Positions 1-64,000 of a stretch of 64,000 bases of DNA are shown piece by piece. The DNA comes from Hydractinia symbiolongicarpus (taxonomy: Eukaryota; Cnidaria; Hydrozoa; Anthoathecata; Hydractiniidae): the NCBI RefSeq assembly GCF_029227915.1, contig NC_079880.1:23376501-23440500 (forward strand), read 5' to 3'. The notes beneath the pieces were generated by a model. That model searched no databases and had not been told where the DNA came from. It saw nothing but the letters and a program-made list of their open reading frames with translations. How positions within the stretch are numbered: the stretch's first letter is position 1; each line of letters opens with the position of its first letter. The translations under genes and the position numbers were made by a program.

Positions 1-264
1 TTTTCTACTTGTCCCTTACCCGCCATGTTTGTTTTAAATGCTCATAGCTATGTCATACTCCTTAATACCGCAATAAAGGTTATCATTCAAAAGAACATTT
101 TTGGCAGCAATGGGCCTCGTGTAAATTTTTTATTTTAAATTTAATTTCATAAAAAAATTGAATTAGTTTGGATTGAAATGAAAAAAGGTAAATCGAATTC
201 ATTTTTATAAAAAAACAAATTAAAATTAAATTGACTTTGATTTTTTTTTCTTATTTAATTAGAA

Positions 265-3012
265 TGAGTGTCACAGTTACGACGGCAGAAGTAAAAGTGA
301 GGGCCATGATGGGCTCGCACCAACACGGTAAAGGTGGGTTAGGTCTGTGTCCGAGAGCTAAAATGCCTGCTTCCTGACATTGTTACTCTTACAGGAAGCT
401 AATAACAAACACTGCAAAGGAAATAAAAGAAGAAGAACAAGTAGGTAGAGTTACGCAACTTCAGGTGCAAGGGCACTGGAGTAAATGGAATAACTACATC
501 AAGCACGATCTCTCCTGGAAATCCTTGTTGGCAATGCAACCAAACTTAGTGTCATTCTGCTTAAGTTCGACCTACGACATTCTTCCTTCCCCGGGTAATT
601 TAAAGCTTTGGCGGATATCCACTGAATCCTCTTGTTTTTTTATGTGAAAAAAAATTGTGCACCACAGCTCACATCCTAGGTGCCTGCAAAACTGCTCTTG
701 CACAGGGTAGACTTACATTCCGCCACGATTCTGTTTTAAAACAACCTGTGGAGTTGCTCACTACTTTTTGTAAGTCCATTACGTCACCTGTAAAACAGCT
801 AAATAGCATTAAGTTTATTAAGGCTGGTGCCCACACTCCTGGTAAAAAGTCTACATCTTGCCTGCGACTGGATGATTTTGTCTAACTTAACCCTATTAGG
901 TCTGGGTTTTTTTTAACATACTATGACCGGGGGAGCGGAATCGCTCCCCTCAATAACTTTTCATAGGGTTGTTTAAATTGAATCAAACTTGGCACACTTA
1001 TAGTACGTCATAAAAAGAACAAAATGGCAGCAATAAATTTTTGCGTCAGCACATTTTCTGTGACGTCATCAGAAGCTTGAAATTATCTATCTGCTTAAAA
1101 TTTAATTACTTTTGTTCCAGATCGAATTTTTGTATTCTGTTTGAAGTTTCTGAAAGCTAAATAAAAGTTATTTAACATATTTTCCGGTTTTTACGTGTAT
1201 CGAATAAAAAATTGCAAAAAATTACCCGAATATCCGGTTTTTTCCGACTTTCGGGTAAAATCCGACAAAATCGGGAAATCGGATTAATCACGTGTCCAAA
1301 TTATGCAAAATGATTCTTCTTAATAAAATAAAGTTGTGTTGCAAGTTTCAAACTCTAAAGATAATCCTAACAGGAGTTATTAAATTTTAGCCATCATAAG
1401 GATTTCATAGAGATTTTTAGGGGTAGCTTCGAGTAATGGGCAATGTCCAACTCTCTGAAAGGTATGGGACGTAAAAATTTGGCATGCAGGTGCCTAATAG
1501 ATAAATATTGAAACTCAATAAATTTCATAGCCAAATAACCTAGCAATAAGGTGTTTTTTAAAAAAAACCGTCAGGGAGAAGGGGGGGTGGGGGGCAGAAA
1601 ACGCCCCGGACTGAATAGGGTTAAAGGACGGATTTGCTTTCCCTGGGCATATTGCTTTAACATCACTCAGGCCAGATGTCGTTATCTATTCCAACAACAA
1701 GAAGCATGTGATTGTGATGGAGCTTACCTGTCCATGCGAGGAAAATATGGAAACTTGGCATTCAACTAAGATGTCCAAATGCAATCCTCTGGTGAACATC
1801 ATCAAACAAAACGGTTGGCATACAGATCTTTTTGCCAACGAAGTAGGTGCCAGCGGCTACTGCTCTCGATCTGTTTCTTCGTGTTTAAAAAGACTGGGAT
1901 TGGATCGCAGAAAAACTTTTCAAGCTGCTCGTCAACTTGGTGAAATGTGCATGAAAGCTTCTTTCTGTATTTGGGTCGCTAGAAATACAAAGGTATGGAA
2001 TGAACACAGCCACATCCCTATTTCAACCAACTATTCCATACCCACTCCTCTAATGCCAAAGGCCAAACAACCAACAGTCACCAAGCCCAGTACACCTGTT
2101 AAAGCAGGCCTAGACCAACCTACCCAAAGCAAAGTAATTTACGCAGGATTAATGAATAAAAGAAACACCTGTTACGCCAATTCCATCCTGCAAGCATTAA
2201 CTGCAATCCCATCATTTTGGTCACATTTTGCTTCGGAATCTTCTCCTGTTTCTCCTCTATTGAAGTCTTTTATGCTGAGTATGTCCATGCCGTCCCAGTC
2301 TTCCACAGCTGTTGACCCTTCCCCCTTCTTAAGAGCCTTGCAGCGTGAGATGTCCAGCATTAGGAAGACCCCATTCAACATTAATACCTAGCAGGACGTG
2401 CCAGAAATACTGCTTCATGTCTTGGGTGAATTACCAGGCCCTTCGGTTATCGCAAATAATATCATCATTAACATAACCACTACGACGTCTTGCAATGCAT
2501 GCTTCTTATCAACTAGCAGGGAGGAAAGTATGCCTATTGTGCCACTCCCTATCTCAAACAGCGTTACAGGTTCAATTAATTGTTTTTTGCAGCCCGAAAA
2601 TTTGTCTGGAAATGACAGGTGGCTTTGCCTGCAGTGCTCTTCTTATCAAGAAAGTACAAGCGAAACGGTTTTCACCCAGTGTGGAGACATTCTAATTATC
2701 CAACTGAAGAGGTTTACGTTTCTTGATGGAAGAACCCTAAAAAATAACAAATTTGTTACCTGCCTTGCTTCAAATGATGACATTTTTAGAGTTCTCTCTC
2801 TGCCAACGGATGACATATCATTTAACAACAAATATTCGTTAGCTGCCACTATTAATCATTCGGACACCCTAGAAGCAGGTCACTATTGGGCATTCATTAA
2901 AGATCGCAGATGTGGCTCATGGTTAAGATGTGACGATAAAGCAGTTGTTAGAGTTGCACCATCCGATTTAAATAACTCTTCTGTGTATGTGTTGTTTTTT
3001 GTGAAAATGTAA
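265..3012 (+). pseudogene. RLE-USP retrotransposon copy, 5'-truncated and broken (knuckle, endonuclease, ubiquitin protease)
   Basis: This is the C-terminal half of an R2-like LINE protein. The RT part is absent, so the copy is 5'-truncated, as is usual for LINEs. In order it shows the pre-knuckle segment (QGHWSKWNNYIKHDLSWKS, near 470-530), a CCHC-type knuckle (TTAHILGACKTAL) followed by RFTFRHD, the RLE motifs RPDVVIYSN and ELTCPCEEN (about 1670-1750), and a USP domain. The USP has the Cys box NTCYANSILQAL (about 2165-2200), QDVPEIL, the zinc-ribbon pairs CNAC and CLQC, and the His box AGHYWAFIKD (about 2875-2905). Breaks are a frameshift near 640-655 beside a poly-A run, a 730-bp MITE at 891-1620, and a TAG at 2389-2391 where other copies have a sense codon. 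The frame is continuous across the MITE target site. Domain calls rest on motifs and on alignment by eye to the copy at 33438-38904. Confidence 0.85.
891..1620. mobile_element. piggyBac-type non-autonomous element (MITE) with TTAA target duplication
   Basis: A 730-bp insertion is flanked on both sides by TTAA (887-890 and 1621-1624). Its ends are inverted repeats: CCCTATTAGGTCTGGG on the left, and CCCTATTCAGTCCGGG read inward from the right. TTAA duplication plus ends starting CCC are the hallmark of piggyBac elements. No transposase frame is present inside, so it is non-autonomous. It sits inside the RLE coding region of the surrounding retrotransposon copy and is therefore younger than that copy. 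Confidence 0.85.
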
Positions 3013-3506
3013 AAATTGTCTGATTAACATTCACATAAAGGGGGAGGGTTATCTTTCCCTAGCGGTTTTGTATTACCCGGCTGTTTCTGTCACAAGCAGT
3101 CTACCGTGAACCTAGAGTTTGCTCACTCTTCACTCTCTTATAGAGTAATCATAAGAACCATAGCAAGGGGGTTTGACTATATCTTGTCTTTGGGTGCGAC
3201 GAACCCACTTTTTACCCCAGTCCAGTAGGGAGGCCAAGTTTGCTCACTTGGTCTACAGGGTTAACGATCCTGCTGTACCCATAGTTATTCTTGTAAGAAG
3301 CTCTGCAAGGGTTTGTGAAATTTCTCTTTCATGTCTTCGTAGTTTTACGCCCACGCATATCACCCCAGTAACTTCAGGCTGGTCCTGACCAAGGCTGGTC
3401 CTTAGCATCAATCACCTGTGTAAGGCTGAGTGTTGGGATCCCGTAACACGTGTAAAGCTACAGCCAGGTTCACAAGTCCTGGCGCATAGGTAGTTGTTTG
3501 CCCCCT
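3013..3506 (+). repeat. 3' UTR of the RLE-USP copy, with internal repeats
   Basis: The sequence is clearly related to the 3' UTRs at 32634 and 38096. It contains two related subunits of about 130 bp, each with a GCAAGGG box, a TCTTGTCTTTGGG or TGTCTTCG-like box, and a final ACCCCAGT. It ends after a conserved GCTACAGCCAGG...CACAAGTCCTGGCGC segment, where the next, divergent copy begins. The distal part with two hairpins seen in the other copies is missing here. Confidence 0.75.
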
Positions 3507-3544
3507 TTTTATAGTTTTTGTTTATTTGTATATATATACGTTTT

Positions 3545-4890
3545 ATGTCAATGTGAAGAGAACACGGAATATTGGCACAAACGAAAGCTTAACAAATATT
3601 CTTCACTTTGCTATGCTATGAAAAACAATGGATGGATCGTGCATTTCTTTGCCATTGAGGTGGGTGCAAGGGGTTTCTGTTCAGAATCAGTAAGGACCTG
3701 TTTTCGTCGCCTTGGTTCCCCTAACAAGCCTTTACGTTCCCTATTAAAATCCCTAACTTTTACCTCCATGAGTGCTTCTTTTTACATCTGGATGTCTCGA
3801 AATTCTACCACTTGGGTTGAGCCTGAAAAGGCCCCAATCATTCTTGAAGTTTCTTCTGTTACAAATATGGAATGTAAGAAATCAAACACCCCTGAGAAAT
3901 CTTCCGCAAATCACACAAAATCTTGTAAAATCAAAAAAACCGAAAAACTTGCTACAAGGTCTTCTAAAACAACAGTCGCATTGCCATCTAACCCTGATTT
4001 TAGGAATAGCGGTCTAAAAATCTTGGGAAACACATGTTATGCAAACTCCATCTTACAATGTTTTTATAACCTTCCAAAAGTTAAAGAAGCCATTTCTGTC
4101 AGCAAAACAACCTCAAAGTTTGGCTGTTTCTAGAAGTCCAGTTGCTCCCTCCCATTTTTTGCGTGCTATGAAACATCATATCTCAGCTGCGAAGGGAAGT
4201 GCATTTAATATCTTTGCTCAGCACGACGTCCCCGAGGTTCTTGAATATCTCCTACCTGGTCTGTCATTAGACTTTCCATTTCTTGGAAGTCTTTTTAGTA
4301 TTGGCATCAAGACATCAACCACTTGCAATTCATGTCATATTACCAGCTCCTCAGAAGTTATAGCACCATGCATCCAACTTTCTCTGCACCCTACGTTACA
4401 ATCTTCCTTAGATAATTTCTTCGAAAGCGAGGAGTTGTCAGACGCCAATGCCTACTTCTGCCATGTTTGCAACGCTCATCAAACTGCTCTAGTTGAAAAA
4501 GAGGTAGTGTCGTGCGGTTCCCATCTCATTTTACAGCTAAAACGTTTTGCCAGTGCCAACGGCCTTGTGTCAAAAATTGCCTCTCGTATTACTGCTTACC
4601 CTGGTACCCTTTCCATACCTTTAACCGTAGATGGAGAAGTGAAATTTCGTAAAAATTTTCAATTAACCAGTCTTATCAACCATTGCGGCAACTTAAATAA
4701 TGGTCACTACACAACCATAGCCTTCGACCAAATTGTACACAGGTGGATACATTGCAACGATAGAGCAGTAATTTGCTGTGATGACCGCCTTATTAACAGT
4801 CACAAGTCATATGTTATCGTATCATCAATGAAATTGAGCCAGCAACATATGTCAACATCAAATTCTGAGTCGTATCACGAGGGGAGATAA
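3545..4890 (+). pseudogene. Divergent RLE-USP retrotransposon copy (endonuclease end plus ubiquitin protease)
   Basis: This second, clearly different subfamily member lies head-to-tail behind the first. It starts inside the RLE domain (CQCEENTEYWHKRKLNKYS, then EVGARGF and SFYIWMSRN), followed by a serine/lysine-rich linker and a USP domain. The Cys box is LGNTCYANSILQCF (about 4022-4065), with a frameshift near 4090-4130. The second frame then carries FLRAMKHHI, QHDVPEVLEYLL, the finger pairs CNSC and CHVC, LILQLKRF, and the His box NNGHYTTIAFD with HCNDRAV (about 4697-4775). Catalytic Cys and His and the zinc pairs are kept despite the strong divergence. The upstream RT part is missing. Confidence 0.82.
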
Positions 4891-4894
4891 ACAA

Positions 4895-5500
4895 CAAGGT
4901 CACCTCTAAGTTACGAGAACATGTCATCACAGATGATGGTGTCAATACAATTATCTTGACAATGTTTGGTGACCTAGTCGATAAACTTGAAGAAAAACAC
5001 GTTTATTCGCTGGTTAACTGCCAAGTCAAGACTTTCATGAATAAAAAAAGGCTAAAAAGTTCATACCTTTCTGTTGCGGAGGAAGTAGAAGGATCAATTC
5101 CTGATTTAAGCTCTACCGAGGTGGAAGAAGAATTAGCTTCAACATTGGATTCCACGACAGGGAGTGCAGAAGTCAAGATACGTTCAATTGATAATGGAAG
5201 TTTGTGTTCAGTGTTTTCGTGCAATGAATGTGCTGAACAACTGATGAAAGTGGGAACAAAAAGTTGCACAAATGTGAATCTTGTGGTGCTGTGCAGTTGG
5301 TAAGCATGTGCAAATCAAAGATAATGGTGTCATTCACTTCATCAACAAACGAGAAGTTCCAGTGAGATGGTCCCTTAATTCGAGTTGTCTTACCGAATGA
5401 CATTGAAATTGGTGACAAAGAGGACTTTTTAATTTTCATGCTTTCGAAAACTTTCGCAATTGAACATGTGAATGGAAAAATTACCAACATAAGTGTGAAG
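4895..5500 (+). pseudogene. OB-fold / RPA-like single-strand DNA-binding protein remnant
   Basis: From about 4895 the plus strand reads an OB-fold-like segment (ITDDGVNTIILTMFGDLVD, then VYSLVNCQVKTF). An acidic linker follows, then a cysteine pair CNEC and, in a neighbouring frame, a second pair CESC. A C4 ribbon inside the last OB fold is typical of RPA70, and RPA-like ORFs are known passengers of Helitrons. The frame is open from 4956 to 5303 and then breaks near the second cysteine pair, with recognisable continuation in another frame to about 5500. The N-terminus is missing. The call rests on fold-like pattern, not strict motifs. Confidence 0.45.
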
Positions 5501-5872
5501 TAGTGCAGTTTGAGATTTTATTGTTTTTTTTGTATATATGTTGTGCCCACTTTGCTTTTATGAAGTCTTCTGTTTAGAAACGTTTTTGGCTGTAAATATG
5601 TTTATATATGGAAAAAGTTATGTTTGTTTGCAGTATGCAAAAAATCTTTTGTACAAGCCTCTTGGTGTGGTTGAAGGACTTTGATTGTGAAGTAAGCAGG
5701 TTGACACTGAGATAGAAACTGCTCTTTTAAAAGGGCAGTTATCAAGTAATTATACCTAAGAAGAAAGGCAGAAAAGTACTTTGTAAACGTTTTGGAGTTT
5801 CTTGCATATGTGAAAACATTATAACATTTGTTCGTTTTGAGAACGCACTGCTGTTAAGGTTGCCCTTTAAGC
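5501..5872. other. Non-coding stretch
   Basis: AT-rich sequence between the RPA-like remnant and the first MITE. I see no open frame, repeat or structure that I can support. Confidence 0.5.
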
Positions 5873-6047
5873 CGGGTTTCCACTAGGCGACGTTTTTCAC
5901 GCGAAGCAAAAAATAATTTTTTCCCTCCATATTTTTCTCTTCAATTTATTGCGCAATATACACAACATTTTTCAGACACAATGGAATAGAACAATAGAGA
6001 CTGAAATTTTTCGCTTCGCGCGAAAAAAGTAGTCTAGTGAAAATCCG
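5873..6047. mobile_element. Short MITE-like inverted-repeat element
   Basis: About 175 bp with long imperfect terminal inverted repeats. The left end reads CGGGTTTCCACTAGGCGAC and continues with TTTTTCACGCGAAGC. The right end, read inward, is CGGATTTTCACTAGACTAC followed by TTTTTTCGCGCGAAGC. Nothing is coded. I could not define a target-site duplication, so the superfamily is unassigned. Confidence 0.6.
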
Positions 6048-6053
6048 TTTTTC

Positions 6054-7146
6054 AGCTATATCTCCATTGAGCGCTTTTATCGCTGAAGCGCAAAAAGCGC
6101 TGAATGAAGCGCCGGTAGGTGGCTGCGATTTTGTCGCGCGCTCACCATTAAATTTAATTTCCATTATGCGCTCCAAACTTTCAAAACTTCGAACATGAAC
6201 GAAATGCGAAAAGATATGCAATGGCTGCTTTGATGCGTGGGGGTAAAAATAGCCTGGGTCATGGTAAAAATTATGCTGCTTACGAAACAAAAGTCAATAT
6301 CTGCTGTTGTTTAAGTGCTTGGTGTTGTTACAGTTCTGTTCATCTTTTCAAATGTGTTGTGTTTTTTTTATTTTATTTTTTTTATATTTTTTTTAATTCC
6401 TTGTAAAAAGGGAGAATTGTGCTTTTAGAGGCATATTCTCTAGAGGAGTACAACCTCTAGCTTGTTTCCAAAGACCTAACAGGCTCAAAATTGCGGTGCC
6501 TTGCCACCTCTTTGCAAATTATTTTCTTATTGATTCCAAGTAACGATAACCTTCTTCGCAAGTTGATTGCCTTCTCAAATTTATTATCAACGAAACCTTG
6601 ACTCACATCCTCATTTTGAACTTCTGGTTCTACTTGCTGGTTTATTTGGTTTATTTGCTCTTGGCGGTTTTAAAAGCTAAAAAATGAGGTCGGATGGTTT
6701 TGCCTATTATTATTCTAAAAATGGAATAAACATAAACATCAAGAAAAATGAAAATGGAGAATATATATTTGAAAGTGGGGACATTTCTATACAGGACAAC
6801 AAGTGCTGTATTATTATCATTCAATGGACAATTTTTGCATGTTGTTCAGTAAACTGTAAAAAAGTTTGTTTATGTGCGAATACCATCCACGAAGAAGTGC
6901 TCTGTTCAGCGGTACCGTGAGGGAGTTTCATTTTTAATTGATTCTGATTGGTTGAGAAAAGTAGAGTGCGAAGATCTTGGCGATAAAGTAGGATGAATTC
7001 AACTTTTTCTCTTCAGCGCTTTTGTCGCTCTTTCGCATGACACGTCGGTGCCGCAGCGGTAATTCGTCATCATTGCGCATGCTCGGATCAGAAGTCACGG
7101 CGCTTTTTGCGAAATAGCGACAAAATCGCTGAATGGACATATAGCT
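6054..7146. mobile_element. Non-autonomous DNA element, about 1.1 kb, long inverted repeats
   Basis: Terminal inverted repeats of roughly 45 bp. The left starts AGCTATATCTCCATTGAGCG and the right, read inward, starts AGCTATATGTCCATTCAGCG. Both continue through a GCGCAAAAAGCGC-like or CGCAAAAAGCGC box. The interior has no transposase frame. It includes a fragment resembling the 3' end of the RLE-USP elements (6399-6459). The element abuts the shorter one at 5873-6047. No clear target duplication was found. Confidence 0.6.
6399..6459 (+). repeat. Double-hairpin 3'-end fragment related to RLE-USP elements
   Basis: CCTTGTAAAAAGG (6399-6411) forms a small hairpin. About 30 nt later TAGAGG (6441-6446), a 7-nt loop ending CAA, and CCTCTA (6454-6459) form another. 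The same pair occurs near the 3' ends of the RLE-USP copies at 33309-33366 and 38772-38829. Confidence 0.55.
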
Positions 7147-7719
7147 TTACGGCCGTAGTTGAGCGGGCGCTGGTTCAACTACCAAGTGAAAAGTTTTGTT
7201 CATCGGACGGACGATCATATATATTGTGCAATATCCTCAGCTTGTTCAGAGCGCGCGTTTAACTGGAAACGGGTCTTAAAATACCCATGAATCGGCTTCG
7301 CAGCTGTGCGGTTCGTTAAGCACGGCCTCACCTCCGTAACACGTGACTATCCATACATAACTGTCTCACACTACGTTTCCCCGAGGCGACTATCCATACA
7401 TCACCACTGTCTTCGCGCTACACTTTCCTAAGGCTGAGAACGTTTCAATGCGTTGTTTGTACGACATATCGTGATCGAGATTTTCGAAAGAAAAATGATT
7501 TGAGAAATTTCAAAACAAAATGCGCATGCCCGAAATTTTTTCACACCAATTTGTCATGGATTAGGCAATAGAAATAATTAAGCGAGTAACTTATTGCATC
7601 AACCAATCACAAGACTTGAAAACTTATCCGCGTAGAGAGATTTACCCATGGTTTCACAAATCGATTATAAATTTCATGATTAGTACGCAAATAATTTTGA
7701 GTCATAAATATTGTTTCGA
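7147..7719. other. Non-coding stretch with a short direct repeat
   Basis: No coding frame seen. GACTATCCATACAT occurs twice, at 7345-7358 and 7388-7401. The segment follows the right end of the 1.1-kb element and precedes the Helentron endonuclease remnant. Confidence 0.4.
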
Positions 7720-8075
7720 TTAATGCATTAATACATAAAAAATTAATACAAACATTACCATGACATTTAGAACATCAGATGAAAAGGACGGTTTGCGAAG
7801 TGAAACAGAACTGACCCCAGGATTATCATGAATATTATGAACCAATATATGCTTTCGAAAACTCAATGAAATACTTTGAAATTTGTCTGGGTTGCAGTTA
7901 TGGTGAACATTGAAAGAGGACAAAGTGTTTTCAATACTTTGAGTATCTTGATTAGGATATAATTGTGTTTCAGTTAAACATAAAACATCAGAGTTCATCA
8001 GTGCAACATCAGAATCAATATCAGTAGCATGCTAAGGCAATGACCTTGTATTTAATAGTGTGAGAGATAATGTGT
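7720..8075 (-). pseudogene. AP-endonuclease-like fragment at the 3' end of the Helentron
   Basis: The minus strand reads SLTLLNTRSLP, an in-frame TAG, then about 10 residues and DVLCLTETQLYPNQDT. These are the first conserved blocks of an APE-type endonuclease (LNTRSL and SETQL). The open part ends near 7720, so the catalytic D/H blocks further along are missing. Helentron-group Helitrons are known to carry such an endonuclease after the helicase, and here it follows the helicase motifs directly. I therefore assign it to the Helentron rather than to an independent LINE. Confidence 0.6.
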
Positions 8076-8129
8076 TGTCAATTAGTGGACAAATATCTTC
8101 AAGAGGTTGCAGAACACTTTCTTGTCTAA

Positions 8130-9530
8130 GGCGTTCATACTCAACAGATGCACGCATATCAGATTTTATTGCTGAAGTATTGAAATGACCAGACAAAAAC
8201 ATGCCATCTATGGGATGTCACTCTACTCAGCGCCACATACATTTGCCCATTATTGAATGATCGCTGCCTTAATAAGTCGAAATTGATCACAGCTTTGTCT
8301 AATGTTAAACCTTGAACTTTGTGAAGAGCACAAGCCCAAGATAACATCAACGGAAATTGAGTGCGACGAATTATAGGAGATGTTGCTTTTGTGACTCTGA
8401 GTCTAATGTCTGCAGAAGAACGTAAAATTGAAACCCATGCATTAGCTCGACCAAAATTATCCTTTAACATGGCAGTGAAACCAGCATTAGAGTCATCAAG
8501 GTGTAGGTATATTTTTAATACATTTTTGTTTGAGTCTGTGGTCACATGTTTCACAGTTCCAATCTGACCATTGATTAGTCTATCTGCAATGTCTATATTC
8601 ACAGTAAGCATCACCCTTGCATTAATCTTGATTTTCAGTTCCTTTGTAAGACCCCCTGTTTTCGATTACGGTTGAGTGTTTTATCAATGCTAGATTTCGG
8701 GATATTTTTTGGTAACTGATCAATTTATTGAAGAGTAAAACAGTTCTCACTAACTGAATCTAACATGAGTTCATTGTGAGCCCTAGCTGGCGCGTTTTCA
8801 GCAAATATGTGCAGAGCATCATAAGGATATTCCGAATCGGCTGATGAAATAACTCTGGATTGTAACAACTTTATATCACATGCATCTAAATTCGCCAATC
8901 TTAATTTATTAAGTCAATTAGCTGGATATCGCCTCTCTGCTTTATTACCTCAGTGAGTTCTGCCAATTTGAAATACTTCCACAGATGTGCAAAATTAAGC
9001 CAATCATTTTTGAAATCTGCAAACACAGAACGTTGTTGCACTAGAGGTAATTGATACAAATCACCACATGCTATAACGGTAACACCTGCAAATGGAAGTT
9101 CTTCACTGCAACTAAATATCTCGACTAAACGCATGTGAATATATAATAACTGTAGATTAGATACCATGGAAATTTCATCAATGATAAGCACTTTGATGTC
9201 AGCCAACTTATTACGTAAGGTAGATCTTATTTTGTCATTCAAACGAGGTAGATTTGCTCCAAAATAGCCCACAGGTATTCCCAAAGCTGTGTGAATAGTA
9301 GTGACGTTGATATTAATCGCAGCAACACTAGTAGGTGCGTCAAGCAATACTTTTGGTCTATTTAATTCTCTTGATCTGTATAAAAGCACTTTTGACAATG
9401 CATGGCACATAGTTTTAATCAGATGTGATTTTCCCCAGCCACCTGCACCAGTCAAGAATACATACAATGGTTCGATTTTGACTTTTTTTAATGCTGATTA
9501 GTTTTTTATATGTCTACGGGCCCAATCATA
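8130..9530 (-). pseudogene. PIF1-type helicase domain of a Helentron (decayed)
   Basis: This DNA helicase would unwind DNA during Helitron transposition. Reading from high to low coordinates, the Walker A motif GAGGWGKSH (about 9420-9450) follows a linker (LYDWARRHIKN, then an in-frame TAA). Next come Walker B LIIDEISMVS (about 9160-9190), CGDLYQLPLV (about 9040-9070) and, after a broken stretch at 8615-8900, the C-terminal motifs ADRLINGQIGTV, ACALHKVQGLTLDKAV and GQMYVALSRVTS (about 8235-8580). Two open parts (8901-9467 and 8159-8614) remain. The stretch between them still reads as related protein in mixed frames. The breaks make it non-functional. Confidence 0.85.
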
Positions 9531-9545
9531 AAGCACATCAAAAAT

Positions 9546-10440
9546 CTACTTCTGTTTAAAATTTAGTGACAATATCATGGTATTCAATTCTTGGTCATTT
9601 ATGAAAACAGGGGCAGAGCTTGGGACAGGAACCTCAGAGTTAAAATCTACAGCACCATCAGCTATATCCTCATTTTCTGATAGACTGTCAGTCTGTTCTG
9701 TTATTTGGTCCAAGACTTCATCGTTTTCCTGGGCAGCAAAGGAATCTTGGTTTGAAACAACATTGGTGTGTAGGTTCATTAACGCAGCATCAACTAAATC
9801 ACTGAATGGCTAAAAGACATGTTTGTTTTTATTAACTAAAGTTAAAACACCGGGTTCATTAAGTTTTTCCACATAGCTCCCATTCATAGACATCAGATGA
9901 CCTTCTTTTCGGAATGGATAATACAATAAAAGTAAATGGTGTGCATATTGATCAGTGCGTTTGTGCTTGTTTGGCACATGAAATCTTAATACTGACTTCA
10001 CTTTACGCCATTTAAGTTTTTCATTTGTTCTCATCAAAGGTATTGGTGAGGGATAGGTACTTATGTTATGGTTATTTTCCAAATCATTTTCAAGAAGTAT
10101 AGTAGGTTGGCAATCATTGTTATCATCGAATTTACCAGCTAAATAGTAATTAGCAAGAGAATTTGCATCACAAAATTGATCTAAAACAGCATATTTCCCC
10201 TTATCAAAGTTCAAATCAGGTCTATCAACATAACGATCAAGCATATTCCTTTGAAATACATCAGAGCTATCTTCAGGCAGTTCTTCAATCTTCTCTTCAC
10301 TCAGGCATATTCTATATCGCTTTTCAGGTAAATTTGTATTTGCAGATACAACTTTAGGAAATGTTCGTCTGAGCCAAAGTTCAGGCATTAATTAGTAAAC
10401 AGCTTCTTGAATTGAGCACTGCCTCTTTGTTGTGAAAATG
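9546..10440 (-). pseudogene. Rep-helicase linker and C-terminal Rep region of the Helentron
   Basis: This part joins the HUH domain to the helicase. It reads MPELWLRRTFPKVVSANTNL, then HLLLLYYPFRKEGHL, and an acidic low-complexity linker (LDQITEQTDSLSENED). The same frame runs on into the helicase through in-frame stops at 9810-9812 (TAG) and 9546-9548 (TAG). At the upstream edge (about 10400-10460) a frameshift and an in-frame TAA separate it from the HUH part. Only scattered nonsense changes separate the pieces. Confidence 0.7.
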
Positions 10441-10453
10441 CGTGCTATTGATC

Positions 10454-11320
10454 TCATCTGTTCAACATATGTCTATCCGAACAGAAAGCCTCTTTTGCAG
10501 CTTGTTTCATTGCTTTTGATGTCTCATCCTCACATTTGGAGAAGTAGGCACACATGTATGTGACAGCTTTATAATGATTAAACATTGGCTGAATATCAAT
10601 ATTAGATTCCCATGCTAGTAAGCCTTCTTCAAAATAATTGTTTACAAAACAAGAATTTGGTGGTCGTCTCAAGTGAAGCTGGAAATCATTATCACTGGAA
10701 ATACCTAGTGCATGATAATATTCATTTTCAGTAATATTAAGTTCATTCAAGATGTCTGTTATAGTAGGCACCTGCTCAAAGTTCTTTTTATCTGAATATA
10801 GAATATTTCTCTGCCTTGGATTTAAATTACAATCAATATGAGCCTTGACCTTATTCAATATTGCCTCTCGTTTTTCGAAAATTATGCTACGTTCAGCAGG
10901 GTTTAAGTTCTCACAAAGTGGCAGAGAACCAATAGTCTTTTCAGAGAAAAAACGACCAAACTGGTATCGACAACTTTCATTTTTATATTTTCTGCACGAT
11001 TTTGAGTGAGAATGTACCTGATAAGAGGTTACTAAATTAAATTCTAAATTCTGTTCTCGTTCTGGAACTTTTGCCTTGATAATTGCATCAACAAATCTAA
11101 TATATTCATCAACGTTCTGCGTGGTCAAGGTTGGTGCATTCAGAACCCACAAAAAAGAATGGATGTGTGGACTACCACGAATCTGGAATTCAACACGAAT
11201 AGCATGTTAGGTAACTTTGCCAAGAGGTCCATCTACAATGATTTCTTGAAAAAATATTCAACACGGTATTGGAAATGGCGAGCTAGTAGAACAGGGTTTA
11301 AATTTAAAAACCGGCATCGT
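10454..11320 (-). pseudogene. HUH Rep (rolling-circle endonuclease) core of the Helentron
   Basis: The minus strand reads RGSPHIHSFLWVLNAP, with the HUH-type metal-binding HIH at 11159-11167, and then DEYIRFVDAII. A Cys/His-rich block follows (HSHSKSCRKYKNESCRYQFG), as in Helitron Rep proteins. Near the end, KAVTYMCAYFSKCEDETSKA holds the tyrosine-containing motif expected for the catalytic Tyr. The main open part is 10454-11152. The segment carrying HIH is in a neighbouring frame, so a frameshift lies near 11155-11320. The role would be nicking and strand transfer in rolling-circle transposition. Confidence 0.82.
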
Positions 11321-12720
11321 TCAAAGTACAAAGGTCATATTGATGGTTTCCTCATCAGACAGATTTTCACAATTCAGTTTGGCAATTATTGATATTAGTT
11401 CATTCCACCTCAAATCAACACAACTTAAAGTCATAAAGAAAGTTGGGAGACCAAGCTGCTTTACCATAGATAGAACCTCTGAAAGAAATTGCTTCCAATA
11501 GGCTGGTGTTCCTTTCACAGTACTCATGAATTGAAAGCCTTTATCTTCCGCAATAAAAGACTTCACAGCCTCTGAAAAATTTCTTGTCAACATTCCTGCT
11601 GTAAGAGAATCAGTTGAAACTTTTTTCATGGCAATATTAATTTGGCTGTTCAGATTGAGTTGCTGGATGGTAGATAATGCATAAAATATATAATCAGAGT
11701 CCTCCGCAAACTTTTGTGTATAATTCAAGAGACGTTGGTTAAAATACTTTACTGGACTCAGTTTAATATCACGTTCAGCCTTGTAACCAAATTTCCCTGT
11801 TAGGAATAGATGAGGGTGTGCTAATTCTTCACAGTATAGATCCTGTAACATTAAAAGTGGTATCTCACCTTCGCCTGGTGCTATGCTAAAATTCTCTGCT
11901 TGAGGTACATTAGATAACATCATAGTTTCATTGGAGACAAGCCTATGCAAGTCTAAAGGGTTTTCAATGTCTTCAAGGTCAATGCTGGTTCTATGCGAGT
12001 CACTTGATAAATGTTCTGTTTCTTCAGGTTTATTCAGGCTTGTAAGAGATACAGGAATTTGACTTTCATCAATCACTATATCTGCATACAGGGGATTGTG
12101 CTGTTTCAAATAAAGCAGAGCTGCTTTCACACCCTGTGGATTAACAGGTTCAAAATATACATGCCCACGAAAAGATAATTTCCGTTCCAATTTTATTATT
12201 AATATGCCATTGCTATCGGCACCGTGTGCCAATGTAGTAGTAACATTTTGGCAATCAATTGGAACATTACAAGCGCTACTTTTCAGTTTAGGAGATTGAC
12301 CTTTAGGCATAATTGCTATTTTTTTAAATAATATTCTTCTCGCAACAATAGTTCTTTCTAGCCTCTTTAAATTTTTTAAATCATCTGGTAAATCATATAG
12401 TTCTAATTTGTTCCAGACAGCTTGTGAAGGGGTTTGAGATTTCATTAACTTTTTATGACATGATTTACAAATATAGGACATTCCATCATTACTTAAGACA
12501 GTGTGGAGTTGCAGATCAATAGGATACTTTTCGGAAGAGAAAAAAAACAACAGATCTTCTGTAATGGCAACGATGACATACAACACAAATAAACACTGGT
12601 CCCTCTTTGACAGCACTTTTAAGCCTTTCTATTTCCTCAGCCATTGCTTCGTCCTTGTACCAGCCACATTTCTTTTTTGATTGAGGTTCATGTGAGTCTT
12701 TGACAAATAACGTTGTTTTC
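11321..12720 (-). pseudogene. Cysteine-rich / DUF6570-type region and Rep N-terminal part of the Helentron
   Basis: In order, this part has a zinc-binding stretch (VKEGPVFICVVCHRCHYRR, about 12560-12620) and, after a one-base slip in a T run near 12545, SYICKSCHKKLMKS. A DUF6570-like block (TIVARRILFKKIAIMPKGQS, about 12290-12350) and SLTAGMLTRNFSEA follow. The Helitron_like_N-type segment GLPTFFMTLSCVDLRWNEL lies near 11400-11460. Apart from the slip, a frame of about 430 residues is open from 12616 to 11321. It is in frame with the upstream protease through a single TAA (12729-12731), which suggests one long ancestral polyprotein. Confidence 0.72.
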
Positions 12721-12728
12721 CTGACATA

Positions 12729-13478
12729 TTATCGTTTTTGAGCAGTTTTACGGGATTTGGCTATACTAACATTAATTGATTGTGCTACAGTCTCACTCAC
12801 TACAACTTGTACATACTGCATTTCAAACTGCGTTTCAACAGAATTTTCCATTTTATTCAGATACAAATCTTTAATGTACTTTTGTACATTTGTAAAATTC
12901 CTAAACATCAAAAGAACAGAAAAGCCATTCTGACAAATCTGACCACTTTCATCCCTGCTATGAGAGTCAAACAGATAAATGTAATTTTTATCCCATATGA
13001 TAGCAACACTGTAACCACTTGTGGTAAATATTAAACCAGTACCAACTGTTTCTGAATTCATTTGTCCATGAGCTAAGAAGTAATGTTCATCACCCAAAAG
13101 AGCTGACGTACTACTCAGGAGACTTATAGCAATTTGAAAACGATCAATATTGATAGATGTTGGTAACTCATAACATGTCATGGGTCTGTTAAAATTTTGC
13201 TGCTTAAAATTGGCACCGCCATGTTCTAAGATGTTATCTAAATCAAATGATTTCCAAACAGAAATTCTTTTGAGTTGGGACCAAGATATAGCTAGAAGAG
13301 CATTGCACATACACTGAATACCAGCAGTTTCACCAAACTTTTTGTCGCCTTGATTAAATGACCCATTAACTGATTTAATATGGTAAGCCGGACATAGATT
13401 AGATTCAATATCCCCGCACAATAATACTATAAGTTTGTGCAAGAAAGAAGATGTCGTAAAAACATGGCAGAAAAACAT
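12729..13478 (-). pseudogene. Herpes-tegument/C76-like cysteine protease with a degenerate 2A motif
   Basis: A 249-residue open frame on the minus strand. Residues 22-30 read GDIESNLCP. This matches the 2A ribosome-skipping consensus D-x-E-x-N-P-G-P except that P-G has become L-C. Next comes NGSFNQGDKKFGETAGIQC, with the catalytic-Cys box of herpesvirus tegument-type deubiquitinases (Cys56). YLFDSHSRDESG (about 169-179) carries the Asp/His pair, and SVLLMFRNF follows. In animal genomes this protease type is found with Helitron-like replicases, as here. The stop at 12729 is in frame with the downstream Rep region, so the protein probably once continued. Protease identity is from motifs; ubiquitin as substrate is inferred from the family. 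Confidence 0.7.
13389..13415 (-). other. Degenerate 2A-like motif
   Basis: These codons spell GDIESNLCP directly upstream of the protease domain. Two codon changes separate it from a working NPGP end. Its place, after a hydrophobic N-terminus (FLHKLIVLL), matches 2A peptides of animal retrotransposons. Confidence 0.6.
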
Positions 13479-13974
13479 AATTAGCTAGTTACATGAAATA
13501 AATTAATACACTAAGTCAATGGAATGATGAATAATATTCAGCACGACGTACCTTGGTACCTAAAGTAGCTTCCCCAGGTATTAAAAGTCTTCTCGATCTA
13601 GCAGTTTTAAATTTCAGTGAGTGGAGGCAGACTTTGCAGAACAACAACACACTAGGCACACTTGGTACAACAACAGTAGGTCAGTAAGTCTAGCAAGATA
13701 GCAGAATGCATGAAAGCAAGATAAATATTCCAGCGATACTTCATTTATATTCCGCTACTATTTTTTAAAAGAATTTCGTAGAAATGTGAAAACACAGCTA
13801 AGAGTGCTTCAATTCTCAGCGGGCAGTGCGCATGCTTCAACTTCAGCGGTAGCGATGCATAAACGACTGGTCTGTGGTCTGCAAAATACGGGTTAAGACA
13901 CGCATAACATAATAAGAAGCGGGAAATAGGGTCGCGGAAAAAAAGAAGAATTATGGCGCGGGGAAGCGGATAAG
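13479..13974. other. Non-coding stretch upstream of the Helentron
   Basis: Probable 5' flank of the Helentron coding region on the minus strand. I see no clear promoter, terminal motif or open frame. Confidence 0.4.
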
Positions 13975-14099
13975 TTACGATATTCTGTCAGATCGCATGT
14001 CACTTTTGGTCGCACAAGCCGAAACCAATACACTCCTCTCCTCCGGGATGAGTGTAAAAAATAAAATAAAAGTAAAAAAATTTAAAAAAATAAAAACAA

Positions 14100-14504
14100 A
14101 ATTGTATATAAAAACGTCGCCTAGGGGTTTGACTTGCTTAGTTCTCTTTTTACAGGTTCCTACAAGTCTTGTCTTCGGATGTGACGACCCCACTTATTAC
14201 CCCAGTCAACCCTTGCTTTAAATGTCAATAGATTGCAAGGATTAAAGAGCATTTCATGACAGAAAAGGATTTCAGGGCCTCCTGATGACCACTTAGTGGA
14301 CCTCGGATTAGAGGTGCCACGCCTGGAATCCTGACACCCTTTGATTGAGGCTTTGGGGAGAAACTGTTTGGTGTCAAGGTTGGTATTATGCAATGTTTGT
14401 GTGTGTGTGTGTGTGTGTGTGTTTTTTTCACTGATATTGTGTATCCTGCAAAAAGGAAGTTTAACTGTCTTTTTGGCAGTAACTTTGGAGGAACAAAACC
14501 TCTA
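14100..14504 (+). repeat. Degenerate 3'-UTR fragment related to RLE-USP elements
   Basis: The left part repeats the boxes TCTTGTCTTCGGATGTGACG and CCCACTTATTACCCCAGTC of the RLE-USP 3' UTRs. The right part has the hairpin TCCT-GCAAAA-AGGA (14444-14457), then a GGAGG...CCTCT hairpin with a 7-nt loop (14486-14504). The spacing resembles the copy at 33309-33366, though a (TG)n run has expanded between them. It is most likely the 3' end of another, diverged family member. Confidence 0.5.
14396..14422. repeat. (TG)n microsatellite
   Basis: A perfect TG run of about 13 units, followed by a T tract. Confidence 0.9.
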
Positions 14505-14652
14505 TAATTTAACCCTGAAACTTAACAGATTGAGTTTTTTATTGTGCCTTGCTGCATTGTTCAAAATGTTCTCTTCATACTCTCGTATGCCTTTCTAACA
14601 ACCGTTAAGTAATCCACTACCTCCCAACGTCTATTGTCTTTATACACGGTTC

Positions 14653-16620
14653 TCAGTGGACCGGCAATAATGTCCTTTGCAGGAAATATATTAATGTCCT
14701 TGTTTGGTGGTTCATATTCGTAGAAATCAAATCAGTAACGCCAAGTTTTTGCTGAAAGCAATTGATTTGGATTGCCACACAATACGAGTTGTTAGCGTCG
14801 GATTCGTCAGACATAAAACGCGTAATAGCTTTACCAACACACAGAGTTGGCTTGTTCTTTTTGGTCGAAAATAAGCAGGCAAAGTATTTGCCAACAATTG
14901 ACTCCTCAGAGTTTGGCAAGTTATTAACTCCCAGCAACATTTAAGAACACTATGCGAATCTAAAGAAAAGATAAACGAACATCAGTTAGACACTTGCAAC
15001 GATTAATTTTTAAAAACTTTCTAAAGCTTTCATTGGCCCTAAAACTAAAGGTGTTTACTAACGGAAGGGCAGGTGGACTTTTTTCTGTTACCATCTCTCT
15101 TCTTCTTCTTCGTCGTCACCCAACTCACTATCTCCGCTCTCACTCTCACCATCAAATCTCTCGCTACCTTCTTTACTTTCCTCCTATTCACTTTCCACTT
15201 TTTGCTTCTTTGCCAGATCTTTTTTTTTTCGTCTTTCTACTTCCTTCTTTTTCTTAGCCTTTTCATTTAGTTCCACAAGCAACTCCTCTTGAAAAACAAC
15301 CTGTTTTAGCACAGTTAATAAAAAACTTACGAAACAAGGTGCTACCTTTGCTCGAAAATCTAGTTTGGATCTTGTTGTTGTACGCTTGTTCCCTCCATAC
15401 GTTTTTAATTTTTCAAAGCATAACGTTTCGAAAGTTGTGTTAACAACAACAGGATCCAACTTCCAACCCATTGGGAACCCATTTATACCCTTCGGGAGCG
15501 TTGTATGGATACGGGCCCAGCAATTCAACCAACGCATTCTCTTTCTCGTTTGTAGGGGTGGCAAATAGAGTGGACGAGGAAGAAGCAGATTCCGGATTAG
15601 CCGTGTATGTTGTAGCTCCCTGATTAGTGGTTGAAGTAGTGATGACATCCAACGATTGGTTACCAATACGTGGAGAAAGGGCTACATCTGGTCCATAACT
15701 AAAGCATCTAAAATAATTTTCCCTTGGATGTCATTAAATTGTTTATGTGAAAGAAGACAGTCCAAGAAAATACTGCCCCTTGTATGAGACTATCAATTTG
15801 TAGATTACTTACTCTGCAGGAAATTTATCCCAATTCAATTCTTGTCCTGACAACTTTTATTTCTCATATGCTGCTAACTTTAATGCATTAAGGCGATGTT
15901 TGGGATATTCTTCCCGATCCAGTGGATAAATACCTAAAAGTTATTTAAATTTAACTTATAAAACTTTTTTTTATGACCTCAAACGTGTGAACTAAGACTT
16001 TTTACCTGTGGAAGCAATTCTGCTGGTGACATTTTCCGGTTTCATACCGTCGCTGGTTTACGAAATCTCCTTTTGTTAAATTTCATTTAGCACTAAACTT
16101 GTTAGCTCTTGAAGCAACGTTTCCCAACAACGCTTAAGAGGCCCGAAGCACGCTACATCAAGTGGTTGCAGAACATCTGTAACGTGAGGAGGAAACTTTA
16201 CAGTGATAATATTGTCCTCCAAAGCTCTTTGAATCACCGGTATTGAAATATGCATCATGTGCCCATCAAATAAAAGTAAAAGGGGCCTCTCCTTAACTTT
16301 ATCGGCAAATAATCAAAACCGATCTGCAAACACTTTCGTGTCCATCCAGCCTAGAATGCATAGTAAATATATATACATAATCTTTTTTCCGTTACTAATA
16401 AATGTTAATATTAGCCTGATGATTCCGAAAGCCGTACCGCTTTCTGATTTTCCGTAAAACATATTCGGAAGCACTTCGGCTCCATACCAGTTTGATTGCA
16501 TATTTTTAAGTACAATAAGTGAATTTTTAGCAAAGGGGTGCGGGTGTAACCTGGGAAGTGCTAGTACTAATTGTATTAGGCTTTTCACTACAGAGGAAGT
16601 AGAGTTTTCTAGAAATTCTG
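14653..16620 (-). pseudogene. Tigger/pogo-like DDE transposase gene with short introns (decayed)
   Basis: Cut-and-paste transposase read on the minus strand. Blocks in order are NMFYGKSESG, then GWMDTKVFADRF after an intron, then ERPLLLLFDGHMMHISI (second catalytic Asp region) and KFPPHVTDVLQPLDVACFGP, a pogo/Tigger signature (about 16120-16200). After another intron comes GIYPLDREEYPKHRL. GT-AG introns of 87 bp (16351-16437) and 72 bp (15934-16005), both restoring the frame, are visible. A third probably lies at about 15708-15801. Downstream are a serine/threonine-rich exon, a Lys/Glu coiled stretch and an acidic tail (15060-15240), then VGKYFACLFSTKKNKPT (about 14860-14910). Stops inside the EREEYP exon and in the tail show decay. 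The N-terminal HTH part is not visible. Confidence 0.75.
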
Positions 16621-16679
16621 TGGCTGACTTATGAGGGAAAGAAAAAGACATTTTTGTATTAAATTTTTTACAAATTTCT

Positions 16680-18303
16680 AGGCTACCCAAATTTTTATCT
16701 ACAAGTTCAGGACATATAAATTTCTTTACGTATGGGTGTAAAATTTGCACAAAGACTTTCCTTTTCTTACCCGATATATCCTTGCGAACTTTTGCTTGTT
16801 TATGCAAACATTTTGACGAGGAGGGTGCAAAACTAAGAAAATGCGGTAATAACAAAAGGCTCCCATCTAATGCCCATACATACGAAACAAATTGCCATGT
16901 AAAAAGGTTTATTAAAAATTATGCAGAAGAGAATGCTGTTCTATTGCCTGGTCGGATACCAGGTTACAGGGATGAATCAATGTCATTAATTCCATCATCA
17001 GATACCAAAAAAAATATATGGCACTACTACAGAGAAAGTAGTTTAAAATCTGTTATTCCATATGTAAGCTACAGTCAGGCAGTGGAAGATTTAAAAAAGT
17101 ATCCACAATGTGACCCTAATGCATTAAATAAGCCATGTTCGTTTAATGGAACAGCTCATTACACATGGGACTATGCACAACAGCTACATTACCCACAGGA
17201 TCCTTTTCAGCCTTGTCCAATATATTTCAAAACACCAAGAAAATGCAATATATTTGGAGTGTGTAATGATGGCATTAATGTACAAACAGCGTACCTTATT
17301 GATGAAATAGTAAGCACAGGAAAGGGTGCAAATTCAACTATTTCTTTTGTTCACAACATTTTTGCTGATCATGGTATGGGTTAAACAAAAGCCAACTGTC
17401 ATGCTGATAATTGTACTGATGAGTCTAAACTAACATAAGTAAATTAGTGTTTTATACCATTTCTTTTATAAGAAACACGCTTAAAAGAAACCTGAACCTC
17501 AAAATTTGAAAAAGAAACTTGGCTTGACTCTCAAGCCAAGTTTCTCAAGCTCCTCCAGACAATAAACTATTACAGAAAAATATTACAGTGGATTTGAACT
17601 TTAAGAAACTGTTAAGAGACATTTAGCCTCAAAATCAGTAAAAAATAAGAAACTTGGGCCTTCAAATCATGTAATAAAAATTTTGCAGGAAAGGTTTTTT
17701 GGAGCCTTACAATGTGATGGCATATTTCCTGTTTAAATTATTTCCATTTTAGGCCAGAACAAGAATAATTACTTTTTATGGTACCTTGTTTGGAGAACAC
17801 TGACAGGTTTGTATCACGAAATAGAATACTCGTTTATGATAGTGGGTCACACCAAATGCAATTGTGACAAGTGTTTTGGTGCATTTAAGAAGAGAACATC
17901 AGTCACGCCTCTTTGGACTTTATATGATGTTGCTAAATACTGTGACGATTCCGCATCTTGCAACAGTGCTAAACTGGTTGCAAAACATGATGGCACTGTT
18001 CTGGTACCAACATTTTACTGGGTGGCCATGGTGTTCAAATATTTCATTAAAATTTCTAACATCACTAGCTATCATCATTTTCGAGTTAACCACACTAAAC
18101 CAGGCATTGTCTATTGCTACGTAGGTTTAACTTCAGACCCTGTAAAAGTAAATATACTGAAAAAGATTACAACTTTCCAAAAAGAAATGCCTACAATAAT
18201 CACCCCAGTTGGCTTAGCAGCTAGTCAAAAATATTTGTTTGATGAAATAAGACCCTTTCGCGCAGAAGGCACTGAAGATGCTGTTGCACCAAGACATACA
18301 TAA
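16680..18303 (+). pseudogene. DUF7869-type protein (transposon-associated, RNase H-fold-like), probably broken
   Basis: From about 16735 the plus strand reads CKICTKTFLFLPDISLRTF, then FIKNYAEENAVLLPGRIPGY and NGTAHYTWDYAQQLHYPQDP. IYFKTPRKCNIFGVCNDGI and SFVHNIFADHGMG follow. An in-frame TAA (17382-17384) stands before HADNCT, the family's acidic motif. After an intron of about 340 bp (end about 17752) the protein resumes with GQNKNNYFLWYLVWRTLTGL, MIVGHTKCNCDKCFG and HHFRVNHTKPG to a stop at 18301-18303. I recognise this as the family called DUF7869, common in cnidarian and fish genomes and usually linked to mobile DNA. The expected donor after HADNCT appears mutated. Function is not established. 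Confidence 0.65.
17513..17545. repeat. Perfect 15-bp inverted repeat, 3-nt loop
   Basis: AGAAACTTGGCTTGA (17513-17527), CTC, then TCAAGCCAAGTTTCT (17531-17545). It lies inside the intron of the DUF7869-type gene. Confidence 0.9.
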
Positions 18304-19385
18304 TACATTTACACTTTTATGTATATTTCTATTTACCACACTGAATTACTGTTATTTTCTGCAGTAATTTTTTCCAGTGTGCAATGTTATTTAACACACG
18401 AATTACTGTTTTTTATGCAGTAATTTTTCCAGGGTTCATTGTTACACGCTGAATTGCTGATATTTTCTTCAGTGATTTTTACAGTGTGCAATGTGATTTT
18501 TGTGTGTGTTATTTAAATTTTAAACAAATGTTTGTCTACGGTGTACAAATTGTACTTTTTCACCTTAGGTTACCTAATTAAAATGTCAGTTCATATGGAT
18601 ATAGAAAAGAAAGGCAAAGGTAAATCATATACTATCTTTAGGATTTTTTTGTGTTACTTTGTATAAAATGATATGGTAAAATTTTATTTTAGACACACGT
18701 GGATGCAAAGAGGAAAGAGGAAGTAGTTCCACTACTTTAAGTTTGGAAAAAGGTACTTTTTTGCTTAAAAATTTGCTTTTCTTGTATTCCTTCAAAAATT
18801 TATTGCCCTAGTTTGGCACAATCTCTTGTTTTTCAGAAAATTGTAATGAGGTTGACTTTAAAATAAGAAATGTGTAAACAAAAATGTAAAATGTGTAGGT
18901 AAGATAAACAAAATGGAAAATTACCAAAACAGCAAAAAAAGGATTATTTATTCTTTTTTATCTATCCCTAGCAAGTCTGCGAAACCTTCTTTTTAGAAGA
19001 CAATGAGAAAAACAATGAAACATCAGGTAAAATAAAGAGATCAGAGTCAAGTGAAAGAGAAAGAGGTAAATATATAATTTACAAACGAAGTAATTTGTAT
19101 TTTTGCACTGAAGAATTGATTGAATTAGTCATGTATTTTTTTACAGGTAGCAAGTTTACATGGAAAGAGTTCCGAACATACTGCAAAACCCAACCAGGCC
19201 CCGAAAACAATAGAAGTTTTAAGGCCCGGATGAAAAATGGGGGTCGTGAACGTGACGGGTTTGTTTGGGTGCCAAAAAAGAAAAAGATCACACATAACTA
19301 CTACAATCCACAAATTTTAAATCCTCCAGCTCTACCACAGGTCAAAAACAATATTTTTTATGGTTTCCAAACTTTAAACTTATAG
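18304..19385 (+). other. Possible small 3' exons of the DUF7869-type gene
   Basis: After the stop at 18303, several short open pieces are bounded by splice-like AG and GT signals. One near 18570-18620 ends AAAGGCAAAG before GTAAAT. Another at about 18694-18750 ends GAAAAAG before GTACTT. The last (about 19146-19385) reads SKFTWKEFRTYCKTQPGPEN and a Lys/Arg-rich tail. They could be downstream exons reached by skipping the stop, or an unrelated gene end. The stretch 18840-19010 shows nothing clear. Confidence 0.3.
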
Positions 19386-20329
19386 GCTTTTTTTATCTTT
19401 ACTTGGTCATATCAAATTTAAATAGCAAATTTAGTCTGACATTTAGATTAAATTGGAGATATTACTACGTATATAGCTACAATTTGTTCGGCCAGTGTTA
19501 CTTACTTGGGTTAGCCGCGTCATTAAACAACATCAATATTATCTGATTGGTCAGTTTGACAACAATATTAAAAAAATTTTTTGTAAAGTAGTTGTTTGAT
19601 TTTGCTTTGAGAACAATACACGTTGTGCAAACTATTCTGGATAAAGTTTTGCGAAGTCGAACATTTGCGATAACTGAAATTAAGAAAATTTTCTGTAGAT
19701 AAACCAAATGTTTTCAGAGGTGTTCAGAGGTGAAAGAAACCTGTTTTTCCTTTTCATCTTAGTTGTAGATGACTTTTTTGAATTGAACAATTTGTTATAT
19801 TTTAATAAAAGAGAAAATTTAAACTGCTCTTCCAAAAATAATATAAAAGACAAAAAAGTAACCTTACATATTAAACAAATTACTTGCCACGCTGTCTTAT
19901 GTAACCATCTTGTCTCGAACGCTCCTGGTCTGCCAGCGTCAGTCATGTGGACGAAGTATTACGGAGGCCGAATTAAAATAATCAACCTCGTTTCCAGCGC
20001 ATATTTGTTAACAAAATTGATTTGCAACAATAAGCTTTGAAGAAAAGTTACGTCTAAAATAAAAATTGCAAGTGTCTCAGTTTGGAAAACTTAAAAGCTA
20101 AGACATGGCCTAGCCAGTGTTGCTTATAAAGTGTAAGCAAAATTCTTATACACACTTTAGGTGACTTTTAACGGATTTTCCGCCATTTATTGCCTGAATT
20201 TTTAAATAGCGGGAATAAAGTTGTACATGCGCAAACAAAATACCGAGCGTGAAACAGCCTGGAATGATTCAAACATGTTTCTTAAGAAGATGATAAAAAT
20301 GTGATTATGTTAAAATTTATAGGTGGTGT
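19386..20329. other. Non-coding stretch
   Basis: AT-rich, with no coherent protein similarity on either strand. The open frames here look like chance frames rich in Phe, Lys and Asn. Confidence 0.4.
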
Positions 20330-20590
20330 TATTAATATTAAAAGTAAAAGTTTATCGATAATTGGTATCGTTACTATCGGTGGTATTGGTAATACGGTAT
20401 CGGTAATTGGTAATGGTACAATGTATCGGTAATGGGAATGGAGTTGTATTGGTAATATCGGTAAAATGAACAAAAGGTATTGATACTAATCTAGAAAATA
20501 TCGGTAAATTATACAGTTATCAATACTTTTTATCGGTAATTTTATGGGTAGTATCAATGCAGTATTATTACCGATATTATAGGTTGTTAC
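20330..20590. repeat. Irregular TCGGTAAT / TATCGGTA-rich simple repeat
   Basis: Short words such as ATCGGTAAT, TTGGTAAT and TATCGGTA recur about twenty times with irregular spacing, giving a low-complexity stretch. No frame is conserved. Confidence 0.6.
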
Positions 20591-21571
20591 TGTTTTCCCT
20601 AAAACCGTCACATTTATGGTATGTAGTTGCTGTTTCCCTGTTGCACTCTTAGGAGTCTTTATCATCAAGGATGTCTGATATTTCTGTGTCAGGTGAAATT
20701 TGTCCTAAACTGTGTTGGTCTCCCAAAGATACTTGTGCACCTGTATGAAACAGCACCCTCCTCTCTCTCATTCAACACACATTTCACTACACACTTCTCA
20801 CCCACTAAGTCTACATATCGAGCTTGCTTTTTGACTGTAGTGACAGTTGAAAGTAACATATCTTATTACACAAAAATAACTAGTCAACTAATTAACGCGA
20901 ATTTGTTAATTCCATACCTACATAGATTTCTCCTCCGTTAAATAATGGTTCGCGTTAAGAAAACATCTATATGTTTTAACGCATTTTATTTTTAAATAAT
21001 TGTATGTTTTAGTATATGATTTCGAGAACTTCTTTTTGATCTACAAAAATGTGACAACAAAACATAAAACAGAGAGATGGAGTGTTAACAAATCAACAAA
21101 TGTCGCCAACGAAACCAAAATTAGATTAGTTTAAACCCCTTTACTTTATGATATTTTATATATATAAAAAGATTGCCTATGCATACCTAATTGCTGTTGT
21201 TTTTTCTTTGCTTTAAATTCATCTAATTTTGAGAAAAGGAATTTTTTAAAGCTGAAAATTCGCGTTTTATAATGCTGTTTAAATATTTGCTTTTTTAAAT
21301 TCGCGTTATTTACCACAAACTTAAATACCAAAGTTTATAAATTCGCGTTAATTTCATGTATCATAATTACTCCCGCTTTATTAAGATGACTACTTATTTT
21401 CGTGTAATAAGGTATTTGAATCAATTTCCCTTGTTTTCTGACTTTGCAATATCTGTATCAAATCACACAATGCTTTATTATTTGGCCAATCTAGCTTTTA
21501 GAAATGTTTGGAGCAATAAAACGCGCTTTACAATCCATACAACTATTATTTACAGGTTCTTTTGCACTGTA
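20591..21571. other. Non-coding stretch with AATTCGCGTTA words
   Basis: No gene seen. The word TTCGCGTT or its near form recurs (about 20896, 20949, 21260, 21299, 21341) in AT-rich surroundings. I cannot assign it to a known element. Confidence 0.35.
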
Positions 21572-21858
21572 AAATTTATCCATTTCATGATATTCACGTT
21601 ATGATCACTTTTATTTATCTAATGTTTACTTACTTATTCATTTTGAATTGCTGCCATATTTGTTGTTTTGTGTTGTGTTCTGTGGCAGTTGTATTTTTCT
21701 GGTTCTCTTTACGGTCAATGGTTTTAGGAATTTCCTACAAAAGGGGCGCTTTTGCTTTCTTAAAAAATATTTATAGAATTGCAACCTCTAAATATAGTAG
21801 ACCGACTGTCATTAGACAAGTAATATCATTGCAGCTAGCTGTTTTGTCACCTCATCAA
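21572..21858 (+). mobile_element. 5'-truncated 3' end of an RLE-USP-type element
   Basis: About 290 bp match the last part of the 3' UTR at 33150-33437: TATTCACGTTATGAT, TTATTTATCT, TCATTTTGAATTGCT, GTGTTGTGTTCTGT, GTATTTTTCTG, then a hairpin remnant and GCTAGCTGTTTTGTCACC ending CTCATCA. Divergence is visible in many bases, so this is an older copy than the two at 32-39 kb. It lies next to the gag remnant on the opposite strand. Confidence 0.75.
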
Positions 21859-23070
21859 TCATCTACATCACTTCCTTTTCTTTTTTCTTGGGCTTTGTCT
21901 AGCTTCTGACAATGATTAGAACAATGAAAGTCAGCTTTATAATCTGTAAAACGTCTATTTACAGGTTTTTTTGTACAATATTTACATAACTTTAGTTTTT
22001 GTTTTATATGGGCTTTGTCTTCAAGAGTGGAAGGGATGGGTTGCCCAATCATCTTCTCCCCATCAGTTTTGGGTCATCTTGTGCATTACATTGTCTCGCA
22101 TAATGCTCTCCTAAACCACACTTCAAGGAGTGTTTGCATTGTTTACTATTGCTCTCCTAAAAAATACCACACATTCTCCCACCCTGTCTGCTAAATCTTT
22201 TCGGTCTGGGGTTTTCACTATTTAATTTCTCAATTTCCTTTTGTAACTTTTGCACAGACACTGCCAGAGACGCCATTGCAGCAACAACTTCTTGGTCAGT
22301 CACTTCTACCTTGTTAACTTTTGCACGCCTTTTGTCCGGAACTTTCTTGAATAGAATTTCTCTCCTTTTCTAGGTTTTGCAGCCTTAGCAACAGCCTCAA
22401 TTAAATTCTCATCTGCTGTACCTGTTCTTAACAAAGGTCTAAGTTCATTTAAAAGTGAAGTGCTAGATAATCATTTTCCAGAGTGCGATAAAACAATTTA
22501 CCAACAAGAGCTAGATCATACGGTTTTTCAGACCTACGAGATGCAAACAGAACCTTTTGGCGCATTTCTATACATCTTATAACAAAATTTTATGCAGATT
22601 CGTCAGTTGTGCCATGTTAGTCAACTTGCTACTGAGCTCAGTAGTATTATGCTCATCAAAATGGGCTTCTATAAAGGATTCTAGTCTTTTCAGACTTTGA
22701 GTTGACTCTAAAACATTTCTGAGGTCAGGCTAGGTGTCACAGATCTAATCACTGAATTTATTATATCAATCCCCTCGTCATATCCTCCCAATTTTGCATC
22801 CCCAATTTGTTTCATGATTCTTCAAACGCCAGCTTACCCCTTTGTCCTGGCTCGCCTATCTGACTCATACTTTTTAGATCTTTCCTGAGCAAGCTATTTC
22901 ACTTGCTCAGGAAAGAGACAGGCTCAAGACACTGACTAGTTCATCGCTCTTACCCTTTTCCTCTGCACTTCTTATTGTAGATTCACCAGTAGCAGCTTCA
23001 ACTTCTTTCTCTTGTGTTGTGGTAACTTCAGGTGACTTCTTCTTTTCTTACTTAAAACACATATACATGG
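21855..23070 (-). pseudogene. LTR-retrotransposon gag-like remnant with zinc knuckle
   Basis: Reading the minus strand through several frames gives coherent protein. A Lys/Glu-rich N-terminal segment (KKSPEVTTTQEKEVE, about 23010-23040) leads into ESTQSLKRLESFIEAHF and IRCIEMRQKVLFASRRSEKP. Then come LLNELRPLLRTGTADEN, VTDQEVVAAMASLAVSVQKL, and a knuckle-like stretch CKHSLKCGLGEHYARQC. The 3' part reads LKLCKYCTKKPVNRRFTDYK. Stops and frameshifts are frequent, so this is an old pseudogene. The arrangement (helical capsid-like part, coiled coil, CCHC-like knuckle) suggests Gag. No pol or LTR was found next to it. Confidence 0.5.
22880..22915. repeat. Perfect 14-bp inverted repeat, 8-nt loop
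   Basis: CTTTCCTGAGCAAG at 22880-22893 and CTTGCTCAGGAAAG at 22902-22915. It lies inside the gag remnant and may be a recent duplication or foldback. Confidence 0.9.
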
Positions 23071-23348
23071 TACTTCATCATTTTTGTTTTTCTTTTAGAA
23101 ATATTTCGACATAACTAACCTGAACTTTCAGCGTGGCCTTTCTTGTCCGCCATTTTGATTGAATCTGATTTCCATGGCTGGCAACAAGAAAACCTTTCGG
23201 TGGGGTAAAATGGCTTTAAGACAGGGGTAAATTGAATAAAAATTTCAATAGTTAAAAAACCCCTGAAGTATACCCCCGTTCCATATAATGTGTTTCTGTT
23301 GGTCGAGAAACTATAACATGGAAAACAAAAAAATCGGTATTCGTATTT

Positions 23349-23418
23349 GGAAACTGTTTCCAAATACAGAAACTGTTTCTCGAAACGGAAACTGTTTCCA
23401 TAAACGGAAACTGTTTCC
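23349..23418. repeat. Four palindromes GAAACTGTTTC spaced exactly 19 bp
   Basis: The 11-bp word GAAACTGTTTC, palindromic apart from its centre base, occurs at 23350, 23369, 23388 and 23407. Centre-to-centre distance is 19 bp each time. Spacers vary around CATAAACG or CTCGAAACG. Confidence 0.85.
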
Positions 23419-23429
23419 ATATATGTACC

Positions 23430-24741
23430 TTATCTTGAACTGATACAGTATGTCATATATCGAGCATGGCCTGAAACACGAGTCAAAAACAGCAATTATT
23501 TCCATATTAGGAAGATGTTCCTTATCGAAATGTTTTACTCTTCCGATCAAGAAATAAGTACAGCACTAAATGGTGCAAAGTTTTTTTCAACTATGTGGTT
23601 TGTGTTGTACTCCTTTTGTGATCATTTGAGGCCTATTTTGTCACCTCATCATCAATCAGGAAACATCACTTGATAAAAATGAAGAAAAAAGAAAAAGAAG
23701 ATGATGACAGGTATGACGAGTACGCAATGAACAGTAAAATGACCAAGTTATTCCAATATATCTTCAAATACTAGACGGTAAAAAAAAACGCAGATACTGA
23801 AAAACGTTGCTGATCGCATTGTTGGACTTCTCCCTGTAAATTTAGGAAGAATATTCCGTCACTTAATAGAAAGTGATGCTTTGAATATACATGGATAACA
23901 AAATAGTTTTCCTGTGAAAGAAAGGCTGTCATAGCATTAAGTATCTGATTTTGTTAGTGCTGTAAAGGTGATCCAGTGCCAAACTAGATTGTAGGGATTG
24001 GTCCAGGTCCAGGCTTTTGGAAAGAGAGATCAATGATAATAATTCTGTTGACAGAAATATTTTGTGAACGCGCGTTTTAAAAATCGTAGAAAAACAGCTT
24101 CATCAATCAATGTTGGTACTCTTTCTTTTATTTGCAATCCAGGTCGAGATAGTGTTTTTCTTGACACCATATTCCTCAGCAATACTTTTTTGTACTTTTG
24201 CCCTGTGCAATTTTCTGCAGCGCTTTGTATTTATCGGTTATAGAGATATTTACTCAGTTCATTTTCATTCACTTGCTGTTTTAATGTGCCTTCTTCACCT
24301 TAAAATTCTGAATAGTATTTCGCGTTTTACAGTTATGTTTAGATTTAAACGTGGATGACATTGCATTGAATTTCTTTTTTCTGTACGTAAAGTGATATCT
24401 ACGTGGTGTAAAAATATAGAAAACATTGCGTGTGTTTTGGTTTTGTTTCTTGTGTTTTGTAGCATTTGATACTTTGAGTTTGTTATTTTATACTGTAAAA
24501 TCGATGAAGACTGGTGCACTGATCAAACCTGGTGAAACCATGACCATACTGTGCAAACTGGTCATGGAAAAGACAACTCTGGTGGTGTTTGAACCAATAA
24601 CTAATTGCCTTTGGAAGATGTTTTGCTGTTAAAAGAGCAGTTATTTGGAACCTTACAACCACTTACGTCAATGACTCCAGCACCAGTGAAGTTCAAAGAT
24701 TTCGCAAATGAACAGCAGGATTTAGATACAAAAGAGCCATA
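23430..24741. other. Non-coding stretch
   Basis: I see no gene. Near 23640 a TTTTGTCACCTCATCATCA word resembles the RLE-USP 3' terminus, but the preceding sequence does not match. Confidence 0.35.
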
Positions 24742-25630
24742 CAGTTGACCCTCGTTTTAGCGAAAATGGTTTTTAGCCAATTCCCCATTATATCGAACAA
24801 AATGGCTGAGTCCCTTGATTTTTGCTAACAAAGCTCATATAAAATACATCTATTTAACAAACTCGCTTTTAACAAAGTTCTCATTATATCGAACAAAAAT
24901 ATCCTAACACAACGCCTGATTTACCCTCAACATAGCGAATAGTACCACATTTTAGAATCTGAATGCTTCGAATCACCGGTATTCGAAATTCAATCTTTGA
25001 ATTTTATTCAATTGTTTGTTTACATATTTTTTGTTTAAAAAATGTCGGCTGCTAAGAGAAAGAGGGTGAGCTTTGGTGAAAAATATAAGGCTATCAAAGA
25101 AATTGAATCTGGTATTAAACCATCTAAAGTTGCCGAAAAGTATGACGTTCCTAGAAAAACAGTATCGACATGGCTTAAAAAAGGATGAGATCAAAAATGC
25201 TTTCAAGTCTGGTGAAGTTAGCTCAAAAGGAAGAATATGAGAATCAGAAAGAATGATGATTTAGAGAAAGCACTATTTACTTCGTTTAAAAAAATGCGAG
25301 CAAACAAATTATCAGTCAATGGGATAGTCGATAAGGAGAAAACAATAGGCTATGCAAAGGAACTTCAAATTGAGGATTTCAAGGCTTAAAATGGATAGTT
25401 TGAAAGATGGAAAACAAGATTTAATGTGTCTTTCAAAGCTATTGCTGGAGAACAAAGTTCTGTAACACCTGAGATGACCAGTTCATGGTTAGAAACTTAC
25501 TTGCCTACAATCTTGTCAAGATACGATCTAAAAGACATATATAACGCAGACGAATTTGGGCTTTTTTTATCAAGCACTTCCAACCAAGACAATGGAGCTT
25601 AAAGGAGAAAAATGTACTGGAGGTAAGAAT
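24742..25630 (+). pseudogene. Tigger/pogo transposon: left inverted repeat and N-terminal half of transposase
   Basis: The element starts CAGTTGACCCTCGTTTTAGC at 24742, preceded by TA, as expected for Tigger/pogo. The transposase starts at 25042 with MSAAKRKRVSFGEKYKAI and KVAEKYDVPRKTVSTWLKKG, a psq-type HTH. A CENP-B-type second HTH follows in broken frames (ALFTSFKKMRANKLSVNG, AKELQIEDF, RFNVSFKAIAGEQSSV). Then come SSWLETYLPTILSRY and the first DDE block IYNADEFGLF (about 25540-25570). An extra T near 25561-25567 shifts the frame just after it. The second half is missing after about 25624, and no right inverted repeat was found. Confidence 0.8.
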
Positions 25631-25634
25631 TGAT

Positions 25635-25877
25635 TTATTTCGTGTTTTCTCCTATCTTTACAACTTCTTTTTTAGGAATATCTAAACCCAAAATATAGCC
25701 AGTGATTTCTAACTTGCACGGTACTTGCATCCCTTCTCCATCTCCAAAATTGACAGGTTTTCCTTTGATAATAACTTCACAAGAATTGCATTCATTCTTT
25801 AAGAAGTGGGAAAAACGTTTTGCAAATTTTTCACTTTTTCCCTCCTTTAAATGGCCAATTACTTTCATCACTGTCAC
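25635..25877 (-). CDS. Unrecognised conserved-looking small ORF
   Basis: Eighty residues: a Lys-rich start (MTVMKVIGHLKEGKSEKFAK), then CEVIIKGKPVNFGDGEGMQV and PCKLEITG. Residue balance and the Gly/Asp/Glu-rich centre look like real coding sequence rather than chance AT-rich frames. It lies immediately beside the truncated Tigger, opposite in direction, and may be an exon or transposon passenger. I do not know the family. Confidence 0.3.
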   Translation of the reverse strand: MTVMKVIGHLKEGKSEKFAKRFSHFLKNECNSCEVIIKGKPVNFGDGEGMQVPCKLEITGYILGLDIPKKEVVKIGENTK

Positions 25878-26179
25878 CGCGAATTTATCGGTTTTGTTTT
25901 CTGGTTCTCATCTTGTCTTGAGCACTTCACCAATCTCTGGTTTCCGAATGCCTTTGTACTCGTGATATCCCTTTACATGACTGGTCAGTCTACTTTATTA
26001 TTTGGAAGCTCATTTTTCACACAAATAATTGAAATTATTTTCTGTTCATTCATTTTAAAGAAACTATTGCCATCGTTCCGTTGTCAGTTTAAACCGTATT
26101 TATTTAGCTTTATTGAATGTGAAAGGTAAACTATTCTGTAGCCTTATCTCCAAACGTTTAGAGACACACATCATAAAAA

Positions 26180-26420
26180 AATGATTTCATCAACAAAAGT
26201 ATTCAGAAAGGCTGTATGGAAAAGGTTTCTGGCTGTTGAGGGCATATGTCCCTAGTTTGGTCGGTATTAAAATCTAAGACTGACAAAGATTCTGTTTCAG
26301 CTATATAGCTGGATGTAGCTAATGCATACCCTTCAGTTCCGCACAAACTTATCTTATATGCTTAAGAACGTTACAATGTATCACCTGGATAGAACTTATT
26401 TAGACAGACCCTGTTAGATT
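26180..26420 (+). pseudogene. RT fragment of an RLE-USP-type retrotransposon
   Basis: The plus strand reads INKSIQKGCMEKVSGC, then HMSLVWSVLKSKTDK and LDVANAYPSVPHKLILYALE. These correspond to QKGCMEKVPGCWEHMSMVW and LDIANAYPSIPHKLIFFALE in the full-length copy at 34950-35120. Several stops and frameshifts are present. Similarity fades past about 26420. Confidence 0.75.
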
Positions 26421-27601
26421 TCTTAGTCGGACAATTACACATTCCCTTTCTGATCATCGCGCTGTTGACAAATTTATCTCAGAAACTAAACGCAATCTTC
26501 AATTAATTCACATTGCATACCAGCAACACGTAACATATACCAACACTTTTCGACACTATCATAGACTTGACATCTTCAAAAATATTATATTTTTGGAATT
26601 CTAGTACATCATTATCATGATAAAAAGAAAAAATTTCTAATCCTTTTTCATCCAAATTAAATGTAAAGCCATTGACAAAAAAAGTAGAGAATATTTTGTC
26701 AAATACTGATTGAATATAGATTATTTCATTTTTCGTTTTGTCATCGTCGACTTTTAGCTGCTTCTCACAGGGGTATCAGTTTAGCCAGAAGGTTATCCAA
26801 AGAAAAAAGTTTTGGATAATCTTCAACCTCATTGTAGCCAACTTTGAACCAAAATATAAAGAGTTTAACATTAGAACTTCAAATTTTAGAGAGAATGTAA
26901 ATTATGAACTAATTTAATGGTTAAATGTAGCTATGTACAAACATATACAGAGGTAGTCATATGACAGGGGCAATATAAATAATACAATGGCTTTGTGTAG
27001 ACCTTAGTAACATCTCTATAATTGTCTATATTATCAATAAAGCGATAATAATAATAATAATAATGGTATATTTCGGGCATATCCATATATTACAATGGCT
27101 CTTCATCCCTAATTAAAAACAGCTATTTATAATAAAAAATTAAGAAAATTTTAAAAAGCGTAATATATATTTCAGTATAAACATTAATCAACTAAAATTT
27201 GACTCGAAATGGACATGAGAATAGAGTAGATAGGACTAGTGGAGAAATGGTGAGAAAACGTAGGGACAAGGCAAAATCAACAAATAAACAGATTATATAT
27301 TAAAGAAATACTATAGTATTAGTATATGTAATCAAATAAAGTCAGAGACTAAAATGGACTTGGAGTAGAACGAGTGGAACAAGCGGAGAGAGCAAAAATC
27401 AGCCTGGGGGAAATAGTAACTTGATTGGCTGGAGCTATGAGCATACTGAGGACATACTGGGTAGAATCGAGGCTGTTGTTGGAATATATAAGAACAGGAC
27501 AAAATCAACAAATAAACATGCAATCGTAAAGTCGTAAATAAAAGTGAACAGTGTGTGTATATATTGAATGCAATATTTTCTATAAAAAAAAACAAAAAAA
27601 A
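26421..27601. other. Non-coding stretch, including an AATAAA-(ATA)n tail
   Basis: AT-rich. At 27037-27062 CAATAAAGCG is followed by an (ATA)n run, which looks like the 3' tail of a plus-strand retroposed element whose body I could not identify. The part 27063-27601 is probably the 3' UTR of LINE B on the minus strand. Confidence 0.35.
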
Positions 27602-28636
27602 CTAATGTTTATTTATATATTTTGCAAGAGCTCTATCTGATAAATAACATTTAGCTCCGTAAACAAATTTTTTATAAACCACTTCTTTTCGTAGACTGAT
27701 GGGAAGATCGTTCAGTTGTCGACTACTTCTTCCAATAAAAGTTTTATCCGATGCGTTAACTTTGAATTCGGACACAGATCTTTCAGAACTTCTTGTCGTT
27801 CTTTCTGTTTTCTTCATTTCCAGCCCCTTCAGGTATGTGGGAAATTCTGTTTCGTGCAAAGATTTGTGAGCGAGTTTCAACATGTTCAAGTTAATTCTCT
27901 CTTTGGAGGGCAACCATTTCAAGTTCAAAATATCTGCTGTGGTACAGTAGTGCGCTGTAACAAAGGCTGCTGCACATCTTAAAACTTTGTTGATACGGTT
28001 AAGTTTGTAATCTGGTGCGTTGGAAAACACCACATTGCAGTAGTCAAGTCTAGAGAGTAACAGTGTCTCCGCTAACTGTTTACGTAAGTACTGAGGAGCT
28101 GAATGTTTCAATTTGCGCAATACAGAAAGCTTACAGTAAGTAGATTTCAAAAGCTGGTTTAAATGAGTGTCCCAGGCTAAATGTTCATCAAAATGCACAC
28201 ATAGTAACTTATAACTTGCAACTCTTTCAATAAGTTTATCACAATGTTTAATATTGAAGGTTACATGTGTGTCATAATCTAACTTATGTGTTTGTGACAT
28301 TCTGCTTCCCGAAAACAGCATGATTTTAGTCTTGCCTTGGTTGAAAGCAAGGTTGTTGTTGGAAGACCAGTCACACAAGTTGTCCAAACGTTGTGTGAGT
28401 TGTTCAATGGCATTCGGTAATTCGTTTTGTTTACAGTGATCATAGCAAGATGTGTCGTCAGCGAATTGACAAACTGTCCCATGAACTGCATCTTGTAGGT
28501 CAGTTACGTACAAGTTGAAAAGAATCGGCCCTAGAACTGAACCCTGTTGCACACCAAATTGAACGGTCTTCATCGATGATGAACAGTCATCGATTTGAAC
28601 GTACTGCATCGATTGTTGAGGTAGGAAAACATCCAT
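27602..28636 (-). pseudogene. LINE B reverse transcriptase, C-terminal part
   Basis: RT blocks VQFGVQQGSVLGPILFNLYV and CQFADDTSCYDH carry the catalytic FADD. The thumb and C-terminal part follows (WSSNNNLAFNQGKTKIMLFS, YKLLCVHFDEHLAWDTHLNQ, LLLSRLDYCNVVF, RSSRQLNDLPISLRKE) to a natural-looking stop at 27602-27604. It overlaps the upstream RT part by a frameshift near 28610-28640. This is a Jockey/CR1-type, APE-class LINE. Confidence 0.85.
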
Positions 28637-29358
28637 AGAACAGCTGGTTTAGAAAAGCCAAGATAATACAGCTTAGTTATGATAGTTTTGAAATCAACTG
28701 TATCAAATGCCTTGGAATAATCTAAAAACATTGCTAGTGTCACTTCACCCTTTTCCATGGCTTTTATAATATCATCGCGTATTTTCAGCAGTAAGGTGGT
28801 AGTCGAGTGATGCTTTCTAAATCCGGACATGGTGTCTTTGAGTACATTCTCAGATGAGATGTATTCACATATTTGGTTTGCGATACACCTTTCGTACACT
28901 TTAGACAAGGTCGGCAAAACTGAAACAGGTCGATACTGATCTGGAGAAGTAGCATTGTCACATTTTGGAATTGGAGAAACCTTTCCGATTTTCCATTGCG
29001 TATGAAATTTTTGCTCATCAATACCAGAATTAATAACATGTGTTAAAGGTGAAATGAGATATTCTAATACAGGTTTTATAAGAGCAACTGGTATATTATC
29101 GAATCCAGCGGAACAATCCATGCGAAGCGATTTCAGTTCTGTTTCAACTTCCGCATAGGTCACATGTCTAAAATACAACTCTGAACGGTCATTGCGTAGT
29201 TGGAAATTGTTAATATGATTCAATAAGTCATCTTGTGTAGTTGGAACAGCGTTCAAAATTCTATTCGCGGTTGATATATAGTGATCATTCAGCGTGGTTG
29301 GATCCAGGCAAATTTTATCTTTCTTCGGATTCAGAATACGGTGAATAAACTTCCACAC
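28570..29358 (-). pseudogene. LINE B reverse transcriptase, N-terminal part
   Basis: Contains SAGFDNIPVALIKPVLEYLI, KVSPIPKCDNATSPDQYRPV, LKDTMSGFRKHHSTTTLLLK and AMFLDYSKAFDTVDF, the RT fingers and first catalytic-Asp block. It is in frame with the upstream endonuclease part except for a single TGA at 29446-29448, about 30 codons before this piece. At its 3' end a frameshift moves the protein into the frame of 27602-28636. Confidence 0.85.
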
Positions 29359-29445
29359 ATCTGCAGGTCTTTTTGAGCTTAGAGCTTTCTTGAAAAACGT
29401 TTTCCTAGTGTGCTTGATCGTACGTTTCAGGTTATTTCGAATATC

Positions 29446-30333
29446 TCAGAAATTATCCCAGTCACTATCAGATTGTGTCAGGTGAGCTTTGTGACGCAAT
29501 TCTCTACATTTGCTTTGCATATCATTAATGCGGAGATCTTTTAGCCATGGTGCTGGAGGTCTGGTAACTTTGATTCGTTTCAATGGTGCATGTCGTTCTA
29601 TACATGAAGATATTAATTCATTGAGAATATTTAGTTTATCATCTGCAGATTCTGAAGAATAAACAACACTCAATGGTAATTGCGAAAAGTCAGTGACATA
29701 ATCATTTAAAATGTAATTCTTGTAATCACGTATATATTTAAAACGAGGCTGAAATCTTGTAACTCTTGTGTTGATACAGGCATATATAGCATCATGATCA
29801 CTTATTTCTGGTGTTGGAGTAACATCACAAAGTTTTACTTTACATTGAGCATTTGTTATAAAATGGTCAATTAGCGTAGTCCCTCTTCTGGTTGGCTTCG
29901 TAACATGTTGTACTAAGTTATGAGAGTCAAGAATGTCGTTGTACACTGTTGTGATCTGTGAATTCTCCAACAAGTTGATGTTCATATCACCGGTAATAAC
30001 AATGTGACCTCTCCACTGAGACACGACTTTATCTAATATAATATCCACTTTACTGAGCCATTCAGCTTTGCTTGCATCGTCAAAGTTCGGTTGATAAAAA
30101 ACACCCAACAGAATTTTGCTATGTCTATTGCGACCATTTATCTCTATCCATATGTGTTCAAGTTCGTTATGTAAAGTTGTGATGTCATTTCGTAATTTAA
30201 AGTTAATATCATCTTTAACATACGCTGCCACACCACCTCCTCGCCGGTTTTTATAGACTAGCTTGAAACCTGGTAATTCAACATATTCGATAATGTGTTT
30301 ATTATTTTTCAACCAAGTTTCAGACATTGTCAT
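29446..30333 (-). pseudogene. LINE B APE-type endonuclease
   Basis: Reads MTMSETWLKNNKHIIEYVEL, RRGGGVAAYVKDDINFKL, HIWIEINGRNRHSKILLGVF, then VITGDMNINLLEN and LIDHFITNAQ...EISDHDAIYA. These are the Glu, Asp/Asn and SDH blocks of APE endonucleases. A TAA stands two codons before the first Met and the usual NIRSL start block is missing, so this LINE copy is 5'-truncated near 30340. Its start lies just beyond the A-rich tail of LINE A. Confidence 0.85.
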
Positions 30334-30423
30334 TATTAGTTATATGTATGGGCAAATACTTGAAATTCTGCGAAAGAAGATATCAAGGATTGAGTGTTCA
30401 AATGAGATATTTTTAACAAATGT

Positions 30424-30463
30424 TTGTTTTTGTTTTGTTTTTGTTTTTTGTTTTTTGTTTTTA
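30424..30463 (-). repeat. A-rich (AAAAC)n 3' tail of LINE A
   Basis: On the plus strand this is a TTTTG/TTTTTTG run. On the minus strand it follows AATAAA-like words, about 150 bp after the LINE A ORF2 stop. It marks the 3' end of LINE A. Confidence 0.65.
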
Positions 30464-30612
30464 TTTCACATTATTTATTGTCGAAAATACAATAAAAATA
30501 GTCATATTTAAAAAAACTGACTAATTAAAATCGACTTCATGTAACTAACAAATATAAATTAAAAATAATAAATAAACTAAAAAGAATTTAACCTCAAAAG
30601 GTGATCTTATTT

Positions 30613-31439
30613 CTATATGTATCCTAAATTGTGAATATACAATCTACAAAGACGACACTGACAAGTTAAGCCTTTCCATTTTTTTAGACAACTTACAAAC
30701 GTTGAAATGCATGGCGCTTCTTGAATAGATTTTGGTAGAGTTGCCCATAGCTGCGGTCCTCTGAAGGTTACAGTTTCCAAGCCATATTTTACAGTTTGTG
30801 CTCTACCTCGAAATAACTCTGAATTAATACGATTCGAGTACCTATTTTTGTTAAGAATAAATACTTCGGACATAATATCAGGATTGGTATTATTTTTGAC
30901 TTTATATAATTCCTTTAATAAAATAATCAAATTACGGTGATGTACACTAACAGTTCCAGTTTTATCCAATAGGTCTTGAAATGAAGAGCTATAATCATTA
31001 GTTATTACACGAAGGGCTCTACTATGGATTCTATTGATGGAATTGTTAGTAGTACGGTTACAAAACATCCAAAGTAAAGGACAGTAACCAAACTGAGATA
31101 AAATAAAAGAATTTAATATGAGATATAATTTTTGTTGATCCATATACGGTGATAATCTAACAAGAGCATTTAATTTATTGCTTGCTTTCTTGCACAAATC
31201 TTTAACGTGTTTGCTAAAAGTCAACATATTATCTATTGTAATACCAAGAAGTTTTTCCTCCGAAGAGCATTGCACAGCTGTTCCATTGATATTAACTTGT
31301 AGAAAACATTGTGTGTTGCTACCGAAAAACATAAAATGACACTTCCTTTCATTCAGTTGTAAGCAGTTTAACCTAAACCATGTTGAGACAGTTCTCATCT
31401 CATTTTCAAGCTCGTACAAAATATTTTCCTCAGAGTTTC
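30613..31439 (-). pseudogene. LINE A ORF2, C-terminal part (cut off by the BEL insertion)
   Basis: Continues the LINE A RT interrupted at 40348: EENILYELENEMRTVSTWF, LNERKCHFMFFGSNTQCF, EKLLGITIDNMLTFSKHV, YCPLLWMFCNRTTNNSINRI and TFRGPQLWATLP, ending with a stop at 30613-30615. The frame is intact. It joins the 5' part (40348-42465) directly at the 5-bp duplication GTTTC flanking the BEL element. Only the BEL insertion splits ORF2. Confidence 0.9.
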
Positions 31440-31635
31440 TGTTGAATTGACCATGTGACTTGAACACGTGACCTTTACACGTGCGCTCACTTTTGTATAT
31501 ATTTTTCTGTTTATATTTTTGAAGAGTTTAATTAGATTTTACTTCTTGTTGAACGAGGTTGTTCTCTTCGGTTAATACCCCCGAAACCTCGTATTCTTAT
31601 TATACAGTCCTCTGATTATAATTGTGGATAAAACA
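31440..31635 (+). repeat. Left (5') LTR of a BEL/Pao retrotransposon
   Basis: 196 bp, TGTTGAATTG...GGATAAAACA, with TG...CA ends. It matches the right LTR at 40174-40347 without substitutions, apart from a 22-bp extra segment here (about 31548-31570). It is preceded by GTTTC, which is repeated after the right LTR. Confidence 0.93.
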
Positions 31636-31982
31636 TTGGTCCACCGAGCCGGATCTATTGTTGGATATAATTATTGATCGTTGGTTTATTTAATCGACAG
31701 TTGCTGAATATTTACTCACATAGAACTTTTGAAATTATACACATAAACATTAGAACATTTTTTGAATTTACAACACTTACAATTTAGTTACTTTTGAAAT
31801 TATATACAAACATGACTGAAGATATCAGTAAAAAGATAAGAGTCTGGTACTAACAGAATAGGATACCTGGAGTTATATGGTACAGGAGCATTTCCTAACC
31901 GACCCCTGCACCTCAGCAAAAAATCTGTGTCTTCAAATAAATCCAGGTTCTTTTCCCAATGTTTAAATTTCTTGTGTCTTTA
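31636..31982 (+). other. BEL/Pao leader with primer-binding region and probable gag start
   Basis: Directly after the LTR comes TTGGTCCACCGAGCCGGAT, a sequence typical of the start of BEL/Pao internal regions. ATG at 31812 begins MTEDISKKIRVW and stops after 14 codons, possibly a broken gag start. The rest up to the RLE-USP fragment is non-coding. Most of gag and all of protease, RT and RNase H are missing before the integrase resumes near 38905. Confidence 0.55.
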
Positions 31983-32633
31983 AACAATAACGCGTTTTAT
32001 CACAATCACCAACAAGATGTGCCCGAGATCCTTCAAGTTGTTTTTGACGAAATTATTGGATCTTCCCCTTTGGTTGACAATCTACTGTCTGTAACTGTGA
32101 CCACAACAACGTCATGCAACTCCTGTTGTTTCTCCACTTCCAGGGAGCAAAAGGATTCAATTTTAATTTTACCAACGTGTAAGTCAATAGCAGACTCTTT
32201 TAACAAATTTTTACAACCTCAAGAACTTCTAGGTGACAACAAGTGGTTCTGCCCCCAGTGTTCATCGCATCAAGAGGCCACAATTGAAACTCAGATTTCT
32301 AATTGCGGCGACTTCCTTGTTGTACAATTGTTAAGATACACATCAGTAAATGGGTCTTCTTTTAAAGACAACAAGTTAGTCAATTGCTTGCCTAAAAAAC
32401 ATCATGTCTTAAAGGTAGCATCTCACCCAACTGACGATGTGTCTTTCAACAACAAGTATAACTTGGTTGCTACCATTAACCACTCAGGTACATTAAAAGC
32501 AGGTCATTACTGGGCCTTCATTAAGGACCAACAAAACACCTTGTTCAAATGCAACGATCGCTGTATTTCTCAAGTAGACACATTCCACTTGAATAATTCT
32601 TCGTCATACATACTTTTCTTTTCCAGAAGTTAG
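31983..32633 (+). pseudogene. 5'-truncated RLE-USP copy: C-terminal part of the ubiquitin protease
   Basis: Nearly identical to 37448-38095. It begins inside the USP domain after the catalytic Cys box (FYHNHQQDVPEILQVVFDEI), keeps the finger pairs CNSC and CPQC and the His box AGHYWAFIKD, and stops at 32631-32633. Differences from the full-length copy seen by eye are one extra Asn codon (NNKYN) and Leu for Trp before FKCND. It lacks the Cys box, so it cannot be an active protease. Confidence 0.9.
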
Positions 32634-33437
32634 CTTATTTGTATGTCACACAACAAATGGGGGAGGGAATCCATGACCCTAGCGGTTTTATTTACCCCAG
32701 CTGATTTATGTTGGTCAGTGCACCGTGAAACCGGAGTTTGCTCACTCCTCTCTTTGTATAGAGACAATGTAAGAAGCACAGCAAGGGGGCTTGATATCAT
32801 ATCTTGTCTTTGGGTTTAACGATCCCACTTATTACCCCAGTCCAGTAGGGAGGCAGAGTTTGCTCACTTTGCTTTCAGGATTGACAATCCTGCTGCCCTT
32901 AGTCATTTTAGAAGAAGCTTTGCAAGGGGGTTACATTTTCTTATCTGGTCTTCGTGGTATTACGCCCACGCATATTACCCCAGTTATGACAGGCTGGTAC
33001 TGTCTTTAGGCAGGTCCACAGCAACAATTATCTGTGTAAGGCTGAGTGTTGGAGCTCCATAACACATGTGGAAAGCTACAGCCAGGGTCACAAGTCCTGG
33101 CGCGCAGATAGTTGTTTGCTTCTTAAACACATTCTCTAAAGAATAATTTTAAATTTATCCGTTTAAGGATATTCACGTTATGATAAGTTTTATTTATCTC
33201 ATTTGTACCTATTCAATTCATTTTGAATTGCTTTAATATTTTTTTTTAGTGTTGTGTTCTGTCGCTGTTGTATTTTTCTGCCTTTTACGGTCAATGTTTT
33301 TAGGAAATCCTTGCAAAAAGGGGGATTTTGCTTTTTTGAAAAATCTCTAGAGGGTTGCAACCTCTAACTATAGTAGAACCAGCTGTCATTAGACAAGAAA
33401 TATCATTACAGCTAGCTGTTTTGTCACCTCATCATCA
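32634..33437 (+). repeat. 3' UTR of the truncated RLE-USP copy
   Basis: About 800 bp, nearly identical to 38096-38900. It has two related subunits of about 130 bp (about 32690-32840 and 32841-32990). A distal part follows with two hairpins (CCTTGCAAAAAGG at 33309-33321 and TAGAGG-N7-CCTCTA at 33348-33366) and the terminus TGTCACCTCATCATCA. The next copy begins right after. Confidence 0.85.
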
Positions 33438-33700
33438 ATTGCTGTTCACCGTAACGGTTTCATGGCTGCTAGGAAAGACTAGCTGACCCTGGGAAAGACT
33501 AGTGACGCTGGGAAAGACCAGATGCGCTCCTTAAATACCTTGACCGTTAATGGACTATTCTTTCGGATTTGATTTTAAAAATTCTTTTACTCGGACCTCA
33601 ATCTACGGTACGCGCCAATAGATGAATGGCTAATAGGTTAATTAGTCCCTAGCGAATCCTCGCAGTAGTGGCGACACTGTGAAAATTATAGCTTAGCCCT
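33438..33700 (+). promoter_or_regulatory. 5' UTR of the full-length RLE-USP element
   Basis: This unique sequence lies between the tail of the previous copy and the first large ORF. It holds three tandem units of about 19 bp around GGAAAGAC (33472, 33492, 33511; for example CTGGGAAAGACTAGTGAC). LINE promoters are internal, so any promoter should lie here, but no core motif is certain. R2-like elements often have a self-cleaving ribozyme at this position; I could not confirm one. Confidence 0.5.
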
Positions 33701-35746
33701 GTGTGCCAGGCAACTCAGGGTGGTCTTTTTGCCCTGTGCATTTTACTCACTGTAGCTATAGATAAATCCTTAACAAACTCTAACAATCGCTGCGGTGAAT
33801 CTGAAATTGATTTTGAGATCACAAATTCAGCATTTCCAAATAGTCCAATAAAACATCCTCCTATTACCAAATGCAAAGTTGTTCTTCAGGATATCTTCCC
33901 TAAATGTGGTGCTGAAAAGCTTAAGAAGGTGAATGATTCTCCGGATAAACCCCACACGAGACATTCCCATCACACTGAGGAGAAGTATCTTAATAACTTG
34001 CAGATTAAAACACCAATATCTTGGGGGAAAATGGTTGACGACCGCTGGTCCAATTTGGATAATGCTGCTTCAAATATTCTTTCTAATAAGCTTCATTTGT
34101 GTAATTCCTTGTCCGAAAAAGTAGAACTGCTTGAAGACACCATTTATAATGAGGCAGCACAAATCTTTGGTCACTCAGTTCATAAGGGTGGCAGAAAGCT
34201 GTCAGGAAAAAGCCGAAGAACTATTCAATCCATCAATCTAATTAAAGAGAAAAATTCCCTAACTAGTCAAATACAGTCATCCTGCTACCTAAGTCAAAGG
34301 AAGGAATTACACCAACTTCTTACGGATGTAAAAGGTCGAATAACTTTATTGCGCCGAGCTGAAAGGTCTAGAAAAAAACGCCACCAATTCAAAAAAGCCC
34401 AGACCGCCTTTAAGAACAATCCATACAAGGCAGGAAAAGACCTTCTTGACCCGAAGTGCAAATCAGTTTTAATGGTCGAACAAGAAACGCTGGATAACTT
34501 TAAACTTGAATCAGTTAAAGACAAATTGTATGATGTACCTTTAGGTAATCTAGATGGGTTATCATCCACTCCACCTCTTTTGAAATCGTTTCCAGTTTCT
34601 CTCTTTAAATATGAAGATTTTATGAAAGTTCTTGGCACTCGGCGAAATGGCTCTTCCCCAGGTATCAATGGGATACCTTATAAAGTTTATAAAAAATGTA
34701 ATAAAGTAAATACTGTTTTGTTTAATGTTTTTAAGTCTTGTTTCAAAAATTGTGTTGTCCCTATTCAATGGCGTTGTGCTCGTGAAGTTTATATTCCCAA
34801 ATCAAAAACTCCTATGGAGTCTAATATTAAAGACTTTCGACCTATCGCATTATTAAATGTCGAAGGCAAGCTTCTATTTAGCCTTGTATCAAGGCGATTA
34901 GAAGCTCACATTATACATAATAACAAATTCATTAACACGTCGGTTCAGAAGGGTTGTATGGAGAAAGTCCCAGGATGCTGGGAACACATGTCAATGGTTT
35001 GGTCTGCACTTAAAGAGGCCCGGGCCAACAAATCACACCTTGCAAATATATGGCTGGATATTGCAAATGCATATCCTTCAATTCCACACAAGCTTATATT
35101 TTTTGCACTGGAAAGGTATGGAGTCCCTCAGAGTTGGATATCATTCATTAAGTCATACTACGTTGGTTTATATAGCAAATCCTTTTCTTTGTCTGCACCA
35201 AGCAACTGGCACAAGCATATGCGAGGTATTTTTGCAGGTTGCACTCTTTCCATCATTTTGTTTCTTGCTGGTATAAACATTATTCTTGAATACACTATTG
35301 CGGCACCGGCCCCAAATTATATTACTTCTAAAAACGTGCCCCTTCCTTTAGTCAGAGCTTTTATGGATGATATCAACCTAATGTCATCCTCTGTCTGTGG
35401 AGCTCAAAGCCTCCTTTCCAGGTGCGTCACTGCTTTAAAATGGGCTGGCATGAGTTTTTGCCCTCGTAAGTCAAGGAGCATAATCCTTATAAAAGGTAGA
35501 TCTGTAAACTCCACACCTTTTTCTGTGTCTCACATCTCGTCACAAACCGACTTCTCTTCATTCATCCCGTCAATCTATTCATCGCCAGTTCGTTTTCTCG
35601 GTCGCATTATTGATGGTACGATTTCAGATGCTAAAGCAATCGACGAGCTAGATAATAAGCTAATAACCGGTCTTACAATCATAAACGGTTCGTGTTTCAA
35701 AGGGACCCAAAAACTATGGATTTTGCAAAACCTTCTAATTCCTTGA
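33701..35746 (+). CDS. R2-like reverse transcriptase part of the RLE-USP retrotransposon
   Basis: 681 residues ending at a TGA (35744-35746) that is in frame with the downstream RLE-USP ORF. RT blocks in order: GTRRNGSSPGINGIPYKVYK, then EVYIPKSKT...FRPIALLNVEGK, QKGCMEKVPGCWEHMSMVW, ANIWLDIANAYPSIPHKLIF (first catalytic Asp, about residue 450), HMRGIFAGCTLSIILFL, and RAFMDDINLMSS (catalytic FMDD, about 553-556). The N-terminal third is Lys/Ser-rich with no clear zinc finger or Myb motif, so the true start could lie elsewhere. The block pattern fits RLE-type LINEs of the R2/NeSL/Utopia group. It synthesises cDNA at the nicked target. Confidence 0.85.
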   Translation: MCQATQGGLFALCILLTVAIDKSLTNSNNRCGESEIDFEITNSAFPNSPIKHPPITKCKVVLQDIFPKCGAEKLKKVNDSPDKPHTRHSHHTEEKYLNNLQIKTPISWGKMVDDRWSNLDNAASNILSNKLHLCNSLSEKVELLEDTIYNEAAQIFGHSVHKGGRKLSGKSRRTIQSINLIKEKNSLTSQIQSSCYLSQRKELHQLLTDVKGRITLLRRAERSRKKRHQFKKAQTAFKNNPYKAGKDLLDPKCKSVLMVEQETLDNFKLESVKDKLYDVPLGNLDGLSSTPPLLKSFPVSLFKYEDFMKVLGTRRNGSSPGINGIPYKVYKKCNKVNTVLFNVFKSCFKNCVVPIQWRCAREVYIPKSKTPMESNIKDFRPIALLNVEGKLLFSLVSRRLEAHIIHNNKFINTSVQKGCMEKVPGCWEHMSMVWSALKEARANKSHLANIWLDIANAYPSIPHKLIFFALERYGVPQSWISFIKSYYVGLYSKSFSLSAPSNWHKHMRGIFAGCTLSIILFLAGINIILEYTIAAPAPNYITSKNVPLPLVRAFMDDINLMSSSVCGAQSLLSRCVTALKWAGMSFCPRKSRSIILIKGRSVNSTPFSVSHISSQTDFSSFIPSIYSSPVRFLGRIIDGTISDAKAIDELDNKLITGLTIINGSCFKGTQKLWILQNLLIP

Positions 35747-35893
35747 ATCCAATGGCCAATTCTTATTTATGAAGTTCCAATATCTCCGGTTACAAGGCTG
35801 GAGCAGAAGATATCAACTTTCATTAGAAAATGGCTATCTCTGCACAATACCACGTCAAATATTTGCCTATATAGCTCCTGCTCGCCTTGTCCA

Positions 35894-38095
35894 ATGCCAA
35901 TTAAGAGCTTGACGTCATTGCTTACATGCTCTAAAATAAGTGGTCATTTACTTTTACGCGACTCCAAAGATCCTCTTGTGTCTAACAGTGCACCTACTTT
36001 GAAAGTTGGCATGTGGAAAGTGGACAACGCAGTAAGAACAGCAGAGGCAGAGGTGAAAATAAAGTCAGTCGTGGGAACTCCCCAGTATGGAAAATCAGGC
36101 CTAGGGATCAACAAATCTTTCAAAATTCCGATTTCAAAACAGTGCTATGCGTATCGTAAATTAATATCGAACACAGCTAAAGATATCGATGAGGAAGGCA
36201 ACATGGGTAGAGCATTGCAGTTGCAAGTGCAGGGTCAGTGGACGAGATGGGAAAATTACACAAAAAACGATCTATCTTGGAAGTCCATTTTTGCCATGTC
36301 CCCACACTTGCTTTCCTTCTGTCTTGCTTCTACTTACGATGTTCTTCCCTCACCTAGCAATTTAAAGCGCTGGAACGTTTGTACTGAATCTGCTTGTGCC
36401 TTATGTTCCAAACAAGTATGTACAACAGCGCATGTTTTAGGCGCTTGCAAGGTTGCTCTATCACAAGGAAGGTTCACTTTCCGACACGATGCTGTGCTTC
36501 GCGGGCTACTGTTAAGTCTACAGCGTTTTTCATCTGAAGTTGTCCCGGAAACGAAAAAGCACCTTAAAGTGTCATTTGTAAAAGCAGGTAGCTATTCCTC
36601 CGCTAAAAGATCAAAACCAACTGGTCTATTCCACCATGCTAGTGACTGGGTGATGTTAGCAGATCTGAATGAAGGATTTGTGTTTCCTGGCCATATTGCG
36701 ATCACATCCCTCAGGCCAGACATTGTAATATACTCAAATTGTTCTAAGCGCATCATCATTATTGAACTTACTTGTCCTTGTGAGGAAAACATGGGATCCT
36801 GGCATTCCACCAAGCTTTCCAAATACTTCCCTTTGGTCGAGGTAATACGTAGCAACGGGTGGTTTCCGCATCTTTTTGCAGTAGAAGTGGGTGCTAGGGG
36901 CTACTCTTCAAGGTCTCTAACTTGCTGTCTAAAAAGCCTCGGTTTCGCTAGCAAATCTGCGTTTTTAACCGCCCGCAAGCTTGGCGATATAAGCATGAAA
37001 GCATCCTTTTGCATTTGGATTGCACGAGACTCACCACATTGGTCACAAGATCTTACGCACTGCAGTCCGCCAACATTGCCACGACCAAAGGATAGTATAC
37101 CTCATGAAAAATCCTCGTCTGTTACCAAATCCATTAAAAGTCCATCTTCAGCCATCTCCGACATGCCAAAACCCACGGAACACCATAACCTTAGCCAGGA
37201 ACTTAAACAAAAGGTGAGCATCGTTCACGCTGGTTTGATAAACAAGGGGAACACATGCTACGCAAACTCCATTTTGCAAGCATTAACGGTTCTTCCAAGA
37301 CTTTGGTCTCAATTACCATCAGAGTCCTCTTTGTCATCTCCTCTAGTAAAGTCTATAGTCCTAAATATGTCACTACTGAATCGTTCTCGTTCACCAATTG
37401 ATCCTTCCAATTTCTTACGAGCACTGCAAAACAGAATGCATGCTCTTAACAATAACGCGTTTTATCACAATCACCAACAAGATGTGCCCGAGATCCTTCA
37501 AGTTGTTTTTGACGAAATTATTGGATCTTCCCCTTTGGTTGACAATCTACTGTCTGTAACTGTGACCACAACAACGTCATGCAACTCCTGTTGTTTCTCC
37601 ACTTCCAGGGAGCAAAAGGATTCAATTTTAATTTTACCAACGTGTAAGTCAATAGCAGACTCTTTTAACAAATTTTTACAACCTCAAGAACTTCTAGGTG
37701 ACAACAAGTGGTTCTGCCCCCAGTGTTCATCGCATCAAGAGGCCACAATTGAAACTCAGATTTCTAATTGCGGCGACTTCCTTGTTGTACAATTGTTAAG
37801 ATACACATCAGTAAATGGGTCTTCTTTTAAAGACAACAAGTTAGTCAATTGCTTGCCTAAAAAACATCATGTCTTAAAGGTAGCATCTCACCCAACTGAC
37901 GATGTGTCTTTCAACAAGTATAACTTGGTTGCTACCATTAACCACTCAGGTACATTAAAAGCAGGTCATTACTGGGCCTTCATTAAGGACCAACAAAACA
38001 CCTGGTTCAAATGCAACGATCGCTGTATTTCTCAAGTAGACACATTCCACTTGAATAATTCTTCGTCATACATACTTTTCTTTTCCAGAAGTTAG
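35894..38095 (+). CDS. Restriction-like endonuclease plus ubiquitin-specific protease (C19) part of the same retrotransposon
   Basis: 733 residues from the first Met, in frame with the RT across one TGA and 49 open codons (35747-35893). A CCHC knuckle (CALCSKQVCTTAHVLGAC, about residues 169-190) precedes RFTFRHD. The RLE follows, with RPDIVIYSN (about 274) and ELTCPCEEN (about 290). After a Ser/Pro/Lys linker comes a complete USP domain. Its Cys box is KGNTCYANSILQAL (Cys455), then HQQDVPEILQVVFDEI, the zinc-ribbon pairs CNSC and CPQC, FLVVQLLRYTS, the His box KAGHYWAFIKD (His692) and FKCNDRC (Asn708/Asp709). All catalytic and finger residues are present. USPs remove ubiquitin, so the element might protect its own protein or cDNA intermediate; that role is inference. 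Confidence 0.88.
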   Translation: MPIKSLTSLLTCSKISGHLLLRDSKDPLVSNSAPTLKVGMWKVDNAVRTAEAEVKIKSVVGTPQYGKSGLGINKSFKIPISKQCYAYRKLISNTAKDIDEEGNMGRALQLQVQGQWTRWENYTKNDLSWKSIFAMSPHLLSFCLASTYDVLPSPSNLKRWNVCTESACALCSKQVCTTAHVLGACKVALSQGRFTFRHDAVLRGLLLSLQRFSSEVVPETKKHLKVSFVKAGSYSSAKRSKPTGLFHHASDWVMLADLNEGFVFPGHIAITSLRPDIVIYSNCSKRIIIIELTCPCEENMGSWHSTKLSKYFPLVEVIRSNGWFPHLFAVEVGARGYSSRSLTCCLKSLGFASKSAFLTARKLGDISMKASFCIWIARDSPHWSQDLTHCSPPTLPRPKDSIPHEKSSSVTKSIKSPSSAISDMPKPTEHHNLSQELKQKVSIVHAGLINKGNTCYANSILQALTVLPRLWSQLPSESSLSSPLVKSIVLNMSLLNRSRSPIDPSNFLRALQNRMHALNNNAFYHNHQQDVPEILQVVFDEIIGSSPLVDNLLSVTVTTTTSCNSCCFSTSREQKDSILILPTCKSIADSFNKFLQPQELLGDNKWFCPQCSSHQEATIETQISNCGDFLVVQLLRYTSVNGSSFKDNKLVNCLPKKHHVLKVASHPTDDVSFNKYNLVATINHSGTLKAGHYWAFIKDQQNTWFKCNDRCISQVDTFHLNNSSSYILFFSRS

Positions 38096-38904
38096 CTTAT
38101 TTGTATGTCACACAACAAATGGGGGAGGGAATCCATGACCCTAGCGGTTTTATTTACCCCAGCTGATTTATGTTGGTCAGTGCACCGTGAAACCGGAGTT
38201 TGCTCACTCCTCTCTTTGTATAGAGACAATGTAAGAAGCACAGCAAGGGGGCTTGATATCATATCTTGTCTTTGGGTTTAACGATCCCACTTATTACCCC
38301 AGTCCAGTAGGGAGGCAGAGTTTGCTCACTTTGCTTTCAGGATTGACAATCCTGCTGCCCTTAGTCATTTTAGAAGAAGCTTTGCAAGGGGGTTACATTT
38401 TCTTATCTGGTCTTCGTGGTGTTACGCCCACGCATATTACCCCAGTTATGACAGGCTGGTACTGTCATTAGGCAGGTCCACAGCAGCAATTATCTGTGTA
38501 AGGCTGAGTGTTGGAGCTCCATAACACATGTGGAAAGCTACAGCCAGGGTCACAAGTCCTGGCGCGCAGATAGTTGTTTGCTTCTTAAACACATTCTCTA
38601 AAGAATAATTTTAAATTTATCCGTTTAAGGATATTCACGTTATGATAAGTTTTATTTATCTCATTTGTACCTATTCAATTCATTTTGAATTGCTTTAATA
38701 TTTTTTTTTTAGTGTTGTGTTCTGTCGCTGTTGTATTTTTCTGCCTTTTACGGTCAATGTTTTTAGGAAATCCTTGCAAAAAGGGGGATTTTGCTTTTTT
38801 GAAAAATCTCTAGAGGGTTGCAACCTCTAACTATAGTAGAACCAGCTGTCATTAGACAAGAAATATCATTACAGCTAGCTGTTTTGTCACCTCATCATCA
38901 TCAT
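38096..38904 (+). repeat. 3' UTR and terminus of the full-length RLE-USP element
   Basis: Same organisation as 32634-33437, with a handful of base differences. Hairpins CCTTGCAAAAAGG (38772-38784) and TAGAGG-N7-CCTCTA (38811-38829) lie about 100 bp from the end. The terminus is TGTCACC followed by a (TCA)n run, after which the BEL integrase frame resumes. Confidence 0.88.
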
Positions 38905-38911
38905 TCGACAT

Positions 38912-39943
38912 GTGCATGAATCTGTGAAGCATTATGGCACAAAAATAACACTCACAGAACTTAGAAGAGAAATTTGGATTCCATCTGGTAGAAATGTTGT
39001 TAGAAATTTTATTCGTACATGTCAAAAGTGCCGAAAGTACGAGAACAAACCATATCCGTACCCAGATCCTCCATCATTACCGAAGAGTAGATTACAAGAT
39101 AACATGTCATTTGAAGTAGTTGGCATCGACTATGCTGGTCCTTTATTTGTAAAAAATGTTTTTAACGAAGAACCAGATATGTATAAAGCTTGGATAGTTC
39201 TTATAACGTGTGCGAGTACTAGAGCTATTCATTTAGACTTAGCTTCGAATTCTTCTGGACCTGAATGTATAGAAGTTCTGAAACGATTTATTGCTCGAAA
39301 AGGAGCACCGAACTTCATTTTATCTGACAATGGTAAATGTTTTATTAGCGAAGACGTACAAAACTTTGCTGCTAGTAAAAATATTAATTGGAAATTTAAT
39401 ATTGAGTCTGCCCCTTGGCAAGGCGGATTCTTCGAACGTTTGGTCAAATCAGTCAAAAGACCACTGAAGAAAGTTCTGGGCAATAGTCGCCTGAAGTATA
39501 ACGAACTTTTAACGATACTAACTGAAATTGAATTTATACTAAATAACAGACCATTAACGTACATATATGAAGAACTTACTGAAGAACCATTAACACCTAA
39601 TCATCTTATGTATGGAAGAAAATTAAACACGAAAGCAGATGAGAACAACTTAATACCTGAAGATCTCTCGGCTGATATGAGTGTCAAACGGAAAGAAAAC
39701 GTAAACCGATTACTGACACACTTTTGGAATAGATGGCGTGACGAATACGTCACAGAATTACGAGAATTCCACAAATTGAAGAATAGTCGTTTCAATAAAT
39801 GTTTAATTCCAAACGTTGACGACGTAGTTGTTGTTGCTGATGATAGAATGCCACGATCACAATGGCGAATTGGTCGAATAAAAGAAACGTTGAAGGGAAA
39901 AGATGGAAAAATACGTGCAGCGATAATACAATGCAAAAACTGA
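38912..39943 (+). pseudogene. BEL/Pao integrase and C-terminal DUF5641-type domain
   Basis: Reads VKHYGTKITLTELRREIWIP, a zinc-binding tail CQKCRKYENKPYPYPDPPSL, and the integrase core: VVGIDYAGPLFV (first Asp), FILSDNGKCF (second Asp), PWQGGFFERLVKSVKRPL (Glu), and EFILNNRPLTYI. The DUF5641-like end follows (RFNKCLIPNVDDVVVVADD, then SQWRIGRIKE). This is typical of BEL/Pao. A frameshift near 39940 moves the end (RSNLRRPINKLIPFEQC...) into another frame, running to about 40139. All upstream pol is missing, replaced by the RLE-USP pair. A purine-rich tract (CTGGGGGAA, 40165-40173) precedes the right LTR. Confidence 0.88.
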
Positions 39944-40173
39944 TCAAGACAGACGATCAAATTTACGGCGACCGATCAATAAATTGATACCGTTTGAACA
40001 GTGTATTATTCCAAACGATGAATCAACAGAACCAGCAATACAATTTATTGATGAACAATCAGTTACACAAAACGATCAGTTAGCTGAATCAAAGATAACA
40101 TTTGTTGATGAAAAGGATCTTGAGATTGTAAACATTTGAGATGACAAGTTTTGACCTCCGTCAACTGGGGGAA

Positions 40174-40347
40174 TGTTGAATTGACCATGTGACTTGAACA
40201 CGTGACCTTTACACGTGCGCTCACTTTTGTATATATTTTTCTGTTTATATTTTTGAAGAGTTTAATTAGATTTTACTTCTTGGTTAATACCCCCGAAACC
40301 TCGTATTCTTATTATACAGTCCTCTGATTATAATTGTGGATAAAACA
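40174..40347 (+). repeat. Right (3') LTR of the BEL/Pao retrotransposon
   Basis: 174 bp, starting TGTTGAATTG and ending GGATAAAACA. It is followed by GTTTC, the 5-bp target duplication also found before the left LTR. It lacks the 22-bp segment present in the left LTR. Confidence 0.93.
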
Positions 40348-42465
40348 GTTTCCTATAACATAAATCGTGTTATCGTCAGCATAATTGCATATATCGCTGG
40401 TGACAAAAGATAAAAAATCATTCAAAAAGATGTTGAAAAGGAGAGGTCCTAGCACAGATCCTTGAGGGACACCGAAAGTCATTTCAAGCCATTCGCTAAA
40501 AGAGTTTGCCAGTCTGATACGTTGCTTCCTATTTTTCAGATAGCTAGCCACAAGTTTTAAAGCCGAAAAACTTAAACCATAGGCATATAACTTCGCTATG
40601 AGAAGATCATGGCTAATACAGTCAAAGGCTTTTGATAGATCCATAAAGATAGCTCCAACTTTTTGTTTGGCATCTAATGCTCCTCGCACTTTCGAGAACA
40701 TACGCAAGAGAGATTGTTGAGTACTAAAGCCCTTTCGGAAACCACATAAATACGGAGATAGTTTATCACAGAAAAAACCCATAAGTTGTTTATATAGAAG
40801 CTTTTCAAATATTTTAGAGACCACAGGCAAAATACTTATAGGTCGAAAATTTTCTTTAGCTGATGGATCGCCTTTTTTAAAAATTGGACAGACTTCGGCA
40901 CATTTTAAATCATTTGGAAATTCAGAATCCTTAATAACGGTGTTGTTAAATATGCTAACGAGACTTTGATAATATAAACTATAATAATCTTTCAAAATTC
41001 TACTCGGAATATCACCAGCAACATTTGATTTGGATTCATCTAATTTCTTCATTTCTTCCCACATTTCACTTCCCGTTGTTGGACTAAATTCGAATCTCGC
41101 AATATGGTTATATCTCTCATTGATTTTTTGGATACTCGGATGTAATTCGTATTTATAAATAGCATTCAGAACGTAATCATGTGAATCTGTTGAAACATCA
41201 GGCCATCGATATAACTTCAATGAACTGATAACCTTTTGAAAATAAGAGTTGAAGATATTTGCTATGTCTTCATCACTCGAGATAATACACTCATTTTCGA
41301 TAAGAATGATTTTCTTTTGGTTTGATGAATCATCACTGACAAATGGCTTCACAGTACGCCAAAAACATTTGTTATCTGTTATCTTCTTAGTATTAAGGTT
41401 TGAATAGTAAGTAAATTTGGCCTTTCTCGACAGCTTGACACAAAGATTTCGTTGTATTTTATACTGCTTGATGTTTTCAGCTGAAGGAGATGATATCGAT
41501 TTATTGCGTAGTCTGGAACGCAGCATGATAGCCTTTCGCAAATTCTTGTTCATAAATGGTTTATTATTCGATCGCAAGATTTTCTTTTTAAGTGGCATAT
41601 GATTATCTAATATATTTTTGAAAGTGTTATTAAATTGTTCATACGTGGTTATATTTTGCATCCTGTTGGTCAATTCTGATATAAATATCTCTTTATTAAA
41701 ATGAGAGTAGTCATGATAATTCACAACTTTCGGTGGAGCTTTTACATAAGTAGTTTTCATAACAGTTAGCACCATTCTGTGAAAATCTGAAAGACCAGTT
41801 TCGATAGTACTTGTGTGTTTAAACGTCCTTCCAATATTAGTTAAAATCAGATCAATACATGAGGGATTTGATGCTGATTTAAAACATGTTTTTTCTTTTA
41901 TTAGATTAGACAAATCGAAGGCACTCATAAACTCTGACATTTCATCACTATCTGGCTCCAGGTTAAAATCGCCCATTACGATAATGTTTGAGTAATGTCT
42001 CATGTGAAAATTAAGTGCATTCGTGATATTTGAGAGGAAAAAGTGTGTGCATTGTGACGGTGGACGATAAGTGTACAGCAATAGGTACTTCTTCTTCCTT
42101 AGGTTTATCTCCAACGTAATCAGTTCTATTCCATTCTGTACCTTGAATGAAGTCAGTTCTTTAGTAAGAAGATTTTCATTTGCAAAGATCATCAAACCTC
42201 CACCATTTTTATCCCGGTCACGGCGAAAGGGGAGCTTGAATCCAGGCATGTCAAATTGACCTACCGGGAAAGATAAATCTACTTTTGTTTCACATATGCA
42301 GAGAATATCGATGTTGTTTTCCACAAACTCTTTCAGGAAGTCAAATTTATTTCGTATTGAGTTGATATTCACGTGGGCAATAATAACATTCTTAGGATTT
42401 TTTATCCGTAAATTTCTCAAAGAAGGTAAAGTATTGGAAAGGTTTTGACTGTCATTCACATTCAT
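40348..42465 (-). pseudogene. LINE A ORF2: APE endonuclease and reverse transcriptase (5' part)
   Basis: A CR1-type LINE polyprotein, intact until cut by the BEL LTR. EN blocks: HVNINSIRNKFDFLKEFV, DILCICETKVDLSFP (catalytic Glu), IIVMGDFNLEPDSDEMSEF, CIDLILTNIGRTF and GLSDFHRMVLTVM. RT blocks: SNVAGDIPSRILKDYYSL, EVCPIFKKGDPSAKENFRPI, GFRKGFSTQQSLLRMF, GAIFMDLSKAFDCISHDLLI (first catalytic Asp), FGVPQGSVLGPLLFNIFLND and CNYADDNTIYVIG (YADD). The last residues before the stop at 40312 are read from the LTR. The remainder lies at 30613-31439. The start is 21 nt after the ORF1 stop. Confidence 0.92.
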
Positions 42466-42486
42466 GTCATCGTTGTAGACTACATT

Positions 42487-44070
42487 TCATTCATTTTGAT
42501 ATTTCTTTAGTGTGTCAACAAATTTTTGGGATAGCAACAAGGTTCCTTTTCGATTCAGATGAAGATTACTTCGGTTTAGATGAAGTTTTGGAGATATAGT
42601 ATGAGTAATAAAACAAATGTTTCGCTCCTGGCATTTTGATTTGAGTAGCTCGTTTACCGCTTTGACCTTTACATTATATCTGTCTTCGCGTTCAATGATT
42701 CCTGATATGATAACATTGGTTTTATCACTCATTTTCAAAGCCAGAGACAAAATATCATTGCAGATTTGATGATGAGTCTTTTTAGATGGTATGTCGTTTG
42801 TACCGACATGCAAAATAACTCTATTAGGCTTTTGGTTTAGTGAGGGGATCACATGATGATTCATCGCGTCTATTTTTGCTCCGGAGAATGGTTTAACAAT
42901 AACTTTTGTCTTATCGTTGAATTGATTCCCAAGCTTCCACCCTTTAACATCCTTTATTATGGAATCTTCTCCCAATATATATGTAACATCATTATCACAA
43001 TCAACTTTCTCGGTATCCGATTCAATTGATGTATTTAAATGGCTAGGACGGGATTCTATTTTATAACCGGCTAATTGTTGTAGACGTTGTTTTCTGCTTT
43101 TGACGGTAATTTCTTGCATCGCATTAAACTCTTCGTGCTTCTTTTTTCTTATAGACTGTAATTGGTTTTCAATGTTTGTTTCAATACAACCATCAGACTT
43201 AATTGAATCGTTTTGTAAATCTTTAAAATGTTCATTGTCAGTATGATTAGAGGATAATGATTCCGTATAATTGTTTTGGGAGTTTTGCGGTAATTGTTTG
43301 TGATGTAAAAAATTAATACAAGTATCTTGTGAAGAGCTAGAATGCTCGTCATGCATTAGTGATTTCTGTATAAACAAATCTATAATAGTATTTTTTGAGC
43401 TCACCTCTTCCTTCAAAAATTTAATTTGGTCTTCGAGTGATTTAATATAACTTCGTTGTGTTGAAATATTACTTTCGTCGTCCAATAATGGAGTATAACC
43501 ACGCCTCAATTTACGAAATTCCATTTTTATGATATCTTTCAGAGATTCATTCAGATCCGCAAATAATTCAGATTTCAACTTTTCATTCATTTTGTTCAGC
43601 GCTTCAAGATGGTAGTCAGTCATTGATACGTCGTTCTCACTTTCTACATAGGATGTATTTAGTGAAACATTGAGAAACGGGAGAACAGTATGAAGACATC
43701 GATCACACATTGTTTCGTACGGTACTCGAGAATTCGTAACCAAGTGTTGTTTATTTTGGCATACTGCATGTGAAACATCGAGGCATTGACTACATAATAG
43801 ACGTTTTTGGTTACATCTCACTACTTTAGAACAAGTACTGCATTTAGGAGCGACGAAACCAGGTCCTGGATTAACTTCAATATCACCATCAAGATTAAAC
43901 GTGGCACTGCAATTTGAATAATACAATACCCGTGATTTCCCTCTTTTAAGATGTCTCGTTTGGGTATTCTTTGGTAACGACGGTAATGAAGTTTCATAAT
44001 GTACTTGTTGATCACTGGAACTAATTACGAATGTTGTTAAAATTAATGTGTAAAATAGAATTTTTCTCAT
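42487..44070 (-). CDS. LINE A ORF1: 2A peptide, zinc-finger region, coiled coil and SGNH/esterase domain
   Basis: 527 residues, intact. The N-terminus is hydrophobic (MRKILFYTLILTTFVISSS), signal-peptide-like. It is followed at about residues 61-70 by DGDIEVNPGP, a complete 2A ribosome-skipping motif. A PHD/RING-like Cys-rich region follows (CSTCSKVVRCNQKRLLCSQC, then HAVC and CDRCL). Next come a Glu/Lys coiled coil (about residues 150-230) and a polar linker. The C-terminal SGNH-type esterase domain shows GAKIDAMNHHVIPSL, VILHVGTND and LHLNRKGTLLLSQKF. CR1-type LINEs are known to carry an esterase in ORF1, and 2A peptides are known at the start of some animal LINE ORFs. Skipping would release a short leader from the nucleic-acid-binding ORF1 protein. 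Confidence 0.9.
   Translation of the reverse strand: MRKILFYTLILTTFVISSSDQQVHYETSLPSLPKNTQTRHLKRGKSRVLYYSNCSATFNLDGDIEVNPGPGFVAPKCSTCSKVVRCNQKRLLCSQCLDVSHAVCQNKQHLVTNSRVPYETMCDRCLHTVLPFLNVSLNTSYVESENDVSMTDYHLEALNKMNEKLKSELFADLNESLKDIIKMEFRKLRRGYTPLLDDESNISTQRSYIKSLEDQIKFLKEEVSSKNTIIDLFIQKSLMHDEHSSSSQDTCINFLHHKQLPQNSQNNYTESLSSNHTDNEHFKDLQNDSIKSDGCIETNIENQLQSIRKKKHEEFNAMQEITVKSRKQRLQQLAGYKIESRPSHLNTSIESDTEKVDCDNDVTYILGEDSIIKDVKGWKLGNQFNDKTKVIVKPFSGAKIDAMNHHVIPSLNQKPNRVILHVGTNDIPSKKTHHQICNDILSLALKMSDKTNVIISGIIEREDRYNVKVKAVNELLKSKCQERNICFITHTISPKLHLNRSNLHLNRKGTLLLSQKFVDTLKKYQNE
43861..43890 (-). other. 2A ribosome-skipping motif
   Basis: Codons spell DGDIEVNPGP, matching D-(V/I)-E-x-N-P-G-P exactly. 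The skip point would be between the last G and P. Confidence 0.92.
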
Positions 44071-44393
44071 ATTACCTGGTTTCTATTAGATGGAATGTAA
44101 GAAGCTGGTGTAGAAAATTCTCCCGCAATCAATTTTCAGAGCAACGACTTATTTTGTAAATTCCTTCCAAGTTATTAGTCAATTCACAAAATGTCTTCTT
44201 GGTTATCATGTATCAATAACAAAATAAATCTGTGTTAAAATCTGTAACAAATATGAGTAAAATCTTGGTTTATCATAACTTTATCAATAACTTTTATCAA
44301 CAATCAACAAAGACGTCCGTTCTCAACGGATGGGATCAAGGAAGCCGAGGAAGCGAACTATAATAACTATATTATAATAAGAACTAAACATAA
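44071..44393 (-). other. Probable LINE A 5' UTR / flank
   Basis: Non-coding, AT-rich, directly upstream of ORF1 on the minus strand. The 5' end of the LINE is not defined by any duplication I can see. Confidence 0.35.
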
Positions 44394-44770
44394 AGATAAA
44401 AACAACGTTATGCATAGGGACTGCAAACATGTCATCTACAAAATATTGATATTGGCTAAAACTGAAGACTGAGGCAATTGAATTTAGTGCGAAACTAAGA
44501 AAAAGCAGGCAACCCTTTTATAGAAGACTGACAAAGAGCTAATGATTTTTAAGTACCGTATGCTTTTTAAATAAACTATGAATATTAGAAATACTGATAC
44601 TAACTATGCAAAAAACTACAAACACTATTAGGTTATCTGCAAAATAATGACAGTGGTATATTGATATGGGCTAAAACTGATACTGAGACAACTGTATTTA
44701 ATGCCAAGCTATAAAAAAAGCAAGCAAACTTTCAGAGAAGACTGACAAAGAGCTGAATTTCAATGCATAC
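44394..44770. repeat. Two diverged tandem copies, period about 210-220 bp
   Basis: The block GGCTAAAACTGAAGACTGAG...AAGACTGACAAAGAGCTAAT near 44453-44545 is repeated with changes as GGCTAAAACTGATACTGAGA...AAGACTGACAAAGAGCTGAA near 44669-44760. Both are preceded by a TATGCA...ACTGCAAA/ACTACAAA...ATCT segment. No coding. The rest to 44960 is AT-rich without a signal I can name. Confidence 0.65.
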
Positions 44771-44961
44771 TATATAATAAAACTGGAAATATAATGGAAC
44801 TTTAAAATAATAAATTATAAATAACATTAGAAAGTGAGTTATATCGATCACTGACAAAGAGGGGAGTAAATTAGTTTAATTAAAAGACTTCATGTATCAA
44901 AGTGGCTACCAATTAACGATATTCCACTTTGATAGAGCACTGCCCCTGTTCTATCAGGATC

Positions 44962-45085
44962 GATCTTGCCCCCTCTTCACGTGGAGAGGGCCCAGGCCGC
45001 TCCCGCCAGCGGAAGCCCTCACGGTCCCTGCCCCCGAGGCGACGCCACACCAAGTATGACGCCCTGGACCTGGGCCCTGGGTTAT
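44962..45085. other. GC-rich island in AT-rich DNA
   Basis: About 125 bp of strongly GC-rich sequence (for example GGAGAGGGCCCAGGCCGC and GACCTGGGCCCTGGG) stands out sharply from its AT-rich surroundings. No frame resembles a known protein and no RNA gene is evident. It could be foreign DNA, a structured RNA piece or a small CpG island. Confidence 0.55.
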
Positions 45086-45260
45086 TCCTGCGATATTGCA
45101 GATATGCTCGGTAGTATAGATCCTAAAATAGAGAAAATAATATTGAGATTAAAACTTTTTCTGCAATAAGGTGATGACAAAATGCGAGAGAAGTAGAGGT
45201 TATAAGGGATAGTAATGAAGGTTGAGATTGCATCGTTGCGGCCTCCTTGCTCTGATTGAG

Positions 45261-45400
45261 TTGTTGCTGTTGTTGTTGTTGTTGTTGTTGCTGTTGTTGC
45301 TGTTGTTGTTGTTGTTGTCGCTGCTGCTGCTGCTGCTGGTGTTGTTGTTGCAGCTGTAGCAGCAGTTGTCGTTGTAGTTGCAGCTGGTGTTGCAGCTTGT
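45261..45400. repeat. (TTG)n/(CTG)n microsatellite
   Basis: A compound trinucleotide run of TTG with interspersed CTG and GCT units. On the minus strand it gives Ala/Thr-rich or Gln/Asn-rich translations. Confidence 0.9.
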
Positions 45401-46283
45401 ATTAAGTTTAAAGCCATTGTAGCCGTTGGTGGAGGTGCCGGGGCTCCAGAATTTTTAAATCTGTTATATCTTGACATTTTTAGGTAGCCTAAAAATAAAT
45501 TATTTAAATGAAGTTGCATGAATGTTAAGAGAGACAGAATTTGTGCAACTGAATATACATGTACAACTACATAAATAGTGATTTTCTTAACAATAGCAGA
45601 CCATATAAAATTTCTGCAGAAAGAATGCCCATTGGGCAACCCTGGCTTTCAGTTCGTAAACTTTAACTAGACTTCAACAAAGAGCATTTAGTGTAAAAAG
45701 TTTTTTAACTTAGGAAGGGCTACAAAAATGTTATTTTGTGTTTGCAAGTCAATTTTGTAAATTTCTGAAATTAAAACTCTGTAAAATTTGTTTGCTTATA
45801 AATCCAGATAAAATTGACGTAGCAGGGTGCACCGCGAGAAGGTAAGCCATTGGATTTCGCACCCCACCTATGAGAGAAGAAAAACATACATTTGCACAAT
45901 AAAATATGACGCAAACTCTCACAGGCAGTGGACAACAATATTTTACAGTTTAGGAGATAGAGGTTCTTTTAAGGGGATATACAAATTAATTTAGCAACAC
46001 CGCGTGCGGCAATTGTGTGCCACAAAGATCAAGTAGACGCGGCACTTGTTCAGGCGTGAACACACACTTTAGTCATTGAAGTTGAGGAACTATCTCCGCT
46101 TAAAGCTAGAGACAGAACATGCTAACACTGTCAACACACCTATTAAGGCATGAGAACACCTGAAACCCATCATATAATGGTCACGTAGGCAATACACAAC
46201 TTTGATAAGCACCAAATCAAAATTGTAAGTTGCTTATTAAAATTATGTGATTGCAGGGTTAATGTTACATACGACATGTAACA
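45401..46283. other. Non-coding stretch downstream of Helitron Rep
   Basis: The helicase part of the Helitron would be expected here on the minus strand, but no Walker motif or related protein is visible. It may have been deleted or replaced. Confidence 0.4.
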
Positions 46284-46844
46284 CTAACCAATACTTGAAA
46301 TCTTAGTGTTGCATAAAAGCGTAACATAAAAAATTATAATACTTGCCTTGTTGCCTTTCCTAAAAAACACTTGTTGGTAATTTGGAAGGTGAACAGGAAG
46401 TCTTGTGATGGAATGACTCTGAGTATGCATAGGAAATTCACAGAGACGCCAAGTTGCTTCAGGTGCAGATACATATCTAGCATCTAAGAATGTTGTTACT
46501 TCATGATCGATGCGCTCATTGATTTCTATGTATGCAGTATCATAACCTTTGTAAATAGATTTATACAAATACTTAACACTTTTAATTGACACACATGCTT
46601 CTAAGTTGATATGTGCCATATATTTTTTACAAAGGAAAGGGTTATAAGGCACAACCCACCTATTATCAACATCAAAGTTTCGAATTCTTACCGTTCTTCC
46701 ATTATAAGGGCGATGGTACATGGGATAACCGTCTACATTGATTACGGTTCCGTCATTAAATTGCTTAGGAAAAGGCTTAGTACACTCACTCTCTTTCATG
46801 CATGGAGATGTATTATTAAGGTGGCCACATTGCCCATGGATCAT
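46284..46844 (-). pseudogene. Canonical Helitron, region after the HUH domain
   Basis: Reads MIHGQCGHLNNTSPCMKESE, TKPFPKQFNDGTVINVDGYP, YHRPYNGRTVRIRNFDVDNR and WVVPYNPFLCKKYMAHINLE. The Rep Tyr region follows (SIKSVKYLYKSIYKGYDTAY, with two Tyr spaced as in Helitron Rep), then FLDARYVSAPEATWRLCEFP. Similarity ends near 46330, before the helicase. The stretch up to 46935 continues the protein (DIDSLICAQIPDQNQDAEL) in another frame. Confidence 0.85.
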
Positions 46845-46849
46845 ACATT

Positions 46850-47411
46850 ATATCATACAGTTCAGCATCTTGGTTTTGATCCGGAATCTGTGCACAAATT
46901 AATGAGTCAATATCATCAGCATTTCGTAATTTAAACTAATTGTGTAGATGCAAAAGCATATGAACATGCGGTAAACCTCTTTTCTGAAATTCAATAACAT
47001 CTACGTGTGCACACAGAACATTTAATACACCGTCTTTTAAGTTTTTTTTCAAAGCAAGTAATTTTAATTTAAACACCCTTGCAACCAAATCTGGTCTATC
47101 GGAAGCAGATTGACCAGGTAACAAATTAATAACAATTTCTGGCCATTTGGGTTTGCAATTAAAAGTCAAGAACAAATCTGGCTTACCTTTCTTTGAAACA
47201 AATGCCATTGCATCAAGGTACAACTGATGCATGTTACGGGGTGCGCCAGAAAATGTAAATGGTAAGACAACAACATTACCTGCTTGTAAGTTACGTTGAT
47301 CTGCAGCATTTTGGAGGTAATCCAGGAGGCCTTGGTAGGAGTCTGCTCGAAGCTGGTTTTGATTTTGGCGAATAAATGCAAGCCGTTGACCTTCAACTTT
47401 AACATATGCAT
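46850..47411 (-). pseudogene. Canonical Helitron HUH Rep domain
   Basis: Reads MHQLYLDAMAFVSKKGKPDL, FLTFNCKPKWPEI, VFKLKLLALKKNLKDGVL and VIEFQKRGLPHVHMLLHLHN, in which HVH is the HUH metal-binding motif (about 46955-46970). Upstream, in a shifted frame (47230-47411), NVVVLPFTFSGAPRNMHQLY joins it. The role is single-strand nicking in rolling-circle transposition. At least two frameshifts make it inactive. Confidence 0.87.
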
Positions 47412-47414
47412 CTA

Positions 47415-48104
47415 CTAATATTGCTGAAACAATTTACCTGTTAGATGAAGGGCAGAAAATTCTCGCCTAATAGCAATGCGGTAAGTATAATATTGCAACT
47501 GGGTTAGCCTGTTTCTAACTGCAGTTGCATGCTCCCTGACGTGGGCCATGTTTGGGTCCCAACCCGGCTCACCACGTTGAAATAAAATAGGATACATCAT
47601 AGGATCAATATTGCATGATGTATAAGAAATTCGCCGCAAAGGTTGATTACGTGGATAAACAACGATATCTCTTGCAGCAGGAGGTGCCCCATCATTACCA
47701 ACGAAGATGGCAGCAACTTCCTGATGCAAGGGTGCATTATACCTTCTGCGATCATTACCCTCACGCATTACCATACTTACAACAGAAGGGTGTCTGTTTT
47801 CTGCTGCTGCTCTGGCTGTTTCTTCACGTTCCACTTCAGCCATATTTCTATAAGCTTCAGCATAGGAAGAATCCCTGTTAAGAACATCTTGAATTATCTG
47901 CATTGTTTCACGATTACAATGAGCATGTGTTGGATTCTCAATGCGCATGTTTAAGGCAGCTGCAGCCTCTACAATATACAATTGGCTAAAATTAGGCATT
48001 TCATTTTGAGCAGGTAATAAAGCACCATACCTGTAAAATAATTGACCACATATTCTAAAACAGGGGGGTCCACGACCTGGCGGTGGTCGAATGTTTGCTG
48101 ACAA
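47415..48104 (-). pseudogene. Canonical Helitron N-terminal (Helitron_like_N) region
   Basis: 230 residues starting PPPGRGPPCFRICGQLFYRY and YGALLPAQNEMPNFSQLYIV, then RRYNAPLHQEVAAIFVGNDG, DIVVYPRNQPLRRISYTSCN, IDPMMYPILFQRGEPGWDPN and YYTYRIAIRREFSALHLTGK. This is the conserved stretch upstream of HUH in animal Helitrons. A frameshift near 48100 separates it from the upstream segment. Confidence 0.85.
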
Positions 48105-48109
48105 AGAAG

Positions 48110-48788
48110 CAAAACTAAATCCATTATTGTATACTCTGATATACTTGCGAAACTGTTTAGTTGGGCAGAGTCGTTGCTTAACAATTCACGTATTTCAGCA
48201 GGAAATTGTAATATGTCAGGCAGGGACTTTGCCATTGTGACAACACTTAAAATAATTTTCATTATTAAATTTAATAGCTCCACAATGCTGACATACTCTA
48301 TTAAACTCACCTGCAGAATGTGTAGGAGGTAAAACATTGTTAATCCTAGCTACATTTAGTAAACGTGGAGCCCTTACTCGATGACGCAAAACATCCGCTC
48401 TACGTCTTACTGCAGCCTGTTGGGGTAATTCATTTTCTATGTGTACATGTGGGTGCTGAACACGTAGATTTGCTCTATTAGCAGCCCTAGCTAAGCGATG
48501 ACGTAAAAGATCAGCTATACGTCTTGCTGCAGCTTGATGGGGCAATTCATTAGCTCTATTTACCTGATGACGTTGATCCACTTGTTGACGTACAATAGCT
48601 TGCTGAACATTTTGAGCTGCACGTCTTACCATTTGTCGTGCAGCCTGTGCTTGTCTACGCCGTTGAGCTTGTCTTACCCGTTCCCGTTCTACATGTCGTT
48701 GCCTTAGCATATCAGCATGCTCTTCCCTCCTTCTTTGAGCATTAACATTTTGGAATTCAGGACGGACATTGGCGTAGTTATCTTTCAA
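48110..48788 (-). pseudogene. Helitron N-terminus: Arg/Gln-rich repeats and Cys cluster
   Basis: An Arg-rich, Gln-rich coiled region (QRRREEHADMLRQRHVERER) contains at least two copies of a repeat of about 38 residues around NELPHQAAARRIADLLRHRL and NELPQQAAVRRRADVLRHRV. It is followed by CQHCGAIKFNNENYFKCCHN, a zinc-binding cluster typical of Helitron N-termini. Past 48216 the protein continues in another frame (ILQFPAEIRELLSNDSAQLN) to about 48110. Confidence 0.8.
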
Positions 48789-50389
48789 AAAATAACTTCA
48801 TTACCTTCAGGAACATCCATTATACTGACAAATAAAGATAGCTAGCTAGCTAGGCTAGCTAATAAAACAAACTGAAAAAAATAAAGAGTAGTTTTAAAAT
48901 CACTGTAATCTTTTTGGAACACTTCTTTCCTTTCCAAATGATGATTTGCTTAAATTGTTTTGCTCAAATTAAAGATATGAACTCTTTGCCAGAGAGTAAG
49001 AAAACGTCAAAACGGAATCGAGAGAACTTTAATTTATGATTGGTCATTTACTGCAAAATGCGAACCTGATTGGCTCTTTAATTAAGGATAGCGGTAAAAA
49101 ATATCCAAAAATCTCCACCGTGCTGCTTCAATTTCTTCTCCTTTTGGTGCGTTGTTAACACGAGTTGCTTTTGACGCACGAACAGACAGACGGAATACGG
49201 CATTGTTCAGTAGTGGCGCGCAATTCAAATTATTAGTACTACTTCTACCAGAGATCAATAAATAAAGAATGATAGGTTCCTTATACGTATTCGTAACTTA
49301 AACTTCACTTACGTCAATATGCAATACGTCAGAATCGGGTAAGCCAAATAAGAAAACAAAACAAAACCCCTAACTTTGCCTTTTCTTTAATTATCCAAGA
49401 TGTTATCTTATTCAGAAAAGCAGTTTCTGCATCTAACTTAGCATTCCAGCATTTCGTAAGAGCTCTTTTGTACATCTCTTGTGAAATTTCTTTCATTACT
49501 GATTAAGTTACTTACTTTAGAATGTCGTAGGATTTTAACATGCAAGTGTACGACTTCCACAATGCAATGACTTAATTGACGTCAAAAAGAATTTTCAGTT
49601 ATGTGCAATGTTATTTATTAAAGGAATTGTGCATTTAAATAGTGGAATCTTTGTGGCGTAATGTTTACCGTGACCAGCAAGCACTTCAAAACTGTCACGC
49701 AAGGCTATTCAATGTTTTTTTTTTGCATGTCTTTGTTTAATCAAGACATACTTCTCAATGTGTTCCGATACTAAGCATCACAATGACTTCATTGACAGGA
49801 AAAAACTTTTAGGCGGTTATGCGCTATATTGGTTTCTGATATAACATTTATGAAAGAATTTCAAAGTCTTCATTGCATTATGATAGTCAGAATAGATGTT
49901 TTACAAGTGTTACAACACAAGTTAAACACTATTTCTTTACGAACATGCATAGAATTTTAGTGAAAGAGTATGCAGAAAGTATTAAATATACTGTTGCCTA
50001 TAGGTGACATTCTACATAGTCGTCTTTTTTTGGAAAAAAGTGGCTATTGGCGCCTTATAAGTGGTCAATGGCGTTTAAAAGTAGCCCAAGGCGTTATTCA
50101 AAAAATAAAGTTTTGTAGCAAATGGTGCCTTTTTAAAAGAAAGTCTTTTTTTCATCGTTATCCGTGGTGATTATGTGCAATGATGGGGACGATAGATGCG
50201 GATGTAGTGGAAAAGGTTTGTTTGGTTTGTTGTCTTACGGTTACTTAGTTACCTGGACCTATACACGGTAGCTAGCTAGCTATACTTCAGCAACACGTAT
50301 TAAACATAAGTTTATTCTAGCTAATTCCTAAGCATTCATTCAGGTGTTAAAACAGTAAGAAGCTATGGCAAGTTTGGCAGACATAACAG
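48789..50389. other. Non-coding stretch
   Basis: No gene seen. Contains (TAGC)n runs (48839-48862 and about 50268-50283). At about 50036-50098 there are three loose units of about 21 bp around AAGTGGCTATTGGCG. Confidence 0.4.
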
Positions 50390-51343
50390 CTATTGTAGCT
50401 TGAAATTATAGCTTGAAACTAGGAAAAATTGGAAACTTTTTAGATCTGTGATATTATACTTTGCTTTATCAAACTTCAAAACAGATTGTTTGTACAAGCA
50501 CCTATTGCATACCACACAAATATAATTTGGTCCTTCCCTAATCATATTCCTGAAATCAAGTATTCGTCTTTCCTGAATCTCAATTTTCTTATGATAAAAT
50601 GCTTTACTGGATCGTTCTTTAAATTTCTCACTATTAATTTCATAAATTTCTTTTCTTTTTAACAACACATTGTCACGCTCAATCTCGTAATACTCTTTTC
50701 GTTTTAATTTTATGTTTTTAGAGTTTAGAATGTAGTACTTTCTTTGCTCATTTTAATTATTTCACATTCATCTGCATAAGTGCTCTTTCCTTTTTAATTT
50801 TATTTGCTCCTGTCCCACTGAATAATATTCTTTCCTTTTCAGCTTTATTTGCTCCTGTTCCGTGGCATAGTATTCCCTACTCTGTTTTCGTTTTCTAGAT
50901 TTAATGTTTTCGTTAGTAGCATATTGCTCTCTTAACCTTTGTGTAACTTGCTCCTTTGAATTTTGGTATTTTTCTCTCCTCTTTCTTCTTTTATAGAAGC
51001 TGAAATCTGAGTCAATTGTTTTTCACTTATATGAACCTTAACAGGTTGTAACTTATATTGAAGAAAAGACTTATTTTGTTTCGTCAAATAAGAGTCCTTG
51101 TTGTAGCTCTCCACATCAGTAATATTTTTTTAACTTTAACAACACAAAATAACCATCTGCAGTAAATGAACCATCATTTATTTCCCTGACTATGGGAGTC
51201 AAATATAAAAAAGCAGACTTGTTATATAAAACTGATGTTGTAAAACCACCTATCATAAACATCATCCCACTACGTTCTGCAAAGTTCAAAAAATTATTTT
51301 GGAACCAAGTTAGTTCATCATCAATCCCCTTAGTCCAGTACAC
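50390..51343 (-). pseudogene. Second C76-like protease / Helentron N-terminal fragment
   Basis: From high to low coordinates: GGFTTSVLYNKSAFLYLTPI then NDGSFTADGYFVLLKLK (about 51125-51260) is the C-terminal half of the same protease type as at 12729-13478. The DSH motif is degraded here. Next come SFLQYKLQPVKVHISEKQLT and a basic repeat region with units like EQEQIKLKRKEYY (about 50690-50870, partly frameshifted). Then GPNYICVVCNRCLYKQSVLK (about 50460-50525) corresponds to the Cys-rich block of the Helentron near 12600. The order matches that Helentron exactly. Rep and helicase are missing. Confidence 0.65.
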
Positions 51344-51379
51344 GACCGTGAGTATTTAGTGTTGCCTAGCTAACATTTG

Positions 51380-51700
51380 GCGAACCGATTTGCCTTTCTC
51401 ACTCAAAGGAACTTTTTTCCTCGGTTAACAATACTTGTAACCATGTTTCTGCAAACAATGCCTTATGTCCCTGCTAGTTATCTCCCAGCCGAGTCCTGCT
51501 GTCCCTCGAATTTTCCTTGAGGAAAACTGTACCCCGTTCTGCCGCAATTGTGCCAAATTCCTAATAATAATTTCTCCCATATGCATAGACAACTTCTGGG
51601 CTCATGACAACTAAGACTGTTCTCCTGATGCAATATCCTCAACATAATGGACGTTTGTTGGTCCATTTTTTGATACTTACCCGACTGCTTTTTGGGCCAT
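51380..51700 (-). pseudogene. Tc1-like transposase N-terminal fragment
   Basis: Broken frames read VEDIASGEQS, MGEIIIRNLAQLRQNGVQFS, GLGWEITSRDIRHCLQKHGY and PRKKVPLSEKGKSVRQMLAR. This is the bipartite HTH and linker layout of Tc1-type transposases (SxRxIRxxLxxxGY, then RKKPxLSxK...R). No DDE core follows; the sequence runs into the protease fragment near 51340. Assignment is by pattern only. Confidence 0.45.
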
Positions 51701-51739
51701 TTTGTTTTCGCTGGTTTTATGTTTGTATATATGTACTAG

Positions 51740-52380
51740 CCGGGAGACCCAGCACCAGAACACTGGGTTAAACCACAAGTCAAGGTGTGACCCGGCGTTG
51801 AACACTATGTAGGGCGCTTAATAAGAGCCGTAAACTGTGCCATACAATCAGGTGGAGCGCTTTAGTACAGGTATGCAGTATGTTGTAAATCAAATGCCAC
51901 GTATACACCATAATAGTGCTTGTGACAGTAACATATTTTTAAAAAAATAACATTCCCGCAACGATAGCTCAAATAAAAACAGAGTTTACAAACCGTTGTT
52001 ACTGTATTTTATTTTGCGGAATAAAATTTTGTTAAAGTTAAAAATTTGATTTGTGACACTGGCCTGATTGCTTAGTACAGTTAAACAGTGTTGTGCAGCG
52101 TATAGGGATAATACCGTTTTAAAAAAAAAATCTCACAGACACAGGGCTGAGCGGTTAGTCCAGTGAAACAGTGTTGCACATCCGTACAGGCGTGATTCAT
52201 GAGACAGTTTAAAAATTAATTGTCACAGTGGGTTGACCATAGTACATAAACATAGGCACATAGGCTAACAGCCTGTTACAAAAAACAGTATGTTTTTAAA
52301 ACTGGACTAACCGCTTAGTTTATATAAACACACATGGAACAGCCTGTCGTTACCCATCCTAAAACAATCGCTCAGCCATT
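51740..52380. repeat. Degenerate tandem repeat, period about 100 bp
   Basis: Words such as GCTTAGTACAG...AAACAGTGTTGTGCAG, GCGGTTAGTCCAGTGAAACA and AACCGCTTAGTTTATATAAA recur about every 100 bp with heavy divergence (about 51850, 52070, 52155, 52310). No coding. Confidence 0.4.
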
Positions 52381-53577
52381 TTATTTGTAGAAAAAGTTTC
52401 CAGGAAAATAATAAAAGATGTAGCTACCTAGCTAACTGCATTTAGCATAAAAATTATTGCTTAAGAATATTGTTTAGCCACACTGCATCTTTATATATAG
52501 CTCTAGCTAACTACCTAGCTAGCTAGGCTTCAAAATATTCGTTCCTAGCCAAAAATCCTAAAATTGGTGCGTTTAAGATCTGTACGTAGCTGAAAAACGT
52601 GACAATTTTTACCTTAACACTAAAACATAAAAAAACAAATATTACAAAAATAAAGAGCTTATAGAAGACAAAAAGGTGAAAAAGATCTACAAACAGCACT
52701 GACCACCATCACTTTAAAAACTAAAATAGCAATCATGTTTTGATCCTCATTTTTCTTTGTTGGCATGTCCAGGCCGCGACAATCCTGGATTAGTTTTTCA
52801 ACAAATCAACAAATCAGACGTTTTGACTGGTTTTACTACGTGCGAGCGGTCGAAACAAAGCCAGCAAAACTGTCAGTAAAACCGTCCTATTTGTTTTCTG
52901 TGGCTCCTGACCGGAATCAGCGATTAAAGACATGGGAGTAAATTATTATTAAAAATGCCGTATTAAAATAATGTATTCATTGAATCATATAATACGAGTC
53001 CAAAACAAAAGTAAACAAGGTGTTTTTCCATTTTGATCTTCCCTTACAGAGCTTAATGCTACTTTTTTGGTACTATGTTTCCGAATTTTTGACGGAATAT
53101 AGATGTTCCCGAAGTTTCTTGAAAAGGTACATATATTTTTGTGCGTAGTAGCTTTCACACAAAACTTTTTGCACGTTGCTTCTGTACTAAATTTTTCACA
53201 TAAATAATTTTTTTGGCACGAGTGCCTGAATATTAATACTCACAAAATAAGTAACAATAACGTGTTCATCTAACTAAATTTTCATCGAATATTTTAATGT
53301 CTCGAGATTATCGAAAACTGCCCCATTTGGCTCATCATCTATTGTTTTGCATTTCTATTGTTTCCGATTTTAGCATGGCACGAAGAACAATACTGGCACC
53401 TATTTAAAACCATATAGTATAAATTAAATTTAAAAAATGACACAAAAAATTAGCGAAAAAAAGTCCAAATTTTCAGGGACAATAAGCTACAAAAAGTAGA
53501 GTATAATCCTTTTCTCGCCCAGTATCAATGTTCGGAGACGGATTAGCACAAGTTTTGAACATTATACTGATGGAGGG
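52381..53577. other. Non-coding stretch with TAGC runs
   Basis: No gene or clear element. Short (TAGC)n segments are present near 52425 and 52500-52530. Confidence 0.4.
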
Positions 53578-53822
53578 GAAGCTTTGTAATTACTTGCTCT
53601 TGCTACACATGTAAAAGGGGTTTACTGTCGTTATTTTTGACCAGGTTGTAGCTATATAGTTGTGGGTGCAAATCCTGTAAGGGAGAGGAAGCTTTGTAAT
53701 TACCTTGCTCTTGCTACACATGTAAAAAGGGTTTACTTTCATTATTTTTGACCAGGTTGTAGCTAATAGTTGTAGGTGCAAATCCTGTAAGGGAGAGGAA
53801 GCTTTGTAGTTACCTTGCTCTC
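53578..53822. repeat. Tandem repeat, 110-bp unit, about 2.2 copies
   Basis: Units begin GAAGCTTTGTAATTAC at 53578 and 53688, and GAAGCTTTGTAGTTAC at 53798. Each includes TTGCTCTTGCTACACATGTA and AATCCTGTAAGGGAGAG. Identity between full units is high. Confidence 0.9.
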
Positions 53823-54567
53823 GGGTGAGTTATTCCGCGACCCTCATTGAGTTTACTGCACGGCAAGCGGTCCCTTGCCGCATTTCCAAGCCTAACAGTG
53901 GCTTGGATTTTAGACGTCCGACATTTTGTTTGATGAGTAGTCTGGCACACAGGCGTGGCGTGGCGTGGCTCTTGAAAGATTAACTAGCCAGCGAGGCAGA
54001 TCACAGTCAAAACAAAACAAACAAGAAACTGAAAAAGTATCCAGCGATACATTTTGTATTTGTTGAATGTAGTGATGGCTTATTCTATGGATTGTTTTAT
54101 GGTAAGTATTTATCATTTATAGCCATTTTCTCATGATAGTTTGCTTGGAAAGATACACCCTACCCCTAGCTACCTAGCCTGCTTGTGAGTTTAAGCTGTG
54201 CTGTAAACAGTGTCAGTGAACAAAGGACAAATACATTGTTCATTAATTAGCTTGTTAAAGGAGAATTTGAAAAATAGCTAGATACCTCTTTTATACAAAA
54301 ACACTGTTTTTTGCAATGGGGCGAACAACGGTGACTAAGTTACTGTGTATTACATCAGTTGTTAGCTAGCTAGCTATAAGGTTGTCGAAAAACTGCAGGT
54401 ACAGCCACGGCTCAGGAAAGTGTTTCAGGTAGTCGCTGTGTTCTTAAAAACTATGTACACCTGACTTCCACTTTTTGACATCCTTATATCATTTTCCCAC
54501 AGAGCCTTTTTTCAGTCAGCTGGCTAGAAATATACATAGCTAGTTTGTTTAGTATAAAATAGTAATG
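53823..54567. other. Non-coding stretch
   Basis: I see no gene. A TAGC run lies at about 54365-54377. GGCGTGGCGTGGCGTGG (about 53953-53969) is a short simple repeat. Confidence 0.4.
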
Positions 54568-55221
54568 TCAAAATTTTATCTCCCAACGTTGCAAAGGTTT
54601 TTTACCCAATGTCACTCTCCTCAGGAAAACATTCGCTTCTTCATCTGCTTTTATATCTTCATTGTTGGGCTGATAACCTTTTGATAATTTTTGATAATTT
54701 TTTTCGCATGCCTGCAGTTGTTTTTTGAATTGTTCATGTGCCTTAATACTTTCATCTGAAGTTTTAGTAACAGCGAAAAGCATTCTTTTCATGAATATTC
54801 ATTTGCAGTGTTTTTAAATTTGATGTGATGCATGTCAAACTGTGTCAATACTGGACTTTCACCTATCATTTTATGGATCAAAATACCGATATTTGATTTA
54901 AAGGATGAAGGCTTTTTCTCGGACGTGCAGGGTAAAAGTTGTAATAATCCAGGCTCTGTGATTTCTCCCAACACATTAACATTCTGCTCTATGCTGTCTT
55001 CATTTAAAACAATCAATTCTTCATTCTCTTCTTCCGCTTCCTCCTGTAAGTATAACAGTTTTTAAAAACTGTAGTTGAATAAGGAATTTCGTAAATTAGA
55101 TTCACCGTTATTGTAACATAAAATTTTTTAGAAAATTGATTTGATATTTTACTTACCAGATCAACTTCGATGTTTGTTTTAGAATATTCATACGAATTGG
55201 CTTCATCATTTTTTTCTGCTC
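54568..55221 (-). CDS. Putative exons of an unknown acidic protein
   Basis: On the minus strand, an exon at 55157-55221 (acceptor TTTCGTAG, donor GTAAGT) reads [20 protein letters not shown] and joins in frame, across a 113-bp intron, to an exon starting at 55043. That exon reads [20 protein letters not shown], then [20 protein letters not shown] and a stop at 54789-54791. A second frame (54568-54792) reads [20 protein letters not shown] and may be a frameshifted continuation. Splice signals and an acidic composition unlike its AT-rich surroundings argue for real coding. No family recognised. Confidence 0.4.
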
Positions 55222-55292
55222 CTACGAAATGAAAGAACCTTATATCTACAAACAACACATATATATATACACAACATATATATATACACAAC

Positions 55293-55651
<359 letters not shown>

Positions 55652-55680
55652 GATATTATGATTTTATAATATATATATAT

Positions 55681-55717
55681 AAATGAGGTAGCCGACAAAA
55701 TGCAAAAAGTGCTGACA

Positions 55718-55759
<42 letters not shown>

Positions 55760-55776
55760 TGTCGGCTACCTCATTT
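55681..55776. repeat. Perfect 20-bp inverted repeat around a (TA)n loop
   Basis: AAATGAGGTAGCCGACAAAA at 55681-55700 and its exact complement at 55757-55776. The 56-nt centre contains a second TA run. It looks like a tiny foldback element or MITE remnant. Confidence 0.9.
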
Positions 55777-55779
55777 AAC

Positions 55780-56655
55780 TTAACAAGATTTAGGTGTTTT
55801 ACTGTCAAAATGGAGTTACTTTTTTTAACTTTTGGAGCAAAAAGAAATTTCGATTTTGCTGGTATAAGTAATAGAATACAAATGTCTCATTATTTTGTAT
55901 TGTAGCAATAACAAGGGGAATATCTAATCTATATATTATGGAACAAAGAAAAGGAATCAAGATTTCTCCTGTTTTGATATAGGGAGATATTTACTTCAAT
56001 TTTTCCCAGTGTTTTGTCTATTTGACTTCCTTATCTCATTGTTAAAAACGTTTTAATCATCCTAAACTATGGTGTGCCATTTCCCACATACCTATAGTTT
56101 ACGAGACAAAAGAAGGAAAAGGATGGTGTAAATGATCCTGCTACCATGCGTTGTGAACGTCACCATATTTTGTTAACATTTCAGTTTCCAAATATATATT
56201 TTAATTAGCATTGTTGTTAGTTCGGCATAAAAATATCTGAATCTAATATTTAAATACTTTGACACTTATTTACACTAGTTCATAATCGCGTTATTGAATG
56301 GGCCAATATGACGAAAAGTCCAAAAGAGTTTATTACACCTTAGTAGTAGCGTGGCGATTTGCACAATTAATCAGCGCATCGCACCTATGCAATTATTTTG
56401 TAATTGTTTGACCATTGCTTGCAGTCATGCACTTTTAAAGGAATATGCATAACGTAAAATTGGCAGTTGAAGTTGTAAGTGGTAAAGAAATTACTATGTG
56501 CACTGAAAAAATTAATTATATGCTGAACCCGCGTACTTTTTTATTGCCAATTTTTATCAGTTTTATGCAATTATTCTTTATTAGTGACTAAATTCAAAAA
56601 CTTACTCGGCAAAAACTGACTAAATTAAAAAATTTAGTCGGCAAAAAGTGACTTT
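55780..56655. other. Non-coding stretch ending at a hairpin
   Basis: No gene seen. At 56634-56647 and 56659-56672 TTAGTCGGCAAAAA and its exact complement form a hairpin with an 11-nt loop. A smaller one (GACTAAATT...AATTTAGTC) overlaps just before it, and TCGGCAAAAA also occurs at 56606. Confidence 0.5.
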
Positions 56656-56991
56656 TTATTTTTGCCGACTAATGTTTTTCCAACTTTTTTGTTCCTGATA
56701 AGGTACCCTTGGTTGAACCTTTATCGTAATAATGTTCTTAGTGGAAAATATTTCACTCTTACAAAATAAAATGGAAATGTTAAAATGTTCTTCTTTGTGT
56801 TTGTAAGCCATCAGCCGAATTAAGCTTGTGGAATCAGCGCCAAAAGATTGTAAAACTTCATAGTAATCCCTAAGATTAGCAAAGATCACTGGTGCAAAAG
56901 TTCCACTAATTAGAGGTATCCTCGTTTTAGAAAGTATATTATTTTCAGGACATTTTTTTGTTAAATCATTAAGTTCCCAACTATACCTCAA
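56656..56991 (-). CDS. Unrecognised ORF
   Basis: 111 residues (MRYSWELNDLTKKCPENNIL, then ISGTFAPVIFANLRDYYEVL and FGADSTSLIRLMAYKHKEEH). Amino-acid balance is more protein-like than in neighbouring frames, and no stop occurs for over 330 bp in AT-rich DNA. It could be an exon. No domain recognised. Confidence 0.22.
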   Translation of the reverse strand: MRYSWELNDLTKKCPENNILSKTRIPLISGTFAPVIFANLRDYYEVLQSFGADSTSLIRLMAYKHKEEHFNISILFCKSEIFSTKNIITIKVQPRVPYQEQKSWKNISRQK

Positions 56992-59264
56992 ACCTCATTT
57001 TAAAGTGAATAAAAGGGTAAGCCGCGATGAGGGACATAAGCTACAAACTAAGGTGTTTGGTATAGTAGCTGTGAAATAACTTCATGCTTGTGTTGAGATG
57101 AATTGAAATTTCATCTTTAGTTCCATTGATTAGATAGATTAAAAATTAGTTGGGTATATTATAAATATATTTAAAAAATGTGTCCGCTAAATAAAAACAA
57201 ACTTGAAGAAGTCCATTTGGTGAATGAAATGGGCGGATAATAGTGTGCTCTTTTACAAAATTTTCTTTGAGACGCTGACCGGAGTTTCGCTGGCGTAACC
57301 AAGTCTATCTGTGAAAAAGCGCCCGGCTTTTGTAGTGTCCGTTAATTAGAAAGAAGCTACAATAAGTAAAGAAAATGCGGTACTTTATTGTCAAAAATCT
57401 AAACGGTAAGTTTTTGCGTGGCCAATTTTTAAGGGACTTTATTTTCACGGATAAAATTCACCGGAATGAAAAAATTAGCTTTTTGATAATTTCAATATTT
57501 GAGTTCGTCATTGTGAGCAATGACCTTAAAAAGGTTGTTCAACTTAATACAAACCGAAAATTTAGAAGTAAACCCATCGACGAGTTTACAAATCGAAATG
57601 ATCACAGCTTTGTCAGGATAAAAATAGATATGTAACCATGAGCAAGAAAAATAAAAATATAGCTACATATACCTAAAATCGTGTCAAGAATAAGATAATA
57701 CCATAACTCTGTTGAGAAGAATAACATATTTTTACAATGAAATGTGACTGTTGTGTAACAGGGATATTCTCATAAAATGTTTAGGGAATAATTTTTACTG
57801 GGATCCAGATTAGCATTTGAAAAGGGGATTTGCCGGACACTACATGCGGAAATTAATGCTTATAAGAACAAACTACGAATAATTGATAGTAGGAAGGCAA
57901 AGATGAAGTAAAACTATCTATGTAAATAAACTACAATTTATCTTTTTAATTAAGTCACGGTGGTTTTAGAACCACCCTTCCCTATTTGTCACGCTCCATC
58001 ACGTTTTTATGTAAGACCCCTTTTACGTGACGTCACGCTCGGTTGAGTCCTCACTTCTTTCAAGCTCCTGAAACGCGATGCATATAGCAATTCTCTTTCT
58101 CGGCGGGCTGCAACTCTTTGGGGTCGCACTTTTCATGTTTCAAAGCTTTTGGCAACTGCACGCGATTCTTTTGTTCGGCGGTATAATAAATAGTTTCGAT
58201 TTGATACTTTTAAAATATAAATGGCAGTGTCCGCAAACACGGCTTGTGATTTTGTCCTTGTTACTTCATCTAATGCATCAATTTTGCGTTTCCGTTCATT
58301 TTAGTACTTTTTTGGCGTTGTCGGTTTAACTTTAGTTCTCCCAGCTTCTTCTTCAAGCTGTCAAGGTTTCCTTTACGTGTTTTTGTTCCACTTTAAGCAT
58401 TTTCGGTCAACTGATTGAGTTCTCTCTTCTGATACAATACAACCAACATCTCATTTTCTATGTTAATTTGATTGTTCAGCTTTTTTTGTTTTGTTCGGAC
58501 GGAGTTTTTTCTGCCAACCTATAATTCTCTCCCTCATCAATTGTGAAAGTTTCCTTAACTTTAGAAGCAGGAGAAGAGGTGGGAGCCGGAACCGGAGTTT
58601 TTGATAAATCCGCTGCACCTAAAAAAGCAAAGAAAAGAGGTCCAAATAATATTATTATTCTTATGAAAGATTGTTAATTTAATTCATTGTAAATACAAAT
58701 GAAATTCGCTTACTTTTCTTTGAAGAGTGTTTCCAAGGCGATAGAATAGTGCCTTTTATAGGCTAAGCAGCATTTCTTTCATGCCTCCATGTTTTAATTA
58801 GAGCAATGACTTGAGATATCAGCTCAGGAAAAGATTCCTTTCTCATGTTTTGCCACACACTTTACAATAACAACGTGTTTGTTTTGACAAGCAAATCTGC
58901 CTTTATACGCTGTGGAAAATGAAGGCAAATGAAGTCGCCATTTTTACTACCGAATAAACAGTATGTTCAAAGCCAAATATATACTGAAATGCATGTTTAC
59001 AAACGTTCGAATTCTAAACTAAAACACTAATTATTACTATTCCCTATCGACCCCTTATTTACCGTCACGCTACGTCATGAAAAAACGGGAAGATCTATCT
59101 ACCCGCTAGCATGAAGTAATTATTAAATGGCCCAAAACAGTATCTTAATGTCCACGATATTGCAATTTTTCTTAAGTTCGTTTTTCTTTTCCTTTTTGGC
59201 GCTTCCATTTCGCAGCTGCACATGATACAACAAATAATAAATTTTTATAAATAGTTGATTTGCG
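56992..59264. other. Non-coding stretch
   Basis: No element or gene that I can support. A frame at 57375-57635 (MRYFIVKNLNGKFLRG, then Lys/Phe/Asn-rich) could be chance. Confidence 0.35.
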
Positions 59265-59303
59265 AATTTTACAAGTTTCTCCACATGAGAAACTTGTAAA
59301 ATT
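59265..59303. repeat. Perfect 17-bp inverted repeat, 5-nt loop
   Basis: AATTTTACAAGTTTCTC (59265-59281), CACAT, GAGAAACTTGTAAAATT (59287-59303). The core AGAAACTTG is shared with the hairpin at 17513-17545. Confidence 0.92.
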
Positions 59304-59544
59304 TGTTTGTTTTCCTGTTCATTTGTTTCATTTTACGGTTAAAAATAATATAAGATCAGTTAATTGCACTACTGTAGGCTGTCAAATTCTAACCTCGACC
59401 CCAGAGCCTGTTGTCTTCTTTTATATCTGAAAAGCTAGATAAACCATCCCAATAATAATCTTCAGTAAGAAGTTACGCACGTTGATAACGATAATTTTGT
59501 AAGCTCAGATTAACCAATAAAACATTACATTGTCTTAGTCAGGA

Positions 59545-60700
59545 AACTTAGACCACGTTTATACGCATACAGGACAAAATCTCTTCCCGGGATGGAACTC
59601 GTCCCGGCGTGAAACGAAAAGTGTTTACACGTGAGCCTCATCGAGGGATGAAATCAGCATATTTTCATCTCGGGATGAGTAATCACATCCCGGGATGAAA
59701 CATTAATTTTGCTAACTTTGCGTATGATAATTTGAATTGATATTTTTTAATTTGTGAGTAGAAAGGTCAAACGAGAAACCTAGAACGATGGCGCCTGAGA
59801 GAAGTAGTGTAATATTGTTGATCACAAATATATCGACAATTTTAACTATAACATCCCTTCTGTTACAGTTGCATATAGTATTATTAATACAACTAGCAGA
59901 GTAATATAGAAACAATGTAATTCTTCTGAGGGAAGCTGTTTGGTAGAAACAAAGCATTGACTAGATGTCGACGAGCAAGATTGAGGTTGGTGGCTCGCCG
60001 TTGGCCGTGTAATCCTCACTATTTTCAATCGGCAAAGTTTCCTCCACTTCATTTTCTTTTGCGTCGCTATCAATCAGTACACTCTTTATTTTTTTTTAAC
60101 ATTTCCTATAAAAAATCAATAATTACCAATTTAAACAGACACCATCATTTTAGCATACAGCAGGCATAACATTAAAATGGCGTGCATTTTTAAAACACTT
60201 TCTCGTACAAACATATGAGAACCATAATTAATGCTGGAATAATATTTGAACTCGTATAAATTTAGGATGGAATTTCGTTATCTCATATATAAATTAACGA
60301 AGAAAGTTACAACCAACCTTTTCATATTTTTTTCCAAATGCTTTCTTTACTTCTTTGCGTCGATTGTCACAAAAAGAATGATCGGATTCATTTTATAGTT
60401 CTTATATTTAAAATGATGTTCAAAAAGTGTGAAAAGTGTACATTCAGCATTCTCATCCCGGAATGAAAAGAATTATTGTGTTTACACTTATTTTTTTTCT
60501 TAATCTCATCCCGAGACACGATTTTACCCTGTCTTTAGGATAGGGATGAAATTTAACGTGATGATCTCATCCCGGGATAAAATTTTATTCCGCCTTAAAC
60601 ATGTAAACATTGTGAGGACTTTCAGAAGACACAGAGATGAACTCATCCGCGTACGAAACTCATCCTGGGATGAAATTTAACGTGTGAGCGGCCTCTCAGG
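59545..60700. mobile_element. Non-autonomous element with CATCCCGGGATGA arrays at both ends
   Basis: The palindromic word TCCCGGGATG and near forms occur repeatedly at about 59584-59695 and again at about 60455-60680, in both orientations. GTTTACAC or GTAAACA words lie near both clusters. The interior has no transposase. The layout, subterminal repeats in inverted arrangement around a non-coding core, suggests a DNA-transposon derivative. Exact ends and a target duplication were not resolved. Confidence 0.45.
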
Positions 60701-62500
60701 AAAGTCATAATTAAACACTTAAATGTGATGTGGGTCCAGGGAAGAAGCAACATTGCGGCTTAAAGTAGTGATTGCCTTCTCGTGTCCAGTGCTATTCTTT
60801 CAAAGACCACGAGGCCCAGAGGAGAGAATAACGCAAAATAATTGATACGATGACAAGAATTTACGATGATGAGAAACTACACGGAATACACACTTTTTTA
60901 TAAAGACACGAGCCTAAAAAAAAAGCCTCAATCTTTAAATATTGCTTCTAAAACTGAAACAACCCGAGTCTAAATTTTGCCATGAAATGAGGAAATTCCA
61001 GGATATGAATTCCTTTACAATGATTTTTAAAACGAAATTCCTCTTGAAATGTAATCCAGGAATAAGAATATATAGAATTATTGCACAAAAATAGTACTCA
61101 TTTTGTATCTCTTACGTACCGCGTTGTTGTTATTATTAAACATCTACTGTTGATATTGGTGGATCTAAAAAAATAGTTATAATTTCTTCTCCGATTTTTT
61201 AATTCGAGAAAGTGAAAAAGATGAAGGTGTTTTTCTTTCGCACCTATTAGGCATATCTTCCGTCTGCGTAGTCGTAACTTGCATTACATTAGCAATTCCG
61301 CCATTTTAAAGGCAACGTTTTCAAAAAAGCGTGGACATGTGATGAGAAAATTTATATTTTAATAAAATGTTTTGACTTCTTTCGGAGATACGAGGTCAAA
61401 CACAAACTAACACATGATGGATTTATTATTCACACTAGATGGAAGGTCCTCTATACGCTCAGGGGACACATTTGCAGTTGCCTTATTTTGATTTCTATTT
61501 CCGCGAAAGTTTCTTACATAACACATTCAATATTCTAATGACTTGAAATGCGTGTATTTAATGCAAAAATGTCTTTTTTAATAATACACAACGTTTGTCT
61601 GTTTTCTTTCTTCCAAGTTATGACTGAAAATACCGAACTAGACCAAAATTGGGACTTACAAAAGAGAAGGTTTTCTCAAAATTGCTCAAATTTGAAAGAA
61701 AGTACAAAGGTAAAAAAAATGTTTATCTGTCTGTGACAAGCAAAGTGAAAATGTTCTTTTTCCTTTGAAGTTTCTAAAAAATACATGTCTCAAATTTTAA
61801 TCGACAAAGAAAACGTTGCCACGTGAATAACAGTAAGTCAAAGATAAATTTTAGGACTACGCTAGTTTTCCAGAAAATGTTCACAAATTTCTTTCACTAA
61901 ACAATGCGCGTTACTTGCAACAACAGCAATCCCCGTCAAGAAGAAGCAAATTGACCGTTACAGGCGAGCAAACCACGAAGCAAACTAGCTCTATTTATAA
62001 GAAAAATGCAAATTTAAAGTCATTGTAAACTTTTATTTATTCATAAGTAAAGCTATATAATAATAGTTGCATTCTGTTTGTGTCACATAAAAGGGTCATA
62101 AAACAGCAATCTCATGATAGGTGAAAATCTGAGCACAGGCTCAGACCGGCGCACCTGTGGCTTCTTCCACAGCCTAACGAATAGTTCTATTTATATTAAA
62201 CATAACCTTCCGATTCAACAGATAATTTTCCAAAGTAAAACTTGGCACTAACTGGATAGCTACTTAATCAAATAATTCGAAACTTTGAAGTTGGACGATT
62301 AACTCTTTGTTTATTGTAAGTATATTTCATATGCATAGTTATGTTACATTGATAATGCGTTGCATTAATATTTTAAGTGTCATTGATAATTAAATATAGC
62401 TTGGTTTCCAATAAAAGTTATAACTTGTGGTTAACTGCACGCGTTTTCAATTTAGTCGTAACAATGACAGTTCTAAGTATTAGATTATACCGCAACAAGC
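60701..62500. other. Non-coding stretch
   Basis: AT-rich, without recognisable genes or elements. A short frame at 61548-61736 has no features of note. Confidence 0.4.
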
Positions 62501-62514
62501 AATTTTTGTCTGAT

Positions 62515-64000
62515 TGTCCACCAAATGCTGCATTTTTCAGCCTATAGTTTTCAAAATTGTGTTATAGCGCCGCAATTGTCCACCAAATGCTGCATTTTTT
62601 GTTCATATTAATTTTAAGTTATTAGATAGTATGGCAAAATGTAATTTTTCTCAGATTGTCTACTAAATGTTTCAATTTTGTGCCTATAATTTTTGATTCT
62701 GTGTAACAAAACCACATTTTTTCACTTAGTGTCCACCAAATGCTGCATTTTTGTTTATATAAATTTTGTAGTATTAGATTATACTGCAATATGCAATTTT
62801 CATCTGATTATCCACCAAATGCTGCATTTTTGGGCCTTTATTTTTTAAAATTGTGTTATAGCGCCGCAATTGTCCACCAAATGCTGCATTTTTTGTTCAT
62901 ATTAATTTTAAGTTATTAGATAGTATGGCAAAATGTAATTTTTCTCAGATTGTCTACTAAATGTTTCAATTTTGTGCCTATAATTTTTGATTCTGTGTAA
63001 CAAAACCACATTTTTTCACTTAGTGTCCACTAAATGCTGCATTTTTGTTTACATAAATTTTGAAGTATTAGATTATACCGCAACATGCATTTTTTGTCTG
63101 ATTGTCCACCAAATGCTGCATTTTTCAGCCTATAATATTTGATATTGTGCAATAAAAGCGCATTATTTCACTTATTGACCACCAAATGCTCAATTTTTGT
63201 ATATATTTAATATTTTAATTTTATATTTTTGTATATATTAAATATCAAAAAATCCCGTCAAAATACACTATTTCATTTAGTGTCCACCAAATGCTGCATT
63301 TTTGTTGATATAAATTTTAAGTTATTAGATAGTACGGCAAAATGTAATTTTCCTCTGATTGTCTACCAAATGCTCCATTTTTCACCCTATAATATTTGAT
63401 ATTGTGCAATAAAAGCGCATTATTTCACTTATTGACCACCAAATGCTCAATTTTTGTATATATAGATGTTTTAAATGTCAAAAAATCCCGTCAAAATACA
63501 CTATTTCACTTAGTGTCCACCAAATGCTGCATTTTTGTTTACATAAATTTTGAAGTATTAGATTATGCCGCAACATGCAATTTTCGTCTGATTATCCACC
63601 AAATAATGCATTTTTGTGCCTATAGTTTTCAAAATTGTGTTATAACGCCGCAATTGTCCACCAAATGCTGCATTTTTTGTTCATATTAATTTTAAGTTAT
63701 TAGATAGTACGGCAAAATGTAGTTTTCCTCAGATTGTCTAACAAATGCTTTAATTTTGTGCCTATAATTTTTGATTCTATGTAATGAAACCACATTTTTT
63801 CACTTACTGTCAACCAAATGCTGCATTTTTATGCCTTTATTTTTAAAAATTGTGTTATAGCGTCGCAATTGTCCACCAAATACTGCATTTTTGTTCATAG
63901 AAATTTTAAAATATTAGATAGTACCGCAAAGGGTAATTTTCCCTCCAATTGTCTACCAAATGCTCCATATTTGAGCCTATCATATTTGATATTGTGTAAT
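62515..64000. repeat. Satellite array, units about 60-90 bp with higher-order structure
   Basis: The word CCACCAAATGCTGCATTTTT and close variants recur some twenty times, separated by AT-rich spacers with AAGTTATTAGATAGTA or TATAATTTTTGATT words. Longer blocks repeat: GTTATAGCGCCGCAATTG occurs at 62561 and 62854 (293 bp apart), then near 63639 and 63854 with changes, so units are grouped into composite repeats. The array runs off the window end. Confidence 0.9.

Follow-up and report, generated by a model that had tools for sequence, protein, structure and literature searches.

A clade of RLE LINEs in Hydractinia symbiolongicarpus with a C-terminal C19 ubiquitin-specific protease

The window, a stretch of 64,000 nucleotides (64 kb) from contig NC_079880.1 of Hydractinia symbiolongicarpus, contains one near full-length LINE, El1, together with diverged or truncated relatives (Table 1). 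The reverse transcriptase (RT) half of El1 (33701-35743) and its ubiquitin-specific protease (USP) half (35747-38092) lie in two ORFs, split by a single TGA. The first matches RVT_1 (E=1e-17) and the second matches the Pfam UCH model from end to end (E=5.4e-33, model positions 1-254 of 254), so the frame of El1 runs on into a complete C19 ubiquitin-specific protease. RLE LINEs are recognised by a CCHC knuckle and by RHD and RPD...E motifs. All of these stand behind the RT of El1 and are kept between families; the zf-RVT model matches El1 and the intact copy L012 below cut-off only, and no Pfam RLE model is matched. The original prediction, made from El1, of an RT-RLE element with an in-frame C19 domain is borne out by the UCH and RVT_1 matches and by seven intact fusion ORFs elsewhere in the genome, and the catalytic residues and both zinc pairs lie where it had placed them. 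The profile searches of El1 and L012 list no OTU or C48 match in place of C19. An APG12 (ubiquitin-like) match, below cut-off in both (E=0.0048 and 0.042, respectively), was judged to be chance.

Table 1. Features of El1 and related copies within the 64-kb window.
Feature	Position	Strand	Basis or remark
El3, diverged, decayed family member	1..3501	+	sequence comparison
El3 parts: RT-half piece; RLE+USP; TAG; 3' UTR	258-656; 1621-3009; 2389; to 3501	+	
El4, 5'-truncated and more distantly related (RLE end + USP)	3507..4890	+	one frameshift
Short 3'-terminal copy of El1-type element	21572..21863	+	84% identical
RT fragment from related element	26104..26380	+	sequence match
El2, 5'-truncated copy (USP part + 3' UTR)	31983..33437	+	99.45% identical to El1, immediately upstream
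El1, near full-length RT-RLE-USP LINE	33438..38904	+	single in-frame TGA
Reverse transcriptase domain (RVT_1), with FMDD	34793..35605	+	profile match
In-frame TGA breaking El1	35744..35746	+	reading of frame
CCHC knuckle, between RT and RLE	36395..36448	+	motif; zf-RVT below cut-off
RLE region (RHD, RPDIVIY, ELTCPCEEN)	36482..37060	+	motifs; kept across families
C19 ubiquitin-specific protease domain	37217..38092	+	Pfam match 37229-38083
Catalytic Cys455	37256..37258	+	motif in El1 USP
First zinc pair CNSC	37580..37591	+	motif in El1 USP
Second zinc pair CPQC	37715..37726	+	motif in El1 USP
Catalytic His692	37967..37969	+	motif in El1 USP
Catalytic Asn708/Asp709	38015..38020	+	motif in El1 USP
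El1 3' UTR, terminal sequence TCATCATC	38096..38904	+	parts common to several families

El2, El3 and El4 all contain the USP; in amino acids, El3 is 51% and El4 33-37% identical to El1. The families have in common 41 bp of the 3' UTR (3182-3222, 32802-32842 and 38264-38304), a stretch that recurs outside the copies found, at 14167-14207 (88%), and that may be an RNA feature which the RT recognises.

The same architecture is found throughout the 480.9-Mb assembly (76 contigs). The UCH profile gave at least 150 matches there (149 of 1015 candidates scored) and none in 14 control genomes, and the El1 USP used as a query gave at least 138 (134 of 1306 candidates scored). Seven loci of family A (L009-L014 and L016) have open frames that are 1423-1426 aa long, or 1418-1421 aa when counted from the first Met, each with RT and USP in one reading frame. 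These near full-length copies differ pairwise by 9-17 mismatches over ~5.37 kb and are therefore young. FMDD, the Cys box, the His box and the C(N/D)DR box are kept in all seven, and both zinc pairs in six, L016 being without one zinc cysteine. In L012, a 1420-aa stretch (the intact ORF minus its last residue) matches RVT_1 at 334-604 (E=8.3e-16) and UCH at 1132-1418, with zf-RVT below cut-off at 823-887. Family B includes a 1422-aa open frame containing RLE and UCH (L015) and a 1379-aa frame (L017) with a change beside the catalytic Cys and the Gly of GHY lost. In family D, whose RT is 42% identical to that of family A, the RT, RLE and USP occur together at one locus, spread over several broken frames. 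The RT-RLE-USP arrangement is thus common to four diverged families, and the copies have a common 3' end and are 5'-truncated at varied points, as RLE LINEs are. Tandem units also occur: near 23.68-23.70 Mb of C13 (L030 and L031), five RLE matches lie ~5.3 kb apart, with frameshifted USPs at both loci, and at L005 a D-type RLE-USP piece comes after an RLE-USP unit, resembling El3-El4 in the window. According to the available portion of the Hydractinia genome paper, R2/R4/NeSL elements make up 0.18% and CRE/SLACS elements 0.17% of the genome (PMC10411563); the word 'ubiquitin' is absent from its main text.

As to class, the RVT_1 matches mark the RT as that of a LINE, and the description of El1 as R2-like stands for the RT and finds no counterpart in the target. 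Among solved structures, the L012 stretch matches R2 at 284-715 (E=2.2e-19), a likeness to R2Tg and others that covers about 430 residues of RT and extends to the single ORF. In R2 the CCHC motif precedes the RLE. The Hydractinia element differs from R2 in its added USP and in the varied flanks of family A, and neither an rRNA match at the Rfam gathering threshold within the window nor a target in the 28S gene, the R2 site, was found. No N-terminal zinc-finger or Myb match to Pfam was found in the L012 stretch, although short fingers can escape Pfam. A second comparison is with the RLE LINEs already known to carry proteases, the nematode NeSL families and Utopia-1_TSP, which have an N-terminal Ulp1 domain (PMC4640811, as far as its accessible text goes). 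They resemble the Hydractinia element in combining RT, zinc finger and RLE with a SUMO/ubiquitin-type cysteine protease. However, their protease is Ulp1-like, N-terminal and found in nematodes, whereas the hydrozoan element has a C19 protease at the C-terminus, behind the RLE; no C48 match is listed for El1 or L012. Further parallels come from DNA transposons described in the accessible part of PMC2836005. Ginger1 elements, many of them in Hydra, bear a C-terminal OTU or Ulp1 domain and so likewise join a mobile-element enzyme to a C-terminal protease in a hydrozoan host, but the enzyme is a DDE transposase and the protease is not C19. The Trichomonas protein XP_001314237.1 (Transposase_11 + Peptidase C19) does fuse C19 to a mobile-element enzyme, but this is a protist DNA transposase with neither RT nor RLE. 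The consulted portion of PMC7650587 makes no mention of protease or ubiquitin. A search of open-access literature turned up no RLE LINE described as carrying C19, which agrees with the original prediction; on that literature, a C-terminal C19 on an RLE LINE seems new, whereas protease-bearing RLE LINEs as such are already known.

Two unrelated families of isopeptidase-type domain occur on RLE LINEs, N-terminal Ulp1 in NeSL/Utopia and C-terminal C19 here, and OTU or Ulp1 is also found on other transposons. This apparent convergence of protease domains points to ubiquitin/SUMO control as a general barrier to transposition, and the retained USP suggests that ubiquitin removal helps the element to spread. 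Hydractinia, a model animal, has young copies whose frames are intact, so that this question is testable through one catalytic residue. Eukaryotic retroelement proteins are reportedly in use for transgene insertion (PMC11371274), and a natural module that may stabilise a retroelement protein is of interest there.

Comparison with solved structures assigns the element domain to the USP fold. It has the Cys-His-Asn/Asp triad and the two CxxC pairs of C19 proteases, and these catalytic and zinc residues persist in diverged members whose families share 32-57% identity. Identity to solved USPs is about 18-27% in structural alignment. By sequence, the closest are USP8, USP15 and USP2 (for the L012 stretch, USP8 E=5.7e-22 and USP15 E=7.1e-19, best part 1243-1420). 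The catalytic domains of these human proteins share the fold, triad and zinc pairs but belong to host enzymes, are about 24% identical to the element USP in structural alignment, and are less compact than the element domains of about 290 aa. A QQD..E box, which fits modifier tails ending in LRLRGG, is kept in four of seven members scanned (A, B, C and D_L003); the other three read QHD..E or QQH..E or have a stop there. Beyond Hydractinia, no relatives were found in GTDB contigs with patterns from the USP motifs only, and a search of IMG/VR with the RLE-USP protein gave none. A profile search of IMG/VR gave four USP-like loci (24-30% identity), with no RT or RLE match nearby. From its residues, fold and selection, the domain is very probably an active deubiquitinase.

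Two readings would deny the USP a role in the element. It might be an adjacent host gene, or the product of a chimeric reading, as the separation of the two halves of El1 by a stop would allow. The genome-wide counts speak otherwise. The RLE query gave at least 147 matches (144 of 882 candidates scored), which merged into 142 loci; in 61 of these a UCH match is listed no more than 1.5 kb downstream of the RLE, at a median gap of 169 nt among the matches listed. Twenty of the remaining 81, picked for a long RLE match or one reaching the RLE end, were fetched and checked by tblastn, which found the USP in 19 (87-292 residues covered, three under 100) and not in L042, and it is also present, with frameshifts, at two further loci of the C13 tandem cluster. 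The USP therefore lies downstream at 82 of the 83 RLE loci examined among the 142. Conversely, 89 of 150 listed UCH matches have no listed RLE upstream, the remaining 61 having one; the 89 include host genes such as L001, the 5'-truncated copy L003 and loci beyond the RLE matches listed. The sequence 3' of the USP is the element's own 3' UTR, and the element USPs show no introns in the reading. In a tree with six other USPs, a small set of host and virus proteins, the seven element USPs group together with support of 100/99. The intact fusion ORFs at unrelated places in the genome rule out an adjacent host gene, a reading that retains practically no probability. The USP is a retained part of the element, as originally proposed. 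It might still be a passive passenger, caught by chance and carried without function in young families, and in keeping with this many copies elsewhere in the genome are broken by stops and L016 and L017 are altered at zinc or catalytic boxes. Against it stand the retention of catalytic and zinc residues between diverged families, the intactness of all boxes checked in six of the seven young long-ORF copies, and the substitution rates. Between L006 and El3, dN/dS is 0.131 for the USP (bootstrap 95% 0.08-0.20, 285 codons) and 0.062 for the RLE (0-0.16, 118 codons), compared with 0.47 for the linker (0-1.15, 55 codons), whose wide interval overlaps that of the USP; the bootstrap used 300 resamples, those with saturated dS being set to 0. 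A slightly different alignment of the USP gave 0.136 (NG86) and 0.171 (YN00). These ratios come from one pair of copies, and since both are damaged and part of the change is neutral decay, the value for the USP is likely an overestimate. Among the 15 USP pairs, dS is saturated in 12 and one shows no synonymous change; A versus D_L003 gives 0.29 at a dS of 2.9. The USP thus appears, from this one measurable pair, to be kept under purifying selection, and the passenger reading is highly improbable. Selection implies that the USP matters to the element and is silent on which substrate. Of the proposed capture from a host USP, the retention is upheld by the selection seen in this pair, and the one-group tree is consistent with a single capture from a putative host donor; the solved USPs share only the low identity stated above.

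What the USP does for the element can be set out as a model. By analogy with known biology, the protein would bind its own RNA; as in related elements, the RLE would nick DNA and the RNA would be copied by target-primed reverse transcription. The tethered USP would then strip ubiquitin in cis, and the most likely gain would be that the protein and its RNP evade clearance by the host ubiquitin-proteasome system; a second choice is that ubiquitin is taken off chromatin or repair proteins at the nick. Protection from the proteasome and action on ubiquitinated chromatin at the target had both been suggested in the original prediction. There is precedent for a LINE protein, since TREX1 depletes human L1 ORF1p via the proteasome and MG132 rescues it (PMC5416883, from the available text). 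The element's own protein is accordingly the most likely candidate substrate. We consider this explanation as a whole, the fusion architecture with a USP removing ubiquitin in cis and most likely protecting itself, to be reasonably probable, and self-protection from the proteasome as the main benefit to be a tentative, putative choice. If the USP acted instead at the insertion site, it would deubiquitinate histones or repair proteins (H2A/H2B, PCNA or FANCD2) so that target-primed synthesis is completed. Its position close behind the endonuclease would suit this, as would the solved relatives USP21 on the H2AK119ub nucleosome and USP1 with FANCD2, a family resemblance only; however, USP8, USP15 and USP2, the closest by sequence, vary in substrates, and we regard action at the insertion site as somewhat doubtful. 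An extended form seems unlikely: across the whole clade the C19 deubiquitinase would be a constitutive integration module that works at the target site while target-primed reverse transcription proceeds, and full-length copies would be made from templates of several units, whether tandem RNA, circular RNA or exact template jumps from end to end. The protease might also remove a ubiquitin-like modifier other than ubiquitin. USP18 acts on ISG15 and USP36 on FUBI, and both are among the fold and sequence matches (USP36 at 1132-1420 of the L012 stretch); neither is a top match, though, and the QQD..E box is kept in the four members named above, so that we hold such a specificity to be distinctly improbable.

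The full-length family-A starts found by exact match share one arrangement. A search for the exact 27-base 5' start at 16 loci (L009-L024) found eight starts in seven loci, and all eight are directly preceded by the family 3' tail, the junction being TTTTTCATC|TTATTG; El1 likewise follows directly after El2. At the seven main loci (L009-L014 and L016), the piece that precedes the copy is 111-2450 bp long. Four of these pieces (L009-L012) resemble the copy downstream of them more closely than any other, and in the other three there is a tie or another copy is equally close. Six truncated family-A copies (L018 and L020-L024) have no such tail at their start. At the target, the 3' ends of family A vary, while the internal junction is constant; the right flanks of 12 of 13 copies all differ, and L010 runs into another copy. 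The tail-start junctions suit a template that is circular or spans several units, or else exact template jumping from end to end. Multi-unit templates would account for the finding that each full-length start seen comes behind another copy, complete or truncated, across an identical junction. In its available part, PMC2718515 cites end-to-end template jumping for R2 and describes R1 tandem arrays as arising by insertion into target-site duplications. The family-A arrangement differs from such arrays in that its units adjoin with nothing intervening. The idea that L018 abuts the start of another element was found to be wrong, and a search of the L012 5' end for ribozymes and other known RNAs gave only a chance lncRNA match (E=4.2).

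Other mobile elements share the window. El2 and El1 are flanked by LTR-like repeats (31440-31635 and 40174-40347, 88.8% identical), with an integrase at 38912-39943, and probably lie inside an element, presumably BEL/Pao, whose middle seems to be missing (31440-40347). A LINE-like pol ORF, judged by eye (40312-42465), adjoins an ORF on the minus strand (42490-44070) whose GDSL and OSK esterase-type matches are weak and fall below cut-off. At 8904-13478 on the minus strand lies a Helitron-like element (Helitron_like_N 11324-12616, PIF1 8904-9467) with a Herpes_teg_N match (PF04843) at 12732-13478 (E=7.4e-12, above cut-off). This is the family of herpes tegument-type deubiquitinases; a second, unrelated deubiquitinase-type domain thus appears to lie on a different mobile element within the same 64 kb.
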